Positions 1-64,000 of a DNA stretch of 64,000 nt are shown in pieces. The position numbers were made by a program, and so were the translations under genes. The notes beneath the pieces were generated by a model. That model searched no databases. It was given only the letters and a program-made list of their open reading frames with translations, and had not been told where the DNA came from. Every line of letters starts with the position of its first letter. The stretch's first letter is position 1. Where the stretch lies: positions 416,059 to 480,058 of the forward strand of contig JAVKHP010000001.1 of NCBI GenBank assembly GCA_031459855.1, given 5' to 3'. This DNA comes from Armatimonadota bacterium (GTDB lineage Bacteria > Sysuimicrobiota > Sysuimicrobiia > Sysuimicrobiales > Humicultoraceae).

Positions 1-1134
1 GTTCTCACCCTTGCCGTCGAACTTGATCTCCGCCTGGGGCAGGATGTGGTCCCGCAGGGTGGTGGCCGCCAGCGCCGCGCGGATCCGCGTGGGGTCGGTC
101 GAGCCCGCGCGCTCCACGGCGTCCAGCAGTACCCGCGTGGCCGCGTAGGCGTAGACCGCGTGGGTGGACATGTCCCGGTTGAAGCGCTCGCGGTAGGCGC
201 GGAAGACGCCGCGGGTGCGCGGGTTCACCGGGTTGTAGTAGTAGTTGGAGTCCATGACGTGCTCGCTGGCCAGCGGGCCCGCCTCCGCGGCGAACCGCGG
301 ATGGCTGAACGCGCCGTTGGCCACGCCCACCACCGCCTTGGTGCGCAGGCCCACCTCACGGATGGTGCGCGCCACCAGCACGCCGTCACGGAAGTAGCCG
401 GTGAACAGGGCCACGTCGGGGCTGGCGGCCCGCACCTTGGTGCACTCCGTGGTGACGTCGGCGGTGGCGGTGGGGTAGACGATCCGCTCCAGCACCCGCA
501 GCCCGGCCTGACCGGCGAACCGGACCAGGCGGTCGCCGATGGAGACGCCGAAGATGCTCGACTCGTGCATGATGGTCACGGTGTTCACGGCGGTCTTTGC
601 CTGCCGGCCCAGCGTCACGATGTACTCGATGGCGTACTGGGCCATGGCCGTGGAGTTGGGCTGGACCCGGAACGCGTACTGGAAGCCGCGCTCCAGGATC
701 TCGTCGGCCACGGCCACCGTGATGACGTAGGGGATCCGACGCCGCTCGGCCACCTGGGTGGTGACGAACGCCACGGCGCTCTGGTAGGCGCCCAGCAACC
801 CGACGACGCCCTCCCCGATCAGCCGCTCGGCCTCGGCGGCACCCTTGTCGGGCGAGCCCTCGGTGTTGCCGTGCAGGACCGTCACCCGGGCACCGCCCAG
901 CGACCGGATCCCGCCGGCCCGGTTGACGTCGTCGGCGGCCAGCAGGATGGCGTCGCGCATCTCCCCGCCCTCCAGCGCCAGCCCGCCCGAGAGCGGGTGC
1001 AGGTGACCGATCTTCACGTCGGCCGGCGCGGCCCCGGCCACGTGCAGCGCCCAGGGCGGCAGGTGCGTCAACGCCGCCGCCCCACCCAACGCTCCCGCGC
1101 GCTTGATGAAGGCGCGCCGTGTGAGCCTGCTCAT
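1..1134 (-). CDS. ABC transporter substrate-binding protein, branched-chain amino acid (LivK) type, 3' end off window
   Basis: Periplasmic binding protein of the type-1 fold that would deliver an amino acid, amide or aromatic acid to an ABC permease. The N-terminus reads MSRLTRRAFIKRAG followed by an Ala/Gly-rich stretch, a twin-arginine (Tat) signal. The mature part begins with VKIGHLHPLSG, typical of LivK-like proteins, and continues with a DVNRAGG motif. About 378 codons are visible and the C-terminus lies beyond the left edge. The start is an ATG at 1134, overlapping the iclR stop by 4 bp, with a strong AAAGGAGG ribosome site at about 1141-1150. As the last visible gene of the leuCD-like/lyase/iclR unit it probably imports that pathway's substrate. 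The permease and ATPase genes may follow off-window. Family confident, ligand unknown. Confidence 0.9.
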   Translation of the reverse strand, partial: MSRLTRRAFIKRAGALGGAAALTHLPPWALHVAGAAPADVKIGHLHPLSGGLALEGGEMRDAILLAADDVNRAGGIRSLGGARVTVLHGNTEGSPDKGAAEAERLIGEGVVGLLGAYQSAVAFVTTQVAERRRIPYVITVAVADEILERGFQYAFRVQPNSTAMAQYAIEYIVTLGRQAKTAVNTVTIMHESSIFGVSIGDRLVRFAGQAGLRVLERIVYPTATADVTTECTKVRAASPDVALFTGYFRDGVLVARTIREVGLRTKAVVGVANGAFSHPRFAAEAGPLASEHVMDSNYYYNPVNPRTRGVFRAYRERFNRDMSTHAVYAYAATRVLLDAVERAGSTDPTRIRAALAATTLRDHILPQAEIKFDGKGEN

Positions 1135-1976
1135 CGTCTCGTCCTCCTTTGCGGCGCTCGCCGCCGTGTCGTCGTCTGTCGGTCCCTTGACGGGCGGCGA
1201 TGGGCGGGGGCCAGGTGGCCCATCGCCGCGGAGAGCTCGCCGGCGGCCGCACGCACCATGCGGCCAAACCGCGCGAGGTCGCCGGGCCGGAGCCGCAGCA
1301 CCGGTCCGGAGATCGTCAGCCCCGCGATCACCGCGCCCGTGTGATCGCGCACCGGAGCGCTGACCGAGAAGGCCCCCTGCACCCGTTCGCTGGCGCCGGC
1401 GGCGTACCCGCGCCGCCGGATCGCCGCCAGCTGCTGGGGCAGCGCGGCCAGGTAGGCGTTGTCCACGCGGCCTTCCCGCCGGGCCTCCTGCAGCACCGCC
1501 GCAACCTCGGCCGGCGGCAGGTGCGCCAGCAGCACCTTCCCCGACGCCCCCACGTAGAGGGGCAGGGGCTTGCCCAGTTCGACGAAGTGGCGCACGTCGT
1601 GCCGGCTCTCGACCTTCTCGATGCACACCCGCGCCCGGCCCACGACGATGTTCAGGTTGACCGTCTCGCCGCAGGCCAGCTGCAGCCGTCGCATGATCGG
1701 CAGGGCCTGGGCGCGGAGCTCCATGCCGTTCTGGACCACCCGGCCCAGGCGGAACAGCTCCAGCCCCGGCTGGTAGGTGCCCGTGGCCGCATCCTGCCGC
1801 ACGAAGCCCCGGCGCTCCAGGGTGGTCAGCAGGCGGTGCACCGTGCTCTTGGCCAGGTGGAGCCGCCGGGCGATCTGGCTCACGCCCAGCGTGGGCGCGT
1901 CGAAGTCGAAGCAGCGCAGCACGTCCAGCGCGCGCTCGACGCTGCGGACGGCGGCCGACGCCCGTGCGTCGCTCAC
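1131..1976 (-). CDS. IclR-family transcriptional regulator
   Basis: DNA-binding regulator of 281 aa. Residues about 10-65 form the winged helix-turn-helix (SVERALDVLRCF, IARRLHLAKSTVHRLL), and the rest is the IclR effector-binding domain (ASGKVLLAHLPP, GYAAGASERVQGAFSVSAPV). The start is a GTG at 1976 inside a 4-bp GTGA overlap with the upstream lyase stop, and its stop overlaps the ATG of the binding-protein gene. It is therefore translated within the operon it probably controls. The last ~25 residues are unusually Arg-rich (HRRPSRDRQTTTRRR) and go beyond the normal IclR end. Members usually sense an aromatic or small organic acid; this ligand is unknown. Confidence 0.93.
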   Translation of the reverse strand: MSDARASAAVRSVERALDVLRCFDFDAPTLGVSQIARRLHLAKSTVHRLLTTLERRGFVRQDAATGTYQPGLELFRLGRVVQNGMELRAQALPIMRRLQLACGETVNLNIVVGRARVCIEKVESRHDVRHFVELGKPLPLYVGASGKVLLAHLPPAEVAAVLQEARREGRVDNAYLAALPQQLAAIRRRGYAAGASERVQGAFSVSAPVRDHTGAVIAGLTISGPVLRLRPGDLARFGRMVRAAAGELSAAMGHLAPAHRRPSRDRQTTTRRRAPQRRTRR

Positions 1977-2842
1977 AGGCGTCCCTCGACGCGCGCCTCC
2001 AGGTCGCGCCACGCCGGCAGGCCCAGCAACGCGTTGAGCTCGCCGAACGACAGCATGGCGTCCAGCACGCCTGCCGTCGTGCCGTGACGCTTGAGGGCGT
2101 CCATGACCTTCACCACGGCCGCTGCCGCTGCCCGCACGGCCGCTCCCGGGAAGATGACGAGGCGGTAGCCCATGGCCTCCAGCTCGTGGGCCGCACACAG
2201 CGGCGTGCGGCCGCCTTCCACCATGTTGGCCACGACCGGCGGCGGAAGTGATGAAGCGATGCGCGCCAGCTCGTCGCGCGAGGCTGGCGCCTCGACGAAC
2301 AGCACGTCCGCCCCCGCGTCCCGGTAGCGGTGCGCCCGCTCCAGCGCCGCCTCCAGGCCGAGCGGCGCACGGGCGTCGGTGCGCGCGATGAGGAGCGTAT
2401 CCGGGTCGCGGCGCGCGTCCAGCGCGGCCCGGATCTTGCCCACCATCTCCTCGACGGGCACCACGCGCTTCCCGTCCAGGTGCCCGCAGCGCTTGGGGAA
2501 CACCTGGTCCTCGAGCTGGATCGCCGCGGCGCCGGCCCGCTCGAACTCCCGCACCGTGCGGCGGACGTTCAGCGCGCCGCCGTACCCGGTATCGGCGTCG
2601 GCGATCACCGGCAGCCGGGTGGCTTCCACCACGGCGGCCAGGCGCATGGTCATCTCCGTCAGGCTCACCAGCCCCAGGTCGGGCGCGCCCAGGTGCGTGT
2701 ACGCCACGCCCGCGCCGGTGAAGTAGACGGCCTCGAAGCCGGCGCGCTCGACGATGCGCGCCGTCAGCGCGTCGGGCGCGCCCGGGGCGACCACGATCGG
2801 CCCGTGTGCCAGCCGCTGGCGCAGCGTGCGCGCCGTGCTCAC
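1973..2842 (-). CDS. Isocitrate lyase/PEP mutase superfamily lyase (2-methylisocitrate or 2,3-dimethylmalate lyase-like)
   Basis: C-C lyase of 289 aa that would cleave a 2-hydroxy-acid such as methylisocitrate, dimethylmalate or oxaloacetate into pyruvate or propionate-type products. Visible signatures are ADADTGYG (81-88, Mg-binding Asp pair), QLEDQ (109-113) and the lyase active-site loop PKRCGH (116-121) with Cys119. These residues mark a true lyase rather than a PEP mutase. The GTG start at 2842 overlaps the small-subunit stop by 4 bp. Lying directly after dehydratase large and small subunits, it resembles the dimethylmaleate hydratase-dimethylmalate lyase trio of nicotinate fermenters. 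A 2-methylcitrate-type or oxaloacetate decarboxylase role is also possible. Substrate is inference. Confidence 0.9.
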   Translation of the reverse strand: MSTARTLRQRLAHGPIVVAPGAPDALTARIVERAGFEAVYFTGAGVAYTHLGAPDLGLVSLTEMTMRLAAVVEATRLPVIADADTGYGGALNVRRTVREFERAGAAAIQLEDQVFPKRCGHLDGKRVVPVEEMVGKIRAALDARRDPDTLLIARTDARAPLGLEAALERAHRYRDAGADVLFVEAPASRDELARIASSLPPPVVANMVEGGRTPLCAAHELEAMGYRLVIFPGAAVRAAAAAVVKVMDALKRHGTTAGVLDAMLSFGELNALLGLPAWRDLEARVEGRL

Positions 2843-3345
2843 CGCTGCGCCCTCCGCTGCAGGCGGGCCAGCGTGAAGGGCACGATGCCGCCGTGCTCCA
2901 GGATCTCCCGGGAGGTCCCGGTGAGGTTCAGCACGGGCAGCACGGCGCCGGTGCGGAGGTTGGTCACCGCCCGGGCCACAAGGTCGACGCGCAGCAGGTC
3001 GCCGGCGATGATACCGTCGACGGCGGGGACGATGACCGCCGGCAGGCCGTTGTTGATGGCGTTGCGGAAGAAGATCCGCGCGAACGAGCGGGCCACCACT
3101 GCGGCGACGCCTGCCTGCAGGAGGGCCAGCACCGCGGCCTCGCGGCTGGAGCCGCAGCCGAAGTTGACGCCGGCGACGACCACGTCGCCGGGCGCCGGAG
3201 CGCGGGCGCCCTCTGGGTCGAGGCCCGCGAACACGTACTGGCCCACTTCCTCCACCGGCCGGTCGAGGTAGCGCCCGGGCAGGATCTGGTCGGTGTTGAC
3301 GTGGTCGCCGACCACCCACGCGCGGCCTTCGAGGACCGGGCGCAT
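2839..3345 (-). CDS. leuD: 3-isopropylmalate dehydratase/homoaconitase-type small subunit (LeuD-like)
   Basis: Swivelling domain 4 of an aconitase-family dehydratase, 168 aa, the short archaeal/thermophile LeuD size. It has the NTDQILPGRYL motif (17-27), FGCGSSRE (62-69) and an ARIFFRNAINNGLP segment, which form the substrate-binding loop and assembly surface. I chose the ATG at 3345, preceded by GGGAG; an in-frame TTG at 3411 would add a poor 22-residue extension. It pairs with the large subunit just upstream. Because the next gene is a lyase rather than leuB, a catabolic hydratase role seems likelier than leucine synthesis. The gene symbol reflects family, not proven pathway. Confidence 0.9.
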   Translation of the reverse strand: MRPVLEGRAWVVGDHVNTDQILPGRYLDRPVEEVGQYVFAGLDPEGARAPAPGDVVVAGVNFGCGSSREAAVLALLQAGVAAVVARSFARIFFRNAINNGLPAVIVPAVDGIIAGDLLRVDLVARAVTNLRTGAVLPVLNLTGTSREILEHGGIVPFTLARLQRRAQR

Positions 3346-3416
3346 CACAGCGTCTCCCAGGATCCCCACGCAAGGCGCAATGCCGGCACCGGGGTCGGGT
3401 GGCGGCTCCAACGCAT
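3345..3416 (-). other. 23-codon open frame bridging the dehydratase large and small subunit genes
   Basis: The large-subunit stop forms TGATG, opening a 23-residue frame (MRWSRHPTPV...) that ends in a second TGATG whose ATG starts the small subunit. The two junctions are nearly identical (CTGTGATGCG). This could be a translational-coupling mini-ORF or a chance product of a small duplication. No homologue is recognised and no function is claimed. Confidence 0.3.
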
Positions 3417-4690
3417 CACAGCAGCTCCCGGGGATCGGTCAGCCGGCCGGTGACGGCGGAGGCTGCCACGGTTAGCGGGGAGGCCAGGTAGATCTCGGCC
3501 GAGGGCGCGCCCATGCGCCCGGGGAAGTTGCGGGTGACCGAGGCGACGCACCGCTCGCCCGGGCCGAGCAACCCGCCGTGGAGGCCGGCGCACGCCCCGC
3601 AGCCGGGCGCCGCGATGACCGCGCCAGCGGCCACCAGGGCGCCCAGCGTGCCGTCCTCCAGCGTCTCCTCGACGACCCGCTGTGTCGCCGGCGTCACCTG
3701 CAACGGAATGCGGACGCGCCGGCCCCGCAGCACCCGCGCAGCCGCCCGCAGATCGTGAGCCTTGCCGCCGACGCACGAGCCGAGGTAGGCGCGGTCCAGT
3801 GGCAGCCCCCCGAGATCGGCCACCGGGTGGACGTTGTCGACGTTTGGCGGCGCCGCCACCAACGGCGGGAGCGCCGCCGCATCGAACGCGTGGACCGCCT
3901 CGTACGCGCACCCCGGATCTCCGGCCAGCGGGCGTCCGGCGGCAGCCGCCGCGGCCCCGTAGCGGGCCAGCACCGGCCCGCTGGGTGGCACGATCCCGTT
4001 CTTCGCGCCCATCTCGATCGCCTGGTTGGTCAGGACCGCCCGCTCGTCGAGCGCCATGCTCTCGACCGTCGGCCCGGCGAACTCCACGGCCCGGTAGATG
4101 GCGAAGTCGGCCCGCAGGTCGCGCAGCACCGCCATGGCTAGGTCGCGCGCGGTGAGGTACGGCGGCAGCGCGCCCTCGAACCGGACCAGCACCGTGGGCG
4201 GCACCCGCAGCCAGATCTCGCCCGTGACCAGCACGGTGGCGAGCTCCGTGGCCCCCACGCCCACGGCCAGGGCCCCGACGGCGCCCGCCGTCACGGTGTG
4301 CGAGTCGGCGCCCACGATCAACGTGCCGGGCAGCGCCAGGCCTTCCTCCAGCAGCACGTTGTGCATGATGCCGACACCGTCGAAGAAGTGGCGCAGCGCG
4401 GCCTCCCGCGCCCACCGCCGGGTGGTGGCCAGGATCTCGGCGTGGCGCACCGTCGCCGCGGGCGTGAAGTGGTCGACGGCCAGCACGACGCGATCGCGAT
4501 CCCACAGCCGGCCGCCCAGGCGCTCGAGGGTGCCGGCGATGCGCCGCGGGCCCGACGAGTCGTGCATGGCCGCCAGGTCCACGGCCGCCCACACCTCGTC
4601 ACCGGGGGCGACCGCGGCCTGGCCGGCGGCGCGGGCGATGATCTTCTCGGTCAGCGTCATGGGGCGGGCCGCACCTGTCTGGCTGCTCAT
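3416..4690 (-). CDS. leuC: 3-isopropylmalate dehydratase/homoaconitase-type large subunit (LeuC-like, [4Fe-4S])
   Basis: Iron-sulphur dehydratase of 424 aa that isomerises or hydrates 2-hydroxy-acids by dehydration-rehydration, acting with the small subunit downstream. Cluster ligands are visible as Cys306, Cys364 and Cys367 (GSCVGGK, then CGAC, spacing C-x57-C-x2-C). Other family motifs are MTLTEKIIARAAG at the N-terminus, GADSHTVTAGAVGA and SVTRNFPGRMG. The start is the ATG at 4690, with GGAG 9 bases upstream; the ATG at 4660 is an alternative matching the usual family start. Linkage to a PEP mutase/isocitrate lyase-family gene suggests it acts on a maleate or malate derivative in catabolism. 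It could still be the leucine enzyme. Confidence 0.92.
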   Translation of the reverse strand: MSSQTGAARPMTLTEKIIARAAGQAAVAPGDEVWAAVDLAAMHDSSGPRRIAGTLERLGGRLWDRDRVVLAVDHFTPAATVRHAEILATTRRWAREAALRHFFDGVGIMHNVLLEEGLALPGTLIVGADSHTVTAGAVGALAVGVGATELATVLVTGEIWLRVPPTVLVRFEGALPPYLTARDLAMAVLRDLRADFAIYRAVEFAGPTVESMALDERAVLTNQAIEMGAKNGIVPPSGPVLARYGAAAAAAGRPLAGDPGCAYEAVHAFDAAALPPLVAAPPNVDNVHPVADLGGLPLDRAYLGSCVGGKAHDLRAAARVLRGRRVRIPLQVTPATQRVVEETLEDGTLGALVAAGAVIAAPGCGACAGLHGGLLGPGERCVASVTRNFPGRMGAPSAEIYLASPLTVAASAVTGRLTDPRELL

Positions 4691-5207
4691 CTGCCGCTCT
4701 CCACTGTCCGTGCCCCGTAGCCGTGACCCGTGCCGTCGCCCGTGTACCCCATTCGTTCCGCGCTGTGGAACATCGTTTCTTTCGTACCGCGATTCGGCGA
4801 TTCGACGCCTGGCGGCGATCTCCTCCGGCGGAAGACGACCTCCCGCAAGGCGGTGGGGCTCTCTGCCGTTGGCTGCCGTTCTACCGTTGGCCGCCGTTCG
4901 CTGCCGTTGGCTACCGTTCGTTGCCGCTCGCTGCCGTTGGCTGCCCTCGCTGCCATTAGCCGCCGCTACCTGCCGTTCTCTGCCGTCGCGCCCCCCGGCG
5001 CGCCGCAGCCGCCGCAGATGGTGGGCGGTGACCTCACGCCCGGTAAAGCGCCTCCCGGCATCCGCCTCCGCGTGCCGCAGCACGCGGCCGGCGGTGCCCG
5101 CGCTGCCGTTACCGTCCGGTGACAGTGCCCGTGCTAGGATGGGCTGCGCACACTATGCATCCGGCGTGGGGCAGGACACGCCGGAACCACGGCACGAGGA
5201 GGTCGAG
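4691..5207. other. 517-bp gene-free divergent region
   Basis: Lies between the divergent leuC-like (minus) and CHRD (plus) genes and must hold both promoters, but no convincing -35/-10 pair was seen. It contains degenerate CACGGG-type repeats at about 4705-4750 (minus strand: CACGGGTCACGG and variants) and the decamer array listed separately. Open frames crossing it translate only the repeats (NGS/ERQ-rich) and are not considered genes. Confidence 0.6.
4863..4988. repeat. Degenerate 10-bp tandem repeat array, about 13 units
   Basis: Consecutive units with consensus CTGCCGTTGG on the plus strand (CCAACGGCAG on minus), nearly all exactly 10 bp. Examples start at 4863, 4881, 4901, 4911, 4931 and 4970. 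Variation is mostly at positions 2, 7, 9 and 10 of the unit. The period is close to one DNA helical turn. It sits about 170-300 bp upstream of the leuC-like start and 220-345 bp upstream of the CHRD gene. Non-coding by frame and context. Confidence 0.75.
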
Positions 5208-5696
5208 ATGAAGCGAACTGCGCTGCTGGTCGTGATGCTGGTGCTGGTGGTCGTCCCCATCAGCCTGGTCAGGGCACAGGCGCCGCGGACGCACTACGGC
5301 GCCATCCTCACCGGCGACGAGCAGGTGCCCCGGGTCGCGACCCGCGCCTACGGGACGGCGGTCTTCGAGGTGCAGCCCGGGGGCAACGCCATCCGGTACT
5401 GGCTTACGGTCGTCGACATCGCCAACGTGCAGATGGCCCACATTCACATCGGCGCCCCGGGCCAGGCGGGACCGGTCGCCGTCTGGCTCTACCCCGCTGC
5501 CCCGCCGCCCCGCCCGATTCCGGGCGTGACCAGCGACCAGCTGGCCGAGGGCACGTTCACCGCAGCCAACTTCGTGGGCCCGCTGGCCCGGCAGCCCATG
5601 AGCGCGTTGCTGACAGCCATCGCCCAGGGCAACGCCTACGTGAACGTGCACACGGCCGCCAACCCCGGCGGGGAGATCCGCGGGCAGATCAGGTAG
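5208..5696 (+). CDS. CHRD domain-containing exported protein
   Basis: Secreted or periplasmic protein of 162 aa. Residues 1-24 (MKRTALLVVMLVLVVV...RAQ) form a Sec signal peptide. The rest is a single CHRD domain: LTGDEQVPRVATRAYGTAVF at its start, the central MAHIHIGAPGQAGPVAVWLY, and the terminal NVHTAANPGGEIRGQI. The domain is shared with chordin and many bacterial surface proteins, and its biochemical role is not established. The ATG at 5208 is preceded by GAGGAGG. The gene is monocistronic on the plus strand and converges on the DNA ligase gene, with a strong hairpin between them. Confidence 0.93.
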   Translation: MKRTALLVVMLVLVVVPISLVRAQAPRTHYGAILTGDEQVPRVATRAYGTAVFEVQPGGNAIRYWLTVVDIANVQMAHIHIGAPGQAGPVAVWLYPAAPPPRPIPGVTSDQLAEGTFTAANFVGPLARQPMSALLTAIAQGNAYVNVHTAANPGGEIRGQIR

Positions 5697-5754
5697 CCGC
5701 GCGCCGTCCTGGGTGCACCCGGGCGAGCACCCAGCGCACGCTGCGTGTTGGGGG

Positions 5755-5789
5755 GAGCGGGCGCGACCCTGTTGGGGTCGCGCCCGCTC
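5755..5789 (+). terminator. Strong 15-bp perfect hairpin between convergent genes
   Basis: Left arm 5755-5769 (GAGCGGGCGCGACCC), 5-nt loop TGTTG, perfect right arm 5775-5789. No T-tract follows on either side, so it is a GC-rich terminator-like stem, probably serving both the CHRD gene and the oppositely oriented ligase gene. A weaker stem GGGTGC/GCACCC lies just upstream at about 5710-5732. Confidence 0.65.
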
Positions 5790-5822
5790 CTGCGTCGCAG
5801 TCCAGCTTTCGACCTGAGGGTA

Positions 5823-5908
5823 CCCGCAGGCACGCGGCCTGCGGACACCCTGGGCGACCACGCCCGCAGGCCCGCGGCCTGAGGATACCCGGGTGACGAC
5901 GCCCGCAC
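5823..5908. repeat. Imperfect 40-bp direct repeat (two copies plus a fragment)
   Basis: The block starting CCCGCAGG at 5823 recurs exactly 40 bp later at 5863. Each copy carries CGCGGCCTG and a GGAYACCC core, and a third fragment, CCCGCACCCTGCGGG, begins at 5902. Each unit is internally palindromic (GCAGG...CCTGC). Non-coding, located between the terminator hairpin and the ligase stop codon. Confidence 0.6.
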
Positions 5909-5950
5909 CCTGCGGGCCGACAGCCGCGCTCCAGGCGCCCCCCGCTCCAT

Positions 5951-7537
5951 TCACCGGCTCCCGGCGCGGCGGCCTTTGGCCTGGAACTGTCGCTCGTACA
6001 GCGCGCGCACCTGGGCCAGCGACGTGGCGTCCTCGGGGCGCTTGTCGTCGCGCACACGGGTGATGCGCGCAAAGCGCAGGGCGAACCCCGACGCGTACTG
6101 CGGGCTGCGCTGGATCTCGTTGTAGGCCACCTCGACCACGACCTCGGGCCGCACGGTCACGGTGACGCCGTCGTCGGCGGTCGCCAGCGCCAGCAACCGG
6201 GCGGTCATGGCCCGGAACTCGTCGTCGGTCAGCCCCTTGAACGTCTTGCCCACGGGCGCCCAGCCGCCGTCATCGGCGCGCACCGCCAGATGGTAGTTCG
6301 ACAGCCACCCGCGCCGGCGTCCCGACCCCCAGTCGGCCGCGAGCACGACACAGTCCACGGTCTCGACCGGCTTCACCTTGAACCAGCGCTTACCACGGCT
6401 GCCCGGGGTGTAGGGACTGTCCAGTGCCTTGGCCACGACCCCCTCGTGTCCCGCAGCCAGCGCCTCGGCGAGGAACGCACGGGCGTCGTCGAGGTTCGCA
6501 GGCACGATCCGACGCGCCAGGTGCGCACCGCCCGTGACTGCCGCGAGCGCCTCCCAGCGCGCCGCGTAGGGCTCGTCGATCAGCGTCCGGCCATCCAGCC
6601 ACAGCAGGTCGAACAGGTGCAGGACCAGCGGGACCTCGTGGGCGGCCGCGTCGATCGCCCGCACGCGCCCGAACCGCCGCATGAGGTCCTGGAAGGGCAG
6701 CGGCCGGCCGTCGGCGTCTGTGGCGACCACCTCGCCGTCGGCAATGAGCTCGGTCGCCCGCAGATCGCGTTGCACCAGGGCCACGATGTCGGGCAGGCTC
6801 GCCGTGACCTCGCTGAGCCGCCGGCTCCAGATGCGCACCACGTCACCGCGCTTGTGGATCTGCACCCGCGCGCCATCGTACTTGTACTCGAGCGCGGTGC
6901 GCCCCCCGTGGACCGCGAAGACCTCCGCCAGCTCGGTGGCCATCTCGGCCAGCATGGGCGCCAGCGGCACGAAGAGCGTCACCCCGGTGTCCGCCAGCCC
7001 CGCAGCACCGCAGGTGAGCGCGATGCGGGCCACCTCGCCGAGGTCGGCGCGGACCAGGGCCGCCCGGCGCACCAGCGCCGGGGGCACCCCCGCCGCCTGC
7101 GCCAGCGCCTCTTGCAGGAGCCCCTCGTCGAACCCGATGCGCATCTCGCCCAGCACGATCCGCTGCAGCACGGCCCGTTCGTCCTCGGTGGCCTGCGCCA
7201 GCAGCGCACCCAGGCGTGCGATGCGCGCGCGCCGCGCACCCGGGCCCGACAGATCGGCGACCGCGGAGAAGGCTGCGGCGACGTCCAGGAGCTCCAGCAC
7301 AGAGGCGGTCGGCGGGGGGCCCGCAGCGGCGCGCGCCTCGGCCAGCGCGGCCCAGCTGACGTCCAGCGCGCGGGGATCTGTGGCCGGGAGCGCCCGGCCT
7401 GCCAGGAACGCCGCAGCGGGAACGATCTCCTCCGGCGCCAGACGGCGCAGGAACGCGGCCGCCTGGGCGATCTTGACGCGCCGGCTGCGGGTGGCCTCCA
7501 GCTCACGGCACAGGCGGCAGAACTCGTCGAAGCGCAT
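5951..7537 (-). CDS. lig: ATP-dependent DNA ligase, archaeal/eukaryal LigI type
   Basis: Seals nicks in duplex DNA through an enzyme-AMP intermediate; 528 aa. Layout: N-terminal DNA-binding domain (1-200, including LQRIVLGEMRIGFDEGLLQEA), adenylation domain with motif I EYKYDGAR (217-224, nucleophile Lys219), motif IV region HEGVVAKALDSPYTPG, motif V RGKRWFKVKP, then an OB-fold domain (VAYNEIQRSPQYASGFALRF). The length and the separate N-terminal domain match archaeal replicative ligases, not the short NHEJ-type LigD. Bacteria with this enzyme normally also carry NAD-dependent LigA for replication, so a repair role is likely. The start ATG is at 7537. No Ku or polymerase partner is nearby. 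Confidence 0.95.
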   Translation of the reverse strand: MRFDEFCRLCRELEATRSRRVKIAQAAAFLRRLAPEEIVPAAAFLAGRALPATDPRALDVSWAALAEARAAAGPPPTASVLELLDVAAAFSAVADLSGPGARRARIARLGALLAQATEDERAVLQRIVLGEMRIGFDEGLLQEALAQAAGVPPALVRRAALVRADLGEVARIALTCGAAGLADTGVTLFVPLAPMLAEMATELAEVFAVHGGRTALEYKYDGARVQIHKRGDVVRIWSRRLSEVTASLPDIVALVQRDLRATELIADGEVVATDADGRPLPFQDLMRRFGRVRAIDAAAHEVPLVLHLFDLLWLDGRTLIDEPYAARWEALAAVTGGAHLARRIVPANLDDARAFLAEALAAGHEGVVAKALDSPYTPGSRGKRWFKVKPVETVDCVVLAADWGSGRRRGWLSNYHLAVRADDGGWAPVGKTFKGLTDDEFRAMTARLLALATADDGVTVTVRPEVVVEVAYNEIQRSPQYASGFALRFARITRVRDDKRPEDATSLAQVRALYERQFQAKGRRAGSR

Positions 7538-7732
7538 CTGTGTCCAGGGTACCCGGCCACAGACGCCGTGCGAAGGCCCGCCCGCAGGTGCGGGACGATC
7601 CCCGCTCACCGCGCCGCGCGAGACGCCGCTCCTCGAGGGCTGGAGCGCGTCCCGGGAGACGAGCAGACCGCATGCGCGCGGCTGGCGCGCCGCGCAGGGA
7701 TCGGCGCCCCCCGCGCCCAACTGTGAGCGCGT

Positions 7733-8293
7733 ATGCGTCTGCTCGCCTGCGCCGACCTCCACGGTCGCCCGGAACGCATCGCGCGGGTGCGGGCGCTCGT
7801 CGCCGAGCACGCACCCGAGGTCGTCGTGCTCCCCGGCGATCTCACGCACCTGGAAGTTGGCGAGGACGCCCTAGCCTTGCTGCAGGACCTGTCCGTGCCG
7901 GTGCTGGCCGTGCCCGGCAACATGGACGGGCCCACGGCGGTCACGGCCATCGGCCTGCACGGCCGCCTCGGTGGCGCGCAGCCCGTGGTCATCGGCGGGG
8001 TGGCCTTCGGCGGACCGCAGGTGCGCGCGCCCTGCGACGTGTTGGTGACCCACGAGCCTCCCTACGGCACCCTCGACGAGCCCGCCCCGGGCCGGCATGT
8101 GGGGTCGCGGGCCGTGCTGGACCTGCTGCGCCGCTACCGCCCCAAGGTGCTCACCTGCGGGCACATCCACGAGTCGCCCGGCATCGCCCGGGTCGAGACG
8201 ACACTGGTGGTCAACTGCACCATGGGCGACGGGCGGACCGGGGGCGCGCTGATCGAACTGACCGAGCACGGCGCGACCGCGCGGCTGCTATGA
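7733..8293 (+). CDS. YfcE-like calcineurin-type metallophosphoesterase
   Basis: Small phosphoesterase of 186 aa from the MJ0936/YfcE group. The dinuclear metal motifs are in order: ADLHG (7-11), GDLTH, GNMD, THEPPYG and GHIHES. These supply the expected Asp, His and Asn ligands. Homologues hydrolyse phosphodiesters in vitro but rarely have a known physiological substrate. The ATG at 7733 lies 195 bp from the divergent ligase gene, in a region with no clear promoter. It converges with pcaB, with only 20 bp between the stops. Confidence 0.9.
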   Translation: MRLLACADLHGRPERIARVRALVAEHAPEVVVLPGDLTHLEVGEDALALLQDLSVPVLAVPGNMDGPTAVTAIGLHGRLGGAQPVVIGGVAFGGPQVRAPCDVLVTHEPPYGTLDEPAPGRHVGSRAVLDLLRRYRPKVLTCGHIHESPGIARVETTLVVNCTMGDGRTGGALIELTEHGATARLL

Positions 8294-8313
8294 GCCACAC
8301 CGGGTAGGCGGTC

Positions 8314-9654
8314 TCACCCCAGCTCCCTGAACCCCTCCACCGCCCGGTCGATGAACAGGTCGGCGCTCCCCAGGTAGCGCTCCACCTCGAGGGCCCGTGC
8401 GAGGGCCTCTGCGGGAAGGGCGGCGCGAATCTCCGCGTCGGCGGCCGCTGCCTGCTCCAGCGACAGGCCTGCGCGCGCCGCCGCGTCGCACACGCGCTGC
8501 ACGGCGCGATAGGCACCCTCCCGCCCGAGCGTCGCCGCCAGCGCCACCGCGAGCGCTTCCGCCATCACCTGCCCGCCGCCAGCGGCCAGGTTGGCACGCA
8601 TCCGCGCGGCGTCGACGGCCACCCCTTCCAGGGCCCGGCGCACCCACGTGACCGCCGCTGCCGTGCGCTCGAACAGCTCGGGCAGCGCCGCCCACTCGGC
8701 CTGCCATCCGCCCGCGGCCCGTTCGTGCTCCTGCACCGGCCAGGCGGCCAGCAGCGTGCACGCCGCCCCCACAGCCAGGCGAGCGCTGGCCAGGGCGAGT
8801 GCGGCGTCCGCCGGGTTGCGCTTGTGGGGCATGGCGGACGAGCGCCCGGCCCCGGCCTGCGCGGCCGTCGAGACCTCGCCGACCTCGGTCTGGCCCAGCA
8901 GTGCCAGGTCGCCCGCGATCTTCGCCATGCCGCCTGCTGTCAGGCCCAGCAGCGCCGCGATCTCGCCCATGCGGTCGCGTTCGGCGTGCCAGGGGAGGTC
9001 GGGCACGCCCAGGCCCAGTTCGCGCGCCACCAGCTCCACCACCCGGGGCCCCGCCGGTCCCAGCGCGGCCAGCGTGCCCGCCGCCCCACCGAGCTGCACG
9101 ACGAGCACGCGCGGGGCCACCTCCCGCATCCGCTGCACCAGCCGCGTCACGAGCGCCAGCCACCGCGCCGCCTTCAGCCCGAAGGTGATGGGCACGGCGT
9201 GCTGCAGCAGGGTGCGGCCCGCCATCACGGTACGCCGGTGGTCCTGCGCGAGCCGCAGGCAGGCCTCGCCCACGGCGCGCAGGTCCCGCTCGAGGAGTGC
9301 CAGCCCCTCGCGCACCTGGAGGACCATGGCGGTGTCCAGGACGTCCTGGCTGGTGGCGCCCCAGTGCACGGCCTGACGCGCCGGCGGGTCCACGAGCCCC
9401 GTAAGCGCGCGCACCAGCGGCACCACCAGGGTGCCGGCTGCGGCCGCTTCCTCGACGAGGGCCGGCACGTCGAAGAACTCGACACGACACCGCGCGGCGA
9501 TGGCGTCCGCGGCGGACGGGGCGATCACGCCCGCGGCGGCCTCGGCACGGGCCAGCGCCGCCTCGACGTCGAGCGCGCGCTGGACGAGCGCGCGCGCCGA
9601 GAACACCGCCGCTACTGCCGGGACGCGGAAGTACGCCAGGTCGTGGGCGGTCAT
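8314..9654 (-). CDS. pcaB: 3-carboxy-cis,cis-muconate cycloisomerase (fumarase/aspartase superfamily)
   Basis: Cyclises 3-carboxymuconate, the product of protocatechuate ring opening, to 4-carboxymuconolactone; 446 aa. The superfamily signature SSAMPHKRNP is intact, with HWGATSQDVLDTAMVLQ and HAVPITFGLKAARWL earlier. Adenylosuccinate lyase is the alternative within the superfamily. The neighbouring pcaG, pcaH, pcaC and CoA-transferase genes decide for PcaB. Its ATG at 9654 overlaps the CoA-transferase B stop by 4 bp. It is the last gene of the pca operon. Confidence 0.93.
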   Translation of the reverse strand: MTAHDLAYFRVPAVAAVFSARALVQRALDVEAALARAEAAAGVIAPSAADAIAARCRVEFFDVPALVEEAAAAGTLVVPLVRALTGLVDPPARQAVHWGATSQDVLDTAMVLQVREGLALLERDLRAVGEACLRLAQDHRRTVMAGRTLLQHAVPITFGLKAARWLALVTRLVQRMREVAPRVLVVQLGGAAGTLAALGPAGPRVVELVARELGLGVPDLPWHAERDRMGEIAALLGLTAGGMAKIAGDLALLGQTEVGEVSTAAQAGAGRSSAMPHKRNPADAALALASARLAVGAACTLLAAWPVQEHERAAGGWQAEWAALPELFERTAAAVTWVRRALEGVAVDAARMRANLAAGGGQVMAEALAVALAATLGREGAYRAVQRVCDAAARAGLSLEQAAAADAEIRAALPAEALARALEVERYLGSADLFIDRAVEGFRELG

Positions 9655-10418
9655 GGCGCGGGCGCCGCAGGTGCCGACCGCGCCACGAGGTCGCGCAACG
9701 CGGCCAGCTCGTGGGCCTGCGGGGGCGGCGTCTCTGCCACCTCCGCGGCGAACCGCACGGGCCACCCGGTGCGTGCCGCGATCTCCTCCCGGCGCACGCC
9801 GGGATGGATCCCCGTCACCACGAGCTCGCGGGTCTCCGGGTCCGGCCGCAACAGGCAGAGGTCGGTCACCACCAGCGTCGGGCCCCTGGTGTGCAGCCCC
9901 AGGCGGGCCCGCGCGTCGCCGCCGGTGGCGTGGCCGACCGAGGTCACGAAGTCCACCCGGGGCACGAACGCGCGCCGCGTGTGGGGGACGATCACCAGCA
10001 CCTCCTGGCAGTGACTGGCGATCTCCGGCGCCCCGCCGGCGCCGGGCAGGCGTGCGTGCGGGTGTGCGTAGGGGCCGATGACGGTGGTGTTGATGTTGCC
10101 GAAACGGTCGACCTGCGCGGCACCCAGGAACCCCACGGTGATGCGGCCGCCCTGCAGCCAGTAAGCGAACAGCTCGGGCACCGAGACCGTCGTGAGCGCG
10201 GTCTCGCACAGCTCGGGATCGCCGATCGACAGCGGCAGCGCGCTGGGCCTGGCGCCGATCGTGCCCGACTCGTAGATGAGGACGATGTTGGGGGCGTGGG
10301 TCACGCGCGCCAGGTTACAGGCGGCCGACGGGAGTCCGATGCCCACGAAGCAGACGTCGTCGTCGGTCAACGCCCGGGCCGCCGCCACGGTCATCATCTC
10401 GGTGGGGGTGTAGTCCAC
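9651..10418 (-). CDS. pcaJ: CoA-transferase subunit B (3-oxoadipate/glutaconate type)
   Basis: Beta subunit of a family I CoA-transferase, 255 aa, expected to activate 3-oxoadipate with CoA from succinyl-CoA. The catalytic glutamate is Glu50 in IYESGTIG. This form of the motif resembles glutaconate CoA-transferase B-type subunits rather than the SENG of classical PcaJ. GFLGAAQVDRFGNINTTVIG is the other strong family segment. It is separated from subunit A by 117 bp containing a repeated palindrome. The pca context supports 3-oxoadipate as substrate; the symbol is assigned by context. Confidence 0.85.
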   Translation of the reverse strand: MDYTPTEMMTVAAARALTDDDVCFVGIGLPSAACNLARVTHAPNIVLIYESGTIGARPSALPLSIGDPELCETALTTVSVPELFAYWLQGGRITVGFLGAAQVDRFGNINTTVIGPYAHPHARLPGAGGAPEIASHCQEVLVIVPHTRRAFVPRVDFVTSVGHATGGDARARLGLHTRGPTLVVTDLCLLRPDPETRELVVTGIHPGVRREEIAARTGWPVRFAAEVAETPPPQAHELAALRDLVARSAPAAPAP

Positions 10419-10442
10419 GGACTCCTCCTGTGCCGTTGGTGC

Positions 10443-10523
10443 ACCGCCTCCCGCCTGTGCGGGCCCTGCGTCGGGATCCGCCCCGCGCGCAGTGCTGATC
10501 GAACCGCCTCCCGCCTGCGCGGG
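10443..10523. repeat. Two REP-like palindromic units exactly 60 bp apart
   Basis: ACCGCCTCCCGCCTGYGCGGG occurs at 10443-10463 and again at 10503-10523. Each contains CCCGC-CTGC-GCGGG, able to form a small hairpin. They fill most of the 117-bp gap between the two CoA-transferase genes and may act as mRNA-stability or polarity elements. Function is inference. Confidence 0.6.
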
Positions 10524-10535
10524 TCGTGCGCACCG

Positions 10536-11402
10536 CTACGCCGTCCCCGTCTGCCCGGTTACCTGCGGCGGGCGCGCCTCCAGCACGTGCGCCCGCATCC
10601 AGGCCAGGAACGTCTCGCGGTCGCGGGCGATGGCATCCCAGGCGGCGTAGAAGGCGTTGTCCCGGCGGTAGTAGCCGTGGGCGTAGGACGGCCGCGCACC
10701 GCCCGGCACCACCGCGATCGCGTCGATCGTCCACGCGGGGAGCACGACGGCGTTGGGCCCGCCGGGCCGCAGGTCGTCGACGACTTCCTCGACGGTGACC
10801 ACCGCGCGTGCGGCGGCCAGGACCACTTCCTTCTGCACGCCCACGATGCCCTCCAGCAGCACGTTGCCCGCGCGGTCGGCGCGCTGGGCGTGGACGATGG
10901 CCACGTCGGGCCGGATCGCGGGGACGGCGGCCAGCTGCTCGCCCGTAAAGGGGCAGGTGAGGAACCTGATCCGCGGGTTGACGCGCGGCAGGTCGGTGCC
11001 GGTGTAGGCGCGCAGCACCGCGCAGGGCAGGCCCGCGGCGCCGGCCGCGTAGGCCGCCGCCATGCCCGCGTGGCTGTGCTCCTCCAGCTCCAGAGGCCGC
11101 GGCCAGCCGTGCTCCACCGCGTCGCGGAACCGGTGCAGCGACCCGACGCCCGGATTCCCGCCCCAGGAGAAGACCAGCCGGCGCACGCAGCCCATCCCGA
11201 TGAGCTGGTCGTAGAGCAGGTCGGGCGTCATCCGGTACAGGGTGAGGTCGCGCCGGCCCTGCCGGATCACCTCGTGCCCGGCGGCGAAGGGAATCAGGTG
11301 CGTGAACCCCTCCATGGCCACCGCGTCGCCGTCGTGCACGTGCGCAGCGATCGCGTCGGGGAGCGAAAGGAAGCGCGGCCGGCGCCGCCGGGGACGGTCC
11401 AT
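10536..11402 (-). CDS. pcaI: CoA-transferase subunit A (3-oxoadipate/glutaconate type)
   Basis: Alpha subunit of the CoA-transferase, 288 aa. Family segments include DAIAAHVHDGDAVAMEGFTH near the N-terminus, LVFSWGGNPGVGS, CPFTGEQLAAVPAIRPDVAIVHAQ and ADRAGNVLLEGIVG. The size and motifs fit the glutaconate CoA-transferase A branch, common in actinobacterial-style pca clusters. The start ATG is at 11402. It lies 73 bp after pcaG and pairs with the downstream B subunit. A different short-chain dicarboxylic acid substrate cannot be excluded from sequence. Confidence 0.86.
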   Translation of the reverse strand: MDRPRRRRPRFLSLPDAIAAHVHDGDAVAMEGFTHLIPFAAGHEVIRQGRRDLTLYRMTPDLLYDQLIGMGCVRRLVFSWGGNPGVGSLHRFRDAVEHGWPRPLELEEHSHAGMAAAYAAGAAGLPCAVLRAYTGTDLPRVNPRIRFLTCPFTGEQLAAVPAIRPDVAIVHAQRADRAGNVLLEGIVGVQKEVVLAAARAVVTVEEVVDDLRPGGPNAVVLPAWTIDAIAVVPGGARPSYAHGYYRRDNAFYAAWDAIARDRETFLAWMRAHVLEARPPQVTGQTGTA

Positions 11403-11475
11403 CAGCCCCTGCGGGCGACGCGCGGGGCGGCCCGCGGCTGCTCGTGCCGTCTCCACGCCGGCCGGGCGCGCGCCA

Positions 11476-12054
11476 TCAGAACTCGAACACGAAGAAGGCG
11501 GTCTCGCCGTCTCCCTGCAGCACGATGTCGAAGCGGTACACCGGGGGCACCGTCCCGGGCTGCCGGCGGGCGAGCAGCGTCCCCCGCCGTGCCTCGGGCA
11601 CCAGGCGTAGCACCGGATCCGTCGCCGTGGCCGGGTCGTCGTCGAAGTACAGGCGCGTCCACAGGCAGTCCAGCAGGCCACGCGCCGAGACCGCCACGTT
11701 GATGTGGGGCGCCTGCATCACCCCGCCCCGGAACGGCACGGGGCCGGGCTTGATCGTCTCGAACCAGAAGAAGCCGGCATCGTCGGTCCCCGCGCGTCCG
11801 AAGCCGACGAACCCGGGGTCGAGGGGTACCGGACGCTGGTCCAGGGGGTGACGGTACCGCCCGAAGGCGTTGGCCTGCCAGATCTCCACCATGGCGTCGG
11901 CCACGGGCGCGCGGTCGCCGTCGTACACGTAGCCCTCCAGGCGGATACGCTGCCCCTCGGTGTCTTGGCGCACCAGGACGTTCATCCCCTCGCGCAGCAG
12001 GCCGCCGTGGAAGAACGGCCCGACGGTCTGCGATGGGGTCAGCCCCCGACGCAT
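11476..12054 (-). CDS. pcaG: Protocatechuate 3,4-dioxygenase alpha subunit
   Basis: Structural partner of the Fe(III) intradiol dioxygenase that opens protocatechuate between its two hydroxyl groups; 192 aa. It begins LTPSQTVGPFFHGGL, typical of PcaG, and carries the intradiol fold strands RIRLEGYVYDGD, VEIWQANAFGRYRHP and APHINVAVSARGL. The alpha subunit lacks the full iron-ligand set, which pcaH supplies. The start ATG is at 12054, 88 bp after the pcaH stop. Confidence 0.95.
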   Translation of the reverse strand: MRRGLTPSQTVGPFFHGGLLREGMNVLVRQDTEGQRIRLEGYVYDGDRAPVADAMVEIWQANAFGRYRHPLDQRPVPLDPGFVGFGRAGTDDAGFFWFETIKPGPVPFRGGVMQAPHINVAVSARGLLDCLWTRLYFDDDPATATDPVLRLVPEARRGTLLARRQPGTVPPVYRFDIVLQGDGETAFFVFEF

Positions 12055-12142
12055 GGTCGATCGCCTCCGGCACTTGCGCTGCGACCGTCACGCGGGAGGG
12101 CCGCCGCCTGGCGAGCTGCCCCCGGCCTCAGCCGCGCAGCCC

Positions 12143-12865
12143 TCATGACCGTCCCTCCGCGGCCTCGAACGGCTCGAAAGGCGTCACCAGCGGCCCCCGC
12201 AGCACGATGTCGAAGCGGTAGCCCAGCGCGTACTCGGGCTCGGTGACGTCGTGGGCGTAGCGCGCGATCAGCCGCTCGCGCGCGCCGGGCGGCACCGCGT
12301 TGAAGATGGGGTCGTACTCCAGCAACGGGTCGCCGGGGAAGAACATCTGGGTGATGAGCCGCGACGTCCACGTCGGTCCCAGGAGCGAGAAGTGGATGTG
12401 GGGTGGTCGCCAGGCGTTGGGGTGGTTCTGCCACGGGTACGCGCCCGGCCGCACCGTCACGAAGCGGTAGACGCCGTCGGCGCCCGTCAGGCACCGCCCC
12501 CACCCCAGGAAGTTCGGGTCCAGCGGCGCGTGGTGCTGGTCGGCGCGGTGGCGGTAACGGCCCGCGGCGTTCGCCTGCCAGACCTCCACCAGCGTGCCCG
12601 CGATGGGCGCGCCACGCTCGTCCAGCACCCGCCCGGTCACGAGGATGCGCTCGCCGATGGCCTCCTGGCCGGTGCCCATGTTGCGGGTGAGGTCCGCGTC
12701 GTCGGCGTGGAGTGCGGCCAGCTCGGGGCCAGGGCCGGTGAGCTCGGAGAGCGTGGGCGGCAGCGGCACCAGCGGCTGGCGCGGCGAGCGCTTGATCGTC
12801 GCGCGGTAGGCCTCGTAGTAGTACGGCGGGAACACGTCGGGGTCTCGTGGCGCCACCGTCGTCAT
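12143..12865 (-). CDS. pcaH: Protocatechuate 3,4-dioxygenase beta subunit (Fe-binding)
   Basis: Catalytic subunit of protocatechuate 3,4-dioxygenase, 240 aa. The Fe(III) ligands are recognisable: one Tyr in AAGRYRHRADQH, one Tyr in RPGAYPWQN, and two His in RPPHIHFSL. The PcaH-specific N-terminus (YYYEAYRATIKRSPRQPL) is present. It converts protocatechuate and O2 to 3-carboxy-cis,cis-muconate, the substrate of pcaB. The ATG at 12865 overlaps the pcaC stop by 4 bp, so it is translated right behind pcaC. Confidence 0.96.
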   Translation of the reverse strand: MTTVAPRDPDVFPPYYYEAYRATIKRSPRQPLVPLPPTLSELTGPGPELAALHADDADLTRNMGTGQEAIGERILVTGRVLDERGAPIAGTLVEVWQANAAGRYRHRADQHHAPLDPNFLGWGRCLTGADGVYRFVTVRPGAYPWQNHPNAWRPPHIHFSLLGPTWTSRLITQMFFPGDPLLEYDPIFNAVPPGARERLIARYAHDVTEPEYALGYRFDIVLRGPLVTPFEPFEAAEGRS

Positions 12866-13377
12866 CCTCCGCTCCCTCCTCCCGCGTCGCCGCCGGCCGC
12901 CGGCATGCCGGTGGGGCCGCCGGGGTGCGCCACGTCTCCCGCGCCGGTCGGCGGCGAACTCCCCGACGGGGCTCCCGGCTGCAAGGCTGCCGGTCCGTCG
13001 TTCCCCGACGGTCCGCCCTCGACGAGCTCAGCCCTGGCCAGCCCGAAGGCCCAGTTGGCGGCCGGGACGCCCGCGTAGACCGCCACGTGCAGCAACACCT
13101 CGGCGATCTCCGCGGGGTCGACGCCGAGGTTGCGGCTGGCCCGCAGGTGCAGCGCCAGCTCCTCGCGGCCCAGGGCCGCCAGGATCGCGATGGTCACCAG
13201 GCTGCGCGTCCGCCGGTCGAGCCCGGGCCGTGCCCACACGCTACCCCAGGCCACCTCGGTGATGAAGCGCTGGAAGTCGGCGTCCAACGGCGTCTGCCGG
13301 GCCTCGGCGCGGGCCACGTGCTCGGCGCCCAGGACCTCGGCGCGGACCCTGCGCCCCACCTCGAACCGGGAGTCCAT
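12862..13377 (-). CDS. pcaC: 4-carboxymuconolactone decarboxylase with Gly/Pro-rich C-terminal tail
   Basis: Decarboxylates 4-carboxymuconolactone to the 3-oxoadipate enol-lactone. The AhpD/CMD fold occupies residues 1-120: FITEVAWGSVWARPGLDRRT, HLRASRNLGVDPAEIAEVL, and YAGVPAANWAF at the core end. PcaC is normally about 130 aa. This protein runs to 171 aa because residues 121-171 are a low-complexity Gly/Ser/Pro tail (GGPSGNDGPAAL onward) of unknown use. The start ATG is at 13377; upstream in-frame codons are GC-rich noise. First gene of the pca operon. Confidence 0.9.
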   Translation of the reverse strand: MDSRFEVGRRVRAEVLGAEHVARAEARQTPLDADFQRFITEVAWGSVWARPGLDRRTRSLVTIAILAALGREELALHLRASRNLGVDPAEIAEVLLHVAVYAGVPAANWAFGLARAELVEGGPSGNDGPAALQPGAPSGSSPPTGAGDVAHPGGPTGMPAAGGDAGGGSGG

Positions 13378-13728
13378 GCCGGCACCTCGCAGACGGCCTC
13401 CGGACGCGACATGCTTCGCGGTCCCCCCGCGCGCCTCCTCGCCGCGGTGAGCCCAGCACCACCCCCACCACCCGATGGCCCCCGAGCCCACAGCACCAGA
13501 GCGAGCCCACTACACGCGCCTCCCCTGCCTCCCCGCGCTGCGGCACGGACGGGGGTTGGCTTCCCAAAGACCGGTCCGCGCGTACGCATACGGCCTAGCG
13601 TCACCCAGGACCGGTTTCGGCCCCAGGGAGCGCGGGCGCGGCGCCCTGCACAGGCAGGGCACTAAACGTTGCGGCGCGCCACGGCGTCTAGGCGTACGGG
13701 GAGAGTTCTCGCACCGGAGGGGACCGCT
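13378..13728. other. 351-bp divergent intergenic region (pcaC / Spy-like gene)
   Basis: Should contain the pca operon promoter on the minus strand and the Spy-like promoter on the plus strand. A GACCGGT motif occurs twice (about 13573 and 13611), each with the palindromic core ACCGGT, and is a candidate regulator site. No consensus -35/-10 pair, RNA gene or credible small gene was recognised. Confidence 0.45.
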
Positions 13729-14280
13729 ATGCGACCACATGCACGCTGGATCATCGGCGCAGCACTGGGTGTCATCGTCACCGGTCTGCTCGTGGCGGCC
13801 GCCCCCATGCGGGCGTCCACGCTGCCCGACGACGAGCACCGCACGGACGAGGTGACCATGGCCCTGGCCGAGGTCTCTGGCGCCGCCGGGCCGGCCGACC
13901 CGGCGGTCGTGGCGCGGGGGCACGACGTCCTCGCGCAGGCGCCTGCGGCGCCAGCGGCCGACCTGCGTCGGCGGCTCAACCTGACCGAGGAGCAGGCCCA
14001 GCGGGTCGAGCAGATCCTGACGGCCTACCGCGCGCGCACTGCGCGCCTGCGCATCGATCTGGCCCGCGCGCGGCTGGACGCCCGCGAGGCGCTGTTGGAA
14101 GCCACGCCCGACCGGGCCCGGCTCGAGGCGATCGCGCGGCGCATCGGCGACCTCCAGGGCCAGCTGACCCGCGCGCGCTTCGAGATGCTGGTGGACCTCA
14201 AGGGCGTGCTCACGCCCGAGCAGTGGATGCGCCTGCAGACGCTGCGACCGGGGCGGTGGTTCCGCGCGCCCGGACGCTGA
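13729..14280 (+). CDS. Spy/CpxP-like periplasmic protein with LTEEQ motif
   Basis: Small exported protein of 183 aa. Residues about 8-30 (WIIGAALGVIVTGLLVAAA) form a signal peptide or N-terminal anchor. The second half is an all-helical region beginning LRRRLNLTEEQAQRVEQIL and ending GVLTPEQWMRLQTL, the two LTxxQ-type motifs typical of Spy/CpxP and heavy-metal resistance proteins. Such proteins act as periplasmic chaperones or stress sensors. The ATG at 13729 has GGAGGGG upstream. It stands alone and converges on the SDR gene. Confidence 0.82.
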   Translation: MRPHARWIIGAALGVIVTGLLVAAAPMRASTLPDDEHRTDEVTMALAEVSGAAGPADPAVVARGHDVLAQAPAAPAADLRRRLNLTEEQAQRVEQILTAYRARTARLRIDLARARLDAREALLEATPDRARLEAIARRIGDLQGQLTRARFEMLVDLKGVLTPEQWMRLQTLRPGRWFRAPGR

Positions 14281-14310
14281 ATCCGTCCGGCACCAGGAAG
14301 CAGCGCCGGC

Positions 14311-15054
14311 TCATCCGTAGTACTGACGACCACCGGTCAGGTGAATGCACTCCCCTGTCAAGAACCGGTTTCCTGGACGGCAGAGGAAGACGATCACCTC
14401 GGCCACGTCTTCTGCTCGCCCCAACTGAGGTGCCTGCTCGCCACCATACGGTTCGGGCACGAGGCCCAGACGCCGCGGCATGTCGGTGTCGGTGAGATCG
14501 GGCGCCACGCAGTTCACCCGGATGCCCTCGTTCCGCAGATGGAGGGCGAGGTACTTCGTGAGGGCGATCAGGCCGCCCTTGGACGCCGCGTAGTGCGGCC
14601 CGACGCGCCCGCCGATGCGTCCGGCGATGGACGCCACGTTGACCACCGCCGGATCGTGTCCCTGTCGCAAGAGCGGCAGGCAGGCGCGGACTACGAGGAA
14701 GGGCCCGGTGAGGTTGACCGCGAGGGTTTCCTGCCACTCAGCCAGCGACACCTCCGTCAGCCCGCGCTGGCTGGCGATTCCGGCGTTGTTCACCAGGGCA
14801 TCGAGCCGACCGTGCTCCCGCTCCACGTGCCCCGCGATCCGCTCGACATCCACCGGCAGGCTGACGTCCGCCAGCACGGTCGTGGCCCGCACGCCGCAGG
14901 CACGCGCCTGCTCGGCTGTCGCGTGCAGCCCGTCCGCGTCACGCCGTGCGACGAGCACCAGATCCATGCCCTGCGCAGCGGCGGCCAGGGCCGTGGCCCG
15001 GCCGATGCCCCGGCTGGCACCGGTGACGAGGAGGATGCGTCGCTCCTGGGCCAT
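14311..15054 (-). CDS. Short-chain dehydrogenase/reductase (SDR)
   Basis: Classical NAD(P)-dependent oxidoreductase of 247 aa. The cofactor motif TGASRGIG is at 11-18, NNAG at 89-92, and the catalytic Ser142, Tyr155 and Lys159 (YAASK) are intact. Arg37-Arg38 after the second strand (LVARRD) leans towards NADP(H). It is the final gene of the long gntR-dct-hyu unit, 21 bp after the FAH-family gene, so it probably oxidises or reduces an intermediate of that pathway. Exact substrate unknown. Confidence 0.92.
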   Translation of the reverse strand: MAQERRILLVTGASRGIGRATALAAAAQGMDLVLVARRDADGLHATAEQARACGVRATTVLADVSLPVDVERIAGHVEREHGRLDALVNNAGIASQRGLTEVSLAEWQETLAVNLTGPFLVVRACLPLLRQGHDPAVVNVASIAGRIGGRVGPHYAASKGGLIALTKYLALHLRNEGIRVNCVAPDLTDTDMPRRLGLVPEPYGGEQAPQLGRAEDVAEVIVFLCRPGNRFLTGECIHLTGGRQYYG

Positions 15055-15075
15055 CGTGTCTCGACGCCGCAGGGC

Positions 15076-15942
15076 TTAGTCGATCCGTTGGACGGCGTTG
15101 CGCAGCCGGCCCACGCGCTCGATGGCGATCTCCACCACGTCACCTTCCCGCAGAAACCGCCCGGCGAAGCCACCGACCCCCCGAGGCGTGCCCGTGGCAA
15201 TGAGGTCTCCCGGGTAGAGCGCTGCGCGCGCGGAGGCATAGGCCACCAGGGCGGCCACCGAGTGGACCATCAGCGCCGTGCTTCCATCCTGGCGGAGCTC
15301 GCCGTTCACCCACGAGCGAATACGCAGGTCCTGCGGGTTGGGAACCTCTTCCCGCGTAACGATCCAGGGCCCGACGGGTGTAGAGGCCTCAAGACACTTG
15401 GCCGAGTACCAATCGACGATCCGGTGCTGCCCGAGCTGCGTCCACTGCAGGTCCCGGGCGGTGACATCGTTCATGATGGTGTATCCCGCCACGCAGTCCA
15501 TCGCCTGCTCCGGCGCCACCCGCCGTACCGGCCGACCGATCACGACCGCCAGCTCCGCCTCGTAGTCCAGCTGCTGGGTAAGCGGGCTGATCCTGATCGG
15601 ATCGTCGGGTCCGGTGAGCGCGGGCCAGAGCTTCGCGAACACCACCGGCTGGGCGGGTGCCGCGCCCAGGCCGGCTTCCTCCGCGTGTTCCCGGTAGTTG
15701 GCAGCCACGCAGAGGATCTGGGCCGTGCGCTCCACGGGCGCGAGCAACCGCACGTGGGCGCGCGGGAGGCCTTGGGCCCGCGCGGCGGCAGCTGCCACCG
15801 CTGCAGGGTCCGTGCCCAGCGCCGCCAGCAAGGCCGAGAGCGACGCATAGTGCGGTCCGAGGTCCCGAATCGTGCCATCGTCCTCCACGACGCCCGGACG
15901 AGGCCCCCGACCGTCGTCGAACAGCACCACCCGCATGTCCAT
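15076..15942 (-). CDS. Fumarylacetoacetate hydrolase (FAH) family protein
   Basis: Likely acylpyruvate hydrolase, hydratase or decarboxylase of 288 aa. The FAH core carries CVAANYREHAEEAG (78-91), the metal-binding DYEAELAVVIG (126-136, with Glu128 and Glu130) and NDVTARDLQ (158-166), ending in LIATGTPRGVG. Family members hydrolyse C-C bonds of beta-diketo acids or act on 2-oxo-3-deoxy acids. The start ATG at 15942 directly abuts the hyuB stop (TGA-ATG), so the two are translationally linked. It probably processes the product of the HyuAB-like carboxylase/hydrolase. Confidence 0.9.
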   Translation of the reverse strand: MDMRVVLFDDGRGPRPGVVEDDGTIRDLGPHYASLSALLAALGTDPAAVAAAAARAQGLPRAHVRLLAPVERTAQILCVAANYREHAEEAGLGAAPAQPVVFAKLWPALTGPDDPIRISPLTQQLDYEAELAVVIGRPVRRVAPEQAMDCVAGYTIMNDVTARDLQWTQLGQHRIVDWYSAKCLEASTPVGPWIVTREEVPNPQDLRIRSWVNGELRQDGSTALMVHSVAALVAYASARAALYPGDLIATGTPRGVGGFAGRFLREGDVVEIAIERVGRLRNAVQRID

Positions 15943-18195
15943 TCACCTCTCCGCGTCAACGGGCAGTAGCCGGCCGGGAGGCGACGCCGCACCGACCGTC
16001 AGGAGGCGAAACGCCCGCGGCACCCCGCCGCGTAACTGCACGTGGACCTCCACCTGCGTCCAGCAGCCAGGACAGTAGAGGGCACGGAGCGCAAACCGCC
16101 CGCGGTCGTAGCTCTCACCGCGCACGGGTCCGGCCGCCGTCAACGGCAGCAGCTGTTCCGCCAGCAGGTCATAGAGGCTTGCGTCAGCCGGTCCGAGCAG
16201 GTGCCCGCAGACTCCACACTCGTACTGCCGGCGCCCGCGGTCGATGCGCAGGTACTCGCCAACACGCTGGCTGTCGTCTTCCGCGCCAACGCGGCCGACG
16301 CCTCCGCCTGCGACCGCGTGCGAACCCGCGGTCGGCAGCCGCGCGCCCCGGCGTCGGTCCGCGCGAATCGCGTGCCGGCGTTGGGCCGTGGCATCGTCGT
16401 CGACGTTGCCGTGGTCGTCGAGGACCACCCCGTAGACCGTCCGCGCCACCTCCGGCGAGACCAAGCCCCGGCGTACGTCCCATGCCACGCGATGCGGGGC
16501 ACGTTCCAGTGGATCACCGTACCCCCCAGCGCCCTGCCAGTTGTGGTACCAGACGTCATCGGATCGAAAGGGAGTCCGCGGATGCTTGGGCGGGAGGATC
16601 TCTAACCTCCCCGTGCACTCCGCGAGCGTCGCCGGCAGCGGCACTGGCGTTCCCTTGCGCTGGGGGATGTCGGTTTCCCGCACCCGTATCACCCGCACAG
16701 CCGCACCCGGGAGCCCGCCCCACAGACCCATGGCGTTGGGCTGCTCGGCTCCGGTGGCTGCCATGACGCACTCGAGGTCGTCACGCGGCGCACCGTGGGG
16801 CACGTACGCCAGCTCGCCCGAGACCCCGCCGCGCCAGCGACCCGGACCGCCGGAGTCCTGAAGATGGCGGCGGAACAGGTACAGGACGGGGAAGTCGGCC
16901 TCGATGTCCTCCACGTTGGAGATGTTGGGCGTGGTATTGAAGATGATGCCACCGGTATCCACCCCGTCGGCGTAGGAGCGGGCACCGGTCCCACCCGCGA
17001 AGTGACTCATCTCCGTGGTGGCGAACGGAAACCCATGCTGGCTCGTGCCCGCGATCACGGGCCCCATCGACGTACCGGTCCATGTCCCGGTCGCCTCCAC
17101 AGCGTACGCAGGGCTGCACGAGAGGATCTTGGCCAGCGCGGCGAACACGCAGTCGATGACGATAATGACTGCGGAGATGGTGGCCATGGAGCAGGGGCGC
17201 GGGTAGCTGGCGTTGACGAGGCAGCCGTCCGGGGCCGTGATCTCGACGCAGCGACGAATACCCCAGTTCCAGGGCAGGTCATAGCCCAGCTGCACGTACA
17301 CCGCTGTCAGGACGCCGGCCAGGAGACCCGACGCCGTACAGTTGATCAGGCTGGCCGGCGCAGGGTCAGTTCCCGTGAAATCCACGTGCAGCCGGTCGTC
17401 GCGCTTCGTGACCGTGCAGACGACCTGGTAGACGTTGGGCGCATGGCCGTCATGGTCGATGTACTGCACCTCGCGGACCACAGCGTCGGGCAGTTCCCGC
17501 AAGCGGAGTCGTAGCCGCCGTTCCGCGTAGTCCAGCATCCCCCGCATGACGGCCTCCACCGTCTCGAGGCCGTAACGGTCGATGAGCTCCGCCAGCCGTC
17601 GGCGTCCAGCCGTGAGCGCGGCCAACTGTGCCTTGATGTCCAACCCTACCAGCGGATCGCGCACCGCGTTGAGGATCCACCGCACGATGTCCTCGCGCAG
17701 TCGCCCTTCCTCGACGAGCTTCACTGGCGGCATCCGCAGGCCTTCCTGGTGGACGTCGACGACCCCCACCGAGAAGCCGCCCGGGTCCGTTCCGCCATTG
17801 TCCAGCTGGTGCCCGGAGGCCCCAACCCACGCCACCAGGCGTCCCGCAGCGAACACCGGAGCCACGGTGGCGATGTCGGGCTGGTGGATGGCGCCGAGGT
17901 ACGGGTCGTTGCAGATGAACACGTCCCCGTCGTGGATGCCCGGGTTCTCCGCGCACAGCCGTTGTGTGCTGGCGATGACCAGCGGAAATACGTTGGCTTG
18001 CGTGGTGATGTACGGGCCAGCGATGACGAGCGCGCCGTCGGGAAGCGCGATCCCCGTGGCGGCGTCGTTGCCCGTGACGAGCACATGCGACCCGGAGGTG
18101 CGCATGTAGATGATGCCCATCTCTTCGGCGATCAGGCCCAGGCGATGCGCCACGACCTCGAAGGTCACCGGGTCCACAACCGGCGGTCTACTCAC
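15943..18195 (-). CDS. hyuB: Hydantoinase B/oxoprolinase family subunit fused to an acetone-carboxylase-gamma-like zinc domain
   Basis: Partner subunit of the ATP-dependent HyuA protein. Residues 1 to about 540 form the HyuB/AcxB domain: DPVTFEVVAHRLGLIAEEMG, DVFICNDPYLGAIHQPD and GGPGRWRGG are visible. After a linker, residues about 640-750 carry two CxxC pairs, ECGVCGH near 657-662 and YCPGCWTQVEV near 706-716. These resemble the gamma subunit of acetone carboxylase (AcxC). The protein is therefore about 100 residues longer than usual HyuB. It overlaps the hyuA stop by 8 bp. The fusion suggests a carboxylase rather than a simple hydantoinase; substrate unknown. Confidence 0.87.
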   Translation of the reverse strand: MSRPPVVDPVTFEVVAHRLGLIAEEMGIIYMRTSGSHVLVTGNDAATGIALPDGALVIAGPYITTQANVFPLVIASTQRLCAENPGIHDGDVFICNDPYLGAIHQPDIATVAPVFAAGRLVAWVGASGHQLDNGGTDPGGFSVGVVDVHQEGLRMPPVKLVEEGRLREDIVRWILNAVRDPLVGLDIKAQLAALTAGRRRLAELIDRYGLETVEAVMRGMLDYAERRLRLRLRELPDAVVREVQYIDHDGHAPNVYQVVCTVTKRDDRLHVDFTGTDPAPASLINCTASGLLAGVLTAVYVQLGYDLPWNWGIRRCVEITAPDGCLVNASYPRPCSMATISAVIIVIDCVFAALAKILSCSPAYAVEATGTWTGTSMGPVIAGTSQHGFPFATTEMSHFAGGTGARSYADGVDTGGIIFNTTPNISNVEDIEADFPVLYLFRRHLQDSGGPGRWRGGVSGELAYVPHGAPRDDLECVMAATGAEQPNAMGLWGGLPGAAVRVIRVRETDIPQRKGTPVPLPATLAECTGRLEILPPKHPRTPFRSDDVWYHNWQGAGGYGDPLERAPHRVAWDVRRGLVSPEVARTVYGVVLDDHGNVDDDATAQRRHAIRADRRRGARLPTAGSHAVAGGGVGRVGAEDDSQRVGEYLRIDRGRRQYECGVCGHLLGPADASLYDLLAEQLLPLTAAGPVRGESYDRGRFALRALYCPGCWTQVEVHVQLRGGVPRAFRLLTVGAASPPGRLLPVDAER

Positions 18196-20287
18196 GGGCT
18201 CCCTCCAGCACGGTCATCACGATGTTTCCGAAGCCGTCGACCTCGGCCCGCGCGCCATAGTCCACGACCACGGTCGTATGGGGATACTCGACCAGGGCCA
18301 GTCCGGTGATGGCGTTGCCGGCGCGCAGCTGCGGTCCGTCGTAGACCGGCGTCTCCACCCACTGGTGTCGGCGCATGCAGTACACCGGCCGATGCCCCTT
18401 GCGCGCGGCCGAGGGGTCTGGTCCCCCGGCAGGCACCGCGGGGAACGGTGGTGGGTCCACGAGCCCCCAGGCATCGAGCCCTATGGCCACGATCTCGATG
18501 CCAGCCTCCCGGTACGCGGCCGTGGCCCCGTAGAGGGCCGCGTACTGGTCCTCGAAGGCACGGGCCACCTGGTCGAGACTCACCGCCGCAAGGGCATCGG
18601 GAGACAGCTCCACGCGCACGGCGTGGAGTTGCCGTCGGTAGCGCATCTCGACCCACCGGGCGAAGACCCGTCGCTCGAGCGGTAGACCGTCGGCGTCGAG
18701 CATGGCAGCGGCTTCCGCTTCCATCCGCTGGTAGTGCCGCCGCAACCGCTCGGGGTCCGCCGGCAGCAACATCAAGTCGGAGACCGCCAACGAGTGCAGG
18801 ATATCGGATCGGGCCGCGCCCACCGCGGAGAGCACCGACGCGCCACCTGGTACCAGCACACAGCCGATTCCGGCAGCGCGCGCGTAGGTGGCGCCGTGGA
18901 CGGGGCCCATGCCGCCGTAGGCGAAGAGCACGAAGTCACGGGGGTCGTAGCCGCGTTCGATGACCACCTTCCGAATGAGGTCGGCCATCTGCTGGTCGAC
19001 AACCTCACGAATCCCGGCGGCGGCGCGGACCACGTCGTTCTGGAACAGCCGGGTAGCGACGTGCGTCCCGATGGCCCGGGCAGCAGCATCGGCGTCCAGC
19101 CGCATGCGTCCGCCCCAGAACGTCTCGGGGTTGATGTACCCCAGCACCACGTCGGCATCGGTCACCGTAGGTTCTGTTCCCCCGCGGCCATAGCAGGCCG
19201 GCCCGGGCACAGCACCGACGCTACGCGGCCCCACCCGCAGACGCGTATCGTCCACCCAGGCCACCGAGCCACCCCCGGCACCGATCGAGACCACGTCGAC
19301 CATGGGCAACCACAAACTGTACTGCGCAATGACCGTCTCGCGGGTCGTCGCCCACTTCCCCTCCGTGAGCAGGCTCACCTTGAACGTCGTCCCGCCGACG
19401 TCGGTGGCGATCACCTGCCGGCGGCCGGTGGCCTGGGCCACGGCGCGGGCCGCCGCTACGCCCACGGCCGGTCCTGACTCGATCGTCTGCACGGGCACCA
19501 CGCGGGCGGCAGCGGTGACACCGCCATTGGCCTGCACCACCAGCACGGGCACCCGCAGGCCGGCTTCCCGTAGCTGCGCGGCCAGCCGCGTGAGGTAGCG
19601 TTCCAGCGTCGGCGCCACGTAGGCGTTCACGACCGTGGTGGCCGTACGCTCGTACTCGCCGCGAAAGGGCGCGATCTCATGGGACAGGCTCACGTGCGCC
19701 TCGGGGGCCATCTGACGGATCAGCGCCGCCACGGCGCGCTCGTGCGTCGGGTTTACGAACGCCCACAGCAGACAGACCGCGAACGCTTCGACGCCCTGCT
19801 GCAGGAGGTCGGCAATTTGTGCGCGCGCGTGCTCCACGTCCAGCGGCGTCACAACGTGCCCCTGGGCATCGATGCGCTCGCGCAGGCCCCGAATGCGTGT
19901 CTCGTCGACGATCAGCGGCGGCTTGCTCGTCGCCCGTGGGTGCCGGCGTTCCAGGAGGCTGAGGCCTGCGACGCGCCCAATACCGCGCATGATGAGCAGT
20001 TGATCCTCGAAGCCGCGCGTCGTCAGGAGCCCCACCCGAGCACCGGAGAACGTCAGCAACGCGTTGGACGTCTGGGTCGTCGCGTGGGCCAACCGTACGG
20101 TGCCCGCCAGCAGCTGTCCCACCGTGGTCTGCGCTTCGTGCGCCGCGAGCCCCAGCGCATCCCATACGCCCGCGGTGAGATCGTCGGGCGTGGTCAAACT
20201 CTTGGCCGTGACCGTTCGATGCGTGGCAAGGTCCAGGACGGCGACGTCCGTGAACGTGCCGCCGACGTCGATGCCGACGACGTACAT
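18188..20287 (-). CDS. hyuA: Hydantoinase A/oxoprolinase/acetone carboxylase beta-type ATPase subunit
   Basis: ATP-grasping subunit of 699 aa from the N-methylhydantoinase A/5-oxoprolinase family. The N-terminal phosphate-binding loop GIDVGGTFTDVAVLD (5-19) and the second DVGGTTFKVSLL mark the actin-like ATPase fold. QTIESGPAVGVAAARAV and FAYGGMGPVHGATYARAAG are family blocks. With HyuB it would phosphorylate a lactam, amide or enol substrate before hydrolysis or carboxylation. The start ATG at 20287 shares a base with the upstream stop (TGATG). Part of the gntR-dct operon. Confidence 0.92.
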   Translation of the reverse strand: MYVVGIDVGGTFTDVAVLDLATHRTVTAKSLTTPDDLTAGVWDALGLAAHEAQTTVGQLLAGTVRLAHATTQTSNALLTFSGARVGLLTTRGFEDQLLIMRGIGRVAGLSLLERRHPRATSKPPLIVDETRIRGLRERIDAQGHVVTPLDVEHARAQIADLLQQGVEAFAVCLLWAFVNPTHERAVAALIRQMAPEAHVSLSHEIAPFRGEYERTATTVVNAYVAPTLERYLTRLAAQLREAGLRVPVLVVQANGGVTAAARVVPVQTIESGPAVGVAAARAVAQATGRRQVIATDVGGTTFKVSLLTEGKWATTRETVIAQYSLWLPMVDVVSIGAGGGSVAWVDDTRLRVGPRSVGAVPGPACYGRGGTEPTVTDADVVLGYINPETFWGGRMRLDADAAARAIGTHVATRLFQNDVVRAAAGIREVVDQQMADLIRKVVIERGYDPRDFVLFAYGGMGPVHGATYARAAGIGCVLVPGGASVLSAVGAARSDILHSLAVSDLMLLPADPERLRRHYQRMEAEAAAMLDADGLPLERRVFARWVEMRYRRQLHAVRVELSPDALAAVSLDQVARAFEDQYAALYGATAAYREAGIEIVAIGLDAWGLVDPPPFPAVPAGGPDPSAARKGHRPVYCMRRHQWVETPVYDGPQLRAGNAITGLALVEYPHTTVVVDYGARAEVDGFGNIVMTVLEGARE

Positions 20288-21243
20288 CAGGACACGGGGG
20301 CAGCAGTCTCGAGCAGCCCAGCCGCGCGCAGGGCGTGGCGAATGGCGCGCCGTTCCTCCTCGCCTATGGGCACCTCCGGTGGCCGCACCGCCGCACACTC
20401 CAGCCGCCCCAGCATCACCAGCGCTTCCTTGACCTTGCTGACGAACGAGGTAGGGGTTCGGCCAAGGTCCGCCGCCAGGGCCTGCATCAGGGGCAGCAGG
20501 CGCGTGTTGGTCAGCTCCACCGCGCGGTGCAGCTCCCGGCGCTCCACCGCCTCGAACAGCGCCACGAAGAGCTCCAGCCCGACGTTGGAGATCCCCACCA
20601 TGGTGCCGTCCGCCCCCAGGAGGAGCATCGGCAGCAACGTGTAGCCGTTGTGGTCGGCAAAGAGCGCCACCTTCCCGTGCACCGCCTGGTAGTCGAGCAC
20701 GTAGGTCTCGAGGTCTACCGCCTCCTTCACCGCCACCACGTACTCGATCTCCGCGAGACGGGCCAGCACCTCCGGTGGGTACGTGAGCCCGCTCCATGTG
20801 GGGTACTGGAAGATCAACATCGGGATACCGACCTCGTCGTTCAGCGCCGTAAAGAACCGCACGGGCGCTTCGACCGTGCGCGGGAAGCCGCGCCGCAGCA
20901 GGTGCTCGAACGGCGAATTGACCTGGATCACGTCGGCGCCAGCCCGCTTCGCATCCCGTGCCAACGCGATGGCTTCGGCTGTGGCGCGCGCATCGATCCC
21001 GGCGATCACGGGCACCCGGCCGCCAGCCTCCGCCGCGCACACCTCGATGCATCGCAGCCGTTCCTCGGGCGTGAGTGCACCACCCTCCCCGGTGTATCCG
21101 TTGCACAGCACACCGGCGACGCCCGGAGTGGCCAGCACTGTGCGTACATACCGCCGCAGGGCGGCTTCGTCCACCTGCAGATCTTCTCGAAACGGCGTGA
21201 CAATGGCAGGGATCACCCCGCGCAACCACACGGCCTTCTTCAT
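20287..21243 (-). CDS. Dihydrodipicolinate synthase/N-acetylneuraminate lyase family protein
   Basis: Class I aldolase of 318 aa with a (beta/alpha)8 fold. The Schiff-base lysine is Lys173 in VVAVKEAVD, the acid/base tyrosine is Tyr147 in FQYP, and the oxo-acid-binding loop is GYTGEG (49-54). That loop is normally GTTGE in DapA, so this is probably a catabolic aldolase, dehydratase or deaminase rather than the lysine enzyme. The start is an ATG at 21243 with GGAGGG upstream. It sits between the TRAP permease and hyuA, supporting a role on the imported substrate. Confidence 0.9.
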   Translation of the reverse strand: MKKAVWLRGVIPAIVTPFREDLQVDEAALRRYVRTVLATPGVAGVLCNGYTGEGGALTPEERLRCIEVCAAEAGGRVPVIAGIDARATAEAIALARDAKRAGADVIQVNSPFEHLLRRGFPRTVEAPVRFFTALNDEVGIPMLIFQYPTWSGLTYPPEVLARLAEIEYVVAVKEAVDLETYVLDYQAVHGKVALFADHNGYTLLPMLLLGADGTMVGISNVGLELFVALFEAVERRELHRAVELTNTRLLPLMQALAADLGRTPTSFVSKVKEALVMLGRLECAAVRPPEVPIGEEERRAIRHALRAAGLLETAAPVS

Positions 21244-21290
21244 CGTGTCCCTCCCTCCGTGCGCCTCATGCGCCTGTCCTCGAGGTACGG

Positions 21291-22586
21291 TCACCGTCCC
21301 AACAGTACTCGCGGCAGCCAGACGGAGAGCCCCGGTACGAAGGTCAGCACCACGGCCACCCCCAACAGCACCGCCACGAAGGGCAGTACCGCCACGCTGA
21401 GCCGCTCCAGGGAAATCTGAGACACCGCGCTCCCCACGAACAGGCTGGCGCCCACCGGCGGCGTCAGCAACCCGATGACCAGGGTGAAGACCATCACCAT
21501 CCCGAAGTGGAGGAGATCGATACCATAGCTCTTGGCCGCCGGGAGGAGCACGGGCGTCAGGATGATCAGGGCCGGCACCGGATCCAGCGGCATGCCGACC
21601 ACCAGCAACAAGACCAAGACGAGCAGCAGAAACAGATGGGGGTTGTCCGTCATCCGAAGCATCCACTGCGCGACCGCCGTGGGCACCTGCGCGTAGGCCA
21701 GCACCCAGTTCAACACCGCCGAGGCGGTCACGATGATCATGACGACTCCGCTGGTGATCCCGGCTTCCACGAAGATTCTCGGCAGCGCGTGAAGGCGTAG
21801 CGTGCGAAACACCAGGAGGCCGACGACCAGCGCATAGGCCACGGCAATGCCCGCCGACTCCGTGGGCGTGAACACGCCGGCCACGATGCCCCCCACGACG
21901 ACCACCGGCATGACGACGGCCAGCAGCGCTTCCGCCACCACTCGCCACGCCCGGTCCTCATGAAGCCCCGCCGCGTGGCGAAGCCGGCTGCGAAAGCCCT
22001 GGCGGCGCAGCAACACGAAGTTGAGCCCCAAGAGCACCAGGCCGATCAGAACCCCCGGGATCACGCCCGCCAGGAAGAGTTTGCCGATGGAGACCTCCGC
22101 CTGAATGCCGTAGATCAGCAGGGGCACGCTCGGGGGGATGATGGGGCCCATGAGCGAGCCAGCCAGCGTCAGCGCCGTAGCGTACTCGCGGTCGTGCCCG
22201 TCTTCCTCCATCGCGGGAATCAGCACCGTACCGACCGCTGCCACCTCCGCGGCGGCCACCCCGGTAATCCCCCCAAACACCATGCATACCAGCACGTTGG
22301 CGTAGGACAGCCCGGCGTTGATGCGCCCCAGCAGCAGCACCGCAAACCGCACCAGCCGCTGCGTGATGCCCGCCTCGTTCATCAGGTACCCTGCCAGGAT
22401 GAAGAGCGGGATGGCCATCAGCGTGAAGTCGTCTGCGGCGACGAACATCCGCTGTGGGGCCACGGTCAGCGGGGTGCCACTGAGCACGAGGTAGGCCAGC
22501 CCGGCACCGACCAAGACCAGCGCCACCGGAACACCCAGCAGGAGCAACGCCAGGAAGACAATGGCGAGAGTCAGCACGGGCGGCAT
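21291..22586 (-). CDS. dctM: TRAP transporter large permease (DctM)
   Basis: Twelve-helix permease of 431 aa that forms the transport channel of a sodium- or proton-driven TRAP system. Typical segments are the N-terminal LTLAIVFLALLLLGVPVALVL, GITGVAAAEVAAVGTVLIPAM, and the C-terminal ISLERLSVAVLPFVAVLLGVA. It follows dctQ by 16 bp. With DctP and DctQ upstream the transporter is complete. The substrate is not predictable from the membrane protein. Confidence 0.95.
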   Translation of the reverse strand: MPPVLTLAIVFLALLLLGVPVALVLVGAGLAYLVLSGTPLTVAPQRMFVAADDFTLMAIPLFILAGYLMNEAGITQRLVRFAVLLLGRINAGLSYANVLVCMVFGGITGVAAAEVAAVGTVLIPAMEEDGHDREYATALTLAGSLMGPIIPPSVPLLIYGIQAEVSIGKLFLAGVIPGVLIGLVLLGLNFVLLRRQGFRSRLRHAAGLHEDRAWRVVAEALLAVVMPVVVVGGIVAGVFTPTESAGIAVAYALVVGLLVFRTLRLHALPRIFVEAGITSGVVMIIVTASAVLNWVLAYAQVPTAVAQWMLRMTDNPHLFLLLVLVLLLVVGMPLDPVPALIILTPVLLPAAKSYGIDLLHFGMVMVFTLVIGLLTPPVGASLFVGSAVSQISLERLSVAVLPFVAVLLGVAVVLTFVPGLSVWLPRVLLGR

Positions 22587-22602
22587 CGCAGGCTAGCCGT
22601 GA

Positions 22603-23145
22603 CTAGGCGTCCCCAGACGGCAGCGGGCGGACCGCCGGCCTGCCGTCTGCGGCTGTACCGTCTGCCACCAGATGCACGGCCCGCACGAGGGCGTGGAGCA
22701 GCGTCAACGCGAGACCGACTGGGACAGCCAGATACACCCATCCGATCGGAATCTGCAGCGCGGGCGACAGCTGCCCACGCTGCAGATTGTTGGAGGCCAG
22801 TACCCATCCGTACCACGCCAGAAGCGCCATCAGCACAACCTCGGTCACGGTCGCCAGCAGCTGAACCCGCCACCGCGCGCGGGCCGACAGCTGCACCAGG
22901 AAGGTGCTGATCCGCACGTGTCCCCCGGCACGGTAGGCGACGCTGGTGGAGAGGAAGATCACCCAGACCGTCAGATACCGCGCGGCTTCTTCCCCCCAGA
23001 ACAGCGACGCATTGAGCACGTACCGAAAGAACACGGCCAGCAGCACCACGGACAGAATGGCCGCCATCAAAAACCCGACAAGACCCCGGACCGCTCCGTC
23101 GACGGTTGCGGTGACCTTCTCTAGCCCGTCCGCATATCGCACCAC
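22603..23145 (-). CDS. dctQ: TRAP transporter small permease (DctQ)
   Basis: Four-helix membrane subunit of about 180 aa that bridges the binding protein and DctM. Visible features are VRGLVGFLMAAILSVVLLAV, RYVLNASLFWGEEAARYLTV and AYRAGGHVRI, the classic DctQ region. I chose the GTG at 23145 because AGGAGG lies 6 bases upstream; a TTG at 23181 is possible but would place that site inside the gene. It precedes dctM. About 135 bp separate it from the dctP stop. Confidence 0.92.
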   Translation of the reverse strand: MVRYADGLEKVTATVDGAVRGLVGFLMAAILSVVLLAVFFRYVLNASLFWGEEAARYLTVWVIFLSTSVAYRAGGHVRISTFLVQLSARARWRVQLLATVTEVVLMALLAWYGWVLASNNLQRGQLSPALQIPIGWVYLAVPVGLALTLLHALVRAVHLVADGTAADGRPAVRPLPSGDA

Positions 23146-23281
23146 CTGCAACCTCCTCCCGTGCCCAAGGCCGGCACGCAATCACGCGTCTCCCCTCTGG
23201 CGCACCATGGCGCCGCGGTCACCCAGGCGCAGCCATCGCTCCGAGACTGCCGCTCCGGACCGCCCCGGGAGCGCACGGAGG

Positions 23282-24301
23282 CTAGCGGCGAAGCCTCACG
23301 ATCTCCTCCAGGATGTCCTCAGCCTTGAGATCCGCCGCCCACTGCCGCCAGATGGGCCGCACACGCGTCACGAACGCCTCGGCGTCCACCTGGGTGATCT
23401 GCATCCCCTTCTCGACCAGTGTCCGTCGGATAGTCTTCATACGTTCACGAAACACGCGCCGTTCGTGGGCAGCGGCCTCCAGCATGGCGTCCTGGATCAG
23501 CTTTCGGTCCGCGTCCGGCAGGCCGTCCACGAACCTTGCGTTCATGATGACAGGACGCGGCTCGGCCAGGAAGGCGATCTGCTCCCAGTCGGTGATGTAC
23601 TTGGCGATCTCGTAGATCTTCAGGGCGTCGACGGAGACCACGTCGAGATGTGCACCCTCGATGACGCCCTGCCGCAGTCCGGTGTAGATCTCGGTGTAGG
23701 GCATCGGGGTCGGGTTGGCCGCGAACGCCAGGAACGTCACGCGCAAGATGGGGTTCTCGATGATGCGGATCTTCACGCCCCGAAGGTCGTTGGGGTGTCG
23801 CACCGGCTGCTTCACAGTCTCGATGGCACTGTCCCCGGTGCTAAACCACGCCAGGACCCGAAACCGCGCCTGTTCCTCGATACGGCGGGCGATCTTGGCA
23901 CCCGTCGGCCCCAGGGCGATCCGTTCCATGTGGTCTTGTCCCTGGATCAGGAACGGCACCTGCACCAGGTTGTAGATGGGTGCCAGATTGGCCATCGCGC
24001 CAGCTCCCACCCCGATGTGGATGGCGCCTTCGAGAATCGCCTCGTTGATATCCCGCTCCGCGCCGAGCTGGCCGCCGGGGAAGATCTCCACGCGGATTCG
24101 GTTCCCCGACCGCTGCTCGATCAGTTCCTTGAACTTCCTAGCACCATCCATGTAGGGAAACGTTTCGGGCGTAATGAGCGCCCATTTCAGCGTCAACGCC
24201 TGCGGCTGAGCGACTGCCGCCCCGAGGTAGACTGGCAGCCCTATCGCCGCGGCCGCCACCACCGCAATGAGCCACCTGACCACTCGCCGATCGTCCCGCA
24301 T
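23282..24301 (-). CDS. dctP: TRAP transporter substrate-binding protein (DctP)
   Basis: Periplasmic solute receptor of 339 aa for organic acids. A signal peptide covers residues about 10-32 (RWLIAVVAAAAIGLPVYLG). DctP hallmarks are LKWALITPETFPYMDGARKF, EIFPGGQLGAERDINEAI, the central NPTPMPYTEIYTGLRQGVIEG, and VSVDALKIYEIAKY. The conserved Arg that binds a carboxylate is likely in the GVKIRIIENP segment. The ATG at 24301 is preceded by GAGGAGG and follows the gntR stop by 4 bp, so regulator and receptor are co-transcribed. Confidence 0.95.
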   Translation of the reverse strand: MRDDRRVVRWLIAVVAAAAIGLPVYLGAAVAQPQALTLKWALITPETFPYMDGARKFKELIEQRSGNRIRVEIFPGGQLGAERDINEAILEGAIHIGVGAGAMANLAPIYNLVQVPFLIQGQDHMERIALGPTGAKIARRIEEQARFRVLAWFSTGDSAIETVKQPVRHPNDLRGVKIRIIENPILRVTFLAFAANPTPMPYTEIYTGLRQGVIEGAHLDVVSVDALKIYEIAKYITDWEQIAFLAEPRPVIMNARFVDGLPDADRKLIQDAMLEAAAHERRVFRERMKTIRRTLVEKGMQITQVDAEAFVTRVRPIWRQWAADLKAEDILEEIVRLRR

Positions 24302-24305
24302 CACG

Positions 24306-25106
24306 TCACCTCCTCGACTTCCGGCTCTTGGTGTCTTGTCGCTCACTCCTCGGCACCCTCCGCCCGTCGAGCCGCGCCGACCGACCCCTTCCCACACCTC
24401 CCGCCTGGGGCCCGTCTCCTGGCTCCTGCAACTTCCGCTCCGGCGCAGCCAGGAACGTCGCGATCATGTCCCGCACCTGTCGCAAGTGCACGCCCGCCCG
24501 CACTGCAGCCTGGTCTGCGTCGCGTCGGCGGTAGGCATCGAGGATCTGCTCGTGCTCCCGCTGGGCGATGTCGAACCGGCTCAGCAGCGCCAGGCTCACC
24601 CGCAGGTAGCGGTCCGAGGCGACGCGCAGCTCATCGTGCAACCGCAACAGCCGCGGCCGCCGGCTGGGGCGGCAGAGCGTGCTGTGGAACTCACGGTTCA
24701 ACGCCAGCCAGCGCGCGGGGTCCCGCTCGTCCGCCATCTGCCCCAGCAGCGCCTCGGCGTGCTCCAGGTCGTCGGCGGTGCAGTTGGGCACGGCGTAGCG
24801 GGTCAGAAGCTCTTCCAGGAAGATACGCACGTCGTACAGTTCATAGAGATCGTCGACGCTCAGCAGGCTGACTCGGGCGCCCCGCCGTGGCAGGATCTCC
24901 ACCAGCCCCTCCGCTTCCAGCCTGCGGAGCGCCTCGCGAATGACGCCCTCGCTCACACCGTACCTGGTGGCGAGCGCACGCTGCCGGAGCGAGTCGCCCT
25001 GCGGTATCCGGCCGGCCAGGATGGCTTCGCGCAACTCCGCGGCAACCACCTCGCCCACGGTATTGAACGGCAACCCCGCTCGTGGCGCTGTGTGCGTCGT
25101 TTGCAC
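24306..25106 (-). CDS. GntR-family regulator, FadR/FCD subgroup
   Basis: Transcription factor of 266 aa, first gene of the TRAP/hyu operon. Residues about 10-80 form the winged helix (VAAELREAILAGRIPQGDSL, YGVSEGVIREALRRLEAEGL). The C-terminal helical FCD-type domain (RIFLEELLTRYAV, NREFHSTLCRPS, HEQILDAYRRRD) binds a small acid ligand. A long basic tail follows. The GTG at 25106 is preferred because GGAG lies 8 bases upstream; an ATG at 25154 would place the palindrome 25131-25140 inside the gene. Autoregulation and control of the operon are inferred from position. Confidence 0.9.
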   Translation of the reverse strand: MQTTHTAPRAGLPFNTVGEVVAAELREAILAGRIPQGDSLRQRALATRYGVSEGVIREALRRLEAEGLVEILPRRGARVSLLSVDDLYELYDVRIFLEELLTRYAVPNCTADDLEHAEALLGQMADERDPARWLALNREFHSTLCRPSRRPRLLRLHDELRVASDRYLRVSLALLSRFDIAQREHEQILDAYRRRDADQAAVRAGVHLRQVRDMIATFLAAPERKLQEPGDGPQAGGVGRGRSARLDGRRVPRSERQDTKSRKSRR

Positions 25107-25450
25107 CAAGACAACTCCGAAGGCAATCGTTAATCGATTATCGCCGTTGTACATTCGTTGCTGGTGCCCTGAGTTCCTTCTGCTGTTTGGGATGACAGCA
25201 TTGGCCCCGATGCCGTCGTGTCATGGGGCCCGAAAGGGAAATCGAATCCCAGGCGGCGCCGTAGGGGGCCATAAGGAGCTACACGTAAGCGACTATAGGG
25301 GGCACTGGGCGTAACGGACGTCGCGGATAGTAGCGCCCGCAGGGGCCGTTCGCCTATGATCGTAGCAATGGACGTGCACCCTTCCGCCGCAACCGCATAC
25401 CGTTCACCGCCACGCCACCCGGGGGCCCGCCGACCCTGCCGACGGCGCCC
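25107..25450. other. 344-bp divergent promoter region (gntR operon / CapK-like cluster)
   Basis: Carries the control elements for two oppositely directed operons. On the minus strand are GATAAT at 25137-25142 and the palindrome listed separately. On the plus strand TATGAT at 25355-25360 is a good -10, but no matching -35 was found. A short GGGA/TCCC stem lies near 25237-25251. No gene or recognised RNA element is visible. Confidence 0.5.
25131..25142 (-). promoter_or_regulatory. Candidate GntR operator palindrome overlapping a -10 element
   Basis: TAATCGATTA (25131-25140) is a perfect 10-bp palindrome, with partial symmetry extending to CGTTAATCGATTATCG. On the minus strand GATAAT (25142 to 25137) overlaps it and lies about 30 bp before the gntR GTG, as expected for a -10. 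A repressor bound here would block its own operon. The -35 is poor (ACCAGC). This is AT-rich in a very GC-rich genome, which makes it stand out. Confidence 0.5.
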
Positions 25451-27040
25451 ATGACGCGCACCATCCCCCGCGCGCTCCGCGCCGGTCTGCGGGACGTCCG
25501 CCGGGGGCTGCAACTGGCGGCACTGTTGCGGCGGTCTCCGGTGTCTGCCGCACGGTTCGAGGACGACGTGCGCGCGCAGCTGGCACGGCGTGTGGAGAAC
25601 TTCCTCTGGTCGATCGAGCACTTGATCTTCGCCCACCGCGACAGTCCCTACCGGCCACTCCTGGACGCCGCCGGGTACGACCTGCCCCGGATCCGGGAGC
25701 TGGTGCTGCGCCTGGGCCTGGAGGCCGCCCTGGACCGCCTGTGGCAGGACGGCGTGTACGTGCGGGTCCAGGAGTTCAAGGGCCGTGAGGCGGCCGTACG
25801 CCATGGACGCACCTTCCGCTTCCGGGAGCGCGACTTCGCCAATCCCCGAGCGCCCGGCGTGCTCTGGGGGCAGAGCAGTGGATCTCGCAGCGGTGGCACG
25901 CAGACCGAGGTCTCGGTCGACGATCTCCTGTACCACACCCGTCTGCTCGCGTGGATGCTCGAGCGATACGGCCTGCAGGACCGCGACGTGGTGGTCTGGC
26001 TGACCCCCGGGGCCGGTCTCGAGCGTGTCGTCAGGTTCTCGCTGGCCGGCCGCCGCCCGCTGCGCTGGTTCTCCCCGGTAGGCTTCAGCAGCCCGTCGGT
26101 ACCTCTCATGCTGGCGATCGCGCGCGCAGCGGGTGCCGGCCCCCTGCCGCGCCTGCACATCGTGCCGCCCGAGCGTGTGCTGGAGATCGCCCGGGACATC
26201 CAGCGGGTGAACACGCGGCGTGGCCTCCTGGTGGCCGCGTTCGTGAACTCCGCGCTGCGCCTCGTGCTGGCCGCCGAGGAGGCGGGCATCGCCCTGGGCG
26301 ACGTAGCCTTTCTGTTGATGGGCGAGCCGGTGACGCCCGTCAAGCGCCGGCAGCTCGAGGAACGCGGGTTCCAGGTGTTCTCGCGGTTCGGGTTCTTCGA
26401 ACTGGGGGAACCGGCGTGGGCGTGTCTCGCGCCTCGGACGTCCGATGACCTGCACGTGATGACGGACATGGTGGCGGTGCGGCAGTACCCCCGCGTCGTG
26501 GACGGCGACGGCACCACGGTCTTTGCCTACCTCTTCACCAGCCTGCTGCCCCATGCGCGCCACGTGCTGCTGAACATGGAAACGGGCGACTACGGCGGGC
26601 TGGAGGAGCGGTCGTGCGGCTGTTTCCTCGACCGCATCGGGTTGCGGCTGCACATGCACACGATCCGGAGCTTCGAGAAGCTCACCGCCGAGGGCATCAC
26701 CTTCCTGGGCCCGACCCTGATCGAGCTCCTGGAGGACGTCCTGCCCAGGAGGTTTGGCGGCGACAGCCGGCACTACCAGCTGGTGGAGGGCGAGGACGCC
26801 CGCGGGTTCACGAAGCTCTACCTGCTGGTCAGCCCCCACCTGGGGCCGCTGGACGAGGCGGCCCTGCGCCGGACGTTGCTCGCGGAACTCGGAGTGCGCC
26901 ACCTGGATCCGGTTTACGGTCGCAGCGTGGCCACCGTCTGGAGCCAGGCTGACACCATCCAGATCGTCCGCCGGGACCCCCTGCCCACCACTGCGGGGAA
27001 AGTGTTGCACCTCCATCGCGTCCGCGGGGCGCTCCTGTGA
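25451..27040 (+). CDS. CapK/PaaK-like adenylate-forming enzyme (paralogue 1)
   Basis: Acyl-adenylating enzyme of 529 aa, related to phenylacetate-CoA ligase, coenzyme F390 synthetase and capsule protein CapK. The phosphate-binding loop is SSGSRSGGT (142-150). GEPVTPVKRRQLEERGF leads to FSRFGFFELG, the place of the YGxTE motif. TGDYG is followed by an SCGC motif (about 388-391), as in the PaaK group. The C-terminal lysine motif is AGKVLHLHR (Lys517). It should activate a carboxylic acid with ATP. It opens a five-gene plus-strand cluster and is a clear paralogue of the last gene. The ATG at 25451 has a weak ribosome site. Confidence 0.82.
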   Translation: MTRTIPRALRAGLRDVRRGLQLAALLRRSPVSAARFEDDVRAQLARRVENFLWSIEHLIFAHRDSPYRPLLDAAGYDLPRIRELVLRLGLEAALDRLWQDGVYVRVQEFKGREAAVRHGRTFRFRERDFANPRAPGVLWGQSSGSRSGGTQTEVSVDDLLYHTRLLAWMLERYGLQDRDVVVWLTPGAGLERVVRFSLAGRRPLRWFSPVGFSSPSVPLMLAIARAAGAGPLPRLHIVPPERVLEIARDIQRVNTRRGLLVAAFVNSALRLVLAAEEAGIALGDVAFLLMGEPVTPVKRRQLEERGFQVFSRFGFFELGEPAWACLAPRTSDDLHVMTDMVAVRQYPRVVDGDGTTVFAYLFTSLLPHARHVLLNMETGDYGGLEERSCGCFLDRIGLRLHMHTIRSFEKLTAEGITFLGPTLIELLEDVLPRRFGGDSRHYQLVEGEDARGFTKLYLLVSPHLGPLDEAALRRTLLAELGVRHLDPVYGRSVATVWSQADTIQIVRRDPLPTTAGKVLHLHRVRGALL

Positions 27041-27059
27041 GGCGCAGGGGGCCGGTGGC

Positions 27060-28616
27060 GTGAGCCACGCGCACGACGCCAGCCCATCCCCTGGCGGCGT
27101 CGATGGCCTGGCGGCCCTGGCGCGGCGGGGGACGCTGTGGACGCTCCTTTCCCAGGCGTACACGTGGGCTATCGGGTTTGGTAGCCGCGTGGTGCTGGCG
27201 CGCCTGCTCACGCCCCATGACTTCGGCCTGGTGGCGGTGGTCACGCTCGTGCAGGGGGCGGTACTGCTGTTTGGCCTGCGCGGGGTCTCCACGGCCCTGA
27301 TCCAGCGTGCCGACGACCTGGAGGCGCACGCCAACGCCAGCTTCTGGTTGCACCCGCTGGTCGGGAGCGCCATCGGGGTGGTGGTGCTGGCCGCGGCTCC
27401 CCAGGTGGCGCTCGCGTTTCGTGAGCCCCTCCTGGTGCCGCTGCTCCGGGTGGCGGCCCTCAGCTTCTTCGTGGTGCCCTGGGGCGCCACCCACGCCGCG
27501 CTCCTGACCAAGACGCTGGACCTCCCGCGGCTGACGGTGGCCCATGCCCTCGTGGGCACGGTCATGGCCCTCGGCACGGTGCTCATGGCGTTCCAGGGCT
27601 ACGGGGTGTGGAGTGTCGTCGTCCCGGTGGTCCTCGCCGATCCGATCCGGGTCTACGTGCACTGGCGGCTGTGCCCCTGGCGTCCCCGTGTCGCGGTGGC
27701 GCTGAGCCGGTGGCGCGAGCTCTTGCGCTACGCGCGGCACGTCTGGATCGCCGACGTGCTGCGGTACTGTGTGGACAACACCGACTACGTCGTGGTGGGT
27801 CGGCTGCTGGGGGCGAGCCCGCTGGGGCTGTACTCCTTCGCCTTCCGGCAGGCCATGTTCGCGGTGCAGAACGCCACGCCCATCGCGGCCCGAGTGGCGT
27901 TCCCGACGTTCGCGTCGCTGCAAGGGCACAGGGACGCGCTGCAGCGTCACGCGGGCAAGAGCCTGCTGTTGCTGGCCAGCGTCACGCTCCCGCTGCAGGT
28001 GGGACAGCTGGCCCTGGCGCCGGAGTACATCGCCGTCGTCTACGGGCCCAGGTGGCTTCCCGCGGTCGACGCCTTCCGGATCCTGCTGCTCTACGGCATT
28101 CCTCTGGCGGTCGCACTGCTGGTGCGGCACGTGCTCGCCGCGGTAGGATCTCCCCAGACCGTCTGGAAGTTCTACGCCCTGATCTGGCCTGCGCTGGCTG
28201 CGGGCGCGCTGCTGGGCGCGCGGGCCGGCGTCCTGGGCGTCGCGCTGGCCGTGGGCCTGATCCTGGGGCTGGGGTCCTGGCTCTTCGTCGTCGTCGGCCT
28301 GCGCCTGCTGGCCTGGCCGGCGCGACGGCTGCTCGCGCCGCTTACCGCCCCGGCCATGGCGTCCGTGGCCCTGTACGTCACCGTGGTGCTGCTGCGGCAG
28401 GTCCTGCTGACCGTCGGCGCCACGCCGGCCGTGGTGCTGGCCCTGGGCGTCCCGACCGGCGCAGCGGCCTACGCCCTGGTCCTGGCGCGATGCTTCCCGC
28501 GGGCGTGGGCGGACGTGGTGGGCTTCGCCGCGCGCGCGGCCACCGAGGTGCGCAGGGACGCCGGTCAGGTCGTCCGCCACCTTCGACGCAGGCTCTCGTT
28601 TGGAGGCGCGATGTGA
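27060..28616 (+). CDS. Oligosaccharide flippase, Wzx/RfbX-like (MOP superfamily)
   Basis: Polytopic membrane protein of 518 aa with about 12-14 hydrophobic helices. Family traits include ARRGTLWTLLSQAYTWAIGF at the N-terminus, RVVLARLLTPHDFGLVAVVT, and VDNTDYVVVGRLLGASPLGL in the middle. Such proteins flip lipid-linked glycans or teichoic-type precursors across the cytoplasmic membrane. The GTG at 27060 has AGGGGG upstream. The stop overlaps the next start (TGATG). With the CDP-alcohol enzyme behind it, an exported phosphodiester-containing glycan or lipid is the most natural product. Confidence 0.88.
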   Translation: MSHAHDASPSPGGVDGLAALARRGTLWTLLSQAYTWAIGFGSRVVLARLLTPHDFGLVAVVTLVQGAVLLFGLRGVSTALIQRADDLEAHANASFWLHPLVGSAIGVVVLAAAPQVALAFREPLLVPLLRVAALSFFVVPWGATHAALLTKTLDLPRLTVAHALVGTVMALGTVLMAFQGYGVWSVVVPVVLADPIRVYVHWRLCPWRPRVAVALSRWRELLRYARHVWIADVLRYCVDNTDYVVVGRLLGASPLGLYSFAFRQAMFAVQNATPIAARVAFPTFASLQGHRDALQRHAGKSLLLLASVTLPLQVGQLALAPEYIAVVYGPRWLPAVDAFRILLLYGIPLAVALLVRHVLAAVGSPQTVWKFYALIWPALAAGALLGARAGVLGVALAVGLILGLGSWLFVVVGLRLLAWPARRLLAPLTAPAMASVALYVTVVLLRQVLLTVGATPAVVLALGVPTGAAAYALVLARCFPRAWADVVGFAARAATEVRRDAGQVVRHLRRRLSFGGAM

Positions 28617-29431
28617 TGTCGTCGACCGACACGCTCGCCCCCGGCGTCCGGAAGGATGCGCCGGGACCCTCGTCCCGACCGAGCAGCGGGTGGGAACTGG
28701 GCTACTGGCTCTGGGTCGCGTACCGGCTCGCGGCCTTCTGCGTGCCCGTGTGCACGCGCCTGGGCGTACGCCCCAACCTGGTGACCGTCGTGGCCAGTGT
28801 GACGATGCTGGCCGGCCTCGGGCTCCTGGCGAGTGGCACAGCCGCCGGGGCCCTGGGCGGCGCCCTGTTGATGCACGTCTACTACGTGCTGGACGCCCTC
28901 GACGGCGATCTCGCGCGGGCGACGGGCCGGTCCTCGGTGTACGGGACGTACCTCGACGACCTGAACGGCCATCTGATGCCGCCGCTGCTGTTCGCGGCAC
29001 TCGGCGTCCACGTCTACCTGGCCCCGCAGCCCCCCCTGTGGGCCCTCGGGCCCGATGGCGGACGCACGGCGTGCTTGCTGCTCGGCGGCGTCGCTGCCCT
29101 GGCCACAGCGCAGCACGCGCTGGCCGAGATGCGGATGCGCGAGGCCCTACGGGCGCTCGCCCCCAAGACGTCGCCTGCCCCCGTGGCCAGCGTTCCCCCA
29201 CCACCGAGCGGGGCGCTGGGGCGGCGCGAAGCCTTCCTGCGCCACCTCATCGGTCGTCACCTCGTCGGCATGGACGGCACGCTGCTCCCAGCACTGGTGG
29301 TGGCCGCCCTGTGGAGGCGGCTGGACGTGGTGCTGCTGGTCATGGCGCCGGTCTCCCTGGGAAGTCTCCTCTGGCACCTGACGCGCGCGGTGGTCCTGCT
29401 GCGGCGGGCCGACCGGGACGGGGGCCGCTGA
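28616..29431 (+). CDS. CDP-alcohol phosphatidyltransferase-family membrane enzyme with altered last catalytic residue
   Basis: Integral membrane phosphotransferase of 271 aa that would move a phospho-alcohol from a CDP-activated donor to an acceptor alcohol. The signature DALDGDLAR (93-101) is followed at the right spacing by G110 and D114. The fourth acidic position is Gly118 (LDDLNGH) instead of the usual catalytic Asp; Asp115 or His119 next to it may substitute. Multiple helices follow (LLFAALGVHVYL, ALVVAALWRRLDVVLLVMAP). Its ATG overlaps the flippase stop, and its own stop overlaps the nucleotidyltransferase start (TGATG), so the two enzymes are tightly coupled. Confidence 0.85.
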   Translation: MSSTDTLAPGVRKDAPGPSSRPSSGWELGYWLWVAYRLAAFCVPVCTRLGVRPNLVTVVASVTMLAGLGLLASGTAAGALGGALLMHVYYVLDALDGDLARATGRSSVYGTYLDDLNGHLMPPLLFAALGVHVYLAPQPPLWALGPDGGRTACLLLGGVAALATAQHALAEMRMREALRALAPKTSPAPVASVPPPPSGALGRREAFLRHLIGRHLVGMDGTLLPALVVAALWRRLDVVLLVMAPVSLGSLLWHLTRAVVLLRRADRDGGR

Positions 29432-30180
29432 TGCGGGCCGTCGTCCTGGCGGCAGGACGCGGGACCCGGCTGCGCGCCGTCTGGCCGCACCCCAAGTGCC
29501 TGCTCCCGGTGGGCGGCCGGCCGCTGCTGGTCCGCTACATCGACGCCCTGCGCCGCCTTGGGGTCGACGAGCTGGTGGTCGTCACGGGCTTCGAACACGA
29601 GCGCGTGGACGCGCTGGCCGCCGCCACGACCTCCGTGGCGTTTCCGGTCCGCACTGTCCACAATCCCCGCGTGGGGGGCAGCGTGTGCTCACTGGACGCG
29701 GCCCGGGCCTGCATGGAGGGTGAGGTCCTGCTGATGGACGGCGACGTGTACTGCGAGGACGCCGTGCTGGCCCGGGCATGCGACGGCGGTCAGGAGGCCC
29801 TGGTGGTCGACCCATCCCGACCCTACGACCGCGAAAAGTACCGGGCCGCCATCGCGGGCGGACGCGCGACCGGGCTGGCGCGGGGATTGCGGAGTGCGCC
29901 TGGGGCAGAGTGGGTGGGGTTCGCGCGGCTCTCCCCGGACCGTGCCGCGCGCCTTGCGGCGCTGGCCCGCGCGTGTGTGCACCGCGGCGCCACCGACGTC
30001 GCCTACGAGGACCTCCTGGGGGCCACGGTCGCGGAAGCCCCCATGCCATGGGTCTCGGTCGCGGGACTGCGGTGGGCCGAGATCGACACGCCCGACGACT
30101 ACGCCCGCGCCGAGGCGCTGGCGCGGCAGGGCACCGTCCCACACCGCGCAGCTTCCGACCACAACGGGGGGACGCGATGA
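29431..30180 (+). CDS. Sugar/alcohol-phosphate nucleotidyltransferase (LicC/PntC/IPCT-like)
   Basis: Soluble nucleotidyltransferase of 249 aa. The NTP-binding loop LAAGRGTRL (6-14) and PKCLLPVGG (21-29) are intact, MDGD (102-105) supplies the metal-binding Asp, and EIDTPDDYARAEAL closes the domain. The size and absence of a C-terminal beta-helix fit cytidylyltransferases that make CDP-choline, CDP-aminoethylphosphonate or CDP-inositol rather than full-length glucose-1-phosphate enzymes. Immediate coupling to a CDP-alcohol phosphotransferase supports CDP as the nucleotide. The activated alcohol is unknown. Its stop overlaps the next ATG by 4 bp. Confidence 0.85.
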   Translation: MRAVVLAAGRGTRLRAVWPHPKCLLPVGGRPLLVRYIDALRRLGVDELVVVTGFEHERVDALAAATTSVAFPVRTVHNPRVGGSVCSLDAARACMEGEVLLMDGDVYCEDAVLARACDGGQEALVVDPSRPYDREKYRAAIAGGRATGLARGLRSAPGAEWVGFARLSPDRAARLAALARACVHRGATDVAYEDLLGATVAEAPMPWVSVAGLRWAEIDTPDDYARAEALARQGTVPHRAASDHNGGTR

Positions 30181-31808
30181 CCACAGGCCGCCGGCTGCGC
30201 CGCGCCCCTGCGACCATTGCCGCAGCCATCCGGGCCGGAGTGCAGATCGGACGCCTCCTGCGCCACCAGATAAGCGACGTCCGCGACTTCGCCGAGGAGC
30301 TGCGCGCCGCAGTGGCCCGCCGCGACGAGACGTTCCTCGCCAGCGCCGAGCGGGTCATCTTCGCGTACCCGAACAGCCCCTATCGGCCGCTGCTGGAGGC
30401 AGGGGGCTACGACTTCCAACGGCTCACTCACCTCGTGCGCACGCGAGGGCTCGATGGCGCCCTGGACCAGCTCCGGGCCGACGGCGTCTTCGTGACGATC
30501 CAGGAGTTCAAGGGCCTCGTGCCAGCGGTGCGCGGAAAGACGACCTTGCGTTTTCAGCCCAGGGACTTCGCCACCCCTGACACCACCCGGGCGTTTCAGG
30601 CGACCAGCAGCGGATCCCGGGGGGCGCCCACGCCCAGCACCGTGCCGCTCGAAGAGCTGGTCGCCCGCGCCCGCCTGCGACGCTGGCTCAACCTCCACTA
30701 CGGTCTGGCGGGACGCGACGTGCTGGTGTGGCTCAGCGCCAGCACGGGCCTCGTCTGGCTGCTGGTGGGGGCCCTGACCGGAGAGCGCCCCGTGCGCTGG
30801 TGCTCGCAGGTGTTCGAGGCCGCACCCCACACGCGGCTCCTGCTGACGACCGTCCGCGCCGTCAGCGGCAGACCGTTGCCGCCCATGGAGGTCGTGCCCG
30901 CCGATCGCGCGACCGAGCTCGCTCGATACATCAGCCGGGTGAACACCGCCCGCGGCATGGTGGTCGAGACGTTCGCCAGCTCCGCCCTACGGTTGGTGCT
31001 CGCCGCCGACGACGCAGGTCTCGCCTTGGGCGACGTCGTCTTCATCGTTGCGGGCGAGCCGCTGACACCTGCGAAGCGCCGTGCCATCGAGGCGCGCGGC
31101 TTCCGCGTGCTGTCCCGCTTCTCGTTCACCGAACTGGGCAACTGCGCCTGGCAATGCCCGGTCGGGCACGAGGCCGACGACCTGCACGTCCTCACCGACC
31201 GTGTCGCCGTACGCGAGCACCTGCGGCCGATCTCACCCCACGGCGCCCAGGTACGTGCGCTGCTGTTCACCACGCTGCTGCCGCATGCCCGCAACGTGCT
31301 GCTCAACGTGGAGAGCGGTGACGAGGCACGCCTGGAAGAGCGCTCCTGTGGTTGTTTCCTCGACCGCGCCGGGCTGCGACTCCACATGCATACCATCCGC
31401 AGCTTCGAGAAACTCACAGCCGAGGGTCTGACGTACCTCGGCCCTGCGGTCGCGGAGCTCCTGGAGGAAGAGCTCCCGCGCCGGTTCGGCGGCGACGGCC
31501 GGCACTACCAGCTCGTCGAAGGGGAGGACGAGAGCGGCTTCACGCGGCTCTTCCTGCTCGTGAGCCCTGCCGTAGGCCCCGTGGACGAGGACGCTGTGCG
31601 ACGGACGGTTCTGCGCGAAATGGCTCGCCGGCACCTGGTGCCAGCGTACGGACGCATCGTGCAGCGCGCCTGGGAGGCCGCGGGCACGCTCCAGGTGCTC
31701 CGCCGCGAGCCCCTGCCCACCCCTTCGGGGAAGATCCTCCACCTGCACCGCGGCGTACTGGAACAGGCGGACGCGAGGAGCGCTCCCCGCCCGCCGTCTG
31801 CGCCCTGA
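30177..31808 (+). CDS. CapK/PaaK-like adenylate-forming enzyme (paralogue 2)
   Basis: Second adenylating enzyme of the cluster, 543 aa. It aligns with the 25451 gene over its whole length: the shared EERSCGCFLDR, GLRLHMHTIRSFEKLTAEG and GGDxRHYQLVEGED blocks are almost identical. The phosphate loop is SSGSRGAPT (144-152), the YGxTE equivalent is FSFTELG, and the C-terminal lysine lies in SGKILHLHR. The N-terminal third differs more, so the two probably act on different acids or acceptors. The ATG at 30177 overlaps the nucleotidyltransferase stop. Last gene of the cluster. A GGCGGGCCCGCC palindrome at 31891-31902 may help termination. Confidence 0.82.
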   Translation: MTTGRRLRRAPATIAAAIRAGVQIGRLLRHQISDVRDFAEELRAAVARRDETFLASAERVIFAYPNSPYRPLLEAGGYDFQRLTHLVRTRGLDGALDQLRADGVFVTIQEFKGLVPAVRGKTTLRFQPRDFATPDTTRAFQATSSGSRGAPTPSTVPLEELVARARLRRWLNLHYGLAGRDVLVWLSASTGLVWLLVGALTGERPVRWCSQVFEAAPHTRLLLTTVRAVSGRPLPPMEVVPADRATELARYISRVNTARGMVVETFASSALRLVLAADDAGLALGDVVFIVAGEPLTPAKRRAIEARGFRVLSRFSFTELGNCAWQCPVGHEADDLHVLTDRVAVREHLRPISPHGAQVRALLFTTLLPHARNVLLNVESGDEARLEERSCGCFLDRAGLRLHMHTIRSFEKLTAEGLTYLGPAVAELLEEELPRRFGGDGRHYQLVEGEDESGFTRLFLLVSPAVGPVDEDAVRRTVLREMARRHLVPAYGRIVQRAWEAAGTLQVLRREPLPTPSGKILHLHRGVLEQADARSAPRPPSAP

Positions 31809-31988
31809 GCACCGGGAGGCGCAGTCCGGCAAGACGCAGCCTGCAGGCGGCCTGCGCGCGCGCCCAACGAGCCACGACACGTCGCGTGACGGCGGGCCCG
31901 CCGGACGCTAGCGCGCACGACGGCCTGCGCACCGTTGTCAGCTGGTACCTCTGCTGCGAGACACCGGCCGGTGACGTGTCCACGTGTC

Positions 31989-32074
31989 TGGTGCCGGGAG
32001 GGGGATTTGAACCCCCACGGGAAACCCCACACGCCCCTCAAGCGTGCGCGTCTGCCAAGTTCCGCCATCCCGGC
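31989..32074 (-). tRNA. tRNA-Leu (anticodon GAG)
   Basis: Class II tRNA of 86 nt with encoded CCA. The acceptor arm is GCCGGGA / TCCCGGC with discriminator A and CCA at 31989-31991. The anticodon stem is CACGC / GCGTG around loop TTGAGGG, giving anticodon GAG for CUC and CUU leucine codons. The long variable arm (about TGTGGGGTTTCCCGTG) and the T-arm GGGGGTTCAAATCCCCC are clear. A consensus promoter lies upstream. Confidence 0.96.
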
Positions 32075-32113
32075 GCGGGCTTCCCGAACGGTGCACTCAG
32101 GGGAAGCAGCGTC

Positions 32114-32143
32114 ATTATAGAAACGCCCGCGCAGGGGTGTCAA
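32114..32143 (-). promoter_or_regulatory. Consensus sigma-70-type promoter for tRNA-Leu
   Basis: On the minus strand TTGACA (32143-32138), an 18-bp spacer and TATAAT (32119-32114): both hexamers match consensus perfectly. Predicted start of transcription is near 32107, about 33 nt before the mature tRNA end. Confidence 0.85.
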
Positions 32144-32170
32144 ACCGCGGTGGGGATACCAGCAGGCGTG

Positions 32171-32398
32171 TTAGCGCCAGAAGGCCAGCACGCTGGCCGT
32201 CAGCACGAACGCGATCGAGAACCCCGTGGTGATCCTGGTGAGCAGTGTCTCGCGTGGCCGCGGCCCGTGGAAGAGCCGCGCGCTGCCGCCGATGGCCCCC
32301 AGGCCCTCGCCCTTGGGCCCCTGCAGCAGGATGATGCCGATGAGCGCCAGCGCGATCACCAGGTGCACGATGTAGAGCGCAAGGGGAATGTCCGTCAC
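32171..32398 (-). CDS. secG: Preprotein translocase subunit SecG
   Basis: Small membrane subunit of the Sec translocon, 75 aa. Two hydrophobic helices (LYIVHLVIALALIGIILLQ and FSIAFVLTASVLAFW) flank the conserved cytoplasmic loop GPKGEGLGAIGGSARLF, the SecG signature. It assists SecYE during export. It follows tpi with a 397-bp gap, in the gap-pgk-tpi-secG order common in Gram-positive-related bacteria. Confidence 0.94.
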   Translation of the reverse strand: MTDIPLALYIVHLVIALALIGIILLQGPKGEGLGAIGGSARLFHGPRPRETLLTRITTGFSIAFVLTASVLAFWR

Positions 32399-32795
32399 CT
32401 GACACGTCCTCCCCAGAGCCGGTTCCGCGAGCGTACTGCCCCGCCCGGAGCGTCCTTCATGCTAGCACCCGTGGCCCCGGACCGCAAGAATGGGCACGCC
32501 CCTTGCGCCCCGCGCCAAGCAGCTCCAGAGCCGCTCGCCGTCGCGACGCCGAATACACGCCCCCGCGCCGGGCCGCAAGAACACGCGCGCCTCCTGCGCC
32601 CCAGCGCCGTCTGCACCCGGTTGCCTCGGCGCCCCTGCGCCCGCTGGCCCCACGCCTCTGCGTCCCTGCGTCTGCGCGCGCCCCGGTACCCCCGACATCC
32701 CGGCGAGCGCTGCTCGCGCCCCGCGCCGCATCTGCCCCCTTCCGGGTTCCACCCGCGTCGGCAGCCGCCGTCGTCCGCGCACGTCCGTCGCGCGC
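32399..32795. other. 397-bp gap between tpi and secG with degenerate CTGCGCCC-type repeats
   Basis: No convincing gene. The plus strand is pyrimidine-rich, with many variants of CCTGCGCCC and CTGCGTCC (for example near 32598, 32632 and 32660), irregularly about 10-30 bp apart. One long minus-strand open frame crosses the region, but it is Arg/Gly-rich low complexity with no ribosome site. In many relatives gpmI occupies this place; it is absent here. Confidence 0.5.
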
Positions 32796-33566
32796 TCACG
32801 GGGCCACACGCGCGCCCAGGACGGCCCGCACGATGCCCACGAAGGCATCGGCCTGCAGGCTGGCGCCCCCGACCAGGGCGCCATCGACCTCGGGTTGCCC
32901 GGCGAACTCACCGACCGTCTGGGGGGTGACGCTGCCGCCGTAGAGCACGCGGACCGCCGCCGCGCCAGCGCTGAACCGGTCGCGCAGCCAGGCGCGTAGC
33001 AGGCCGGCGATACGGTTCGCTTCTGCGCCGGTCGCAGGCCGGCCGGTGCCGATGGCCCAGACGGGCTCGTACGCCACGACGAGCCGCGCGGCGTCCGCCG
33101 CGCCGGCATCGGCGACCCCGGCGCGCAGTTGCGCGGCCAGCACGTCCTCGGTGCGCCCCGCCTCCCGTTCCTCCAACGTCTCGCCCACGCACAGGATGGG
33201 CACCAGCCCGTGCGCCAGGGCGGTGACCACCTTGCGCGCCACCATGGCATCCGTCTCGCCCAGACCGTGGCGGCGTTCGGAGTGTCCGATGATCACGTGG
33301 GTGCACCCCACGTCGCGCAGCATCGGCGCGGCGATCTCCCCGGTGAACGGCCCCTGGGGTGCCCAGTGCACGTTCTGGGCGCCCAGGCCGATCGTCGAGC
33401 CGGCCAGGGCGCGGCCGACGTCGGCCAGCGCCGTGAACGGCGGGCAGACCACGACCTCGATCCCGGCCAGGCCGTCCAGGGCCTGCCGCAGCGCGCCGAC
33501 CAGGTCCAGGGCCTCGCGGATGCGCAGGTGCATCTTCCAGTTGCCGGCCACCAGCGGTGTGCGCAT
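32796..33566 (-). CDS. tpiA: Triosephosphate isomerase
   Basis: Interconverts dihydroxyacetone phosphate and glyceraldehyde 3-phosphate; 256 aa, normal length. The active site is complete: N9 and K11 in AGNWKMH, His in HVIIGHSERR, and catalytic Glu in VVAYEPVWAIGTG. The phosphate-binding GGSVTP loop is present near the C-terminus. The ATG at 33566 has a GGAGG-like ribosome site. It lies 167 bp downstream of pgk. Confidence 0.98.
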   Translation of the reverse strand: MRTPLVAGNWKMHLRIREALDLVGALRQALDGLAGIEVVVCPPFTALADVGRALAGSTIGLGAQNVHWAPQGPFTGEIAAPMLRDVGCTHVIIGHSERRHGLGETDAMVARKVVTALAHGLVPILCVGETLEEREAGRTEDVLAAQLRAGVADAGAADAARLVVAYEPVWAIGTGRPATGAEANRIAGLLRAWLRDRFSAGAAAVRVLYGGSVTPQTVGEFAGQPEVDGALVGGASLQADAFVGIVRAVLGARVAP

Positions 33567-33733
33567 GATCGCCTCCTGAAAAGGTCCGAGCAGGCGCGTT
33601 GCGTCCGGAGCCTGCGGCGCTCAGGGTCTCCGGTTCTCAACCCGTCCCCGGGCTGTGACTGCCACTGCTCGATTGTCGGGCCCGCGAGCTGCGATGTGCG
33701 CCTACCGGACCCGGTCGGGCCGACAGGGCGCCG

Positions 33734-34942
33734 TCAGGCCGACCGGGCACCTGGCGCCTGTGCATCCTGCAGGACCGCGACACCGGGCAGCTCGCGCCCC
33801 TCCAGGAACTCCAGCGACGCCCCACCGCCGGTAGAGACGTGCGTCATGCGGTCGGCCAGGCCGAACGCGTCGACCGCCGCCGCGGTGTCGCCGCCGCCCA
33901 CGATGGTCACGGCGGACGCACGGGCCATCGCCTCGGCCACCGCGCGGGTGCCGGCGGCGAACGCCGGGATCTCGAAGACCCCCATCGGCCCGTTCCACAG
34001 CACGGTGCCGGCCTGGGCGATGACGCCCGCGAAGTGCGCCGCGGTCTCGGGCCCGATGTCCACGCCGGCCCACCCCGGTGGGATGGCCGAGGCGGGCACG
34101 ACGCGCGTGGGGGCGTCGGCCCGCACGGCCTCGGCCACCACCACGTCCACCGGCAGGTGGACCGCCACCCCGCGGCGGGCGGCCTCGGCGAGGAGGTCGG
34201 CCGCCAGCGCGAGGCGGTCGGGCTCACACAGTGACGCCCCGATCTCGTACCCGCGCGCCCGCAGGAACGTGTACGCCATGCCGCCGCCCAGCAGCAGGGT
34301 GTCGGCGCGGGTCAGCAGGTGGCGGATCACGGCGATCTTGTCCGATACCTTCTTGCCGCCCAGGATGGCCACGAACGGCCGGACCGGGTCCTCGAGCGCC
34401 TGGCCCAGGTGCCGCAACTCCTTCTCCATCAGGAAGCCCGCGACGGCCGGCAGCAGCGTGGCGACACCCACCGTAGACGCGTGCGCGCGATGGGCCGTCC
34501 CGAAGGCGTCGTTGACGTACAGGTCGGCCAGCGCCGCCAGCTGCGCGGCGAACGCCGGATCGTTGGCTTCCTCGCCCGGATGGAAGCGCAGGTTCTCCAG
34601 CAGCACCACCTGGCCGGGCTGCAGGGCCGCCACCGCCGCGGCGACCTCCGGGCCGACGCAGTCGGGTAGCACCGGCACCGGCTGCCCCAGCAGCGCGCTC
34701 AGCCGCTCGCCCACCGGTGCCAGGCGAAAGCGCGGGTCGGGGACCCCGCCCGGCCGCCCCAGGTGCGAGGCGAGGATCACGCGCGCCCCCCGCTCGACCA
34801 GGTAGCGGATCGTGGGGAGGGCCTCGCGGATGCGCCGGTCGTCGGTGACGACCCCACCCTCCATGGGCACGTTGAAGTCGACGCGCACCAGGACCCGCCG
34901 GCCCGCGACGTCCACGTCGCGGACGGTCTTCTTCGCGGCCAT
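33734..34942 (-). CDS. pgk: Phosphoglycerate kinase
   Basis: Transfers phosphate from 1,3-bisphosphoglycerate to ADP; 402 aa. Family blocks are [15 protein letters not shown] (N-terminal substrate site), [35 protein letters not shown] and the C-terminal GGGDTAAAV nucleotide loop. It starts 5 bp after the gap stop, so the two glycolytic enzymes are made together. Confidence 0.98.
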
Positions 34943-34946
34943 GGGG

Positions 34947-35960
34947 CTACAGCCCGCGCTCGTACATGTACGCCACGAGGTCGGCCACGCGGCACGCGTA
35001 GCCCCACTCGTTGTCGTACCAGGTCATGACTTTCACGAAGGTCTCGCCGAGCACTGTCGTCAGCGGCCCGTCCACGATGCCCGAGCGCGGGTCGCCTTTG
35101 AAGTCCATGGAGACGAGCTCCTCCTCAGTGTACCCCAGGACCTTCCGCATCTCGCCCTCGGCGTACCGCTTGAAGGCGGCGTTGACCTCCTGGGCCGAGG
35201 CGGGCCGCTCGAGCTCGCACACGAGGTCGACGATGGACACGGTCGGCGTGGGGACCCGCAGGGCGATGCCGTGCATGCGGCCCTTCAGCTCGGGGAGCAC
35301 CAGGAAGATGGCCTTGGCGGCTCCGGTCGTGGCCGGGATGATGTTCAGCGCCGCCGCCCGGGCCTCGCGCAGGTTTTCGCCGACCACGTCCAGGATGCGC
35401 TGCGTGTTGGTGTAGGAGTGGACGGTGGTCATGAAGCCGCGCTTGATGCCGAACTCCCGGCTGAGCACCTTGGCTGTCACGGCCAGGGCGTTGGTGGTGC
35501 ACGACCCGTTGCTCACGATGGTGTGCCGGGCCGGATCGTAGAGCTCGTGGTTGACGCCCATGTTCACCGTGAGGTCCTCACCCTTCCCCGGCGCGCTGAT
35601 GACGACCTTCCGGACACCGTGGGCGAGGTGGCCGCGGGCCTGCTCGGCCGCGGTGAACCGCCCCGTGGACTCCACCACGATCTGTGCGCCCACCTCGTCC
35701 CAGGGGATCTGGGCCGGCTCGCGCTGGGAGAACACGCGGATCGCCTGGCCGTCGATCACGAGCGTCCCGTCCCGGGCGGCCACGGTGCCCGGGTACGTGC
35801 CGTAGTTGGAGTCGTACTTGAACAGGTGGGCGTTGGTCTGCAGGTCGGCGATGTCGTTGATGGCGACGACCTGGATGTCGTCGGGGTACCGCTCGCGCAT
35901 GGCCCGCAGGGACTGGCGGCCGATGCGCCCAAAGCCGTTGATTCCCACCCGCACTGGCAT
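34947..35960 (-). CDS. gap: Glyceraldehyde-3-phosphate dehydrogenase, type I
   Basis: NAD-linked oxidation and phosphorylation of glyceraldehyde 3-phosphate; 337 aa. The Rossmann motif INGFGRIGR (7-15), Asp36 (NAD rather than NADP preference) and the catalytic Cys154 in [11 protein letters not shown] are all visible. The WYDNEWGY block lies near the C-terminus. The ATG at 35960 is preceded by GAGGAGG. First gene of gap-pgk-tpi-secG. Confidence 0.98.
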
Positions 35961-36024
35961 GCCTCCACCTCCTCAGCACACGTCCCCTCGCACTTCAGGC
36001 TAGCGCACGCCCACCGGGGCTGTC

Positions 36025-36042
36025 ATCGGGCCGGGGCCCGAT
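36025..36042 (-). terminator. Perfect hairpin between Sbp gene and gap
   Basis: ATCGGGCC-GG-GGCCCGAT, an 8-bp inverted repeat 122 bp downstream of the Sbp stop and upstream of gap. No T-tract follows. Probable terminator or processing site separating the ATPase/DUF881/Sbp unit from the glycolytic operon. Confidence 0.4.
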
Positions 36043-36163
36043 CCGTCGCCGGGCGCTGCACGGCTCCACACGGGTGCGGCGTGCCGTCCGGCGGCGCCGC
36101 CCGGCGCCCTCGACGCCCGCCGGGCGTGCTCACCCCGGGCCGTCGTCGGACCGTGGCCGACCC

Positions 36164-36529
36164 CTAGCCGCGGCGTGCCTCGGATCGGTCGACCTTCAGG
36201 TAGGCGGCCAGCACGTCGCGCCGGATGAACCCGATGTTGTCGAAGATGCGGATGCTGAAGGCGATGACGGCGCCCAGGTAGATGTCCAGGCCCAGCAGGT
36301 CGCCGATGGCGGTGAGCAGGGCGGCGAAGCCGGCGTTCACGATGAACCCCGACAGGAAGATGAGCAGGTCGAACCGGTCCTCCAGCTGCGCCCGGAGGCC
36401 ACCGAGCACCGTGTCGATCGCCGCCAGGATGGCGATGGCCGTGTACTTCACGTACCCCAGGGGGATCTCCACCGAGACCAGGAACCCCAGCACGATGCCC
36501 ACGATCAGGCCGAGCAGTGGCAGCCACAC
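36164..36529 (-). CDS. Small basic protein family (Sbp/DUF1290)
   Basis: Membrane protein of 121 aa with three or four hydrophobic helices (VWLPLLGLIVGIVLGFLVS, VKYTAIAILAAIDTVLGGL, FDLLIFLSGFIVNAGFAALL). The block AIDTVLGGLRAQLEDRFD is the Sbp signature. The GTG at 36529 has AGGAGG 9 bases upstream. In Gram-positive relatives sbp sits with DUF881 and division genes near ftsZ. Here it closes the V-ATPase transcript behind DUF881, without division genes. Function is not established. Confidence 0.88.
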   Translation of the reverse strand: MWLPLLGLIVGIVLGFLVSVEIPLGYVKYTAIAILAAIDTVLGGLRAQLEDRFDLLIFLSGFIVNAGFAALLTAIGDLLGLDIYLGAVIAFSIRIFDNIGFIRRDVLAAYLKVDRSEARRG

Positions 36530-36542
36530 GGGCGGATCCCTC

Positions 36543-37307
36543 CTACTGCGGTGCGCGCACGTGCTCGAACCGGTAGATGCCACGGTACCCCGGCACGTGG
36601 AGCCGGGTCTGCCGCGCCAGGCGCACGGGGAAGCCGAAGGCCACCAGCATCTCCACCGCCCCGGCTGGCCGCCGCAGGGCGGCCAGCAGCGCGTCGGGGT
36701 CGCCGATGGCCGTGATGACGTACGGCGGGGCCAGCCGCTTGGCGTTGCAGAGGATGGTGGTGCCGACGCAGTTGATCCCGGTGCTGGAGACGACCCGCTC
36801 GCCGTTGACGGCCACGGCCTCTGCCCCGGCTGCCCACAGTTCGGCCACCACGGCGTAGAGGTCCGAGTAGTGCAGGATCGTCTTGTTGGGGTCCTCGCCG
36901 GGGCGTGGTGGCCGCGGGTTGTCGGCGAGCTCGACCACCACGCCCGGCCCCTCCACGGGCGTCACCCCGGCCCGGGCCCGCAGCTCCTGCAGCGTCCGGC
37001 TCAGGCGCGCCGCCGCGGTGCGCCCCTCGGCGGCGGCCTTCTCGTAGTCCTGCAGGCGCGCCCGCAGCTCGGCGACCTCGGCTTCCAGACTCGCCCGGCG
37101 CCGCTCGTGGTCGCGCAGGATCAGGGCCAGCTGCTCCAGCTCGGTCGGGGGGATCTGCAGCGTGCGGCGCACCTGCCAGACCGTGCGCACCTGGAGGACC
37201 ACGACGAAGCCCACCAGCGCCAGCAGCCCGGCCAGGGGCGCCTGCCACCGCACCGCGTGTCGCGCCACGACGGGAAGGACCGTGCGACCTGACCGACGAT
37301 GCGCCAC
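36543..37307 (-). CDS. DUF881 family membrane-anchored protein
   Basis: Protein of 254 aa with one N-terminal membrane helix (PLAGLLALVGFVVVLQV), a coiled-coil (residues about 55-105, EQLALILRDHERRRASLEAE onward) and the DUF881 domain (TPVEGPGVVVELAD, AVVAELWAAGAEAVAVNGER, CVGTTILCNAKRLAPPYVI). The GTG at 37307 has GGAG 7 bases upstream. DUF881 proteins are usually neighbours of Sbp and cell-division genes; a role in envelope or division is suspected but unproven. Confidence 0.9.
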   Translation of the reverse strand: MAHRRSGRTVLPVVARHAVRWQAPLAGLLALVGFVVVLQVRTVWQVRRTLQIPPTELEQLALILRDHERRRASLEAEVAELRARLQDYEKAAAEGRTAAARLSRTLQELRARAGVTPVEGPGVVVELADNPRPPRPGEDPNKTILHYSDLYAVVAELWAAGAEAVAVNGERVVSSTGINCVGTTILCNAKRLAPPYVITAIGDPDALLAALRRPAGAVEMLVAFGFPVRLARQTRLHVPGYRGIYRFEHVRAPQ

Positions 37308-37358
37308 CGATGCGCTCCGCGGCGACGGGCCCCCGCCCGGGGCCTGCCCGGGCCGGGG

Positions 37359-38000
37359 TCAGCGCCCGGCCTCCTTGGCCTCCAGCTTCTTCTTGATGCG
37401 CTTCAGGCGGAAGACGTCCTCCCGGGCCCGCTGCTCCAGCACGGAGGCGATGTACCGGGTCTCCATGCGCAGCCGCGGGATCACCACCTGCTCCAGGGCG
37501 TTGACGCGGCGGGTCGTCTTCTTGATCTCCTCGCCGATCTTGCGCAGCTTGATCTCGGTGGCGGCCACCGCCAGGATCGCGCTCACCACGTCCTCGAACT
37601 GGCTCGTGCTGGCCATGGTGCGGGCGCTGGTGGCCACGGGGTTCTGGCCCCGCTCGAGCACGGAGCGCCGCACGTCGGTGATGGCCACCTCGGGGATCTT
37701 GGTCCCCCACACGTTGCGGATGGCGATGTCCAGCAGCACGTCCCGCCGGGCCGGGATGGCGGCGGCCTCGAGCGCCTCGCGGCCCTCGAAGGCCTTGGCC
37801 AGGGTCAGCATGACGTACGCCTCGCGGCAGGCGGCGGTGAGGCGCTCGCGGGCCTGGAGCGACTCGCGCACGACCTTGAAGAAGTCGGCCACCAGCGCAT
37901 CGCGCTTCCGCTTGAGCAGGTCGACGCCCTGCTGCGCCACGCGCAGCTGGTTGCGCCGCTGCAGCAGGTTCATGCGGGTGGGGCTGATGACCTCGGCCAT
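37359..38000 (-). CDS. atpD: V/A-type ATP synthase subunit D (central stalk)
   Basis: Coiled-coil rotor shaft of the V/A-ATPase, 213 aa. It begins ISPTRMNLLQRRNQLRVAQQ, the subunit D signature. Long amphipathic helices at both ends pair as the stalk, and the C-terminus carries RMETRYIASVLEQRAREDVF. It couples catalytic-head rotation to the membrane ring together with subunit F. Last ATPase gene of the operon, 63 bp after subunit B. Confidence 0.95.
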   Translation of the reverse strand: MAEVISPTRMNLLQRRNQLRVAQQGVDLLKRKRDALVADFFKVVRESLQARERLTAACREAYVMLTLAKAFEGREALEAAAIPARRDVLLDIAIRNVWGTKIPEVAITDVRRSVLERGQNPVATSARTMASTSQFEDVVSAILAVAATEIKLRKIGEEIKKTTRRVNALEQVVIPRLRMETRYIASVLEQRAREDVFRLKRIKKKLEAKEAGR

Positions 38001-38063
38001 TGCGCGCTCCCCGTCTCTGTCAGCGCCCCGGGCGCGCCGTCGGCGCGGCGCCCGCGTCCGGCG

Positions 38064-39479
38064 TCACAGCCGGATCTTCTCCTCCCAGAGCTGCTCCATC
38101 TGCTCGCCGAAGTAGTACTTGTCCACGTGGTCCTGCTTGATGCGCTTGAGTTCACCCTTGGGGAACATCGACAGGAGCTTCCAGCCGATGGTGAGGGTCT
38201 CCTCGATGGACCGATCGGTCTGCCCCTGGCCCAGGAACTCGCGCTCGAACGCCTCGGCGAACTTCAGGTAGAGGCGGTCGCGGTCGGTCAGCGCTTCCTC
38301 GCCGATGATGGCCACGAGGCGGCGCAGGTCCACGCCGTTGGCGTACGACGCGAACAGCTGGTCCTTGACGTTGGCGTGGTCGGCGCGGGTGCGCCCGGGC
38401 CCGATGCCGTCGTTCATCAGGCGCGACAGGCTCGGCAGGGGGTTGATGGGCGGGTAGATCCCGTTGCGGTGCAGCGCCCGGCTCAGCACGATCTGCCCTT
38501 CGGTGATGTAGCCCGTGAGGTCGGGGATCGGGTGGGTGATGTCGTCGTCGGGCATGGTCAGGATCGGCAGCTGGGTGATGGAGCCCTTGCGGCCGTGGAT
38601 GCGGCCCGCGCGCTCGTAGATGGTGGCCAGGTCGGTGTACATGTAGCCGGGGTAGCCGCGCCGGCCCGGGATCTCCTCGCGCGCCGCGCCGATCTCGCGC
38701 AGCGCCTCGCAGTAGTTGGTCATGTCCGTCAGGATGACCAGCACCTGCATGTCCAGCTCGAACGCCAGGTACTCGGCGGTGGTCAGCGCCACCCGGGGGG
38801 TCATCAGCCGCTCGATGGCCGGGTCGTCGGCCAGGTTGAGGAAGACCACGCTGCGCGCCAGCGCGCCGGTGGACTCGAACTGCTCGATGAAGTACGCCGC
38901 CTCGCGCTGGGTGATGCCCATGGCGCCGAAGACCACCGAGAACGCCTCGCCCTCGCCGCGCACCCTGGCCTGGCGGGCGATCTGGGCCGCCAGCTCGTTG
39001 TGGGGCAGCCCCGCGCCCGAGAAGATCGGCAGCTTCTGGCCGCGCACCAGCGTGTTGAGGCCGTCGATGGCCGAGATGCCGGTCTGGATGAACTCCTGCG
39101 GCCGTTGCCGCGCCACCGGGTTGATGGGCGCGCCCACCACCGGCAGGCGCTTCTCGGGGATGATGGGCGGCAGCCCGTCGATGGGATCGCCCAGGCCGTT
39201 GAACCGTCGGCCGATCATCTCGCGGGAGACGCCGATGCGGGCCACGTCCTCGCGCAGGCTGACCGAGGTGTGGGCCAGGTCCAGTCCGGCGGTCTCCTCG
39301 AAGACCTGGATCACCGCCACCCGCTCGGACGCCTCGATGACCTGGCCGCCCCGGATGCTGCCGTCGGGCAGGTGGATGTTGACGATGGCGCCATACGGCA
39401 GGTCCCGGGCGCCCTCGACGAACAGCAGCGGCCCGGAGATGTACGAGATCGACTGGTACTGCTTGGTCGCCAGCTCCAT
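38064..39479 (-). CDS. atpB: V/A-type ATP synthase subunit B (non-catalytic)
   Basis: Regulatory nucleotide-binding subunit of the V1/A1 head, 471 aa. Start [20 protein letters not shown], the centre [16 protein letters not shown], and [18 protein letters not shown] are typical. The Walker A loop is replaced by [14 protein letters not shown], as expected for the B subunit, which does not hydrolyse ATP. It lies 6 bp after subunit A. Confidence 0.97.
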
Positions 39480-39485
39480 GGCCTG

Positions 39486-41243
39486 CTACCCTCCCGCCGC
39501 GGCCTTGGCCCCGAACGCCTCGGGGAGCCGCGCGAACCACGCCGCGATGTACGCGCCGAACTGGTCGTTGGGCACTTCCTTCATGCGGGCGATCTCCTCC
39601 ATCTGCTTGAGGTTCAGGATCTCGTCCATGGCCATCCCGCGCCGCAGCGCCGCGCTGGCCTCGTCGTAGAAGGTGATGATGGCCCGCAGCATCCCGTAGG
39701 CCTTCTCCAGGGAGCAGTAGGCGTCCACCTCCGAGAACGACGACTGCTGGAGGAAGTCCTCGCGCAGCATCTTGCCCGCCTCGATCACCAGCCGCTGGTC
39801 GTCCTGGAGGGCGTCGGGCCCCACGAGCTGCACGATCTCCTGCAGCTCGGCCTCGCGCTGCAGCAGCGCCGAGGCGCGGTCGCGCAGGGTCTCGAAGTCC
39901 TCGGGCATGTGCTCCCGGTACCAGTCGCGGAACAGCGGCGTGTAGAGGCTGTAGGAGCGCAGCCAGTGGATGGCCGGGAAGTGGCGCCGGTGGGCCAGGC
40001 TGGCGTCCAGCGACCAGAAGGTGCCGACGATGCGCAGGGTGGCCTGGGTAACCGGTTCGGACAGGTCGCCGCCGGGTGGCGAGACCGCCCCGACCACGGT
40101 GACCGACCCGTGGCGCTCCGGCTGCCCCAGGCAGACGGCGCGCCCGGCGCGCTCGTAGAACGCCGCCAGACGGCTGGAGAGGTAGGGCGGGTAGCCCTCC
40201 TCGGCGGGCATCTCCTCCAGCCGGGACGAGATCTCGCGCATCGCCTCGGCCCACCGGCTGGTGGAGTCGGCCATCAGCGCCACCTTGTAGCCCTGGTCAC
40301 GCCAGTACTCGGCCATGGTGATGCCGGTGTAGACCGACGCCTCCCGGGCCGCCACGGGCATGTTGGACGTGTTGGCGATGATGATCGTCCGCTCCATGAG
40401 CGGCCGGCCAGTGCGCGGGTCCTCCAGCTCGGGGAACTCGTCGAGCACGTGGGTCATCTCGTTGCCGCGCTCGCCGCACCCCACGTAGATGATCACGTCG
40501 GCGTTGGACCACTTGGCCAGCGTCTGCTGCATGACGGTCTTCCCCGAGCCGAACGGCCCGGGGATGGCCGCCGCACCGCCCATCGCCACCGGGAAGAGGA
40601 CGTCGATGATGCGCTGGCCCGAGATGAACGGCTCCCGCGGGTCGAGCTTGCGCGCCACGGGCCGGGGCACGCGCACCGGCCAGCGGTGCGCGAGCCGCAG
40701 CTCGGTGCCGTCGTCCAGACGGCCGATGACGTCGTCGACGGTGAACTCCCCGGAGCGCAGCTCCGCGAGCCGCCCGCCCCGCAGCCCCGGCGGCACCATG
40801 ATCCGGTGCTGGAAGCCGAACTCCTGCACCCAGCCCAGCACGTCGCCGGGGCCGACCTGCTGCCCGGGGGCCGCCGTGGCGACGAACGCCCACCGCTTCG
40901 TACGGTCGAGGGCCTCGGTCACCGCGCCGCGGGCGATGAAGTCGCCCTTCTGGCGCCGCACGCTCTCCAGGGGCCGCTGAATGCCGTCGAAGATCGAGGT
41001 CAGCAGCCCCGGCCCCAGCTCCAGCGACAGGGGCGCGCCCGTGGTGTGCACGGGCTCCCCCACCTGCAACCCCGAGGTGTCCTCGTAGACCTGGATGAAG
41101 GCCGTGGCCCCGTCCAGCCGGATGATCTCGCCCAGCAGGCCCTCGCGGCCCACGCGGACCAGGTCGTACATCCGCGCGCCGGGAATCCCCCGGGCGATGA
41201 CCGCTGGCCCGGCGATCTTGATGATCTCGCCCTGCGTCGCCAT
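39486..41243 (-). CDS. atpA: V/A-type ATP synthase subunit A (catalytic)
   Basis: Catalytic subunit of 585 aa. Walker A is [12 protein letters not shown] near residues 227-238, and the Walker B region is [20 protein letters not shown]. The V/A-specific non-homologous insertion (about residues 90-190) is present, separating it from F-type beta subunits. [21 protein letters not shown] is another hallmark. Neighbours F and B overlap or nearly abut it. Confidence 0.98.
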
Positions 41244-41253
41244 CGCCTGCCTC

Positions 41254-41571
41254 CTACCGCAGCTTCACGTAGAACCCGATGTGCTCCTTGACCAGCCGCG
41301 CCACGTACTGCTCGGCGCTCTCGGCCTGCGCCTCCGGGGCCGGGAACGGCACGAGGATCGGCAGGTCGCGGCCGCGCAGCAGCCGCGCGCGCTCCTCGGC
41401 GGCCCCCTCCAGCAGCGCCTCGTTGACGGCCACCAGGCCGTAGTCCAGCGCGACGAGCTGCCGGAGCTGCTCCAGGGCCTCCCGGGGCGTGGTGGCCTCG
41501 CGCACCTCCACGCCCGCCAGGCGAAAGCCCGTGGCGGTCTCGGGGTCGGTGATCACGGCGAACCTATACAA
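41254..41571 (-). CDS. atpF: V/A-type ATP synthase subunit F
   Basis: Small stalk subunit of 105 aa that regulates the rotor with subunit D. It reads [20 protein letters not shown] at the N-terminus, then [10 protein letters not shown] and [10 protein letters not shown], the CheY-like fold of subunit F. I place the start at the TTG at 41571, overlapping the end of subunit C by 8 bp with GGGAG just upstream. No ATG is available in frame nearby. Confidence 0.9.
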
Positions 41572-42595
41572 GGAGCATCTCCCGGCGCACCTGCTCGCGC
41601 GGCAGCCCGTACACCTTGCCGCGCGCAATGAGCCGCAGGTTCGCCACCTCCGCGGTCTTCATGGCCAGGAAGCCCACGACGATGTCGATGCCCAACGGAT
41701 CGCCCAGGTAGTAGCGGACCAGGGTCCTGACCACATGATAGTCGAGCTCCCGTTCGAACGCCACGAGATCGCCGGGCAGTTCTTTCACCGGAAAGCCGTG
41801 GACGCGCAGCCGCTCCCACGCCGCCGCCTGGGCCTGGGCATCCGACAGCCCCAGGAACAGCTTGTCGGTGACGATGGCGCCGCCGGGGATGTAGAACTGC
41901 AGCCGCCGGGCCTCGGGCAGCGTCCCGGCCAGGGCCAGCTTGAGCGCGGTCTTGACGTTGGCGACGTCGATCTCGGTGCGGAAGACCTCGCGCAGCACCG
42001 CGGCGTCGTGCCCCCGACCGCTCGCCCGCGCCAGCCCCCAGCCAGCATAGGCGCGCTCCAGCCCCAACTCCAACGCCAGCAGGTCCTGGGTGCGGGCGTA
42101 CGCGGCGACGCCCTCGGCCAGCGGCCCCGCCAGCGGGTGGTTCACCGCCTCCAGCGTGCCGGCCAGCGCTGCCATGTCGGGGTAGCCCGCCAGCTCCTTC
42201 AGGAGGGTCTCGCTGAGGTTGCCGGCCGGCACCAGGGCAGCGACGATCTCGTCCGCGGGGCGGCCGGCATGTTTGCCGCGCACGATGACCCGCAGGTTGT
42301 GCAGGTCCCAGCGCAGCAGCAGCGTCTCCAGCAGCGCGCGGGCCTGGCCGTCGGCGAAGCTCAGAATCGCCCGCGTGGTGCGCTGGAGGTTGCGCGCCAG
42401 CGCCTCGTCCACCGCCCGCACACCCTGCGCGCGGACCAGCGCTTCCTGGAGGTCGTCGCCGTAGGGCGTGGCCGCCAGCGCCTGCAGGAACGCCTCGAAC
42501 GTCGGCGCCCCGAGCAGCTCCTCCAGCCGCCCCGGCGACAGCAGCCGGCTGCGCATGGCGCGGACCCTGGCGTTGACGTAGGGGAAGTCCGGCAT
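41564..42595 (-). CDS. atpC: V/A-type ATP synthase subunit C (d-type, ring cap)
   Basis: All-helical funnel-shaped subunit of 343 aa that links the central stalk to the proteolipid ring. It begins PDFPYVNARVRAMRSRLLSP, the typical family start, with repeats of LHNLRVIVRGKHAGRPADE and VANLRLIARGKVYGLPREQV. The repeated NLR-IxRGK motif marks its three-fold internal symmetry. It overlaps subunit F and is 11 bp from subunit E. Confidence 0.93.
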   Translation of the reverse strand: MPDFPYVNARVRAMRSRLLSPGRLEELLGAPTFEAFLQALAATPYGDDLQEALVRAQGVRAVDEALARNLQRTTRAILSFADGQARALLETLLLRWDLHNLRVIVRGKHAGRPADEIVAALVPAGNLSETLLKELAGYPDMAALAGTLEAVNHPLAGPLAEGVAAYARTQDLLALELGLERAYAGWGLARASGRGHDAAVLREVFRTEIDVANVKTALKLALAGTLPEARRLQFYIPGGAIVTDKLFLGLSDAQAQAAAWERLRVHGFPVKELPGDLVAFERELDYHVVRTLVRYYLGDPLGIDIVVGFLAMKTAEVANLRLIARGKVYGLPREQVRREMLLV

Positions 42596-42606
42596 GCGGC
42601 CGACGG

Positions 42607-43185
42607 TTACCCCCAGAGCACGCGCGCCACCTCGCCGGCCAGCATCGGACGCGCGCGCTCCAGGCGCGAGGCCAGCGTGTTGGTGACGACGAACCGCCCA
42701 TCGGCCGAGGTCACGCGCGCGCCGCCGGTCACGGCCGGGTCGGTGTGCACCTGCACCTGCCAGCCCTGGCGGCGGACCACCTCGCGTGCCAGCGGCGCGT
42801 CGTCGGGGTGCACCGTGACCACGGCGGCATCGCCGAGGCTGCGCACCGCCTCCAGGAGAAACGCCTCCAGCGCCGCCGGGTACGCCTGGGGGTCGCGCGC
42901 CAGCCGCGCCAGTTCGGCCTCGGCCTCGGCGAAGACCTTGCCGATCTCCTCCTCTTTGGCCTGGAGCACCAGGGACGTCGCGCGCAGCTGCGCGGTGCTC
43001 TGCGCCCGGGTCACCGCGGCACGGTAGGCGGCCTCCAGCCGCTCGTGGTGGCGCGCCACCAGCTCGGCCGCCTGCTGCCGGGCCTCGGCGACGATCGCCT
43101 CGGCCTGGGCCCGGGCGTCGGCCAGGAGCTTCTCGCGCTCGGCCGCAGCCTCGCGCTCGAGGAGGGCGATCAGCTCCGACGTCAT
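42607..43185 (-). CDS. atpE: V/A-type ATP synthase subunit E (peripheral stalk)
   Basis: Peripheral-stalk subunit of 192 aa. Its N-terminal half is a coiled coil (EREAAAEREKLLADARAQAE, AAELVARHHERLEAAY), and the C-terminal globular part holds AVVTVHPDDAPLAREVV and GGARVTSADGRFVVTNTLASR, the VatE fold. With subunit H it anchors the head to subunit I. The ATG is at 43185. Confidence 0.92.
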   Translation of the reverse strand: MTSELIALLEREAAAEREKLLADARAQAEAIVAEARQQAAELVARHHERLEAAYRAAVTRAQSTAQLRATSLVLQAKEEEIGKVFAEAEAELARLARDPQAYPAALEAFLLEAVRSLGDAAVVTVHPDDAPLAREVVRRQGWQVQVHTDPAVTGGARVTSADGRFVVTNTLASRLERARPMLAGEVARVLWG

Positions 43186-43202
43186 GGTCTGCGCCCGCCG
43201 GA

Positions 43203-43523
43203 CTACAGCCGGCCGACGATGAAGAAGGCCACCAGGAAGCCGAAGATGATCAGCGTCTCGGGCAGCACCAGGAAGATCAGCATCTGCCCGCCGATCTCGG
43301 GCCGCTCGGCCATGGCGCCCGCGGCCGCGGACCCGATGCGCGACTGCGCCCAGGCGGTGCCGATGGCGCCGCCGAAGACCGCCAGCGCTGCGGCCAGGGC
43401 CATCAGTCCGTGGGCCAGGGTGATCTGCCGGGCGCCCTCGGCCGGCGTCTCCGCGGCCAGCCCGGGGCCGGCCGCGAGCAGCACCGCCACCGCCAGCGTC
43501 AGCATCCGTAGAACCGTCTTCAC
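43203..43523 (-). CDS. atpK: V/A-type ATP synthase subunit K (proteolipid ring)
   Basis: Rotor-ring proteolipid of about 106 aa. The c-type helical hairpin covers about residues 35-104: HGLMALAAALAVFGGAIGTA, the polar loop QSRIGSAAAGAMAERPEIGG, and LVLPETLIIFGFLVAFFI with ion-carrying Glu89. An N-terminal hydrophobic segment (5-24) resembles a signal peptide, as in the Thermus and archaeal proteolipids. I prefer the GTG at 43523 because GGGAGG lies 8 bases upstream; a GTG at 43532 is in the subunit I overlap. Confidence 0.9.
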   Translation of the reverse strand: MKTVLRMLTLAVAVLLAAGPGLAAETPAEGARQITLAHGLMALAAALAVFGGAIGTAWAQSRIGSAAAGAMAERPEIGGQMLIFLVLPETLIIFGFLVAFFIVGRL

Positions 43524-43524
43524 G

Positions 43525-45477
43525 CTAGTCACCTCCCGTTTTGTGGAGCGGCTGGTACGAGTTGCCGGTTTCGTCGTGGTACTTCACCTTGGTGAGGAAC
43601 TCGACCCAGTTGAGACGCGCCGGCTGGATGATGTGCCCGGCGATCGTGAACAGGAAGAACACCAGCTGGAAGGCGATACCGGCCAGCACCCCGACCCACA
43701 CCGGCCCCAGCTGGCCGCCCAGCTCGTTGGCGACGTTGGCCAGCACGGCCGCGGCCAGCCCGACGCCGAACAACCGGGCATAGGACAGGACGTTGCCCAT
43801 GCCCGAGATCGCCTCCAGCAACCACATCAGGGCGAACCGGCTGACCACGACGCCCAGCGCCACGAACACCACGAACGCCCCCAGCAGCAGCATCCCGGGG
43901 CGCTGGACCGCCGCCGGGAGCTGCCCGCCCATGGCACCCAGCACGGCCACCAGCCCCAGCACCCCCGAGAGCATCGCCAGCGACTCGAGCACGCCGAAGG
44001 TGTGCCGGTGCCGGAGGGCCACCACCAGGTGCAGCACGTAGCCCAGCACGATCTGCACCAGGCCCAGCGCCACGGTGAACTTGAAGAACGCGATGGTCAG
44101 CTCCACGCGGTTGAAGAGCGGGTGCAGGCCGAGGTGGTGCTCGAGCAGGTTGCCGAACACCTCGAGGTACAGCGCGCCGAAGAGCATCGACCAGGCGGCC
44201 ATGACGCGGATGATCCACGAGGCGTCGGCCAGCGCCGCCGGGCCCAGCTTCATGCCGAGCTGGATCGGCCCGACCCCCACCTCCCACGTCTCGCCGCGCC
44301 GGGCCTTGCTCCGCAGCCACCACCCGAACGCGAAGAGCAGCGCGCCGTAGGCCACGTCGCCGATGACGATACCGACGAACAGCGGGAAGAAGACCGCCAG
44401 GAAGATCGTCGGGTCCAGGGTGCCGTACCGTGGCGGCTTGAACAGCGCCAGCATGCGCTGGAACGGCCGGATCGGCGCGGGGTTGTCCAGCAGCACCGGC
44501 ACGTGCTCCGCCTCGTGGGGATCGGCGGGCGCGTCGTAGACCACCACGTCGCCGGCGAAGCGCGTGCGCAACACGCCGCGCACCTCGCCCACGCGCGGGG
44601 CCGGCACCCAGCCGTGCAGGATGAACGTGTAGCGCGACTGCCCCAGCTGGGGCAGCGTGCGCAGCTGGGCCAGCCGGTCGGCGACCAGGGCCCGCATGGC
44701 GGTCAAGCGCGGCCGGTGCCGACGGGCCGCCTCGGCCAGCTGCTGGCCGATCGCCTCGAGCTCGGCCGGCAGCTCGGCGCGGCGGCGCTCCATGTGTCGC
44801 ACGGCCTCCAGGGGCGGGTACTGGGCGTAGCGCGCCGGGAGCCGCAACTCCGAGATGCCCGCCTGCGTGAGGAAGCTGCGCACCGTGTCGGCGTCGCGGT
44901 GCAGGTAGGCCACCACCACGCCGATCTTGCCTTCCTCGACGATCCGGCTCACGACCTCCACGCGCCCGCCGGTGCGCGCGGCCAGCTGCTGGCGCAGCGC
45001 CTGCACCACCGACAGGTCCTTGCCGCGCACGATGAAGCCCACCGACTCGAGGTGCCGGCTGCCCTCCAGCGCGGCCAGCAGCGGCGAGAGCACGCGCACC
45101 GCGCCCTCGTAGGTCCGGATCAGCTCCAGTTCCTCTTCGGCCTCGAGCCGGCGCCGCACCAACGCCTGCACGTCGGCCTCGATCTCGCCCACCGCCGCGT
45201 CCAGGGCCGCGTCGTCGGCGTCGGCGAGGGCAGCGGCCTGGGCGGCACCGCCGACCGACGGCAGGAGCTTCAGCAGCCCGTCGATCCGGGCCAGGAGCCG
45301 CTCCAGCGCCTGCACCCGGGCGGCCGTGGCCTCGTCGACCTCCACGGTGCCGACGGGCGCTTCCTCCGCCTCGATCCGGTCGACGTGGACGACGCCCAGG
45401 CGCTGGACCTCGTCCAGCACCGGGCCCAGCAGGCGCTTGGGCCCGACCACCAGGACACGGTGCATCGGGACGATCAC
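43525..45477 (-). CDS. atpI: V/A-type ATP synthase subunit I (a-type membrane stator)
   Basis: Stator subunit of 650 aa with two halves. A cytoplasmic arm (1-300) contains coiled coils (ATAARVQALERLLARIDGLL). A membrane domain of about eight helices begins after PTIFLAVFFPLFVGIVIGDV. The FFLFTIAGHIIQPARLNWVE block near the C-terminus carries the key Arg and Glu/His side chains of the ion half-channels. The GTG at 45477 overlaps the subunit H stop by 4 bp. Confidence 0.96.
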   Translation of the reverse strand: MIVPMHRVLVVGPKRLLGPVLDEVQRLGVVHVDRIEAEEAPVGTVEVDEATAARVQALERLLARIDGLLKLLPSVGGAAQAAALADADDAALDAAVGEIEADVQALVRRRLEAEEELELIRTYEGAVRVLSPLLAALEGSRHLESVGFIVRGKDLSVVQALRQQLAARTGGRVEVVSRIVEEGKIGVVVAYLHRDADTVRSFLTQAGISELRLPARYAQYPPLEAVRHMERRRAELPAELEAIGQQLAEAARRHRPRLTAMRALVADRLAQLRTLPQLGQSRYTFILHGWVPAPRVGEVRGVLRTRFAGDVVVYDAPADPHEAEHVPVLLDNPAPIRPFQRMLALFKPPRYGTLDPTIFLAVFFPLFVGIVIGDVAYGALLFAFGWWLRSKARRGETWEVGVGPIQLGMKLGPAALADASWIIRVMAAWSMLFGALYLEVFGNLLEHHLGLHPLFNRVELTIAFFKFTVALGLVQIVLGYVLHLVVALRHRHTFGVLESLAMLSGVLGLVAVLGAMGGQLPAAVQRPGMLLLGAFVVFVALGVVVSRFALMWLLEAISGMGNVLSYARLFGVGLAAAVLANVANELGGQLGPVWVGVLAGIAFQLVFFLFTIAGHIIQPARLNWVEFLTKVKYHDETGNSYQPLHKTGGD

Positions 45478-45836
45478 GCGGACGCTCCTCGCACCACGCG
45501 GTCCACCACCAGCCGGACCGCCTGCGCCCGGTGGGCCGCCGCCTGGCGCCGCAGCGCTTCGACCTCCTGCTGCGCCCGCGTCTCGTGCTCCGCGGTGATG
45601 CGCGCCACCTCGGCCGCGACGCGCTCCTCGTGCGCCCGCGAGGCCGCCGCGACCTCGTCGCGCGCCTGCTGGAGGATGCGCTCCGCCTCGGCGCGCGCCC
45701 GCGCCACCAGTGCCGCCGCCTCCTGGCGGGCCGCGGCCAGCGCCGCCTCGAGTTCCCGTTCCTTGTGGGCGATCAGCTGCAGGAGGTTCTCGTCCTTGCG
45801 GTCGTCGTGCCCATGACCAGCCCGCTGCGCGCTCAT
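45474..45836 (-). CDS. V/A-type ATP synthase subunit H/G (peripheral stalk coiled coil)
   Basis: First gene of the ATPase operon, 120 aa and almost wholly coiled coil (NLLQLIAHKERELEAALAAA, EEAALVARARAEAERIL-type heptads). This is the G/H-like subunit that pairs with E to make the peripheral stalk, in the same operon place as Thermus atpG. The start ATG is at 45836. Low sequence conservation of this class means the call rests on position and coiled-coil character. Confidence 0.82.
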   Translation of the reverse strand: MSAQRAGHGHDDRKDENLLQLIAHKERELEAALAAARQEAAALVARARAEAERILQQARDEVAAASRAHEERVAAEVARITAEHETRAQQEVEALRRQAAAHRAQAVRLVVDRVVRGASA

Positions 45837-45869
45837 TCGGCCTGCCCCTTGGGAATCCGTCGCAAGAAA

Positions 45870-45894
45870 CCCCCAGGTCGCGTCACCCTGGGGG
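45870..45894 (-). promoter_or_regulatory. Leader hairpin of the V/A-ATPase operon (attenuator-like)
   Basis: Stem CCCCCAGG / CCTGGGGG with a 9-nt loop, followed on the minus strand by TTTCTTG. It begins about 10 nt after the predicted transcription start and ends 33 nt before the first ATG. The stem and short U-run look like an intrinsic terminator placed in the 5' leader; a stabilising 5' stem is the alternative. Confidence 0.55.
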
Positions 45895-45910
45895 CGCACA
45901 CACCGTTGGC

Positions 45911-45939
45911 AGGATAGCAAACGCCCCAGGGGGCGTCAA
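45911..45939 (-). promoter_or_regulatory. Sigma-70-type promoter of the V/A-ATPase operon
   Basis: On the minus strand TTGACG (45939-45934), a 17-bp spacer and TATCCT (45916-45911). Transcription would start near 45904, about 68 nt before the subunit H ATG. Confidence 0.75.
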
Positions 45940-46052
45940 GCCGCGACAGATGCGGGGAAATGTATCGCGCGCGTGGGATCGCCGACGCGTCTGCGGACAC
46001 CCGATGTCACGCGACGCCGCCGCCACGGCGTCCTGCTCGCGCGGCCGCCCCC

Positions 46053-47495
46053 TCAGAACCGCGCCAGGAGCCCTGCCATGCGCACCAGCTCGATGAAGGG
46101 CTGGGGGAAGACGCCCACCAGCAGCGTGCCCACCGCCGCCACGCCCAGCGCCACGCGCAGCGGCGCCGGCTCGTGCAGGGGTGCCGGCTGGACGGGCGGC
46201 AGCAGGTACATCACGCGGATGACGTTGACGTAGTAGTATAGCGACACCACGCTGTTGACCACCCCCACCGCGGCCAGCCACAGCAACCCGTTGTTGACGG
46301 CGGCGCCGAACAGGTAGAACTTGCCCAGGAAGCCCGCGGTGGGTGGAATGCCCGTCAGGGACAGCATGAACAGCGCCATGAGCGCGGCCAGCGCGGGCGC
46401 GCGCTGGGCCAGCCCCGCGTAGTCCGGGATCGCATCGGACCCCAGCCGCTGCCCGACGACGATGGCCACGAAGAACGCGCCCAGGTTGGTGAAGGTGTAG
46501 GCCAGCACGTACAGCAGCAGGCCAGGCGTCCCGAAGTCGCCGCGGTAGGCCGCCACGCCGATGAGCAGGAAGCCCGCGTGGGAGATGCTGGAGTAGGCCA
46601 GCATCCGCTTGATGTTGCGCTGGGGCAGGGCCAGCAGGTTCCCCAGCGTCATGCTGAGCGCCGAGAGCCCGGCGATCAGGGTGATCCAGTCCACGGCGGT
46701 GGGCGCCAGGGCCACCACCAGCAGGCGCACCAGCGCCGCGAAGCCGGCGGCCTTGGACGCCACCGACAGGTACGCCGCGATGGGCGTGGGCGCGCCCTCG
46801 TAGACGTCGGGCGTCCACTGGTGGAACGGGACCATGGAGATCTTGAACCCGAACCCGGCCAGGGCCAGCACCAGCGCCGCCACCACCGCCGGCGTCGGCG
46901 CCGTCCGCAGCTTGCTGGCGATGGCGTACAGGCCCGTCTCGCCCGTCAGGCCGTAGAGGACCGAGAAGCCGTAGAGCATCACCGCCGAGGCGCCCGCGCC
47001 GAACAGGAAGTACTTGATGCCCGCCTCGGTGCTGCGGACGTCGGCCTTGATATAGCCCGCCAGCACGTACGACGTGAGGCTGACGAACTCGATGGCCAGG
47101 GCCAGCAGGATCAGGTCGGCGCTGCCGGCCATGAGCACCAGGCCCAGGGCCGTGAACACCAGCAGCGCGTACAGCTCGCCCTCGTGGGCCGTCTGGCCGC
47201 GGAAGTAGTCCATGGCCGACAGCACCACCAGCGCCGTGGCGCCTACCACCACCAGCTTGAAGAACGTCGCGAAGCCGTCGACCACGTAGGTCCCGAAGAA
47301 GACCGTGCGCGACGGTTCCCCCAGCATGCTGGCGATCGGCCCCAGGCCCAGCAGGAGGCCGACCACCGCCGCCCAGCCCACGGCGGTCTTGCGCCCCTGG
47401 GGCAGCAGGAGGTCGGCCACCAGCAGGACCAGGCCCAGGGCCGCCAGCCAGTACTCGGGCCGCAGGGCCCACAGCTCTTCGCGCGGGACGGGCAT
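46053..47495 (-). CDS. nuoN: NADH-quinone oxidoreductase subunit N
   Basis: Antiporter-like proton-pumping subunit of complex I, 480 aa, with about 14 membrane helices. Typical blocks are IEFVSLTSYVLAGYIKADVRS, STEAGIKYFLFGAGASAVML, the pump region KISMVPFHQWTPDVYEGAPT, and NIKRMLAYSSISHAGFLLIG. Key Lys and Glu of the proton channel appear in place. Last gene of the membrane-arm operon, 216 bp from the ATPase operon. Confidence 0.97.
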   Translation of the reverse strand: MPVPREELWALRPEYWLAALGLVLLVADLLLPQGRKTAVGWAAVVGLLLGLGPIASMLGEPSRTVFFGTYVVDGFATFFKLVVVGATALVVLSAMDYFRGQTAHEGELYALLVFTALGLVLMAGSADLILLALAIEFVSLTSYVLAGYIKADVRSTEAGIKYFLFGAGASAVMLYGFSVLYGLTGETGLYAIASKLRTAPTPAVVAALVLALAGFGFKISMVPFHQWTPDVYEGAPTPIAAYLSVASKAAGFAALVRLLVVALAPTAVDWITLIAGLSALSMTLGNLLALPQRNIKRMLAYSSISHAGFLLIGVAAYRGDFGTPGLLLYVLAYTFTNLGAFFVAIVVGQRLGSDAIPDYAGLAQRAPALAALMALFMLSLTGIPPTAGFLGKFYLFGAAVNNGLLWLAAVGVVNSVVSLYYYVNVIRVMYLLPPVQPAPLHEPAPLRVALGVAAVGTLLVGVFPQPFIELVRMAGLLARF

Positions 47496-47504
47496 GACGG
47501 CCCC

Positions 47505-49010
47505 CTACCGCAGCGCCGTGACCAGGACGGTCATGGCGCCGTTGATCACGTCCAGCAGCGGCCGCGGGTAGACGCCGAACAGCAGCATCAGCGCCGCCAG
47601 CGGGGCCAGCGCCAGGGCCTCACGGCGATCCAGGTCGGGCAGCGTCGCCCACTTCGGGTTCAGCGGCCCGAGGAAGATGCGCTGGATCGTCCACAGGAAC
47701 ATCGCCGCCGAGAAGATCACCCCGGTCACCGCCACGACCGTGAGCTCGGGGAAGATCCCGAATGCGCCCACGAAGATGAGGAACTCCGCCACGAACCCCA
47801 TCAACCCCGGCAGGCCCAGGGACGCCAGCATGGCCATGGTGGTGATCCCGGTGTAGACCGGCAGCACCGCCCCCAACCCGCCGAAGTCGTCGACCCCGCG
47901 GGTGTGGGTCCGGTAGTCGTAGATCACCCCCACGATGAGGAACAGCGCGCCGGTGATGATGCCGTGGGCGACCATCTCGAAGACGGCACCGTTGAGGGCC
48001 ATGGTGGCGGCCGCCGCCTTCTCGGGCACCCCCACGGCGGCGGCCGCCGCCGCGGTGCCCAGCATCACGTAGCCCATGTGGTTGACGCTGGAGTAGGCCA
48101 CGAGCTTCTTCAGGTCGGGCTGGGCCATGGCCACCAGGGCACCGTAGACGATGCCGATCAACGCCAGCACCGCCACCAGGGGCGCGTAGGCTTTGAACGC
48201 CTCGGGGAGCATGGGCAGGCTGACGCGGACGAAGCCGTAGGTGCCCATCTTCAGCAGGATGCCCGCCAGGATCACGCTGCCCGCCGTGGGCGCCTCGACG
48301 TGGGCGTCGGGCAGCCACGTGTGGAACGGCCACATGGGCACCTTGATGGCGAAGGAGAGGAAGAAGCCCCAGAACGCCAGGGCCGCCAGCAGCGGCGTCT
48401 GCGCCAGCGGCTGCTGCCTGATCAGCTCCAGGATGGCGAACGTCCGCGGCTCGCTGTGGAAGTACAGCAGCAGGATCGCCAGCAGCATGGCCAGCGAGCC
48501 CACCAGGGTGTACAGGAAGAACTTGATGGCGGCGTACTCCCGGCGGGGCCCGCCCCAGATGCCGATGAGGAAGTACATGGGCACCAGGGTGATCTCCCAG
48601 AAGACGTAGAAGAGGAAGAAGTCCAGCGCCACGAAGACGCCGTTCATGCCGGTCTCCAGCAGCAGGAACAGGAACAGGTACTCCTTCACCCGGTGGTCGA
48701 CCCGCCACGAGTAGACGATCGAGAGCAGCGTGAGCAGCGTGGTCAGGATCAGCAACGGCAGGCTCAGGCCGTCGACCCCCAGGTGGTAGTTGATCCCCGC
48801 GGCGGGGATCCACGGCACCACCGTCTCCAGCTGCATCCCTGCCCGCCCGACCTCGAAGGGCACCAGGAGGTAGACCGAGACCAGGAACGTCAGCAGCGCG
48901 GTGACCAGCGCCACCCAGCGCATCGACTCCTCGCCGCCCTTGGGGATCAGCAGGAGCACCAGCCCCCCGAGCAGCGGCAGGAAGACCGTCGTCGTCAGCA
49001 GCCAGTCCAT
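47505..49010 (-). CDS. nuoM: NADH-quinone oxidoreductase subunit M
   Basis: Second antiporter-like subunit of 501 aa. It contains YHLGVDGLSLPLLILTTLLT, FYVFWEITLVPMYFLIGIWG, the channel block FAIKVPMWPFHTWLPDAHVE and LKKLVAYSSVNHMGYVMLG. All charged residues of the half-channels (Lys in the broken helix, Glu in the WEI motif) appear kept. Separated by 9 bp from nuoN. Confidence 0.97.
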   Translation of the reverse strand: MDWLLTTTVFLPLLGGLVLLLIPKGGEESMRWVALVTALLTFLVSVYLLVPFEVGRAGMQLETVVPWIPAAGINYHLGVDGLSLPLLILTTLLTLLSIVYSWRVDHRVKEYLFLFLLLETGMNGVFVALDFFLFYVFWEITLVPMYFLIGIWGGPRREYAAIKFFLYTLVGSLAMLLAILLLYFHSEPRTFAILELIRQQPLAQTPLLAALAFWGFFLSFAIKVPMWPFHTWLPDAHVEAPTAGSVILAGILLKMGTYGFVRVSLPMLPEAFKAYAPLVAVLALIGIVYGALVAMAQPDLKKLVAYSSVNHMGYVMLGTAAAAAAVGVPEKAAAATMALNGAVFEMVAHGIITGALFLIVGVIYDYRTHTRGVDDFGGLGAVLPVYTGITTMAMLASLGLPGLMGFVAEFLIFVGAFGIFPELTVVAVTGVIFSAAMFLWTIQRIFLGPLNPKWATLPDLDRREALALAPLAALMLLFGVYPRPLLDVINGAMTVLVTALR

Positions 49011-49047
49011 CCCGATGCGATCCTCCTCGTTCCGGTGCGGCGGCCCG

Positions 49048-50994
49048 TCAGCGCACCAGCCCCGCCGCCAGCAGGACGATCACGCCCAGGGCGATGGCCA
49101 GCAGGTAGTTCTGGGCCCGCCCCGTCTGCACCACCCGCAACAGCGCGCCCGCCGCGCCCACCACGTAGCCCAGCAGGTTGACCAGCCCGTCGACCACGTG
49201 CAGGTCGACGATCCGGTACAGCCGCGCCAGCCCCACGATGCCCAGCCCGGCGAGGTTCACCGCGGTGTCCACCACGTAGACGTCGAAGACGCGCAGGGCG
49301 CGGGCGGCCCACAGCGTCGTCCGGACGAACACCCAACCGTACAGCTCGTCGAAGAAGTACTTCCGGCTCACCAGCACGTACAGCGGTCCCGCGGCGCGCC
49401 GCAACGTCTGGGAGGGCACGATCCGCCAGTGGTAGACCACCGCCGCGGCCAGGATGCCGGCCCCCGCAATGCCCAGCGACACCAGGGCCAGCCGCGGGTC
49501 GAACGCCGCGGCCTCCGCGGCCTCGCCCGCCAGGAAGTGCTGGAACGGGTGGCCCAGGAACGGCGCGCCGAGGAAGCCCACGAGCGCGGCGAAGGCCGCC
49601 AGCACCCACAGCGGCACGGTCATGACCCGCGGGCTCTCGTGGGGGTGGACGCCCTGCGGCCAGCGCGGCGTGCCCGTGAAGATGTAGAAGATCACCCGGA
49701 AGACGTAGAACGCCGTCACGAACGAGGTGAGGGCGCCGAGGGCGAAGAACGCGGGGCCCCGGTGGAGGGCTTCCAGCAGGATCTCGTCCTTGCTCCAGAA
49801 CCCCGAGAACGGGAAGACCCCGGCCAGCGCCAGGCCCCCGACCACGAAGGTCCAGTAGGTCGCGGGCATGACCCTGGCCAGCCCGCCCATGACCTTGATG
49901 TCGTTGGTGTGCATGGCGTGCAGCACGCTGCCGGCCGCCAGGAACAGCAGGGCCTTGAAGAAGGCGTGGGTCACCAGGTGGAACATCCCCGCCGCGTACC
50001 CGCCCACCCCCAGGCCGAGCATCATCAGGCCCAGCTGGCTGATGGTCGAGTAGGCCAGCACCCGCTTCATGTCGTCCTGCGTGACGCCGATGGTGGCGGC
50101 CATGAGGGCGGTGAGGCCCCCGATCCAGGCGACCACCTCCAGCGCTTCCCGGCCCGGCGACGCCAGGAACAGCGTGAGGGTCCGCGCCACCAGGTAGACG
50201 CCCGCCGCCACCATGGTGGCGGCGTGGATCAGCGCCGAGACCGGGGAGGGGCCCTCCATGGCGTCGGGCAGCCAGGTGTGGAGGGGCACCTGCGCGGACT
50301 TGCCCACCGCGCCGCCGAACAGCAGCACCGCCGCCAGGGTCAGCAGCGGCACCCCGCCGACGGTGCGCCCCTGCAGCGCGCCGTCGCGGATCCTGGCGAA
50401 GAGCTCCTCGAAGCGGAACGTCCCCAGGGTGGCGAAGAGCAGCAGGATCCCCAGGAACATGAAGAAGTCGCCCACGCGGGTGGTGACGAACGCCTTCAGC
50501 GACGCCCGGGCGGCCGACGGGCGCTCGAAGTAGAACCCGATGAGCAGGTACGAGCACAACCCCACCAGCTCCCACCCGGCGTAGAGGAACAGCAGGTTGT
50601 TGGCCAGGACCAGCAGGAGCATGGCGAAGCCGAACAACGACACGTAGGCGAAGAACCGGGGGAACCGCGGGTGGCCGTGCATGTAGCCGATGGAGTAGAC
50701 GAAGATCAGCGTGCCGACCACCGTGACGACCAGCAGCATGACGGTGCTGAGCGGGTCCACCCGCAGCCCCAGGTCCAGGGGCACGTCACCCAGGACCATC
50801 CACCGGACGTTCAGCTCCAGGGGCTCCGGCGTGCGCACCACCTCCGCCGCCACGCCCAGCGCCAGCAGCCCCGCCAGGGCCATGGCCGCCACGGCCACGT
50901 AGGCGCCGTGCCCGGGCAGCCGCCGGCCGAACGCCACGATGAGGCCGAAGGCGGCCAGCGGGAAGAGCGGGATCAGCCAGGCCAGCTCACGCAT
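49048..50994 (-). CDS. nuoL: NADH-quinone oxidoreductase subunit L
   Basis: Largest antiporter-like subunit, 648 aa, bearing the long lateral helix at its C-terminus that ties the pump modules together. Visible blocks are LRVDPLSTVMLLVVTVVGTL, YIGYMHGHPRFPRF-like start, FYAGWELVGLCSYLLIGFYF-type motif, KSAQVPLHTWLPDAMEGPSP and DMKRVLAYSTISQLGLMML. Length and layout are normal for NuoL. It is 3 bp downstream of nuoK. Confidence 0.97.
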   Translation of the reverse strand: MRELAWLIPLFPLAAFGLIVAFGRRLPGHGAYVAVAAMALAGLLALGVAAEVVRTPEPLELNVRWMVLGDVPLDLGLRVDPLSTVMLLVVTVVGTLIFVYSIGYMHGHPRFPRFFAYVSLFGFAMLLLVLANNLLFLYAGWELVGLCSYLLIGFYFERPSAARASLKAFVTTRVGDFFMFLGILLLFATLGTFRFEELFARIRDGALQGRTVGGVPLLTLAAVLLFGGAVGKSAQVPLHTWLPDAMEGPSPVSALIHAATMVAAGVYLVARTLTLFLASPGREALEVVAWIGGLTALMAATIGVTQDDMKRVLAYSTISQLGLMMLGLGVGGYAAGMFHLVTHAFFKALLFLAAGSVLHAMHTNDIKVMGGLARVMPATYWTFVVGGLALAGVFPFSGFWSKDEILLEALHRGPAFFALGALTSFVTAFYVFRVIFYIFTGTPRWPQGVHPHESPRVMTVPLWVLAAFAALVGFLGAPFLGHPFQHFLAGEAAEAAAFDPRLALVSLGIAGAGILAAAVVYHWRIVPSQTLRRAAGPLYVLVSRKYFFDELYGWVFVRTTLWAARALRVFDVYVVDTAVNLAGLGIVGLARLYRIVDLHVVDGLVNLLGYVVGAAGALLRVVQTGRAQNYLLAIALGVIVLLAAGLVR

Positions 50995-50997
50995 CGG

Positions 50998-51309
50998 CTA
51001 CCACTTGAGTAGGTTGATCTGGTCCACGTGCACCGTCTCCAGGTTGCGGTAGGCCGCCATGACCAGCGCCAGCCCCACGCCCGCCTCGCACGCCGCCAGG
51101 GTGATCACCACCAGGGCGAAGACCTGGCCGGAGACCGCCGCCGGAGCCACGTACTTGTTGAACGCCACGAGGTTGATGTTGGTGGCGTTCAGCATGAGCT
51201 CGATACCCATCAGGATCGCCACGGCGTTCCGCCGGGAGAGCACCGCGTACAGCCCCAGGCAGAACAGCAGGACGCTCACCACCAGGTAGTGCGCCAGCCC
51301 GACCTGCAC
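50998..51309 (-). CDS. nuoK: NADH-quinone oxidoreductase subunit K
   Basis: Three-helix subunit of 103 aa with the conserved membrane glutamates in GIELMLNATNINLVAF and LAACEAGVGLALVMAAYR. It takes part in the central hydrophilic axis of complex I. The GTG start at 51309 lies 15 bp after nuoJ. Normal length. Confidence 0.96.
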   Translation of the reverse strand: MQVGLAHYLVVSVLLFCLGLYAVLSRRNAVAILMGIELMLNATNINLVAFNKYVAPAAVSGQVFALVVITLAACEAGVGLALVMAAYRNLETVHVDQINLLKW

Positions 51310-51324
51310 GCCGCGCCTCCTCGC

Positions 51325-51816
51325 CTACCGCTCCCGTTTGGCGATGATGATGGCACCCACCAGCGAGACCAGCAGCACCAGGCTCGTGACCTCGAAGACG
51401 AGCACCGCGTTGGTCAGGAACGTCGTCCCGATGTGCCGGGCGGTGTACTGGGGCAGGGCGCCGCCGGGCCGCGGCCACGCGGTGGTGACCAGCACCCAGA
51501 TCAGCAGGCCCGCCAGCACCGCGGCGGCCAGCAGCCCCAGGGGCTGCTGCTCGTGGGCCTGGCGCACCCGGACGCCGGTGCCGCCCTCGGTGAGCATGAT
51601 GACGAACAGGATCAGCACCGTGATGGCGCCGGCGTAGATCAGCACCTGGATCCCGGCGACGAACTCGGCCTGCAGGAGGATGTACAGGCCGGTGACCCCC
51701 AGGAACGTGGGCACCAGCGCCAGCGCGGCACGGACGACGTTGCTGGAGGTCACCACCACCACCGCCGGCACCAGCGTCACCAGCGCGAGGACGATGAACG
51801 CGGCCAGCTCGCCCAT
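51325..51816 (-). CDS. nuoJ: NADH-quinone oxidoreductase subunit J
   Basis: Five-helix membrane subunit of 163 aa. The helix with a pi-bulge reads FVAGIQVLIYAGAITVLILFV, the strongest NuoJ signature. The start is ATG at 51816, 2 bp after the nuoH stop. The C-terminal NAVLVFEVTSLVLLVSLVGA block supports the call. Confidence 0.95.
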   Translation of the reverse strand: MGELAAFIVLALVTLVPAVVVVTSSNVVRAALALVPTFLGVTGLYILLQAEFVAGIQVLIYAGAITVLILFVIMLTEGGTGVRVRQAHEQQPLGLLAAAVLAGLLIWVLVTTAWPRPGGALPQYTARHIGTTFLTNAVLVFEVTSLVLLVSLVGAIIIAKRER

Positions 51817-51818
51817 GG

Positions 51819-52790
51819 TCAGAAGCTGATCCGGTACCCGGTGACCAGGATCCAGAGCAACCCGGCCGGGAGCAGCAGCTTCCACGACAGCGCCAGCAGC
51901 TGGTCCAGGCGCAGCCGCGGGTAGGTCCAGCGCATCCACATCAGGAAGAACACCACGGCGTACATCTTGAGCAGGAACCAGACCACCGGCGGCAGCAGGG
52001 GCCCCTTCCACCCACCGAGGAACAGTGTGGTGGCCAGGGCCGCCATGGCGAACATCTCGGCGTACTCGCCGAGCTGGAAAAGCGCGAACCGCATGCCGGT
52101 GTACTCCGAGAAGTACCCGGCCACCAGCTCGGACTCGGCCTCGGGCAGGTCGAAGGGCACCCGGTTGACCTCGGCCGTGGCCGCCACCAGGAAGATCACG
52201 AAGGCGGGGAACTGGCGGATCGCGAACGCGCCCAGCCAGCCCTGCTGGGCCTCGACGATCCCCACGGTGGACAGCGTGCCCGCCTCCATGGCGACCGCGA
52301 TGAGGGCCATCCCCATGGGCAGCTCGTAGCTGATCATCTGCGAGGCCGACCGCAGGCCGCCCAGCAGCGCGTACTTGTTGTTGGAGGCGAAGCCGCCGGC
52401 GAGGATGCCGATCACCGTCAGGGACGCCATGGCGGCGAAGAACAGCACGCCGATGTTGAGGTCGCGCACGATGAGCCCCGGGCCGAAGGGGATGACGATC
52501 CAGTCCAGGAGCCCGGCCACCGCCACGATCAAGGGCGCGGTGTTGAAGACCACCACGTCGGCCGCGCGGGGGGTGATGTGCTCCTTCTGCAGGAGCTTGA
52601 TGGTGTCCGCCACGGTCTGCAGCAGGCCCTGGGGGCCCACGTGCTTGGGTCCCAGGCGGGACTGGATCCACCCGCTGATCTTGCGCTCCAGCAGCACCCC
52701 CAGCATGGCGGCCACCACCGCCAGGAACGTGAACACCACCACGGCGAGGCCTGCGGCCCGGGCGACCTCCAGCGGCCACTGCACCGTCAT
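51819..52790 (-). CDS. nuoH: NADH-quinone oxidoreductase subunit H
   Basis: Membrane subunit of 323 aa at the joint between the arms, lining the quinone chamber. Blocks: ERKISGWIQSRLGPKHVGPQ, FASNNKYALLGGLRSASQMI, the quinone-entry loop VPFDLPEAESELVAGYFSEY, and MRWTYPRLRLDQLLALSWK. These residues mark a NuoH of true complex I rather than a hydrogenase HyfC/EchB subunit. It follows nuoA directly, without the usual B-G genes between. Confidence 0.96.
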   Translation of the reverse strand: MTVQWPLEVARAAGLAVVVFTFLAVVAAMLGVLLERKISGWIQSRLGPKHVGPQGLLQTVADTIKLLQKEHITPRAADVVVFNTAPLIVAVAGLLDWIVIPFGPGLIVRDLNIGVLFFAAMASLTVIGILAGGFASNNKYALLGGLRSASQMISYELPMGMALIAVAMEAGTLSTVGIVEAQQGWLGAFAIRQFPAFVIFLVAATAEVNRVPFDLPEAESELVAGYFSEYTGMRFALFQLGEYAEMFAMAALATTLFLGGWKGPLLPPVVWFLLKMYAVVFFLMWMRWTYPRLRLDQLLALSWKLLLPAGLLWILVTGYRISF

Positions 52791-52809
52791 CGCGCCGTCG
52801 CCCTCACGC

Positions 52810-53169
52810 CTACATCCACTCCAGGGCGCCCTTCCGCCACGCGTAGGCGAGGCCCGCCAGCAGGATCGTCAGGAAGATGAGCATCTCCACGAAGGCGAAC
52901 TTCCCCAGCTCCTGGAAGACGATCGCCCAGGGGTACAGGTAGATGACCTCGACGTCGAAGATCACGAAGACCAGCCCGAACAGGTAGTAGCGCACGTGGA
53001 ACTGCGCCCAGGCCTGGCCGAAGGGCACGACGCCCGACTCGTAGGTCAGCGTCTTCTGCGGATAGGGCATGCGGGGCGCCAGCGCCCACACCACCGCCAG
53101 CGGCAGCGCGGCCATCAGCAGCCCGACCAGCGCGAACACCCCGACGTACAGCCAGTCCAGTACCAGCAT
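52810..53169 (-). CDS. nuoA: NADH-quinone oxidoreductase subunit A
   Basis: Three-helix subunit of 119 aa and first gene of the membrane-arm operon. The block YESGVVPFGQAWAQFHVRYY and FVIFDVEVIYLYPWAIVFQE are diagnostic. Start ATG at 53169, with a promoter about 170 bp upstream. In most bacteria nuoB comes next; here nuoH does. Confidence 0.96.
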   Translation of the reverse strand: MLVLDWLYVGVFALVGLLMAALPLAVVWALAPRMPYPQKTLTYESGVVPFGQAWAQFHVRYYLFGLVFVIFDVEVIYLYPWAIVFQELGKFAFVEMLIFLTILLAGLAYAWRKGALEWM

Positions 53170-53339
53170 TCAGGTCCCCCGCGCGCACGTGCCCGCGCGC
53201 CAGCGCGCCCGTGGCCGGGACGCGCACGCCGTCGCGCGGCGGTGCGGACTCCGCGTCGGCCGCGGCGTCTGTGAGATCTGCGTCAGAAGAGCGGGCGAGC
53301 CCGTTCTGTCAGGACACCATGGGTCAGGACCCACGCCAG

Positions 53340-53367
53340 GGTATCGGGTTTCGTCGCCAGGCGTCAA
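53340..53367 (-). promoter_or_regulatory. Candidate promoter of the nuoAHJKLMN operon
   Basis: On the minus strand TTGACG (53367-53362), a 16-bp spacer and GATACC (53345-53340). The leader of about 160 nt that follows holds two copies of GTCCTGAC, near 53312 and 53328. It lies immediately after the yvcK stop. Confidence 0.55.
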
Positions 53368-53388
53368 GAATCCTACACGGCGGTGCCC

Positions 53389-54756
53389 CTAGCGGCGCAC
53401 GGCCGCCGCGCGGCGGGCCCGCCTGGGCCGCCGGCGGGGGCGCGGCGGGCGCCCGGTGGCGGCCACCCAGAGGTCCAGCACCGCCCGGGCCAGGCGCACG
53501 GGGTCGTGGCGTACCACCTCGTCCTCGCTCACCATCGGCGCGCCCACGGCCACGAGCCCCATGGCCTCGATCTCGGCCAGCGCCGGGGCCACCGGGTGGC
53601 TGCCCTCGGCGGCGTAGCGCGCCAGCAGCGCGCGGTTCTGCGGCGCCTGCGTGTTCACCAGCACGTGGGTGACGAGTCCCGGGCCCGCGTGGGCCTCGAG
53701 GGCACGCACGTGGTCGGCGGCGGTGAAGCCGTCGGTCTCCCCGGGCTGGGTCATGACGTTGCAGACGTAGACGCGCAGGCCCCGGGCGGCGCGGATCGCG
53801 TCGGCCACGCCCCGGACCAGGAGGTTGGGGATCACGCTGGTGTACAGGCTGCCAGGCCCCAGCAAGATCAGGTCGGCCTCGGCGATGGCCGTCAGCACGT
53901 CGGGGAGCGGCGCGATCTCGGGCGGGCGCAGCCGCACGCGCCGGATGCGCCCGCGGGCCGCAGGGATCTGCGACTCGCCCTCCACCACCCGTCCATCGTC
54001 GAGTTCAGCCACCAGCACCACGTCGCGCACCGTGGTGGGCAGGACGCGACCGCGGATGTTCAGCACCTTGCTGGTCTCCTTCACGGCCTGCTCCAGGTCG
54101 CCGGTGACGCCCACCAGGGAGGCGATGAAGAGGTTGCCGAAGGCGTGGCCGTCCAGCGCACCGCCGCGGAAGCGGTGCTCGAACAGCCGGGTCATGAGCG
54201 GTTCGGCCTCGGCGAGAGCGACCAGGCAGTCCCGGATGTCGCCGGGTGGGAGCACGCCGAGTTCCCGCCGCAAGCGCCCCGACGAGCCGCCGTCGTCGAA
54301 CACGGTAACCACCGCCGTGAGGTTCGACGAGTACCGCTTGAGCCCCCGGAGCAACGTGCTGAGCCCGGTGCCGCCACCCAGGGCGACGACGTGCAGCCCG
54401 CGCTGCCGGCGCCGGTGGTCGCGGAGCACCTCCACCAGCGTGGGACTGCCGCTGGGGAACAGCACCCGATCGATGGACCGCAGCGTGCCCCGCAGGCCCA
54501 GGAAGGCGACGAGCGCACCGCCTACTACCCCCGCCGCCCCCACCAGCGCCGGGGAGACCCTGCCGCCGGTCACCCGCCCCAGCCAGTCGGCCAGCCAGAA
54601 GACCGCGGCGTCGACCTCGGCCAGGAACTTCACGTTCACCAGCAAGGAGACGCCGGCGCTGAAGACGAGCCCGCCCAGCGCGATCACCAGCACCCAGCGC
54701 TTGATGCCCAACCCCGGGGCGAGCCAGCGGCGCCAGCGCTGCCACTGGGTGCTCAC
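53389..54756 (-). CDS. yvcK: YvcK/CofD-like gluconeogenesis factor with N-terminal membrane segment
   Basis: Protein of 455 aa from the YvcK (YbhK) family, needed in Gram-positive relatives for growth on gluconeogenic carbon and for envelope homeostasis. The first ~100 residues hold two membrane helices (WVLVIALGGLVFSAGVSLLV and ALVGAAGVVGGALVAFLGL). The YvcK domain begins HVVALGGGTGLSTLLRGLK and contains VTVFDDGGSSGRLRRELGVL, ADLILLGPGSLYTSVIPNLL and CNVMTQPGETDGF. The GTG at 54756 overlaps the rapZ stop by 4 bp. The usual third partner, whiA, is not downstream. Confidence 0.94.
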   Translation of the reverse strand: MSTQWQRWRRWLAPGLGIKRWVLVIALGGLVFSAGVSLLVNVKFLAEVDAAVFWLADWLGRVTGGRVSPALVGAAGVVGGALVAFLGLRGTLRSIDRVLFPSGSPTLVEVLRDHRRRQRGLHVVALGGGTGLSTLLRGLKRYSSNLTAVVTVFDDGGSSGRLRRELGVLPPGDIRDCLVALAEAEPLMTRLFEHRFRGGALDGHAFGNLFIASLVGVTGDLEQAVKETSKVLNIRGRVLPTTVRDVVLVAELDDGRVVEGESQIPAARGRIRRVRLRPPEIAPLPDVLTAIAEADLILLGPGSLYTSVIPNLLVRGVADAIRAARGLRVYVCNVMTQPGETDGFTAADHVRALEAHAGPGLVTHVLVNTQAPQNRALLARYAAEGSHPVAPALAEIEAMGLVAVGAPMVSEDEVVRHDPVRLARAVLDLWVAATGRPPRPRRRPRRARRAAAVRR

Positions 54757-55730
54757 GCGCCGTCCTCCATCGCCCGCTCGTCCCGGCGCAGGTCGCGGTG
54801 GCGCACGTGCACCCGGCAGCCGCGGGCGCGGAGGTGGCGGGCGAGCTCGTCGCCCAGCACCACCGACCGGTGCCGGCCGCCGGTGCACCCGACCCCAATG
54901 GTGAGGTGGGTCTTCCCCTCGGCCAGGAACTGGGGCAGCAGGAAGTCGGTAAACTCGAACAGCCGGGTCAGGAACTCGCGGGTCTGCGGCTGGCCCAGGA
55001 CGTAGGCGCGCACCCGGCGGTCCCGCCCGGGCAGGGGCCGCAGCGCTGGCTGGTAGTGCGGGTTGGGCAGGAAGCGGACGTCGAAGACCAGATCGGCGTC
55101 CAGCGGCACGCCGTACTTGTAGCCGAAGGACACCACGCTGACCTCCAGGGCACGTTCCGGCCGCCGGTCGCGCAGGTAGGCCGAGGCGATCTCCTCGCGC
55201 AGCTCCTTCCCGGTGAGGGTCGAGGTGTCGATGATCTTGTGGGCCCGCTCCTTCACCGCCTCGAGCCGGCGGCGCTCGGCGCGGATGCCCTCCAGCACGC
55301 TGCCGGCCTGCGCCAGCGGGTGCTTGCGGCGCGTCTCCTTGAAGCGGCGGACCAGGACGTCGTCGGCGGCGTCCAGGAACAGGATGTCGTAGCGCAACCC
55401 CAGCCGGCTGACCTCGGCCAGCGCCTCGAACAGCTCGTCGAAGAACTCGCCGCCGCGGATGTCGATGACGATCGCGACCCGGCGCACCTTGCCGCCCGAG
55501 TGCACCACCAGGTCGGCGAACTTGGGCAGCAGCGCCGGCGGCAGGTTGTCCACGCAGAAGAAGCCCAGGTCTTCGAAGACGCGGATGGCCGTGGACTTCC
55601 CTGCGCCCGACAGGCCGGTGATGATCACGAAGGAGACGTCGGCTGCCCGGCCCGCGCGTGCGGCGGGACGGCGGCCGGGGGCGCGCCTGCCGGCCGACGA
55701 GGTCGCTGCACGCTGTGCTGACGACGGCAA
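54753..55730 (-). CDS. rapZ: RapZ/YvcJ-type nucleotide-binding protein
   Basis: P-loop protein of the RapZ (UPF0042) family, an RNase adaptor and small-RNA regulator in E. coli and a GTPase-like YvcJ in Bacillus. Walker A is GLSGAGKS after VIIT; family blocks FFCVDNLPPALLPKFADLV, VSFGYKYGVPLDADLVFDVR, FLPNPHYQPALRPLPG and GCTGGRHRSVVLGDELA are intact. The start is uncertain: a TTG at 55730 has GGGAG 9 bases upstream; a GTG at 55628, immediately before the P-loop strand, gives the usual ~290-aa size. A TATAAT element lies 50 bp upstream. Forms an operon with yvcK. Confidence 0.93.
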   Translation of the reverse strand: MPSSAQRAATSSAGRRAPGRRPAARAGRAADVSFVIITGLSGAGKSTAIRVFEDLGFFCVDNLPPALLPKFADLVVHSGGKVRRVAIVIDIRGGEFFDELFEALAEVSRLGLRYDILFLDAADDVLVRRFKETRRKHPLAQAGSVLEGIRAERRRLEAVKERAHKIIDTSTLTGKELREEIASAYLRDRRPERALEVSVVSFGYKYGVPLDADLVFDVRFLPNPHYQPALRPLPGRDRRVRAYVLGQPQTREFLTRLFEFTDFLLPQFLAEGKTHLTIGVGCTGGRHRSVVLGDELARHLRARGCRVHVRHRDLRRDERAMEDGA

Positions 55731-55778
55731 CGAGGAGCGCTCCCGGAACGCCGCCAGAACGAGTCGATCTATCAAGTC

Positions 55779-55784
55779 ATTATA
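55779..55784 (-). promoter_or_regulatory. -10 element (TATAAT) upstream of rapZ-yvcK
   Basis: Perfect TATAAT on the minus strand, formed by the end of the last short repeat (CGGGTATAATG). The best -35 at 17-bp spacing is AGTACA, a weak match. It lies ~50 bp before the preferred rapZ start. Confidence 0.55.
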
Positions 55785-55844
55785 CCCGATTCCTGTACCC
55801 GTGTACTTGAGATCCCCGACGATACCCGACTCCCATACCCGACC
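55781..55844 (-). repeat. Five short spaced repeats of TCGGGTAT type
   Basis: On the minus strand copies of (A/G)TCGGGTAT or variants begin at about 55844, 55830, 55820, 55803 and 55790, spaced 10-17 bp. They fill the gap between the amidotransferase stop and the rapZ promoter. The last copy runs into TATAAT. They are too short and irregular for CRISPR; they resemble intergenic heptad-type repeats. Confidence 0.65.
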
Positions 55845-58504
55845 TACTTGAGCACCGCGAGTTCCACCGGTTCGACCTTCCGGTACACCTGCCGGGGCGG
55901 GCGGCGGCGGCCGTCGACGGTCAGCAGCGCCTCGAGAGTGATGCCGAAGAGGCGCGCGTTCTCCTCCAAGTAGGGCCGGATGGTGGCCCAGTCGTCGTCG
56001 GTGAGGTCCGCGAAGCGGCCGCCGTTGAGCTGCCGCTCGTCCAGGCGCCCGTGGGGATCGCGGATGTAGATGGCCCCGCCCGAGGCCAGCGAGAACAGGT
56101 TGCCGCCCGGGTAGGGCGTCTCGAGCTCGACAAGACGTCCGTGGGCGTCGAACCGCACGCCGTTCACCACGACGAAGCCACCGCCGGCGGTGGGGGTGCC
56201 CGCCATGAACGACTCTGCCAGGTAGTCCAGCGCCGTGCCGTTGATCACGACCCGCGGGCGGCCCACGGCGTTGATGAGGGGCCGGCCCGCGGCGTTCCCC
56301 AGCACGAAGACGTCGCCGCCCTTGGCGCCGTACATGAACGTCTGCCCGACGTCGCCACAGATCACCAGCCGTCCGCGTTTGAGGATCTGCGCGCACTGGT
56401 CCTGGGCGTCGCCGTGGACGACGACCGTCATGCCGTCGAGGCCCGAGCCCAGGTAGTCGCCCGGCGTCCCGTAGACGTCGAGCCGCACGCCGTCGCTGCG
56501 CGGCCCGAAGCCGCAGCCCACGAACCGCTGCCCGCGCACGTCGAAGACGATCATCTCGCGCCAGCCGCGGCGGCCGGCCTCGACCAGGACGCGGGCCAGA
56601 CTGTCTGGTCCCTCAGACGGGAAGCCCACGGCGTCCACGAGCAACAGGACGTCCGGACGGCCCTCGGGCAGCGTCCCGCGCGTAGCCCAGCCGACCCGCT
56701 GGACGCTGTGCGGGTCGAGGGCGACCTGCCGGCACAGCGCGTACAGGCGCTCCTGCACCAGCGCCAGCACCGACGCCCGCCGCTTGCGCCCCGTGGGGAC
56801 GCGCCGGTCGAGCAGCACCGTCAGCACGTCGACCGCCTGGCGAAACGCCTGGGGCCCGGCGCCGGCAGCACGCTCCACCGCGTCCAGCCATCCGACGAGG
56901 TCGTCGTACGTCCAGTCCGCCAGGGCGTGACAGGCGCGCTCGGCGTCCAGCACGGTGCCGGCAGCGGCGCGGGCACCGGGCGCGCCGCCGGCCACCGGCC
57001 GCGGTGCGCGCCCCGACGGCCGCACGTAGTGCACCTGATCGCGGGGGGCGTGCACGGGCTGCCCGAACTTGTTGGTGCAGGTCAGGCGGCCGCCGGCGGG
57101 CCCGTCGGCCTCCACGGTGTACACGAACGCCCCGCCGTCGGTGTACGACCCGCCGCGGGCGTTCCAGTACAGGTCGGCGATGGGGCAGATGCGCGGGTCG
57201 TCGTGGGCAAGGCTGCGCAGCGCGGCGTCGATGGCCTGTTTCTCCGACGCGATGATCCCCAGCTGCACCGGCCCCTCCTGCAGGGCGAACACCTGAGGGC
57301 GCAGCATCGACGTGTCCGTGATCCCCAACAGCTGCCAGGCCGCCCCGCCGCGCAGCGTGCGGGCCACGATGAAGAACCAGGGGCCGTCGGGCGAGCCGTG
57401 GATGTGGGCGGCCTGGATGGCCCGGTAGAGGCGCTGCTTGTCCGGCGGAAGCATGAGGAAGTCGCGCTCGGTGGTCGGTGCCATCGCCTCCAGCAGGTAC
57501 TCCAGCGGGTACCGGTACGTCCGGGCCCACAGGTCGAACAGGAGCACGGCCACTTCGGTGTCGGTCAGGAAGAGCGGAGCGAGACCGCGCTGGGCCAGGT
57601 ACTCGCACACGGCGTGGTAGTTGGCGAAGTCGCCGTTGTGCACCAGCGCCACGTCCAGGGCCGCAAAGGGATGGGCGCCGCCGGGGTGCCAGACGCGGCC
57701 CTTGGTCGGGTAGCGTTGATGCCCGATCCAGACACGAGCGGCCAGGTCCTCCATGCGGTAGTACTGGAACACCTGCTCGGCGTACCCCACGAGCTTCAGC
57801 ACGAGCATGTCCCGTCCGCACGACATCACGAAGGCCCGCATGCGGCCGCCGCCGTACAGGGCGCGGTTGAGCCGCGTCGCCCACTGGCTGACGTACTCGT
57901 CTTCCACGTCTTGGGGCGGGAGCCGCTCGAGCCCGTGGGCGTGCGCGAACCGCGCCAGCACCTCGGGCCGCACCCGGGCGAAGTACCGCCAGACGTCGGG
58001 CGGCCGTACCTCCAGGCCCACCGCGCGGTGGTCGCCGACGGTCGGCACGGGTGCCGCGTGGTGGACCACGAGGTCGGGCAGGAAGGTCGCTTCCACCTCG
58101 TAGCGGGCAGTGGGGTCCAGCAGCGCCACCTGGATCAGGTAGTCGCTGGCCAGCGTGGGGCCGTCGACCCCCAGCTGCTCGGGCACGAGCCCGCAGGCTG
58201 CCAGGCCGCCGCCCTTGCCGTTGCCGCGGTTGTGCATCTGCAGGCACGAGACGAGGACGTGTCGGCCCGGCACCGGCACGGAAGCGGCCAGCCCGATCAC
58301 CCCGCAGCCGCCCTCGGCCTCTGCGCGTCGCACCGCTGGTCGCGGGCGCGGACCCTCGCCGGGCTCCTGCTCCGCTCCGCCCGCAGGCCCCGGGGGTCCA
58401 GAGGGCGTCTGATACCAGCCCGTCGCCGCGAGGGCCCGCCGCGCCCGCACCAGGGCCGCGATGCGCGCCCGCGCATCGTGCGCCCACGCCGCGGTTCCGC
58501 TCAT
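55844..58504 (-). CDS. Glutamate synthase-like class II amidotransferase fused to GXGXG domain
   Basis: Protein of 886 aa combining two of the three glutamate synthase modules. The N-terminal class II glutaminase has its nucleophile in GGCGVIGLAA (Cys67), then MHNRGNGKGGG, WIGHQRYPTKGRVWHPGGAHPF and ALVHNGDFANYH. The C-terminal GXGXG helix (about 690-860) includes GDYLGSGLDGMTVVVHGDAQ, YGAKGGDVFVLGNAAGRPLI and FMAGTPTAGGGFVVVNG. A 66-residue extension precedes Cys67, which must be N-terminal to act, so processing is needed. The FMN module is the separate upstream gene (ATGA overlap). Glutamate or N-methylglutamate synthesis is likely. Confidence 0.88.
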   Translation of the reverse strand: MSGTAAWAHDARARIAALVRARRALAATGWYQTPSGPPGPAGGAEQEPGEGPRPRPAVRRAEAEGGCGVIGLAASVPVPGRHVLVSCLQMHNRGNGKGGGLAACGLVPEQLGVDGPTLASDYLIQVALLDPTARYEVEATFLPDLVVHHAAPVPTVGDHRAVGLEVRPPDVWRYFARVRPEVLARFAHAHGLERLPPQDVEDEYVSQWATRLNRALYGGGRMRAFVMSCGRDMLVLKLVGYAEQVFQYYRMEDLAARVWIGHQRYPTKGRVWHPGGAHPFAALDVALVHNGDFANYHAVCEYLAQRGLAPLFLTDTEVAVLLFDLWARTYRYPLEYLLEAMAPTTERDFLMLPPDKQRLYRAIQAAHIHGSPDGPWFFIVARTLRGGAAWQLLGITDTSMLRPQVFALQEGPVQLGIIASEKQAIDAALRSLAHDDPRICPIADLYWNARGGSYTDGGAFVYTVEADGPAGGRLTCTNKFGQPVHAPRDQVHYVRPSGRAPRPVAGGAPGARAAAGTVLDAERACHALADWTYDDLVGWLDAVERAAGAGPQAFRQAVDVLTVLLDRRVPTGRKRRASVLALVQERLYALCRQVALDPHSVQRVGWATRGTLPEGRPDVLLLVDAVGFPSEGPDSLARVLVEAGRRGWREMIVFDVRGQRFVGCGFGPRSDGVRLDVYGTPGDYLGSGLDGMTVVVHGDAQDQCAQILKRGRLVICGDVGQTFMYGAKGGDVFVLGNAAGRPLINAVGRPRVVINGTALDYLAESFMAGTPTAGGGFVVVNGVRFDAHGRLVELETPYPGGNLFSLASGGAIYIRDPHGRLDERQLNGGRFADLTDDDWATIRPYLEENARLFGITLEALLTVDGRRRPPRQVYRKVEPVELAVLK

Positions 58505-61050
58505 GCCGCGCCTCCGCCCGCAGCCGTCAGGGCGGACCGCCCGTCCTCGCGGCTGCCCGCGAGGTAGCGCAGCAGGTCCGTACGCCCGCGCAGGTCCCGC
58601 ACGGCGCGCAGGCCCAGGCGGCTTGTCACGTCGCGCAGGACGGTCATCCAGGCCCGGTAGAGGTTGGCGATCCGCCGCGCCCCCCACGCGGGATCGATGA
58701 GCCGGCTGAGCTCGGGGTCGGTGGTGGTGATGCCAAACGGGCACCCACGGCCCTTCTCGCAGTCGGCCAGGCGGGTGCAGCCCAGCGCCACGAGCTCGGC
58801 CATGCCCAGCACCACGCCGTCGGCGCCCAGCGCGATGGCCTTGGCCGCGTCGTAGGGCGTGCGGATTCCCCCGCTGGCCACGAGCACGATCTCGTCGCGG
58901 ATCCCCTCCTGCACCAGGAACTGGTGGACCTTGGGGATCGCGTACTCGATGGGCATGGCGATGTTCTTCTTGGCGATCTCGGGCGCCGCGCCGGTCCCGC
59001 CGTAGCCGCCGTCCAGGTGCACGATGTGGGCCCCCGCGTGGTAGATGCCCACTGCCACCATGTCCACATCGGTGGGCGTGGAGACCTTGACCGAGACCAG
59101 CGCCCGGGGGTTGACGGTACGGATCCAGTCCACGTGCTTCTTGTGGTCTTCCACCGAGTAGACGCTATGGAAGGGGAACGGCGAGTAGAGGCTGACCCAG
59201 GCCACCGACTCGCGCATGGCGGCCACGGCCTCGGTCACCTTGCCGCCCAGCAGGTGGCCGCCCAGCCCGGGCTTGGCCCCCTGGGCGTACTTGAGCTCGA
59301 CGATGCGGGCGAGCTGGATCGTCTCCTCGCGGACGCCAAACAGCCCGGTGGCCACCTGCGTGATGATCCACGGGGCCCACGGCAGCAGGTCCTCAGGATA
59401 CCCCCCTTCCCCGGTCGAGGTGAACGTGCCGATCGCCGCCGCAGCCTGCGCCCGGGCGAGCATCGTCTGCAGGCTGACCGAGCCGAAGGACATGCCGCCC
59501 CCGTAGACCGGCAGGGGCAGGACGATCTGCGGCCCGTCGCCGCGACGGTTGAGCGCCAGGGAAAGGTCGACGTCGTCCGGGTCCACCGCAGCGGGCGGGC
59601 GCCAGTCGGGGTCGGTCTCGAACGCGAACCGCACCAGGTCGAACCCGCCGCCCGAGCGGCCGACCCACGCGCCGCGGGCCGGCGGGCGTCCGGTCTCGGC
59701 CATGGTCCAGGTCGTCTGCAGCACCTCGGGGGTCCATCGGAGGTCGCCCATGAGCGGCGGCTGGCCGTCCGCGGCCTCGCCGCCGGCGTCGTGCACGGGG
59801 ACGAGCGCGCGGAACGCCGCCTCCTCCACCGCGTGGAAGATCACGCGCCCGACCTCGCCGCGCAGCCGGCGCACCTCGCGCATGCCCATGGCACCCAGGC
59901 ATTCGAGCAGCTGGTCGCGCCAGGCCGCCAGCAGGTTGACCAGCCGTTGCGCACCCCAGGCAGGCTCGAACGCGCCCGCCTCGGCATGGCACCGGGTCCG
60001 GTCGGCCCACAGCGCGCAGCCGAAGGCCACCGGCACGACGACGTCCAGCGCCACCAGGTCGGCCCCGCAGGCGATGGCCTTTGGGACGTGCTCGGCGGCC
60101 GCGATCCCTCCGCTTACGATCAACGTCACGGCATCGCGCAGCGCCTCGGCCACCAGGTGGCCGTGCACCGCGCGCAGCGCGTCCACGACGAAGCCGACGG
60201 GCGTCTGGCCGTATTCGTCGGCGGAGAGGTGGATGACGGCGACTCCGTGCGCCACCAGGTCTGCCGCGGCCTGGGGCGCGTGCGCGTCCAGCGGCAGGCG
60301 CACCGCGACCATCGCCTGGGGATGCGCGGCCGTCACGTGGCCCACCGCGTCCAGTATGCGCCGGACGTCCTGGCGCCAGTCTGCGGCCGCCGCGGCTGGC
60401 GCCAGCTCCACGTAGCGCATGCGGGACCACAGGGCCCGCAGCGCCTCGAGGCGATCGAGCGGCACCCGGAGGCCCACCACGTCCAGGAAGGGTTCCAGGT
60501 CCGCTCCCCACTGGTCGGGCTCGACCACCGCCAGCGTGCCCAGGCGCTGCGCGGCCAGCGCCACGGCGCGCAGGGGAGTCCGGGTGGGTGCCGGGAAGGG
60601 GTAGGGGTTGAAGATCATCGGCACCGGGAGCTCGATGAACCCCGACGGGTCGACCGGGCCCTCCAGCGGCACGGGGTCCGGCGCCCGGCCGAGGTCGACC
60701 GCGGTGGAGATGTACTCGCGGCCGTGAATGCCGTCCCGCGTGGGCCGGACGATCTCGGACATGTCGAGCCACAGCCCGTCGAAGCCGGGGCCGGCGAAGG
60801 GGCCGCCGTAGCCTGCGCCCGAGATGGGGATCTTCCCCCGCTCGGCCATGTACCACGTTTGGGTGATGATCTCGGGCGTCCAGTAGGGATCGACTGCCGC
60901 CGGGGTCTCGAACGGCGCGTGGCCGTACTTGACGTACTCGTCCTGCTCGGCGAGGCGGAACCTGGCGGGGGGTGCGTAGGGCAGTGGCGCGGGACGGGTC
61001 TCGATGTGGTACCGCGCGCTGGCGAGGACCGTCACGATCGACGTCTGCAC
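58501..61050 (-). CDS. Glutamate synthase-like FMN/[3Fe-4S] subunit with duplicated barrel
   Basis: Protein of about 849 aa made of two tandem copies of the glutamate synthase FMN domain. Copy 2 (about 434-849) is complete: YGGGMSFGSVSLQTMLARAQ, LKYAQGAKPGLGGHLLGGKV, VHLDGGYGGTGAAPEI, and the iron-sulphur ligands in GCTRLADCEKGRGCPFGI. Copy 1 (about 30-433) keeps WTPEIITQTWYMAERGKIP, SGGIAAAEHVPKAIACGADL and EPAWGAQRLVNLLAAW, but has lost the cysteine cluster and the glycine-rich FMN loop. It joins the amidotransferase-GXGXG gene. The GTG at 61050 is likely; another GTG is at 61035. Confidence 0.86.
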   Translation of the reverse strand: MQTSIVTVLASARYHIETRPAPLPYAPPARFRLAEQDEYVKYGHAPFETPAAVDPYWTPEIITQTWYMAERGKIPISGAGYGGPFAGPGFDGLWLDMSEIVRPTRDGIHGREYISTAVDLGRAPDPVPLEGPVDPSGFIELPVPMIFNPYPFPAPTRTPLRAVALAAQRLGTLAVVEPDQWGADLEPFLDVVGLRVPLDRLEALRALWSRMRYVELAPAAAAADWRQDVRRILDAVGHVTAAHPQAMVAVRLPLDAHAPQAAADLVAHGVAVIHLSADEYGQTPVGFVVDALRAVHGHLVAEALRDAVTLIVSGGIAAAEHVPKAIACGADLVALDVVVPVAFGCALWADRTRCHAEAGAFEPAWGAQRLVNLLAAWRDQLLECLGAMGMREVRRLRGEVGRVIFHAVEEAAFRALVPVHDAGGEAADGQPPLMGDLRWTPEVLQTTWTMAETGRPPARGAWVGRSGGGFDLVRFAFETDPDWRPPAAVDPDDVDLSLALNRRGDGPQIVLPLPVYGGGMSFGSVSLQTMLARAQAAAAIGTFTSTGEGGYPEDLLPWAPWIITQVATGLFGVREETIQLARIVELKYAQGAKPGLGGHLLGGKVTEAVAAMRESVAWVSLYSPFPFHSVYSVEDHKKHVDWIRTVNPRALVSVKVSTPTDVDMVAVGIYHAGAHIVHLDGGYGGTGAAPEIAKKNIAMPIEYAIPKVHQFLVQEGIRDEIVLVASGGIRTPYDAAKAIALGADGVVLGMAELVALGCTRLADCEKGRGCPFGITTTDPELSRLIDPAWGARRIANLYRAWMTVLRDVTSRLGLRAVRDLRGRTDLLRYLAGSREDGRSALTAAGGGAA

Positions 61051-61104
61051 CCTTCGGTCGGCATGCAGCCGGCCGCTCCCTCGTGGGGTGGCCGTTCGTC
61101 CTTG

Positions 61105-61133
61105 AGCATAGGCCTGCGACGGCGGCGCAGCAA
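61105..61133 (-). promoter_or_regulatory. Sigma-70-type promoter of the glutamate synthase-like operon
   Basis: On the minus strand TTGCTG (61133-61128), a 17-bp spacer and TATGCT (61110-61105). Transcription start near 61098, about 48 nt before the GTG at 61050. Confidence 0.7.
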
Positions 61134-61235
61134 GCCAGGTGGGACCTGCGTGGCCTGGCAGCGCCCGCGGATGGTGGTCGGCACGCGCCGGTGGTGGCGA
61201 CGTCGGCGCACCGCCTGGATGAGGCTGGTGAGGGC

Positions 61236-62441
61236 CTACCGCAACGGCGCTCCCGCGTCGATCCACCGCTGGAGCAACGCGCGCTCCTCCTCGGTCATCC
61301 CCGTCCGATTACCCGGCGGCATCGTGCGCTGCTGCACCGCGCGCACCCGGATGCGCGTCGCCATGGTCCGGATCTGCCGTGGGGTCTCGAGGCGCAGGCC
61401 GCCGGCGGGGGCGAGGAACTCGGGATCGGTGGGCGTCTCGGAGTGACAGACGGCGCACCGCCGGGCTATCACCGCGCGCACCTCCGCGAACGCCGGTGCC
61501 GCGCCGGCGGGGGGTGCGGCCGCGGGGCGATCGCCCGCACGGGGTGCGCGCGCCGGCAGGGTGAGCCACAGCAGGGCCAGGGCCGCGGCCGTGGCCACCG
61601 CGGCCGTGGCCGCGCGCTCCCGCCCCGCCGTCAACATCACGTGGCGGGCCGCCGCCCCCAGCGCGACGAGCAGGGCCAGCACGAGCCAGTTGTGCGGTCC
61701 GGCGTAGAGCCCGGGGAAGTGGTTGCTCAGCATCAGGAAGATGGCGGGAAACGTCATGTAGGTGTTGTGGGTCGAGCGGGCCTTGGCGTGGGCGCCGAGC
61801 GCGTGATCGACGGGCTCGCCGCGCCGCGCCGCCTGGAGCATCTTCCACTGGGGCGGGAGGATGTGCACCCACACGTTGGCCGCCATGAGCGTGCCCAGCA
61901 GGGCCCCCACGTGGAGGAACGCGGCCCGCGCGCTGAACAGCCGAACGGCCGCGTACGCTGCCAGGGCCAGCAGGGCCCACGAGAGCACGGCGCCGGCCAG
62001 CGGGCGGCGCCCCAGCGCGCTGCGCCACAGGCCGTCGTAGACGACCCACCCCACCACCAGCAGGCCGACGCCGGCGGCCACCGCCTGCTGGGGACGCAAC
62101 AGCGAAACGCCCGGTTCGACCATCAATGCCTCGGCGCTCGCGTAGTACACGACGACGAGAAGGAGGGCGCCCGACAGCCACGTCGTCGTGGCCTCGAGCC
62201 AGAACCACCGCAAGCGCGGGGGCAGGCGCCCGGGGACCAGCAGGCGCTTCTCGAGCTGGTAGTACCCGCCCCCGTGCAGCAACCACGTCACACCGGTGAC
62301 GTCGCGCCGGCCCTGGGGGTCGGGCGCCAGGTGGCTGTCGATCCACATGAACAACAGCGAGTCGCCGATCCACATGATGCCCGCGATCACGTGGATCCAG
62401 CGCAGGACCGCGTGCAGCCACTCCTGCCAGTAGGGGTCCAC
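61236..62441 (-). CDS. puuD: Membrane urate hydroxylase PuuD with C-terminal cytochrome c domain
   Basis: Oxidises urate to 5-hydroxyisourate at the membrane, passing electrons through a C-terminal cytochrome c to the respiratory chain, in place of soluble oxygen-using uricase; 401 aa. The membrane domain (1-300) has the family blocks WIHVIAGIMWIGDSLLFMWI, HGGGYYQLEKRLLVPG, ANVWVHILPPQWKML and HNTYMTFPAIFLMLSNHFPG. A linker rich in Ala and Pro leads to one heme-binding CAVCH motif (about 329-333) and methionine in RTMPPGN. No HIU hydrolase or OHCU decarboxylase is adjacent. The last residues overlap no other gene. Confidence 0.92.
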   Translation of the reverse strand: MDPYWQEWLHAVLRWIHVIAGIMWIGDSLLFMWIDSHLAPDPQGRRDVTGVTWLLHGGGYYQLEKRLLVPGRLPPRLRWFWLEATTTWLSGALLLVVVYYASAEALMVEPGVSLLRPQQAVAAGVGLLVVGWVVYDGLWRSALGRRPLAGAVLSWALLALAAYAAVRLFSARAAFLHVGALLGTLMAANVWVHILPPQWKMLQAARRGEPVDHALGAHAKARSTHNTYMTFPAIFLMLSNHFPGLYAGPHNWLVLALLVALGAAARHVMLTAGRERAATAAVATAAALALLWLTLPARAPRAGDRPAAAPPAGAAPAFAEVRAVIARRCAVCHSETPTDPEFLAPAGGLRLETPRQIRTMATRIRVRAVQQRTMPPGNRTGMTEEERALLQRWIDAGAPLR

Positions 62442-62453
62442 AGGCTGGCGGGG

Positions 62454-63326
62454 TCAGGCGCGCAGCAACGCCGCCAGCGCCTCGGGCACGCGGCCCGGCA
62501 GGTCCACGACCCGCACGCCGGCCGCCTCGAGCGCGGCCACCTTCGCCCCGGCCGTGCCCTCGCTGCCGGAGATGACGGCGCCGGCGTGACCCATGCGTTT
62601 GCCCGGCGGCGCCGTGCGCCCGGCGACGTAGCCGACCACCGGCTTGCGCACCCGCGCCCGGATGTACGCCGCCGCTTCCTCCTCGGCCGACCCGCCGATC
62701 TCGCCCACCAGCACGATCGCCTCGGTCTCGGGGTCCTCGTTGAACAGGGCCACGGCCTCCTGGAAGGAGAGGCCGACCACCGGGTCGCCGCCCAGGCCGA
62801 GCGCCGTGCTCTGGCCGATGCCGGCGCGGGTCAGCCCCGCCACGATCTCGTAGGTGAGCGTGCCGCTGCGGGACACCAGGCCCACCCCGCCCGGCCGGAA
62901 CAGGTGGTTGGGCATGATGCCGATCTTGCAGCGGCCGGGCGACGTCACCCCGGGGCCGTTGGGCCCGATCACCCGCACGCCCTGCGCGCGCGCCGCGGCG
63001 ACGATCTGGATCGTGTCGTGCACCGGGATGTGCTCGGTGATGATCACCACGGGGTCCAGGCGTGCGGCGATCGCTTCCAGCGCGGCGTCCTTGGCCGCCC
63101 GCGCCGGTACGAAGATGCACGACGCCGTGGCGCCGGTGTGCTCCACGGCCTCGGCCACCGTGTCGAAGACCGGCACGCCCGCCACCGTGGTCCCGCCCTT
63201 GCCCGGCGTCACGCCGGCGGTGACCCGCGTACCGAACTCCAGCATCCGCCGGGTGTGGAACTCGCCCTGGTAGCCCGTGATGCCCTGGACCACCACCCGG
63301 GTCTGCTCGTTCACCAGGATCGCCAT
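62454..63326 (-). CDS. sucD: Succinate-CoA ligase alpha subunit-like protein
   Basis: CoA-binding subunit of an ATP/GTP-dependent acid-CoA ligase, 290 aa. It has the CoA-binding [19 protein letters not shown], the GVTPGKGG loop, [15 protein letters not shown], and the phosphohistidine segment [10 protein letters not shown] (His about 242). These are all SucD features. The beta subunit (sucC) is normally just upstream, but the upstream gene here is a phosphatase, so SucC must be elsewhere, or the substrate differs (malate or another acid). It is 12 bp from puuD. Confidence 0.93.
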
Positions 63327-63351
63327 TTGGGGCCTCCGTGTCGTCCTGGCG

Positions 63352-64000
63352 CTAGCGCGCCAGGGCTTCGCGGACGGGTCGGCCGTGCCAGTCCGCGGGG
63401 ATCGGCAGTCCCAGCGCCGCCAGCACCGTCGCCGCCGTGTCGTAGGTGACGACCTCGCGCGCGATCGTCACGCCACCGCGCGCTGCGCCGCCGAACGCCA
63501 GCCAGGGAATGGTGACGTCCTCGGGCCGATCGGTCCCGTGGGTCCGGCCGTGCCCGCCGTGATCGGCCGTGACCAGGAGCAGGCCGGTCTCCCCAGCCCC
63601 GGCGTCGTCCAGCGCGCGCAGCAGGCGCTCGATCAACGCGGGGATCCCCGCGACCACCTGGAGGTAGGCCGGGCTCATCCAGCCCGCGCGGTGCCCCGCG
63701 TCATCCGGATCGGCCACGTGCACGAACACCAGCGCGGGGCGCTGCTCGGCGACCACCGCCGCGGCCGAGGCCACGACGTCGGCCTGGCGGTACCGCGGGT
63801 AGACCAGGTGGCGTGCCACGGCCACGCTGCCCGGGGGTGTGAGCATCAGGAGCTTGGCCTTGGCGACCAGGGCCACCGCGCGTCGGCCCGCGCGCGTCAC
63901 CTCGGTGAAGACCGTGGCGCGCTCGAAGGAGGGCTGCCCGACCTGCCAGTCGTTGACCAGCACGCCGTGCACGCGCGGGGGAACCCCGGCGAGCATGGAG
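63352..64000 (-). CDS. Alkaline phosphatase superfamily phosphodiesterase/pyrophosphatase, 5' end off window
   Basis: C-terminal part (about 216 codons) of a type I phosphodiesterase/nucleotide pyrophosphatase-like metalloenzyme. The visible motifs are PPRVHGV (after the nucleophile region, off-window), [15 protein letters not shown] with metal-binding Asp and His, and [14 protein letters not shown] with the Asp-His pair. These match the second half of the superfamily's zinc site. The reading frame is open through the window edge, so the start and nucleophile are not seen. It lies 25 bp upstream of sucD. Substrate unknown. Confidence 0.85.

Follow-up and report, generated by a model that had tools for sequence, protein, structure and literature searches.

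A putative CDP-alcohol head-group module flanked by divergent PaaK-like ligases in a CSP1-3 bacterium

What can be built by a flippase, a CDP-alcohol phosphotransferase and a cytidylyltransferase encoded between two adenylate-forming ligases, and do all of these proteins serve one product? The question is raised by five adjacent ORFs of an uncultured CSP1-3 bacterium, found at positions 25451–31808 of the window (the whole stretch of DNA analyzed, 64,000 nucleotides), with coordinates re-derived from the sequence. All lie on the plus strand and, as the initial annotation had it, the last four (flippase, CDP-alcohol phosphotransferase, cytidylyltransferase, second ligase) are joined by short overlaps (1, 1 and 4 nt). 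A gap of 19 nt separates the first ligase gene from the flippase gene. The five frames are intact and the coding signal is strong. Third-position GC measures 0.86–0.92 in all of them, which marks them as real coding frames. A tRNA-Leu(GAG) gene on the minus strand (31989–32074) bounds the cluster, and forms a conserved anchor with secG-tpiA-pgk-gap. Glycosyltransferase, Wzy, initiating transferase and chain-length genes were not found in a Pfam domain search of the five genes. The lack of a glycosyltransferase, already remarked, thus holds for the five, and an ordinary Wzx/Wzy capsule locus was rejected because the set has neither glycosyltransferase nor Wzy.

On balance we favor a reading of the cluster as a CDP-alcohol head-group module with a product that is flipped outward. 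The cytidylyltransferase (NT) would convert CTP and a small phospho-alcohol, most likely an amine-bearing one such as phosphoethanolamine or phosphocholine, to the CDP-alcohol; the CDP-alcohol phosphotransferase (CDP-AP) would, within the membrane, pass the phospho-alcohol on to an acceptor that is either a lipid or linked to one; outward movement of the product would fall to the Wzx flippase. The two ligases, CapK1 and CapK2, probably adenylate a carboxylic acid, which may be loaded onto the same product, or a related acid may be activated for uptake or as a CoA ester. In favor of this reading, the genes form a self-contained directon with overlapping members, and the genome encodes a LicA-like protein of the APH/choline-kinase family. 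Against it, neither a kinase nor a substrate-making gene lies within the cluster, and the set is known from a single genome. The order of NT, transferase and flippase steps had been anticipated, and is supported by the recurrence of the NT and CDP-AP pair in head-group and surface-polymer loci (PMC6697681, PMC9246714). The pair was found with PEP mutase in Roseomonas marmotae and Mycetohabitans, with inositol-3-phosphate synthase in Sphingomonas, Prevotella and Bacteroides, with an iron-type alcohol dehydrogenase in Streptomyces, and with TagD in an exopolysaccharide locus of L. plantarum. Experimental precedents are PntC, which makes CMP-AEP (PMC6697681), and CpgD, which makes CDP-glycerate (PMC12275187); lipid data agree with a Bacteroidetes NT/CDP-AP cluster (PMC9246714).

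The nature of the head group is suggested by the NT (249 aa; 29431–30180, plus strand). Its assignment to the LicC/PntC/IPCT type is confirmed by PF12804 (NTP_transf_3, E=6.5e-15) and by alignment to the best solved relative, Treponema denticola PntC (6pd1, E=1.4e-9, over residues 2–225). When 6pd1 and four relatives from other loci are aligned, the G9-R-G11-T-R13 loop, the catalytic K22, the metal-binding D105 and the C-terminal E-x-D pair E217/D219, all typical of LicC/PntC enzymes, are conserved. In the D103-G104-D105 motif (29737–29745, plus strand) the specificity position is taken by D103, an acidic residue two positions before the metal Asp, which aligns with Glu104 of T. denticola PntC, known to contact the substrate amine (PMC6697681); Asp105 is the equivalent residue in S. 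pneumoniae LicC. The same position features Asp in two loci with PEP mutase, Asn in two loci with a fatty-acyl-AMP ligase (FAAL) and in MurU-type enzymes, and Met in IPCT (2xme). D103 and E193 both fit the PntC type in the alignment. Two pocket residues are therefore of the amine-binding PntC/LicC type, and not of the CpgD, IPCT or hexose type. A match to hexose-1-phosphate enzymes, the outcome that could have placed the NT in a known capsule pathway, was not observed. Since the two residues agree with amine-binding enzymes, phosphoethanolamine or phosphocholine is our best guess of the substrate, on sequence grounds. The AlphaFold model of the NT (pLDDT 39) is too poor for use. A phosphonate head group was rejected because PEP mutase is lacking: the EDKxxxxxNS motif was not detected in the genome, and its two PF13714 proteins carry the isocitrate-lyase-type EDQ...K-x-CGH. 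An inositol head group was likewise rejected, as no inositol-1-phosphate synthase (PF01658) was found in the genome by a search whose control was positive in 6 genomes.

The two ligases, CapK1 (529 aa; 25451–27040, plus strand) and CapK2 (543 aa; 30177–31808, plus strand), are paralogues with 56% identity. CapK1 carries the motifs QSSGSRSGGT, FFELG and LPTTAGKVLHLHR, and matches no Pfam or NCBIfam family above cut-off; CapK2 has a weak NCBIfam match to BagE/FevW (E=1.3e-5), and the family is recognized by no Pfam model. A profile of 23 family members matches the core of solved phenylacetate-CoA ligases (9s3l, E=7e-10), and hhalign aligns it to AMP-binding PaaK relatives with 97.5% probability over 273 columns. 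Their description as PaaK/CapK-like thus stands at the profile level, with the qualification that the family is divergent. Compared to PaaK/CapK (COG1541-like) enzymes, CapK1 and CapK2 share the A3, A5 and A10 motifs and the C-x-C region; they differ in having an extra N-terminal region, an unusual R-S-F-E-K-L-T stretch near the A8 position, and no Pfam match. The AlphaFold model of CapK2 (pLDDT 48) is too poor for use. The CapK2 clade takes in CapK1 and four copies from another genome of the phylum, G003, and up to 12 family copies reside in one genome. A recent tandem duplication is not supported: each protein is as near to the homologue at locus L057 (56–59%) as to its partner, in a clade without resolved branching.

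CapK relatives mostly reside in solute-uptake or glycan loci. CapK1 and CapK2 could be uptake-linked carboxylate-CoA ligases, unconnected to the CDP-alcohol module, which became its neighbors at a variable site close to the tRNA gene, an explanation that we regard as possible though rather unlikely. The nearest copies (51–59%) are set in TauB-TauC-CapK-NMT1-SBP loci (L056, L075) or, in L057, by an ABC-2 transporter; one copy outside the phylum adjoins a sugar ABC transporter; and in G003 a CapK gene with SBP_bac_6/permease genes lies ~5 kb beyond the same tRNA-Leu. However, CapK2 overlaps the NT gene by 4 nt, the CapK1 and flippase genes follow each other in a single directon with 19 nt between them, the five include no transporter gene, and CapK homologues occur beside glycosyltransferases and deacetylases in three other loci. 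Because relatives sit in ABC-uptake as in glycan loci, CapK is not a marker of polymer pathways, and co-occurrence with uptake systems means that it may have no part in that product. The earlier suggestion that CapK activates a carboxylate to decorate the product does not follow from these neighborhoods.

The flippase (518 aa, GTG start; 27060–28616, plus strand) is confirmed as Wzx/MOP-type by PF13440 (E=1.7e-66) and PF01943, is TuaB-like by NCBIfam (PRK10459), and features 11 hydrophobic segments by the Kyte-Doolittle scale. Its place in the TuaB/WzxC branch fits a different scheme, in which the CDP-AP would put the phospho-alcohol on an undecaprenyl-linked oligosaccharide made by glycosyltransferases encoded elsewhere, Wzx would flip it, CapK would add acyl or amino-acid groups, and the cluster would be an outlying part of a surface-polysaccharide pathway with scattered genes. 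The L. plantarum locus, in which a cytidylyltransferase and a CDP-AP with Gly at the fourth signature Asp are found amid glycosyltransferases, speaks for this scheme, and the glycan loci of CapK homologues point the same way. We hold this scheme to be unlikely, as the five genes include no glycosyltransferase, Wzy or chain-length gene and the inositol-lipid precedents of the NT and CDP-AP pair act on lipids.

The identity of the CDP-AP (271 aa; 28616–29431, plus strand), as given in the initial annotation, is confirmed by PF01066 (CDP-OH_P_transf, 29.6–31.6 bits, cut-off 22); it is the sole protein of this family found in the genome, and it matches the AF2299, PIPS and CEPT1 structures. Three strong hydrophobic segments are seen by the Kyte-Doolittle scale, versus the six transmembrane helices of the family. 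In the signature D93-x2-D96-G-x2-A-R-x8-G110-x3-D114-x3-G118 (28892–28969, plus strand) D93, D96, G97, A100, R101, G110 and D114 are in place, but the fourth Asp is replaced by Gly118 (codon GGC, 28967–28969). The protein is classed as a family member because fold, profile and the first three Asp residues fit, despite the missing fourth. The latter is the presumed catalytic base of these enzymes (PMC6506517), and its loss speaks against the head-group module. The residue is missing in most cytidylyltransferase-paired CDP-AP relatives checked, and six of them, from three other phyla, have Gly or Ala there, making a sequencing error less likely. That the Gly killed the enzyme and the set, present in one genome only, is a decaying, passing acquisition is improbable, given the five intact frames, their strong coding signal and those six relatives. 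It is conceivable, though we give it little credence, that CDP-APs without the fourth Asp form a distinct class using soluble CDP-alcohols made by a neighboring cytidylyltransferase. With the proton-abstracting base missing, members of such a class may employ another base or an acceptor needing no deprotonation (e.g. polyprenyl phosphate); here, joined with a new family of PaaK-like ligases and Wzx, the class would yield a lipid or polymer of a kind not yet described, carrying an acylated phospho-amino-alcohol.

Conservation as a unit was sought in relatives and not found, one of the two outcomes that the initial annotation had named as refuting its proposal: the five-gene set occurs in 0 of 42 other genomes of the phylum. 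A scan of genome contigs returned only CapKs of CSP1-3 XU14, in another context, and a tblastn search of plasmids gave no matches for CDP-AP (E≤1e-5) or CapK2 (E≤0.01). The tRNA-Leu/secG-tpiA-pgk-gap order is the same in five relatives, none with the set alongside, and the site has different content in every relative inspected. The five genes came together locally at this variable site and do not form a pathway that the phylum conserves. No tRNA-end repeat of ≥14 nt was found elsewhere in the window and no integrase was noticed; an integrative element was therefore set aside, and the site is described as variable only.

If the head-group reading is correct, the few head groups known from CDP-alcohol modules (phosphocholine, AEP, inositol phosphate, glycerate) are joined by another, and this in a phylum where PgsA-type enzymes seem mostly missing. 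Among CDP-APs paired with a cytidylyltransferase the fourth Asp is lost recurrently, which poses a question of mechanism that can be tested directly; the CapK family is an uncharacterized branch of adenylate-forming enzymes. As a separate observation, CdsA is present and a PgsA-family enzyme not detectable in most CSP1-3 genomes.

The NT and CDP-AP core is a known recipe, so that the expression "new pathway", used earlier, overstates it; the claim stands for the head group and for the combination with CapK ligases, not seen elsewhere. Literature searches found no paper describing it. PntC phosphonolipid and phosphonoglycan loci comprise PEP mutase, AepY, AEP transaminase, PntC and CDP-AP. Those of Mycetohabitans rhizoxinica (pBRH01) and Roseomonas marmotae (p1318-3) share with the cluster a LicC-like NT with an acidic specificity residue and a CDP-AP, at 27–35% identity; the cluster lacks PEP mutase, decarboxylase and transaminase, adds flippase and CapK genes, and its CDP-AP has lost the fourth Asp. 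The alternative cluster for inositol lipids in Bacteroidetes (MIPS, NTP transferase, CDP-AP, HAD hydrolase; PMC9246714) also has the pair, and in both members checked the CDP-AP has Gly in place of the fourth Asp. In contrast, the set described here has no HAD gene, no inositol-phosphate synthase was found in the genome, and the NT specificity residue is unlike that of IPCT. Phosphocholine tailoring by lic genes resembles the cluster in NT fold, in catalytic residues and in having an acidic residue two positions ahead of the metal Asp, but LicA and LicD are missing from the cluster, where the transferase belongs to the CDP-AP family instead. In the Caulobacter CpgD and Roseomonas FAAL loci a cytidylyltransferase similarly has an adenylate-forming ligase as its neighbor, in the context of envelope lipids; these have Asn, rather than Asp, at the specificity position, and their ligase is recognized by Pfam (PF00501) and is not a CapK.

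The initial annotation had proposed a set of five plus-strand genes, and all were found in place: CapK1 (25451–27040), a flippase (27060–28616), a CDP-alcohol phosphotransferase (CDP-AP, 28616–29431), a LicC/PntC/IPCT-type nucleotidyltransferase (NT, 29431–30180) and CapK2 (30177–31808). The last four overlap by 1, 1 and 4 nt. The genes form a closed directon, flanked by a divergent regulator-like gene (gene call at 24309–25058, minus strand; GntR/FadR-like by eye) and by the minus-strand tRNA-Leu(GAG). A perfect promoter-like site, TTGACA-18-TATAAT (32143..32114, minus strand, within 31989–32143), lies closely upstream of the tRNA. Further on, genes that by eye resemble a V/A-type ATPase operon (37359–45920; subunits D, B, A and more) adjoin gap-pgk-tpiA-secG.

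The source genome (G000:C1:416059–480058 for the window) measures 3.19 Mb, is 97.7% complete and belongs to phylum CSP1-3 (Sysuimicrobiota). The order gap-pgk-tpiA-secG-tRNA-Leu is kept in genomes G001, G002, G003, G007 and G010. The sequence beyond the tRNA is different in each, and synteny comparison found the five-gene set at this site in none of them. The 3' side of tRNA-Leu(GAG) is a variable site in the family, and the set was assembled there locally. Across 43 CSP1-3 genomes CDP-AP has one further match, which lies in G002 within an unrelated glycan locus. The named collection yielded a single related locus, from 'Armatimonadetes bacterium CSP1-3 XU14'; it is identical in gene content to contig C81 of G003, a genome placed in the same family as G000, and it supports the assignment of G000 to the phylum. 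The cluster is represented by one genome, and its function is putative.

CDP-AP scores over cut-off with PF01066, and weakly matches archaetidylinositol-phosphate synthase, PIPS and CEPT1/CHPT1 structures. Of the four signature Asp, the first three are kept. In place of the fourth, which is presumed to act as the family's catalytic base (PMC6506517), CDP-AP has Gly118 (codon at 28967–28969). The change first looked like decay or error, but Gly or Ala occupies the same position in relatives paired with cytidylyltransferases. Twelve relatives were collected (the L104 motif is unreadable), and Gly or Ala was found in L118, L119, L121, L122, L125 and L126. Enzymes of this type have an NT nearby together with an iron-type alcohol dehydrogenase in S. 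fungicidicus (annotated) and Nonomuraea (by eye), adjoin TagD in an exopolysaccharide locus in L. plantarum, a cytidylyltransferase family gene in Parabacteroides, and NT and inositol-3-P synthase in Prevotella and Bacteroides. In species that carry the Bacteroidetes NT/CDP-AP cluster, lipid analysis connects it with inositol lipids (PMC9246714). Asp is found in PntC-locus enzymes, Sphingomonas, Streptomyces NBC_01643 and Cetobacterium. Loss of the fourth Asp thus often accompanies cytidylyltransferase pairing, in Actinomycetota, Bacillota, Bacteroidota and CSP1-3, in a small sample chosen by similarity to two Gly-type queries.

NT matches PF12804, and its best solved relative is the Treponema denticola PntC domain (6pd1), followed by MurU-type enzymes, LicC (1jyk) and IPCT (2xme). 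In Tde-PntC, contacts to the AEP amine come from Glu104 and Glu196, and the catalytic residue is Lys25 (PMC6697681); the aligned NT residues are D103, E193 and K22. In CpgD, glycerate is contacted by Asn110, two residues before the metal Asp112 (PMC13228409, PMC12275187). The pocket of NT resembles the amine-binding type, as far as two residues indicate, since the Asp and the Glu recur in plasmid-borne enzymes of PEP-mutase loci (L102, L105), and differ in enzymes encoded beside fatty-acyl-AMP ligases (L103, L104), which have Asn and lack the Glu, and in IPCT, which has Met at the D103 position.

A genome search of G000 found no inositol-1-P synthase, and PEP mutase motifs are absent from both its PF13714 proteins, which carry isocitrate-lyase-type motifs. 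One LicA-like protein of the APH/choline-kinase family is encoded far from the cluster, and is a possible source of a phospho-amino-alcohol. Because of the amine-type pocket, the lack of both routes and the presence of this protein, phosphoethanolamine or phosphocholine is the leading guess for the head-group alcohol phosphate (X-P). The LicA-like gene (C1:1314317–1314895) adjoins a methylamine-type corrinoid protein, by eye.

CapK1 and CapK2 are 56% identical, and neither matched a family in the Pfam search. A profile built from 23 homologues matches phenylacetate-CoA ligases of known structure and, by hhalign, AMP-binding PaaK-like proteins of G003. Because of these matches and of the motifs kept (an A3-like SSGSR loop, the A5-like Glu E319, a C-x-C site, the invariant C-terminal Lys K519), both are very probably adenylate-forming. 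Among the 43 genomes full-length copies are restricted to one family (f1), with weak partial matches elsewhere; matches number 12 in G003, 7 in G001 (fragments included), 3 in G006, 1 in G002 and 2 in G000. Many G003 copies lie near contig ends. Outside the phylum, one clear copy was found among 343 genomes searched (G352), adjoining a sugar ABC transporter by eye. CapK genes reside in ABC ATPase-permease-CapK-NMT1 binding protein arrays (L056, L075), with other transporters (L062, TctC; L063, SBP_bac_6; L072) or within glycan loci (L061, L058, L074); the closest relatives of the window copies are transporter-linked. NMT1/THI5-like binding proteins recurrently adjoin CapK in G003 (L056, L075, L061, L064), in L061 even within a glycosyltransferase locus.

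PF01066, which includes PgsA and PssA, is undetectable in 33 of 43 CSP1-3 genomes (21 of 28 of high quality), and was detected in 14 of 14 control genomes. TIGR00560 (pgsA) exceeds its cut-off in no CSP1-3 genome, weaker evidence as only 6 of 14 controls pass. CdsA (PF01148) is present in 40 of 43, mostly without a detectable PF01066 enzyme for the route from CDP-diacylglycerol to phospholipids. CDP-AP is the sole PF01066 protein found in G000. Since some relatives lack the cluster, it does not account in general for how CSP1-3 uses CDP-diacylglycerol.

The analysis established gene content, overlaps, catalytic motifs and the recurrence of the NT/CDP-AP module; the mechanism is a proposal. NT would join CTP to the phosphate of an amino alcohol, giving CDP-X, and CDP-AP would pass phospho-X on to an acceptor that is a lipid or is linked to one. 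The flippase, of the TuaB/WzxC branch of MOP flippases in profile searches (PF13440, E=1.7e-66), would export the product. The CapK enzymes would adenylate a carboxylate, which may or may not reach it. Among known systems, the L103 and L104 loci of Roseomonas plasmids, where a LicC-like cytidylyltransferase with the specificity Asn adjoins the fatty-acyl-AMP ligase and an epimerase/SDR gene, resemble Caulobacter ceramide-phosphoglycerate loci. The NT/CDP-AP core is a known kind of module; new are its association with Wzx and with a ligase family that has no Pfam model, the lack of a gene for making the substrate, and the phylum in which it resides.
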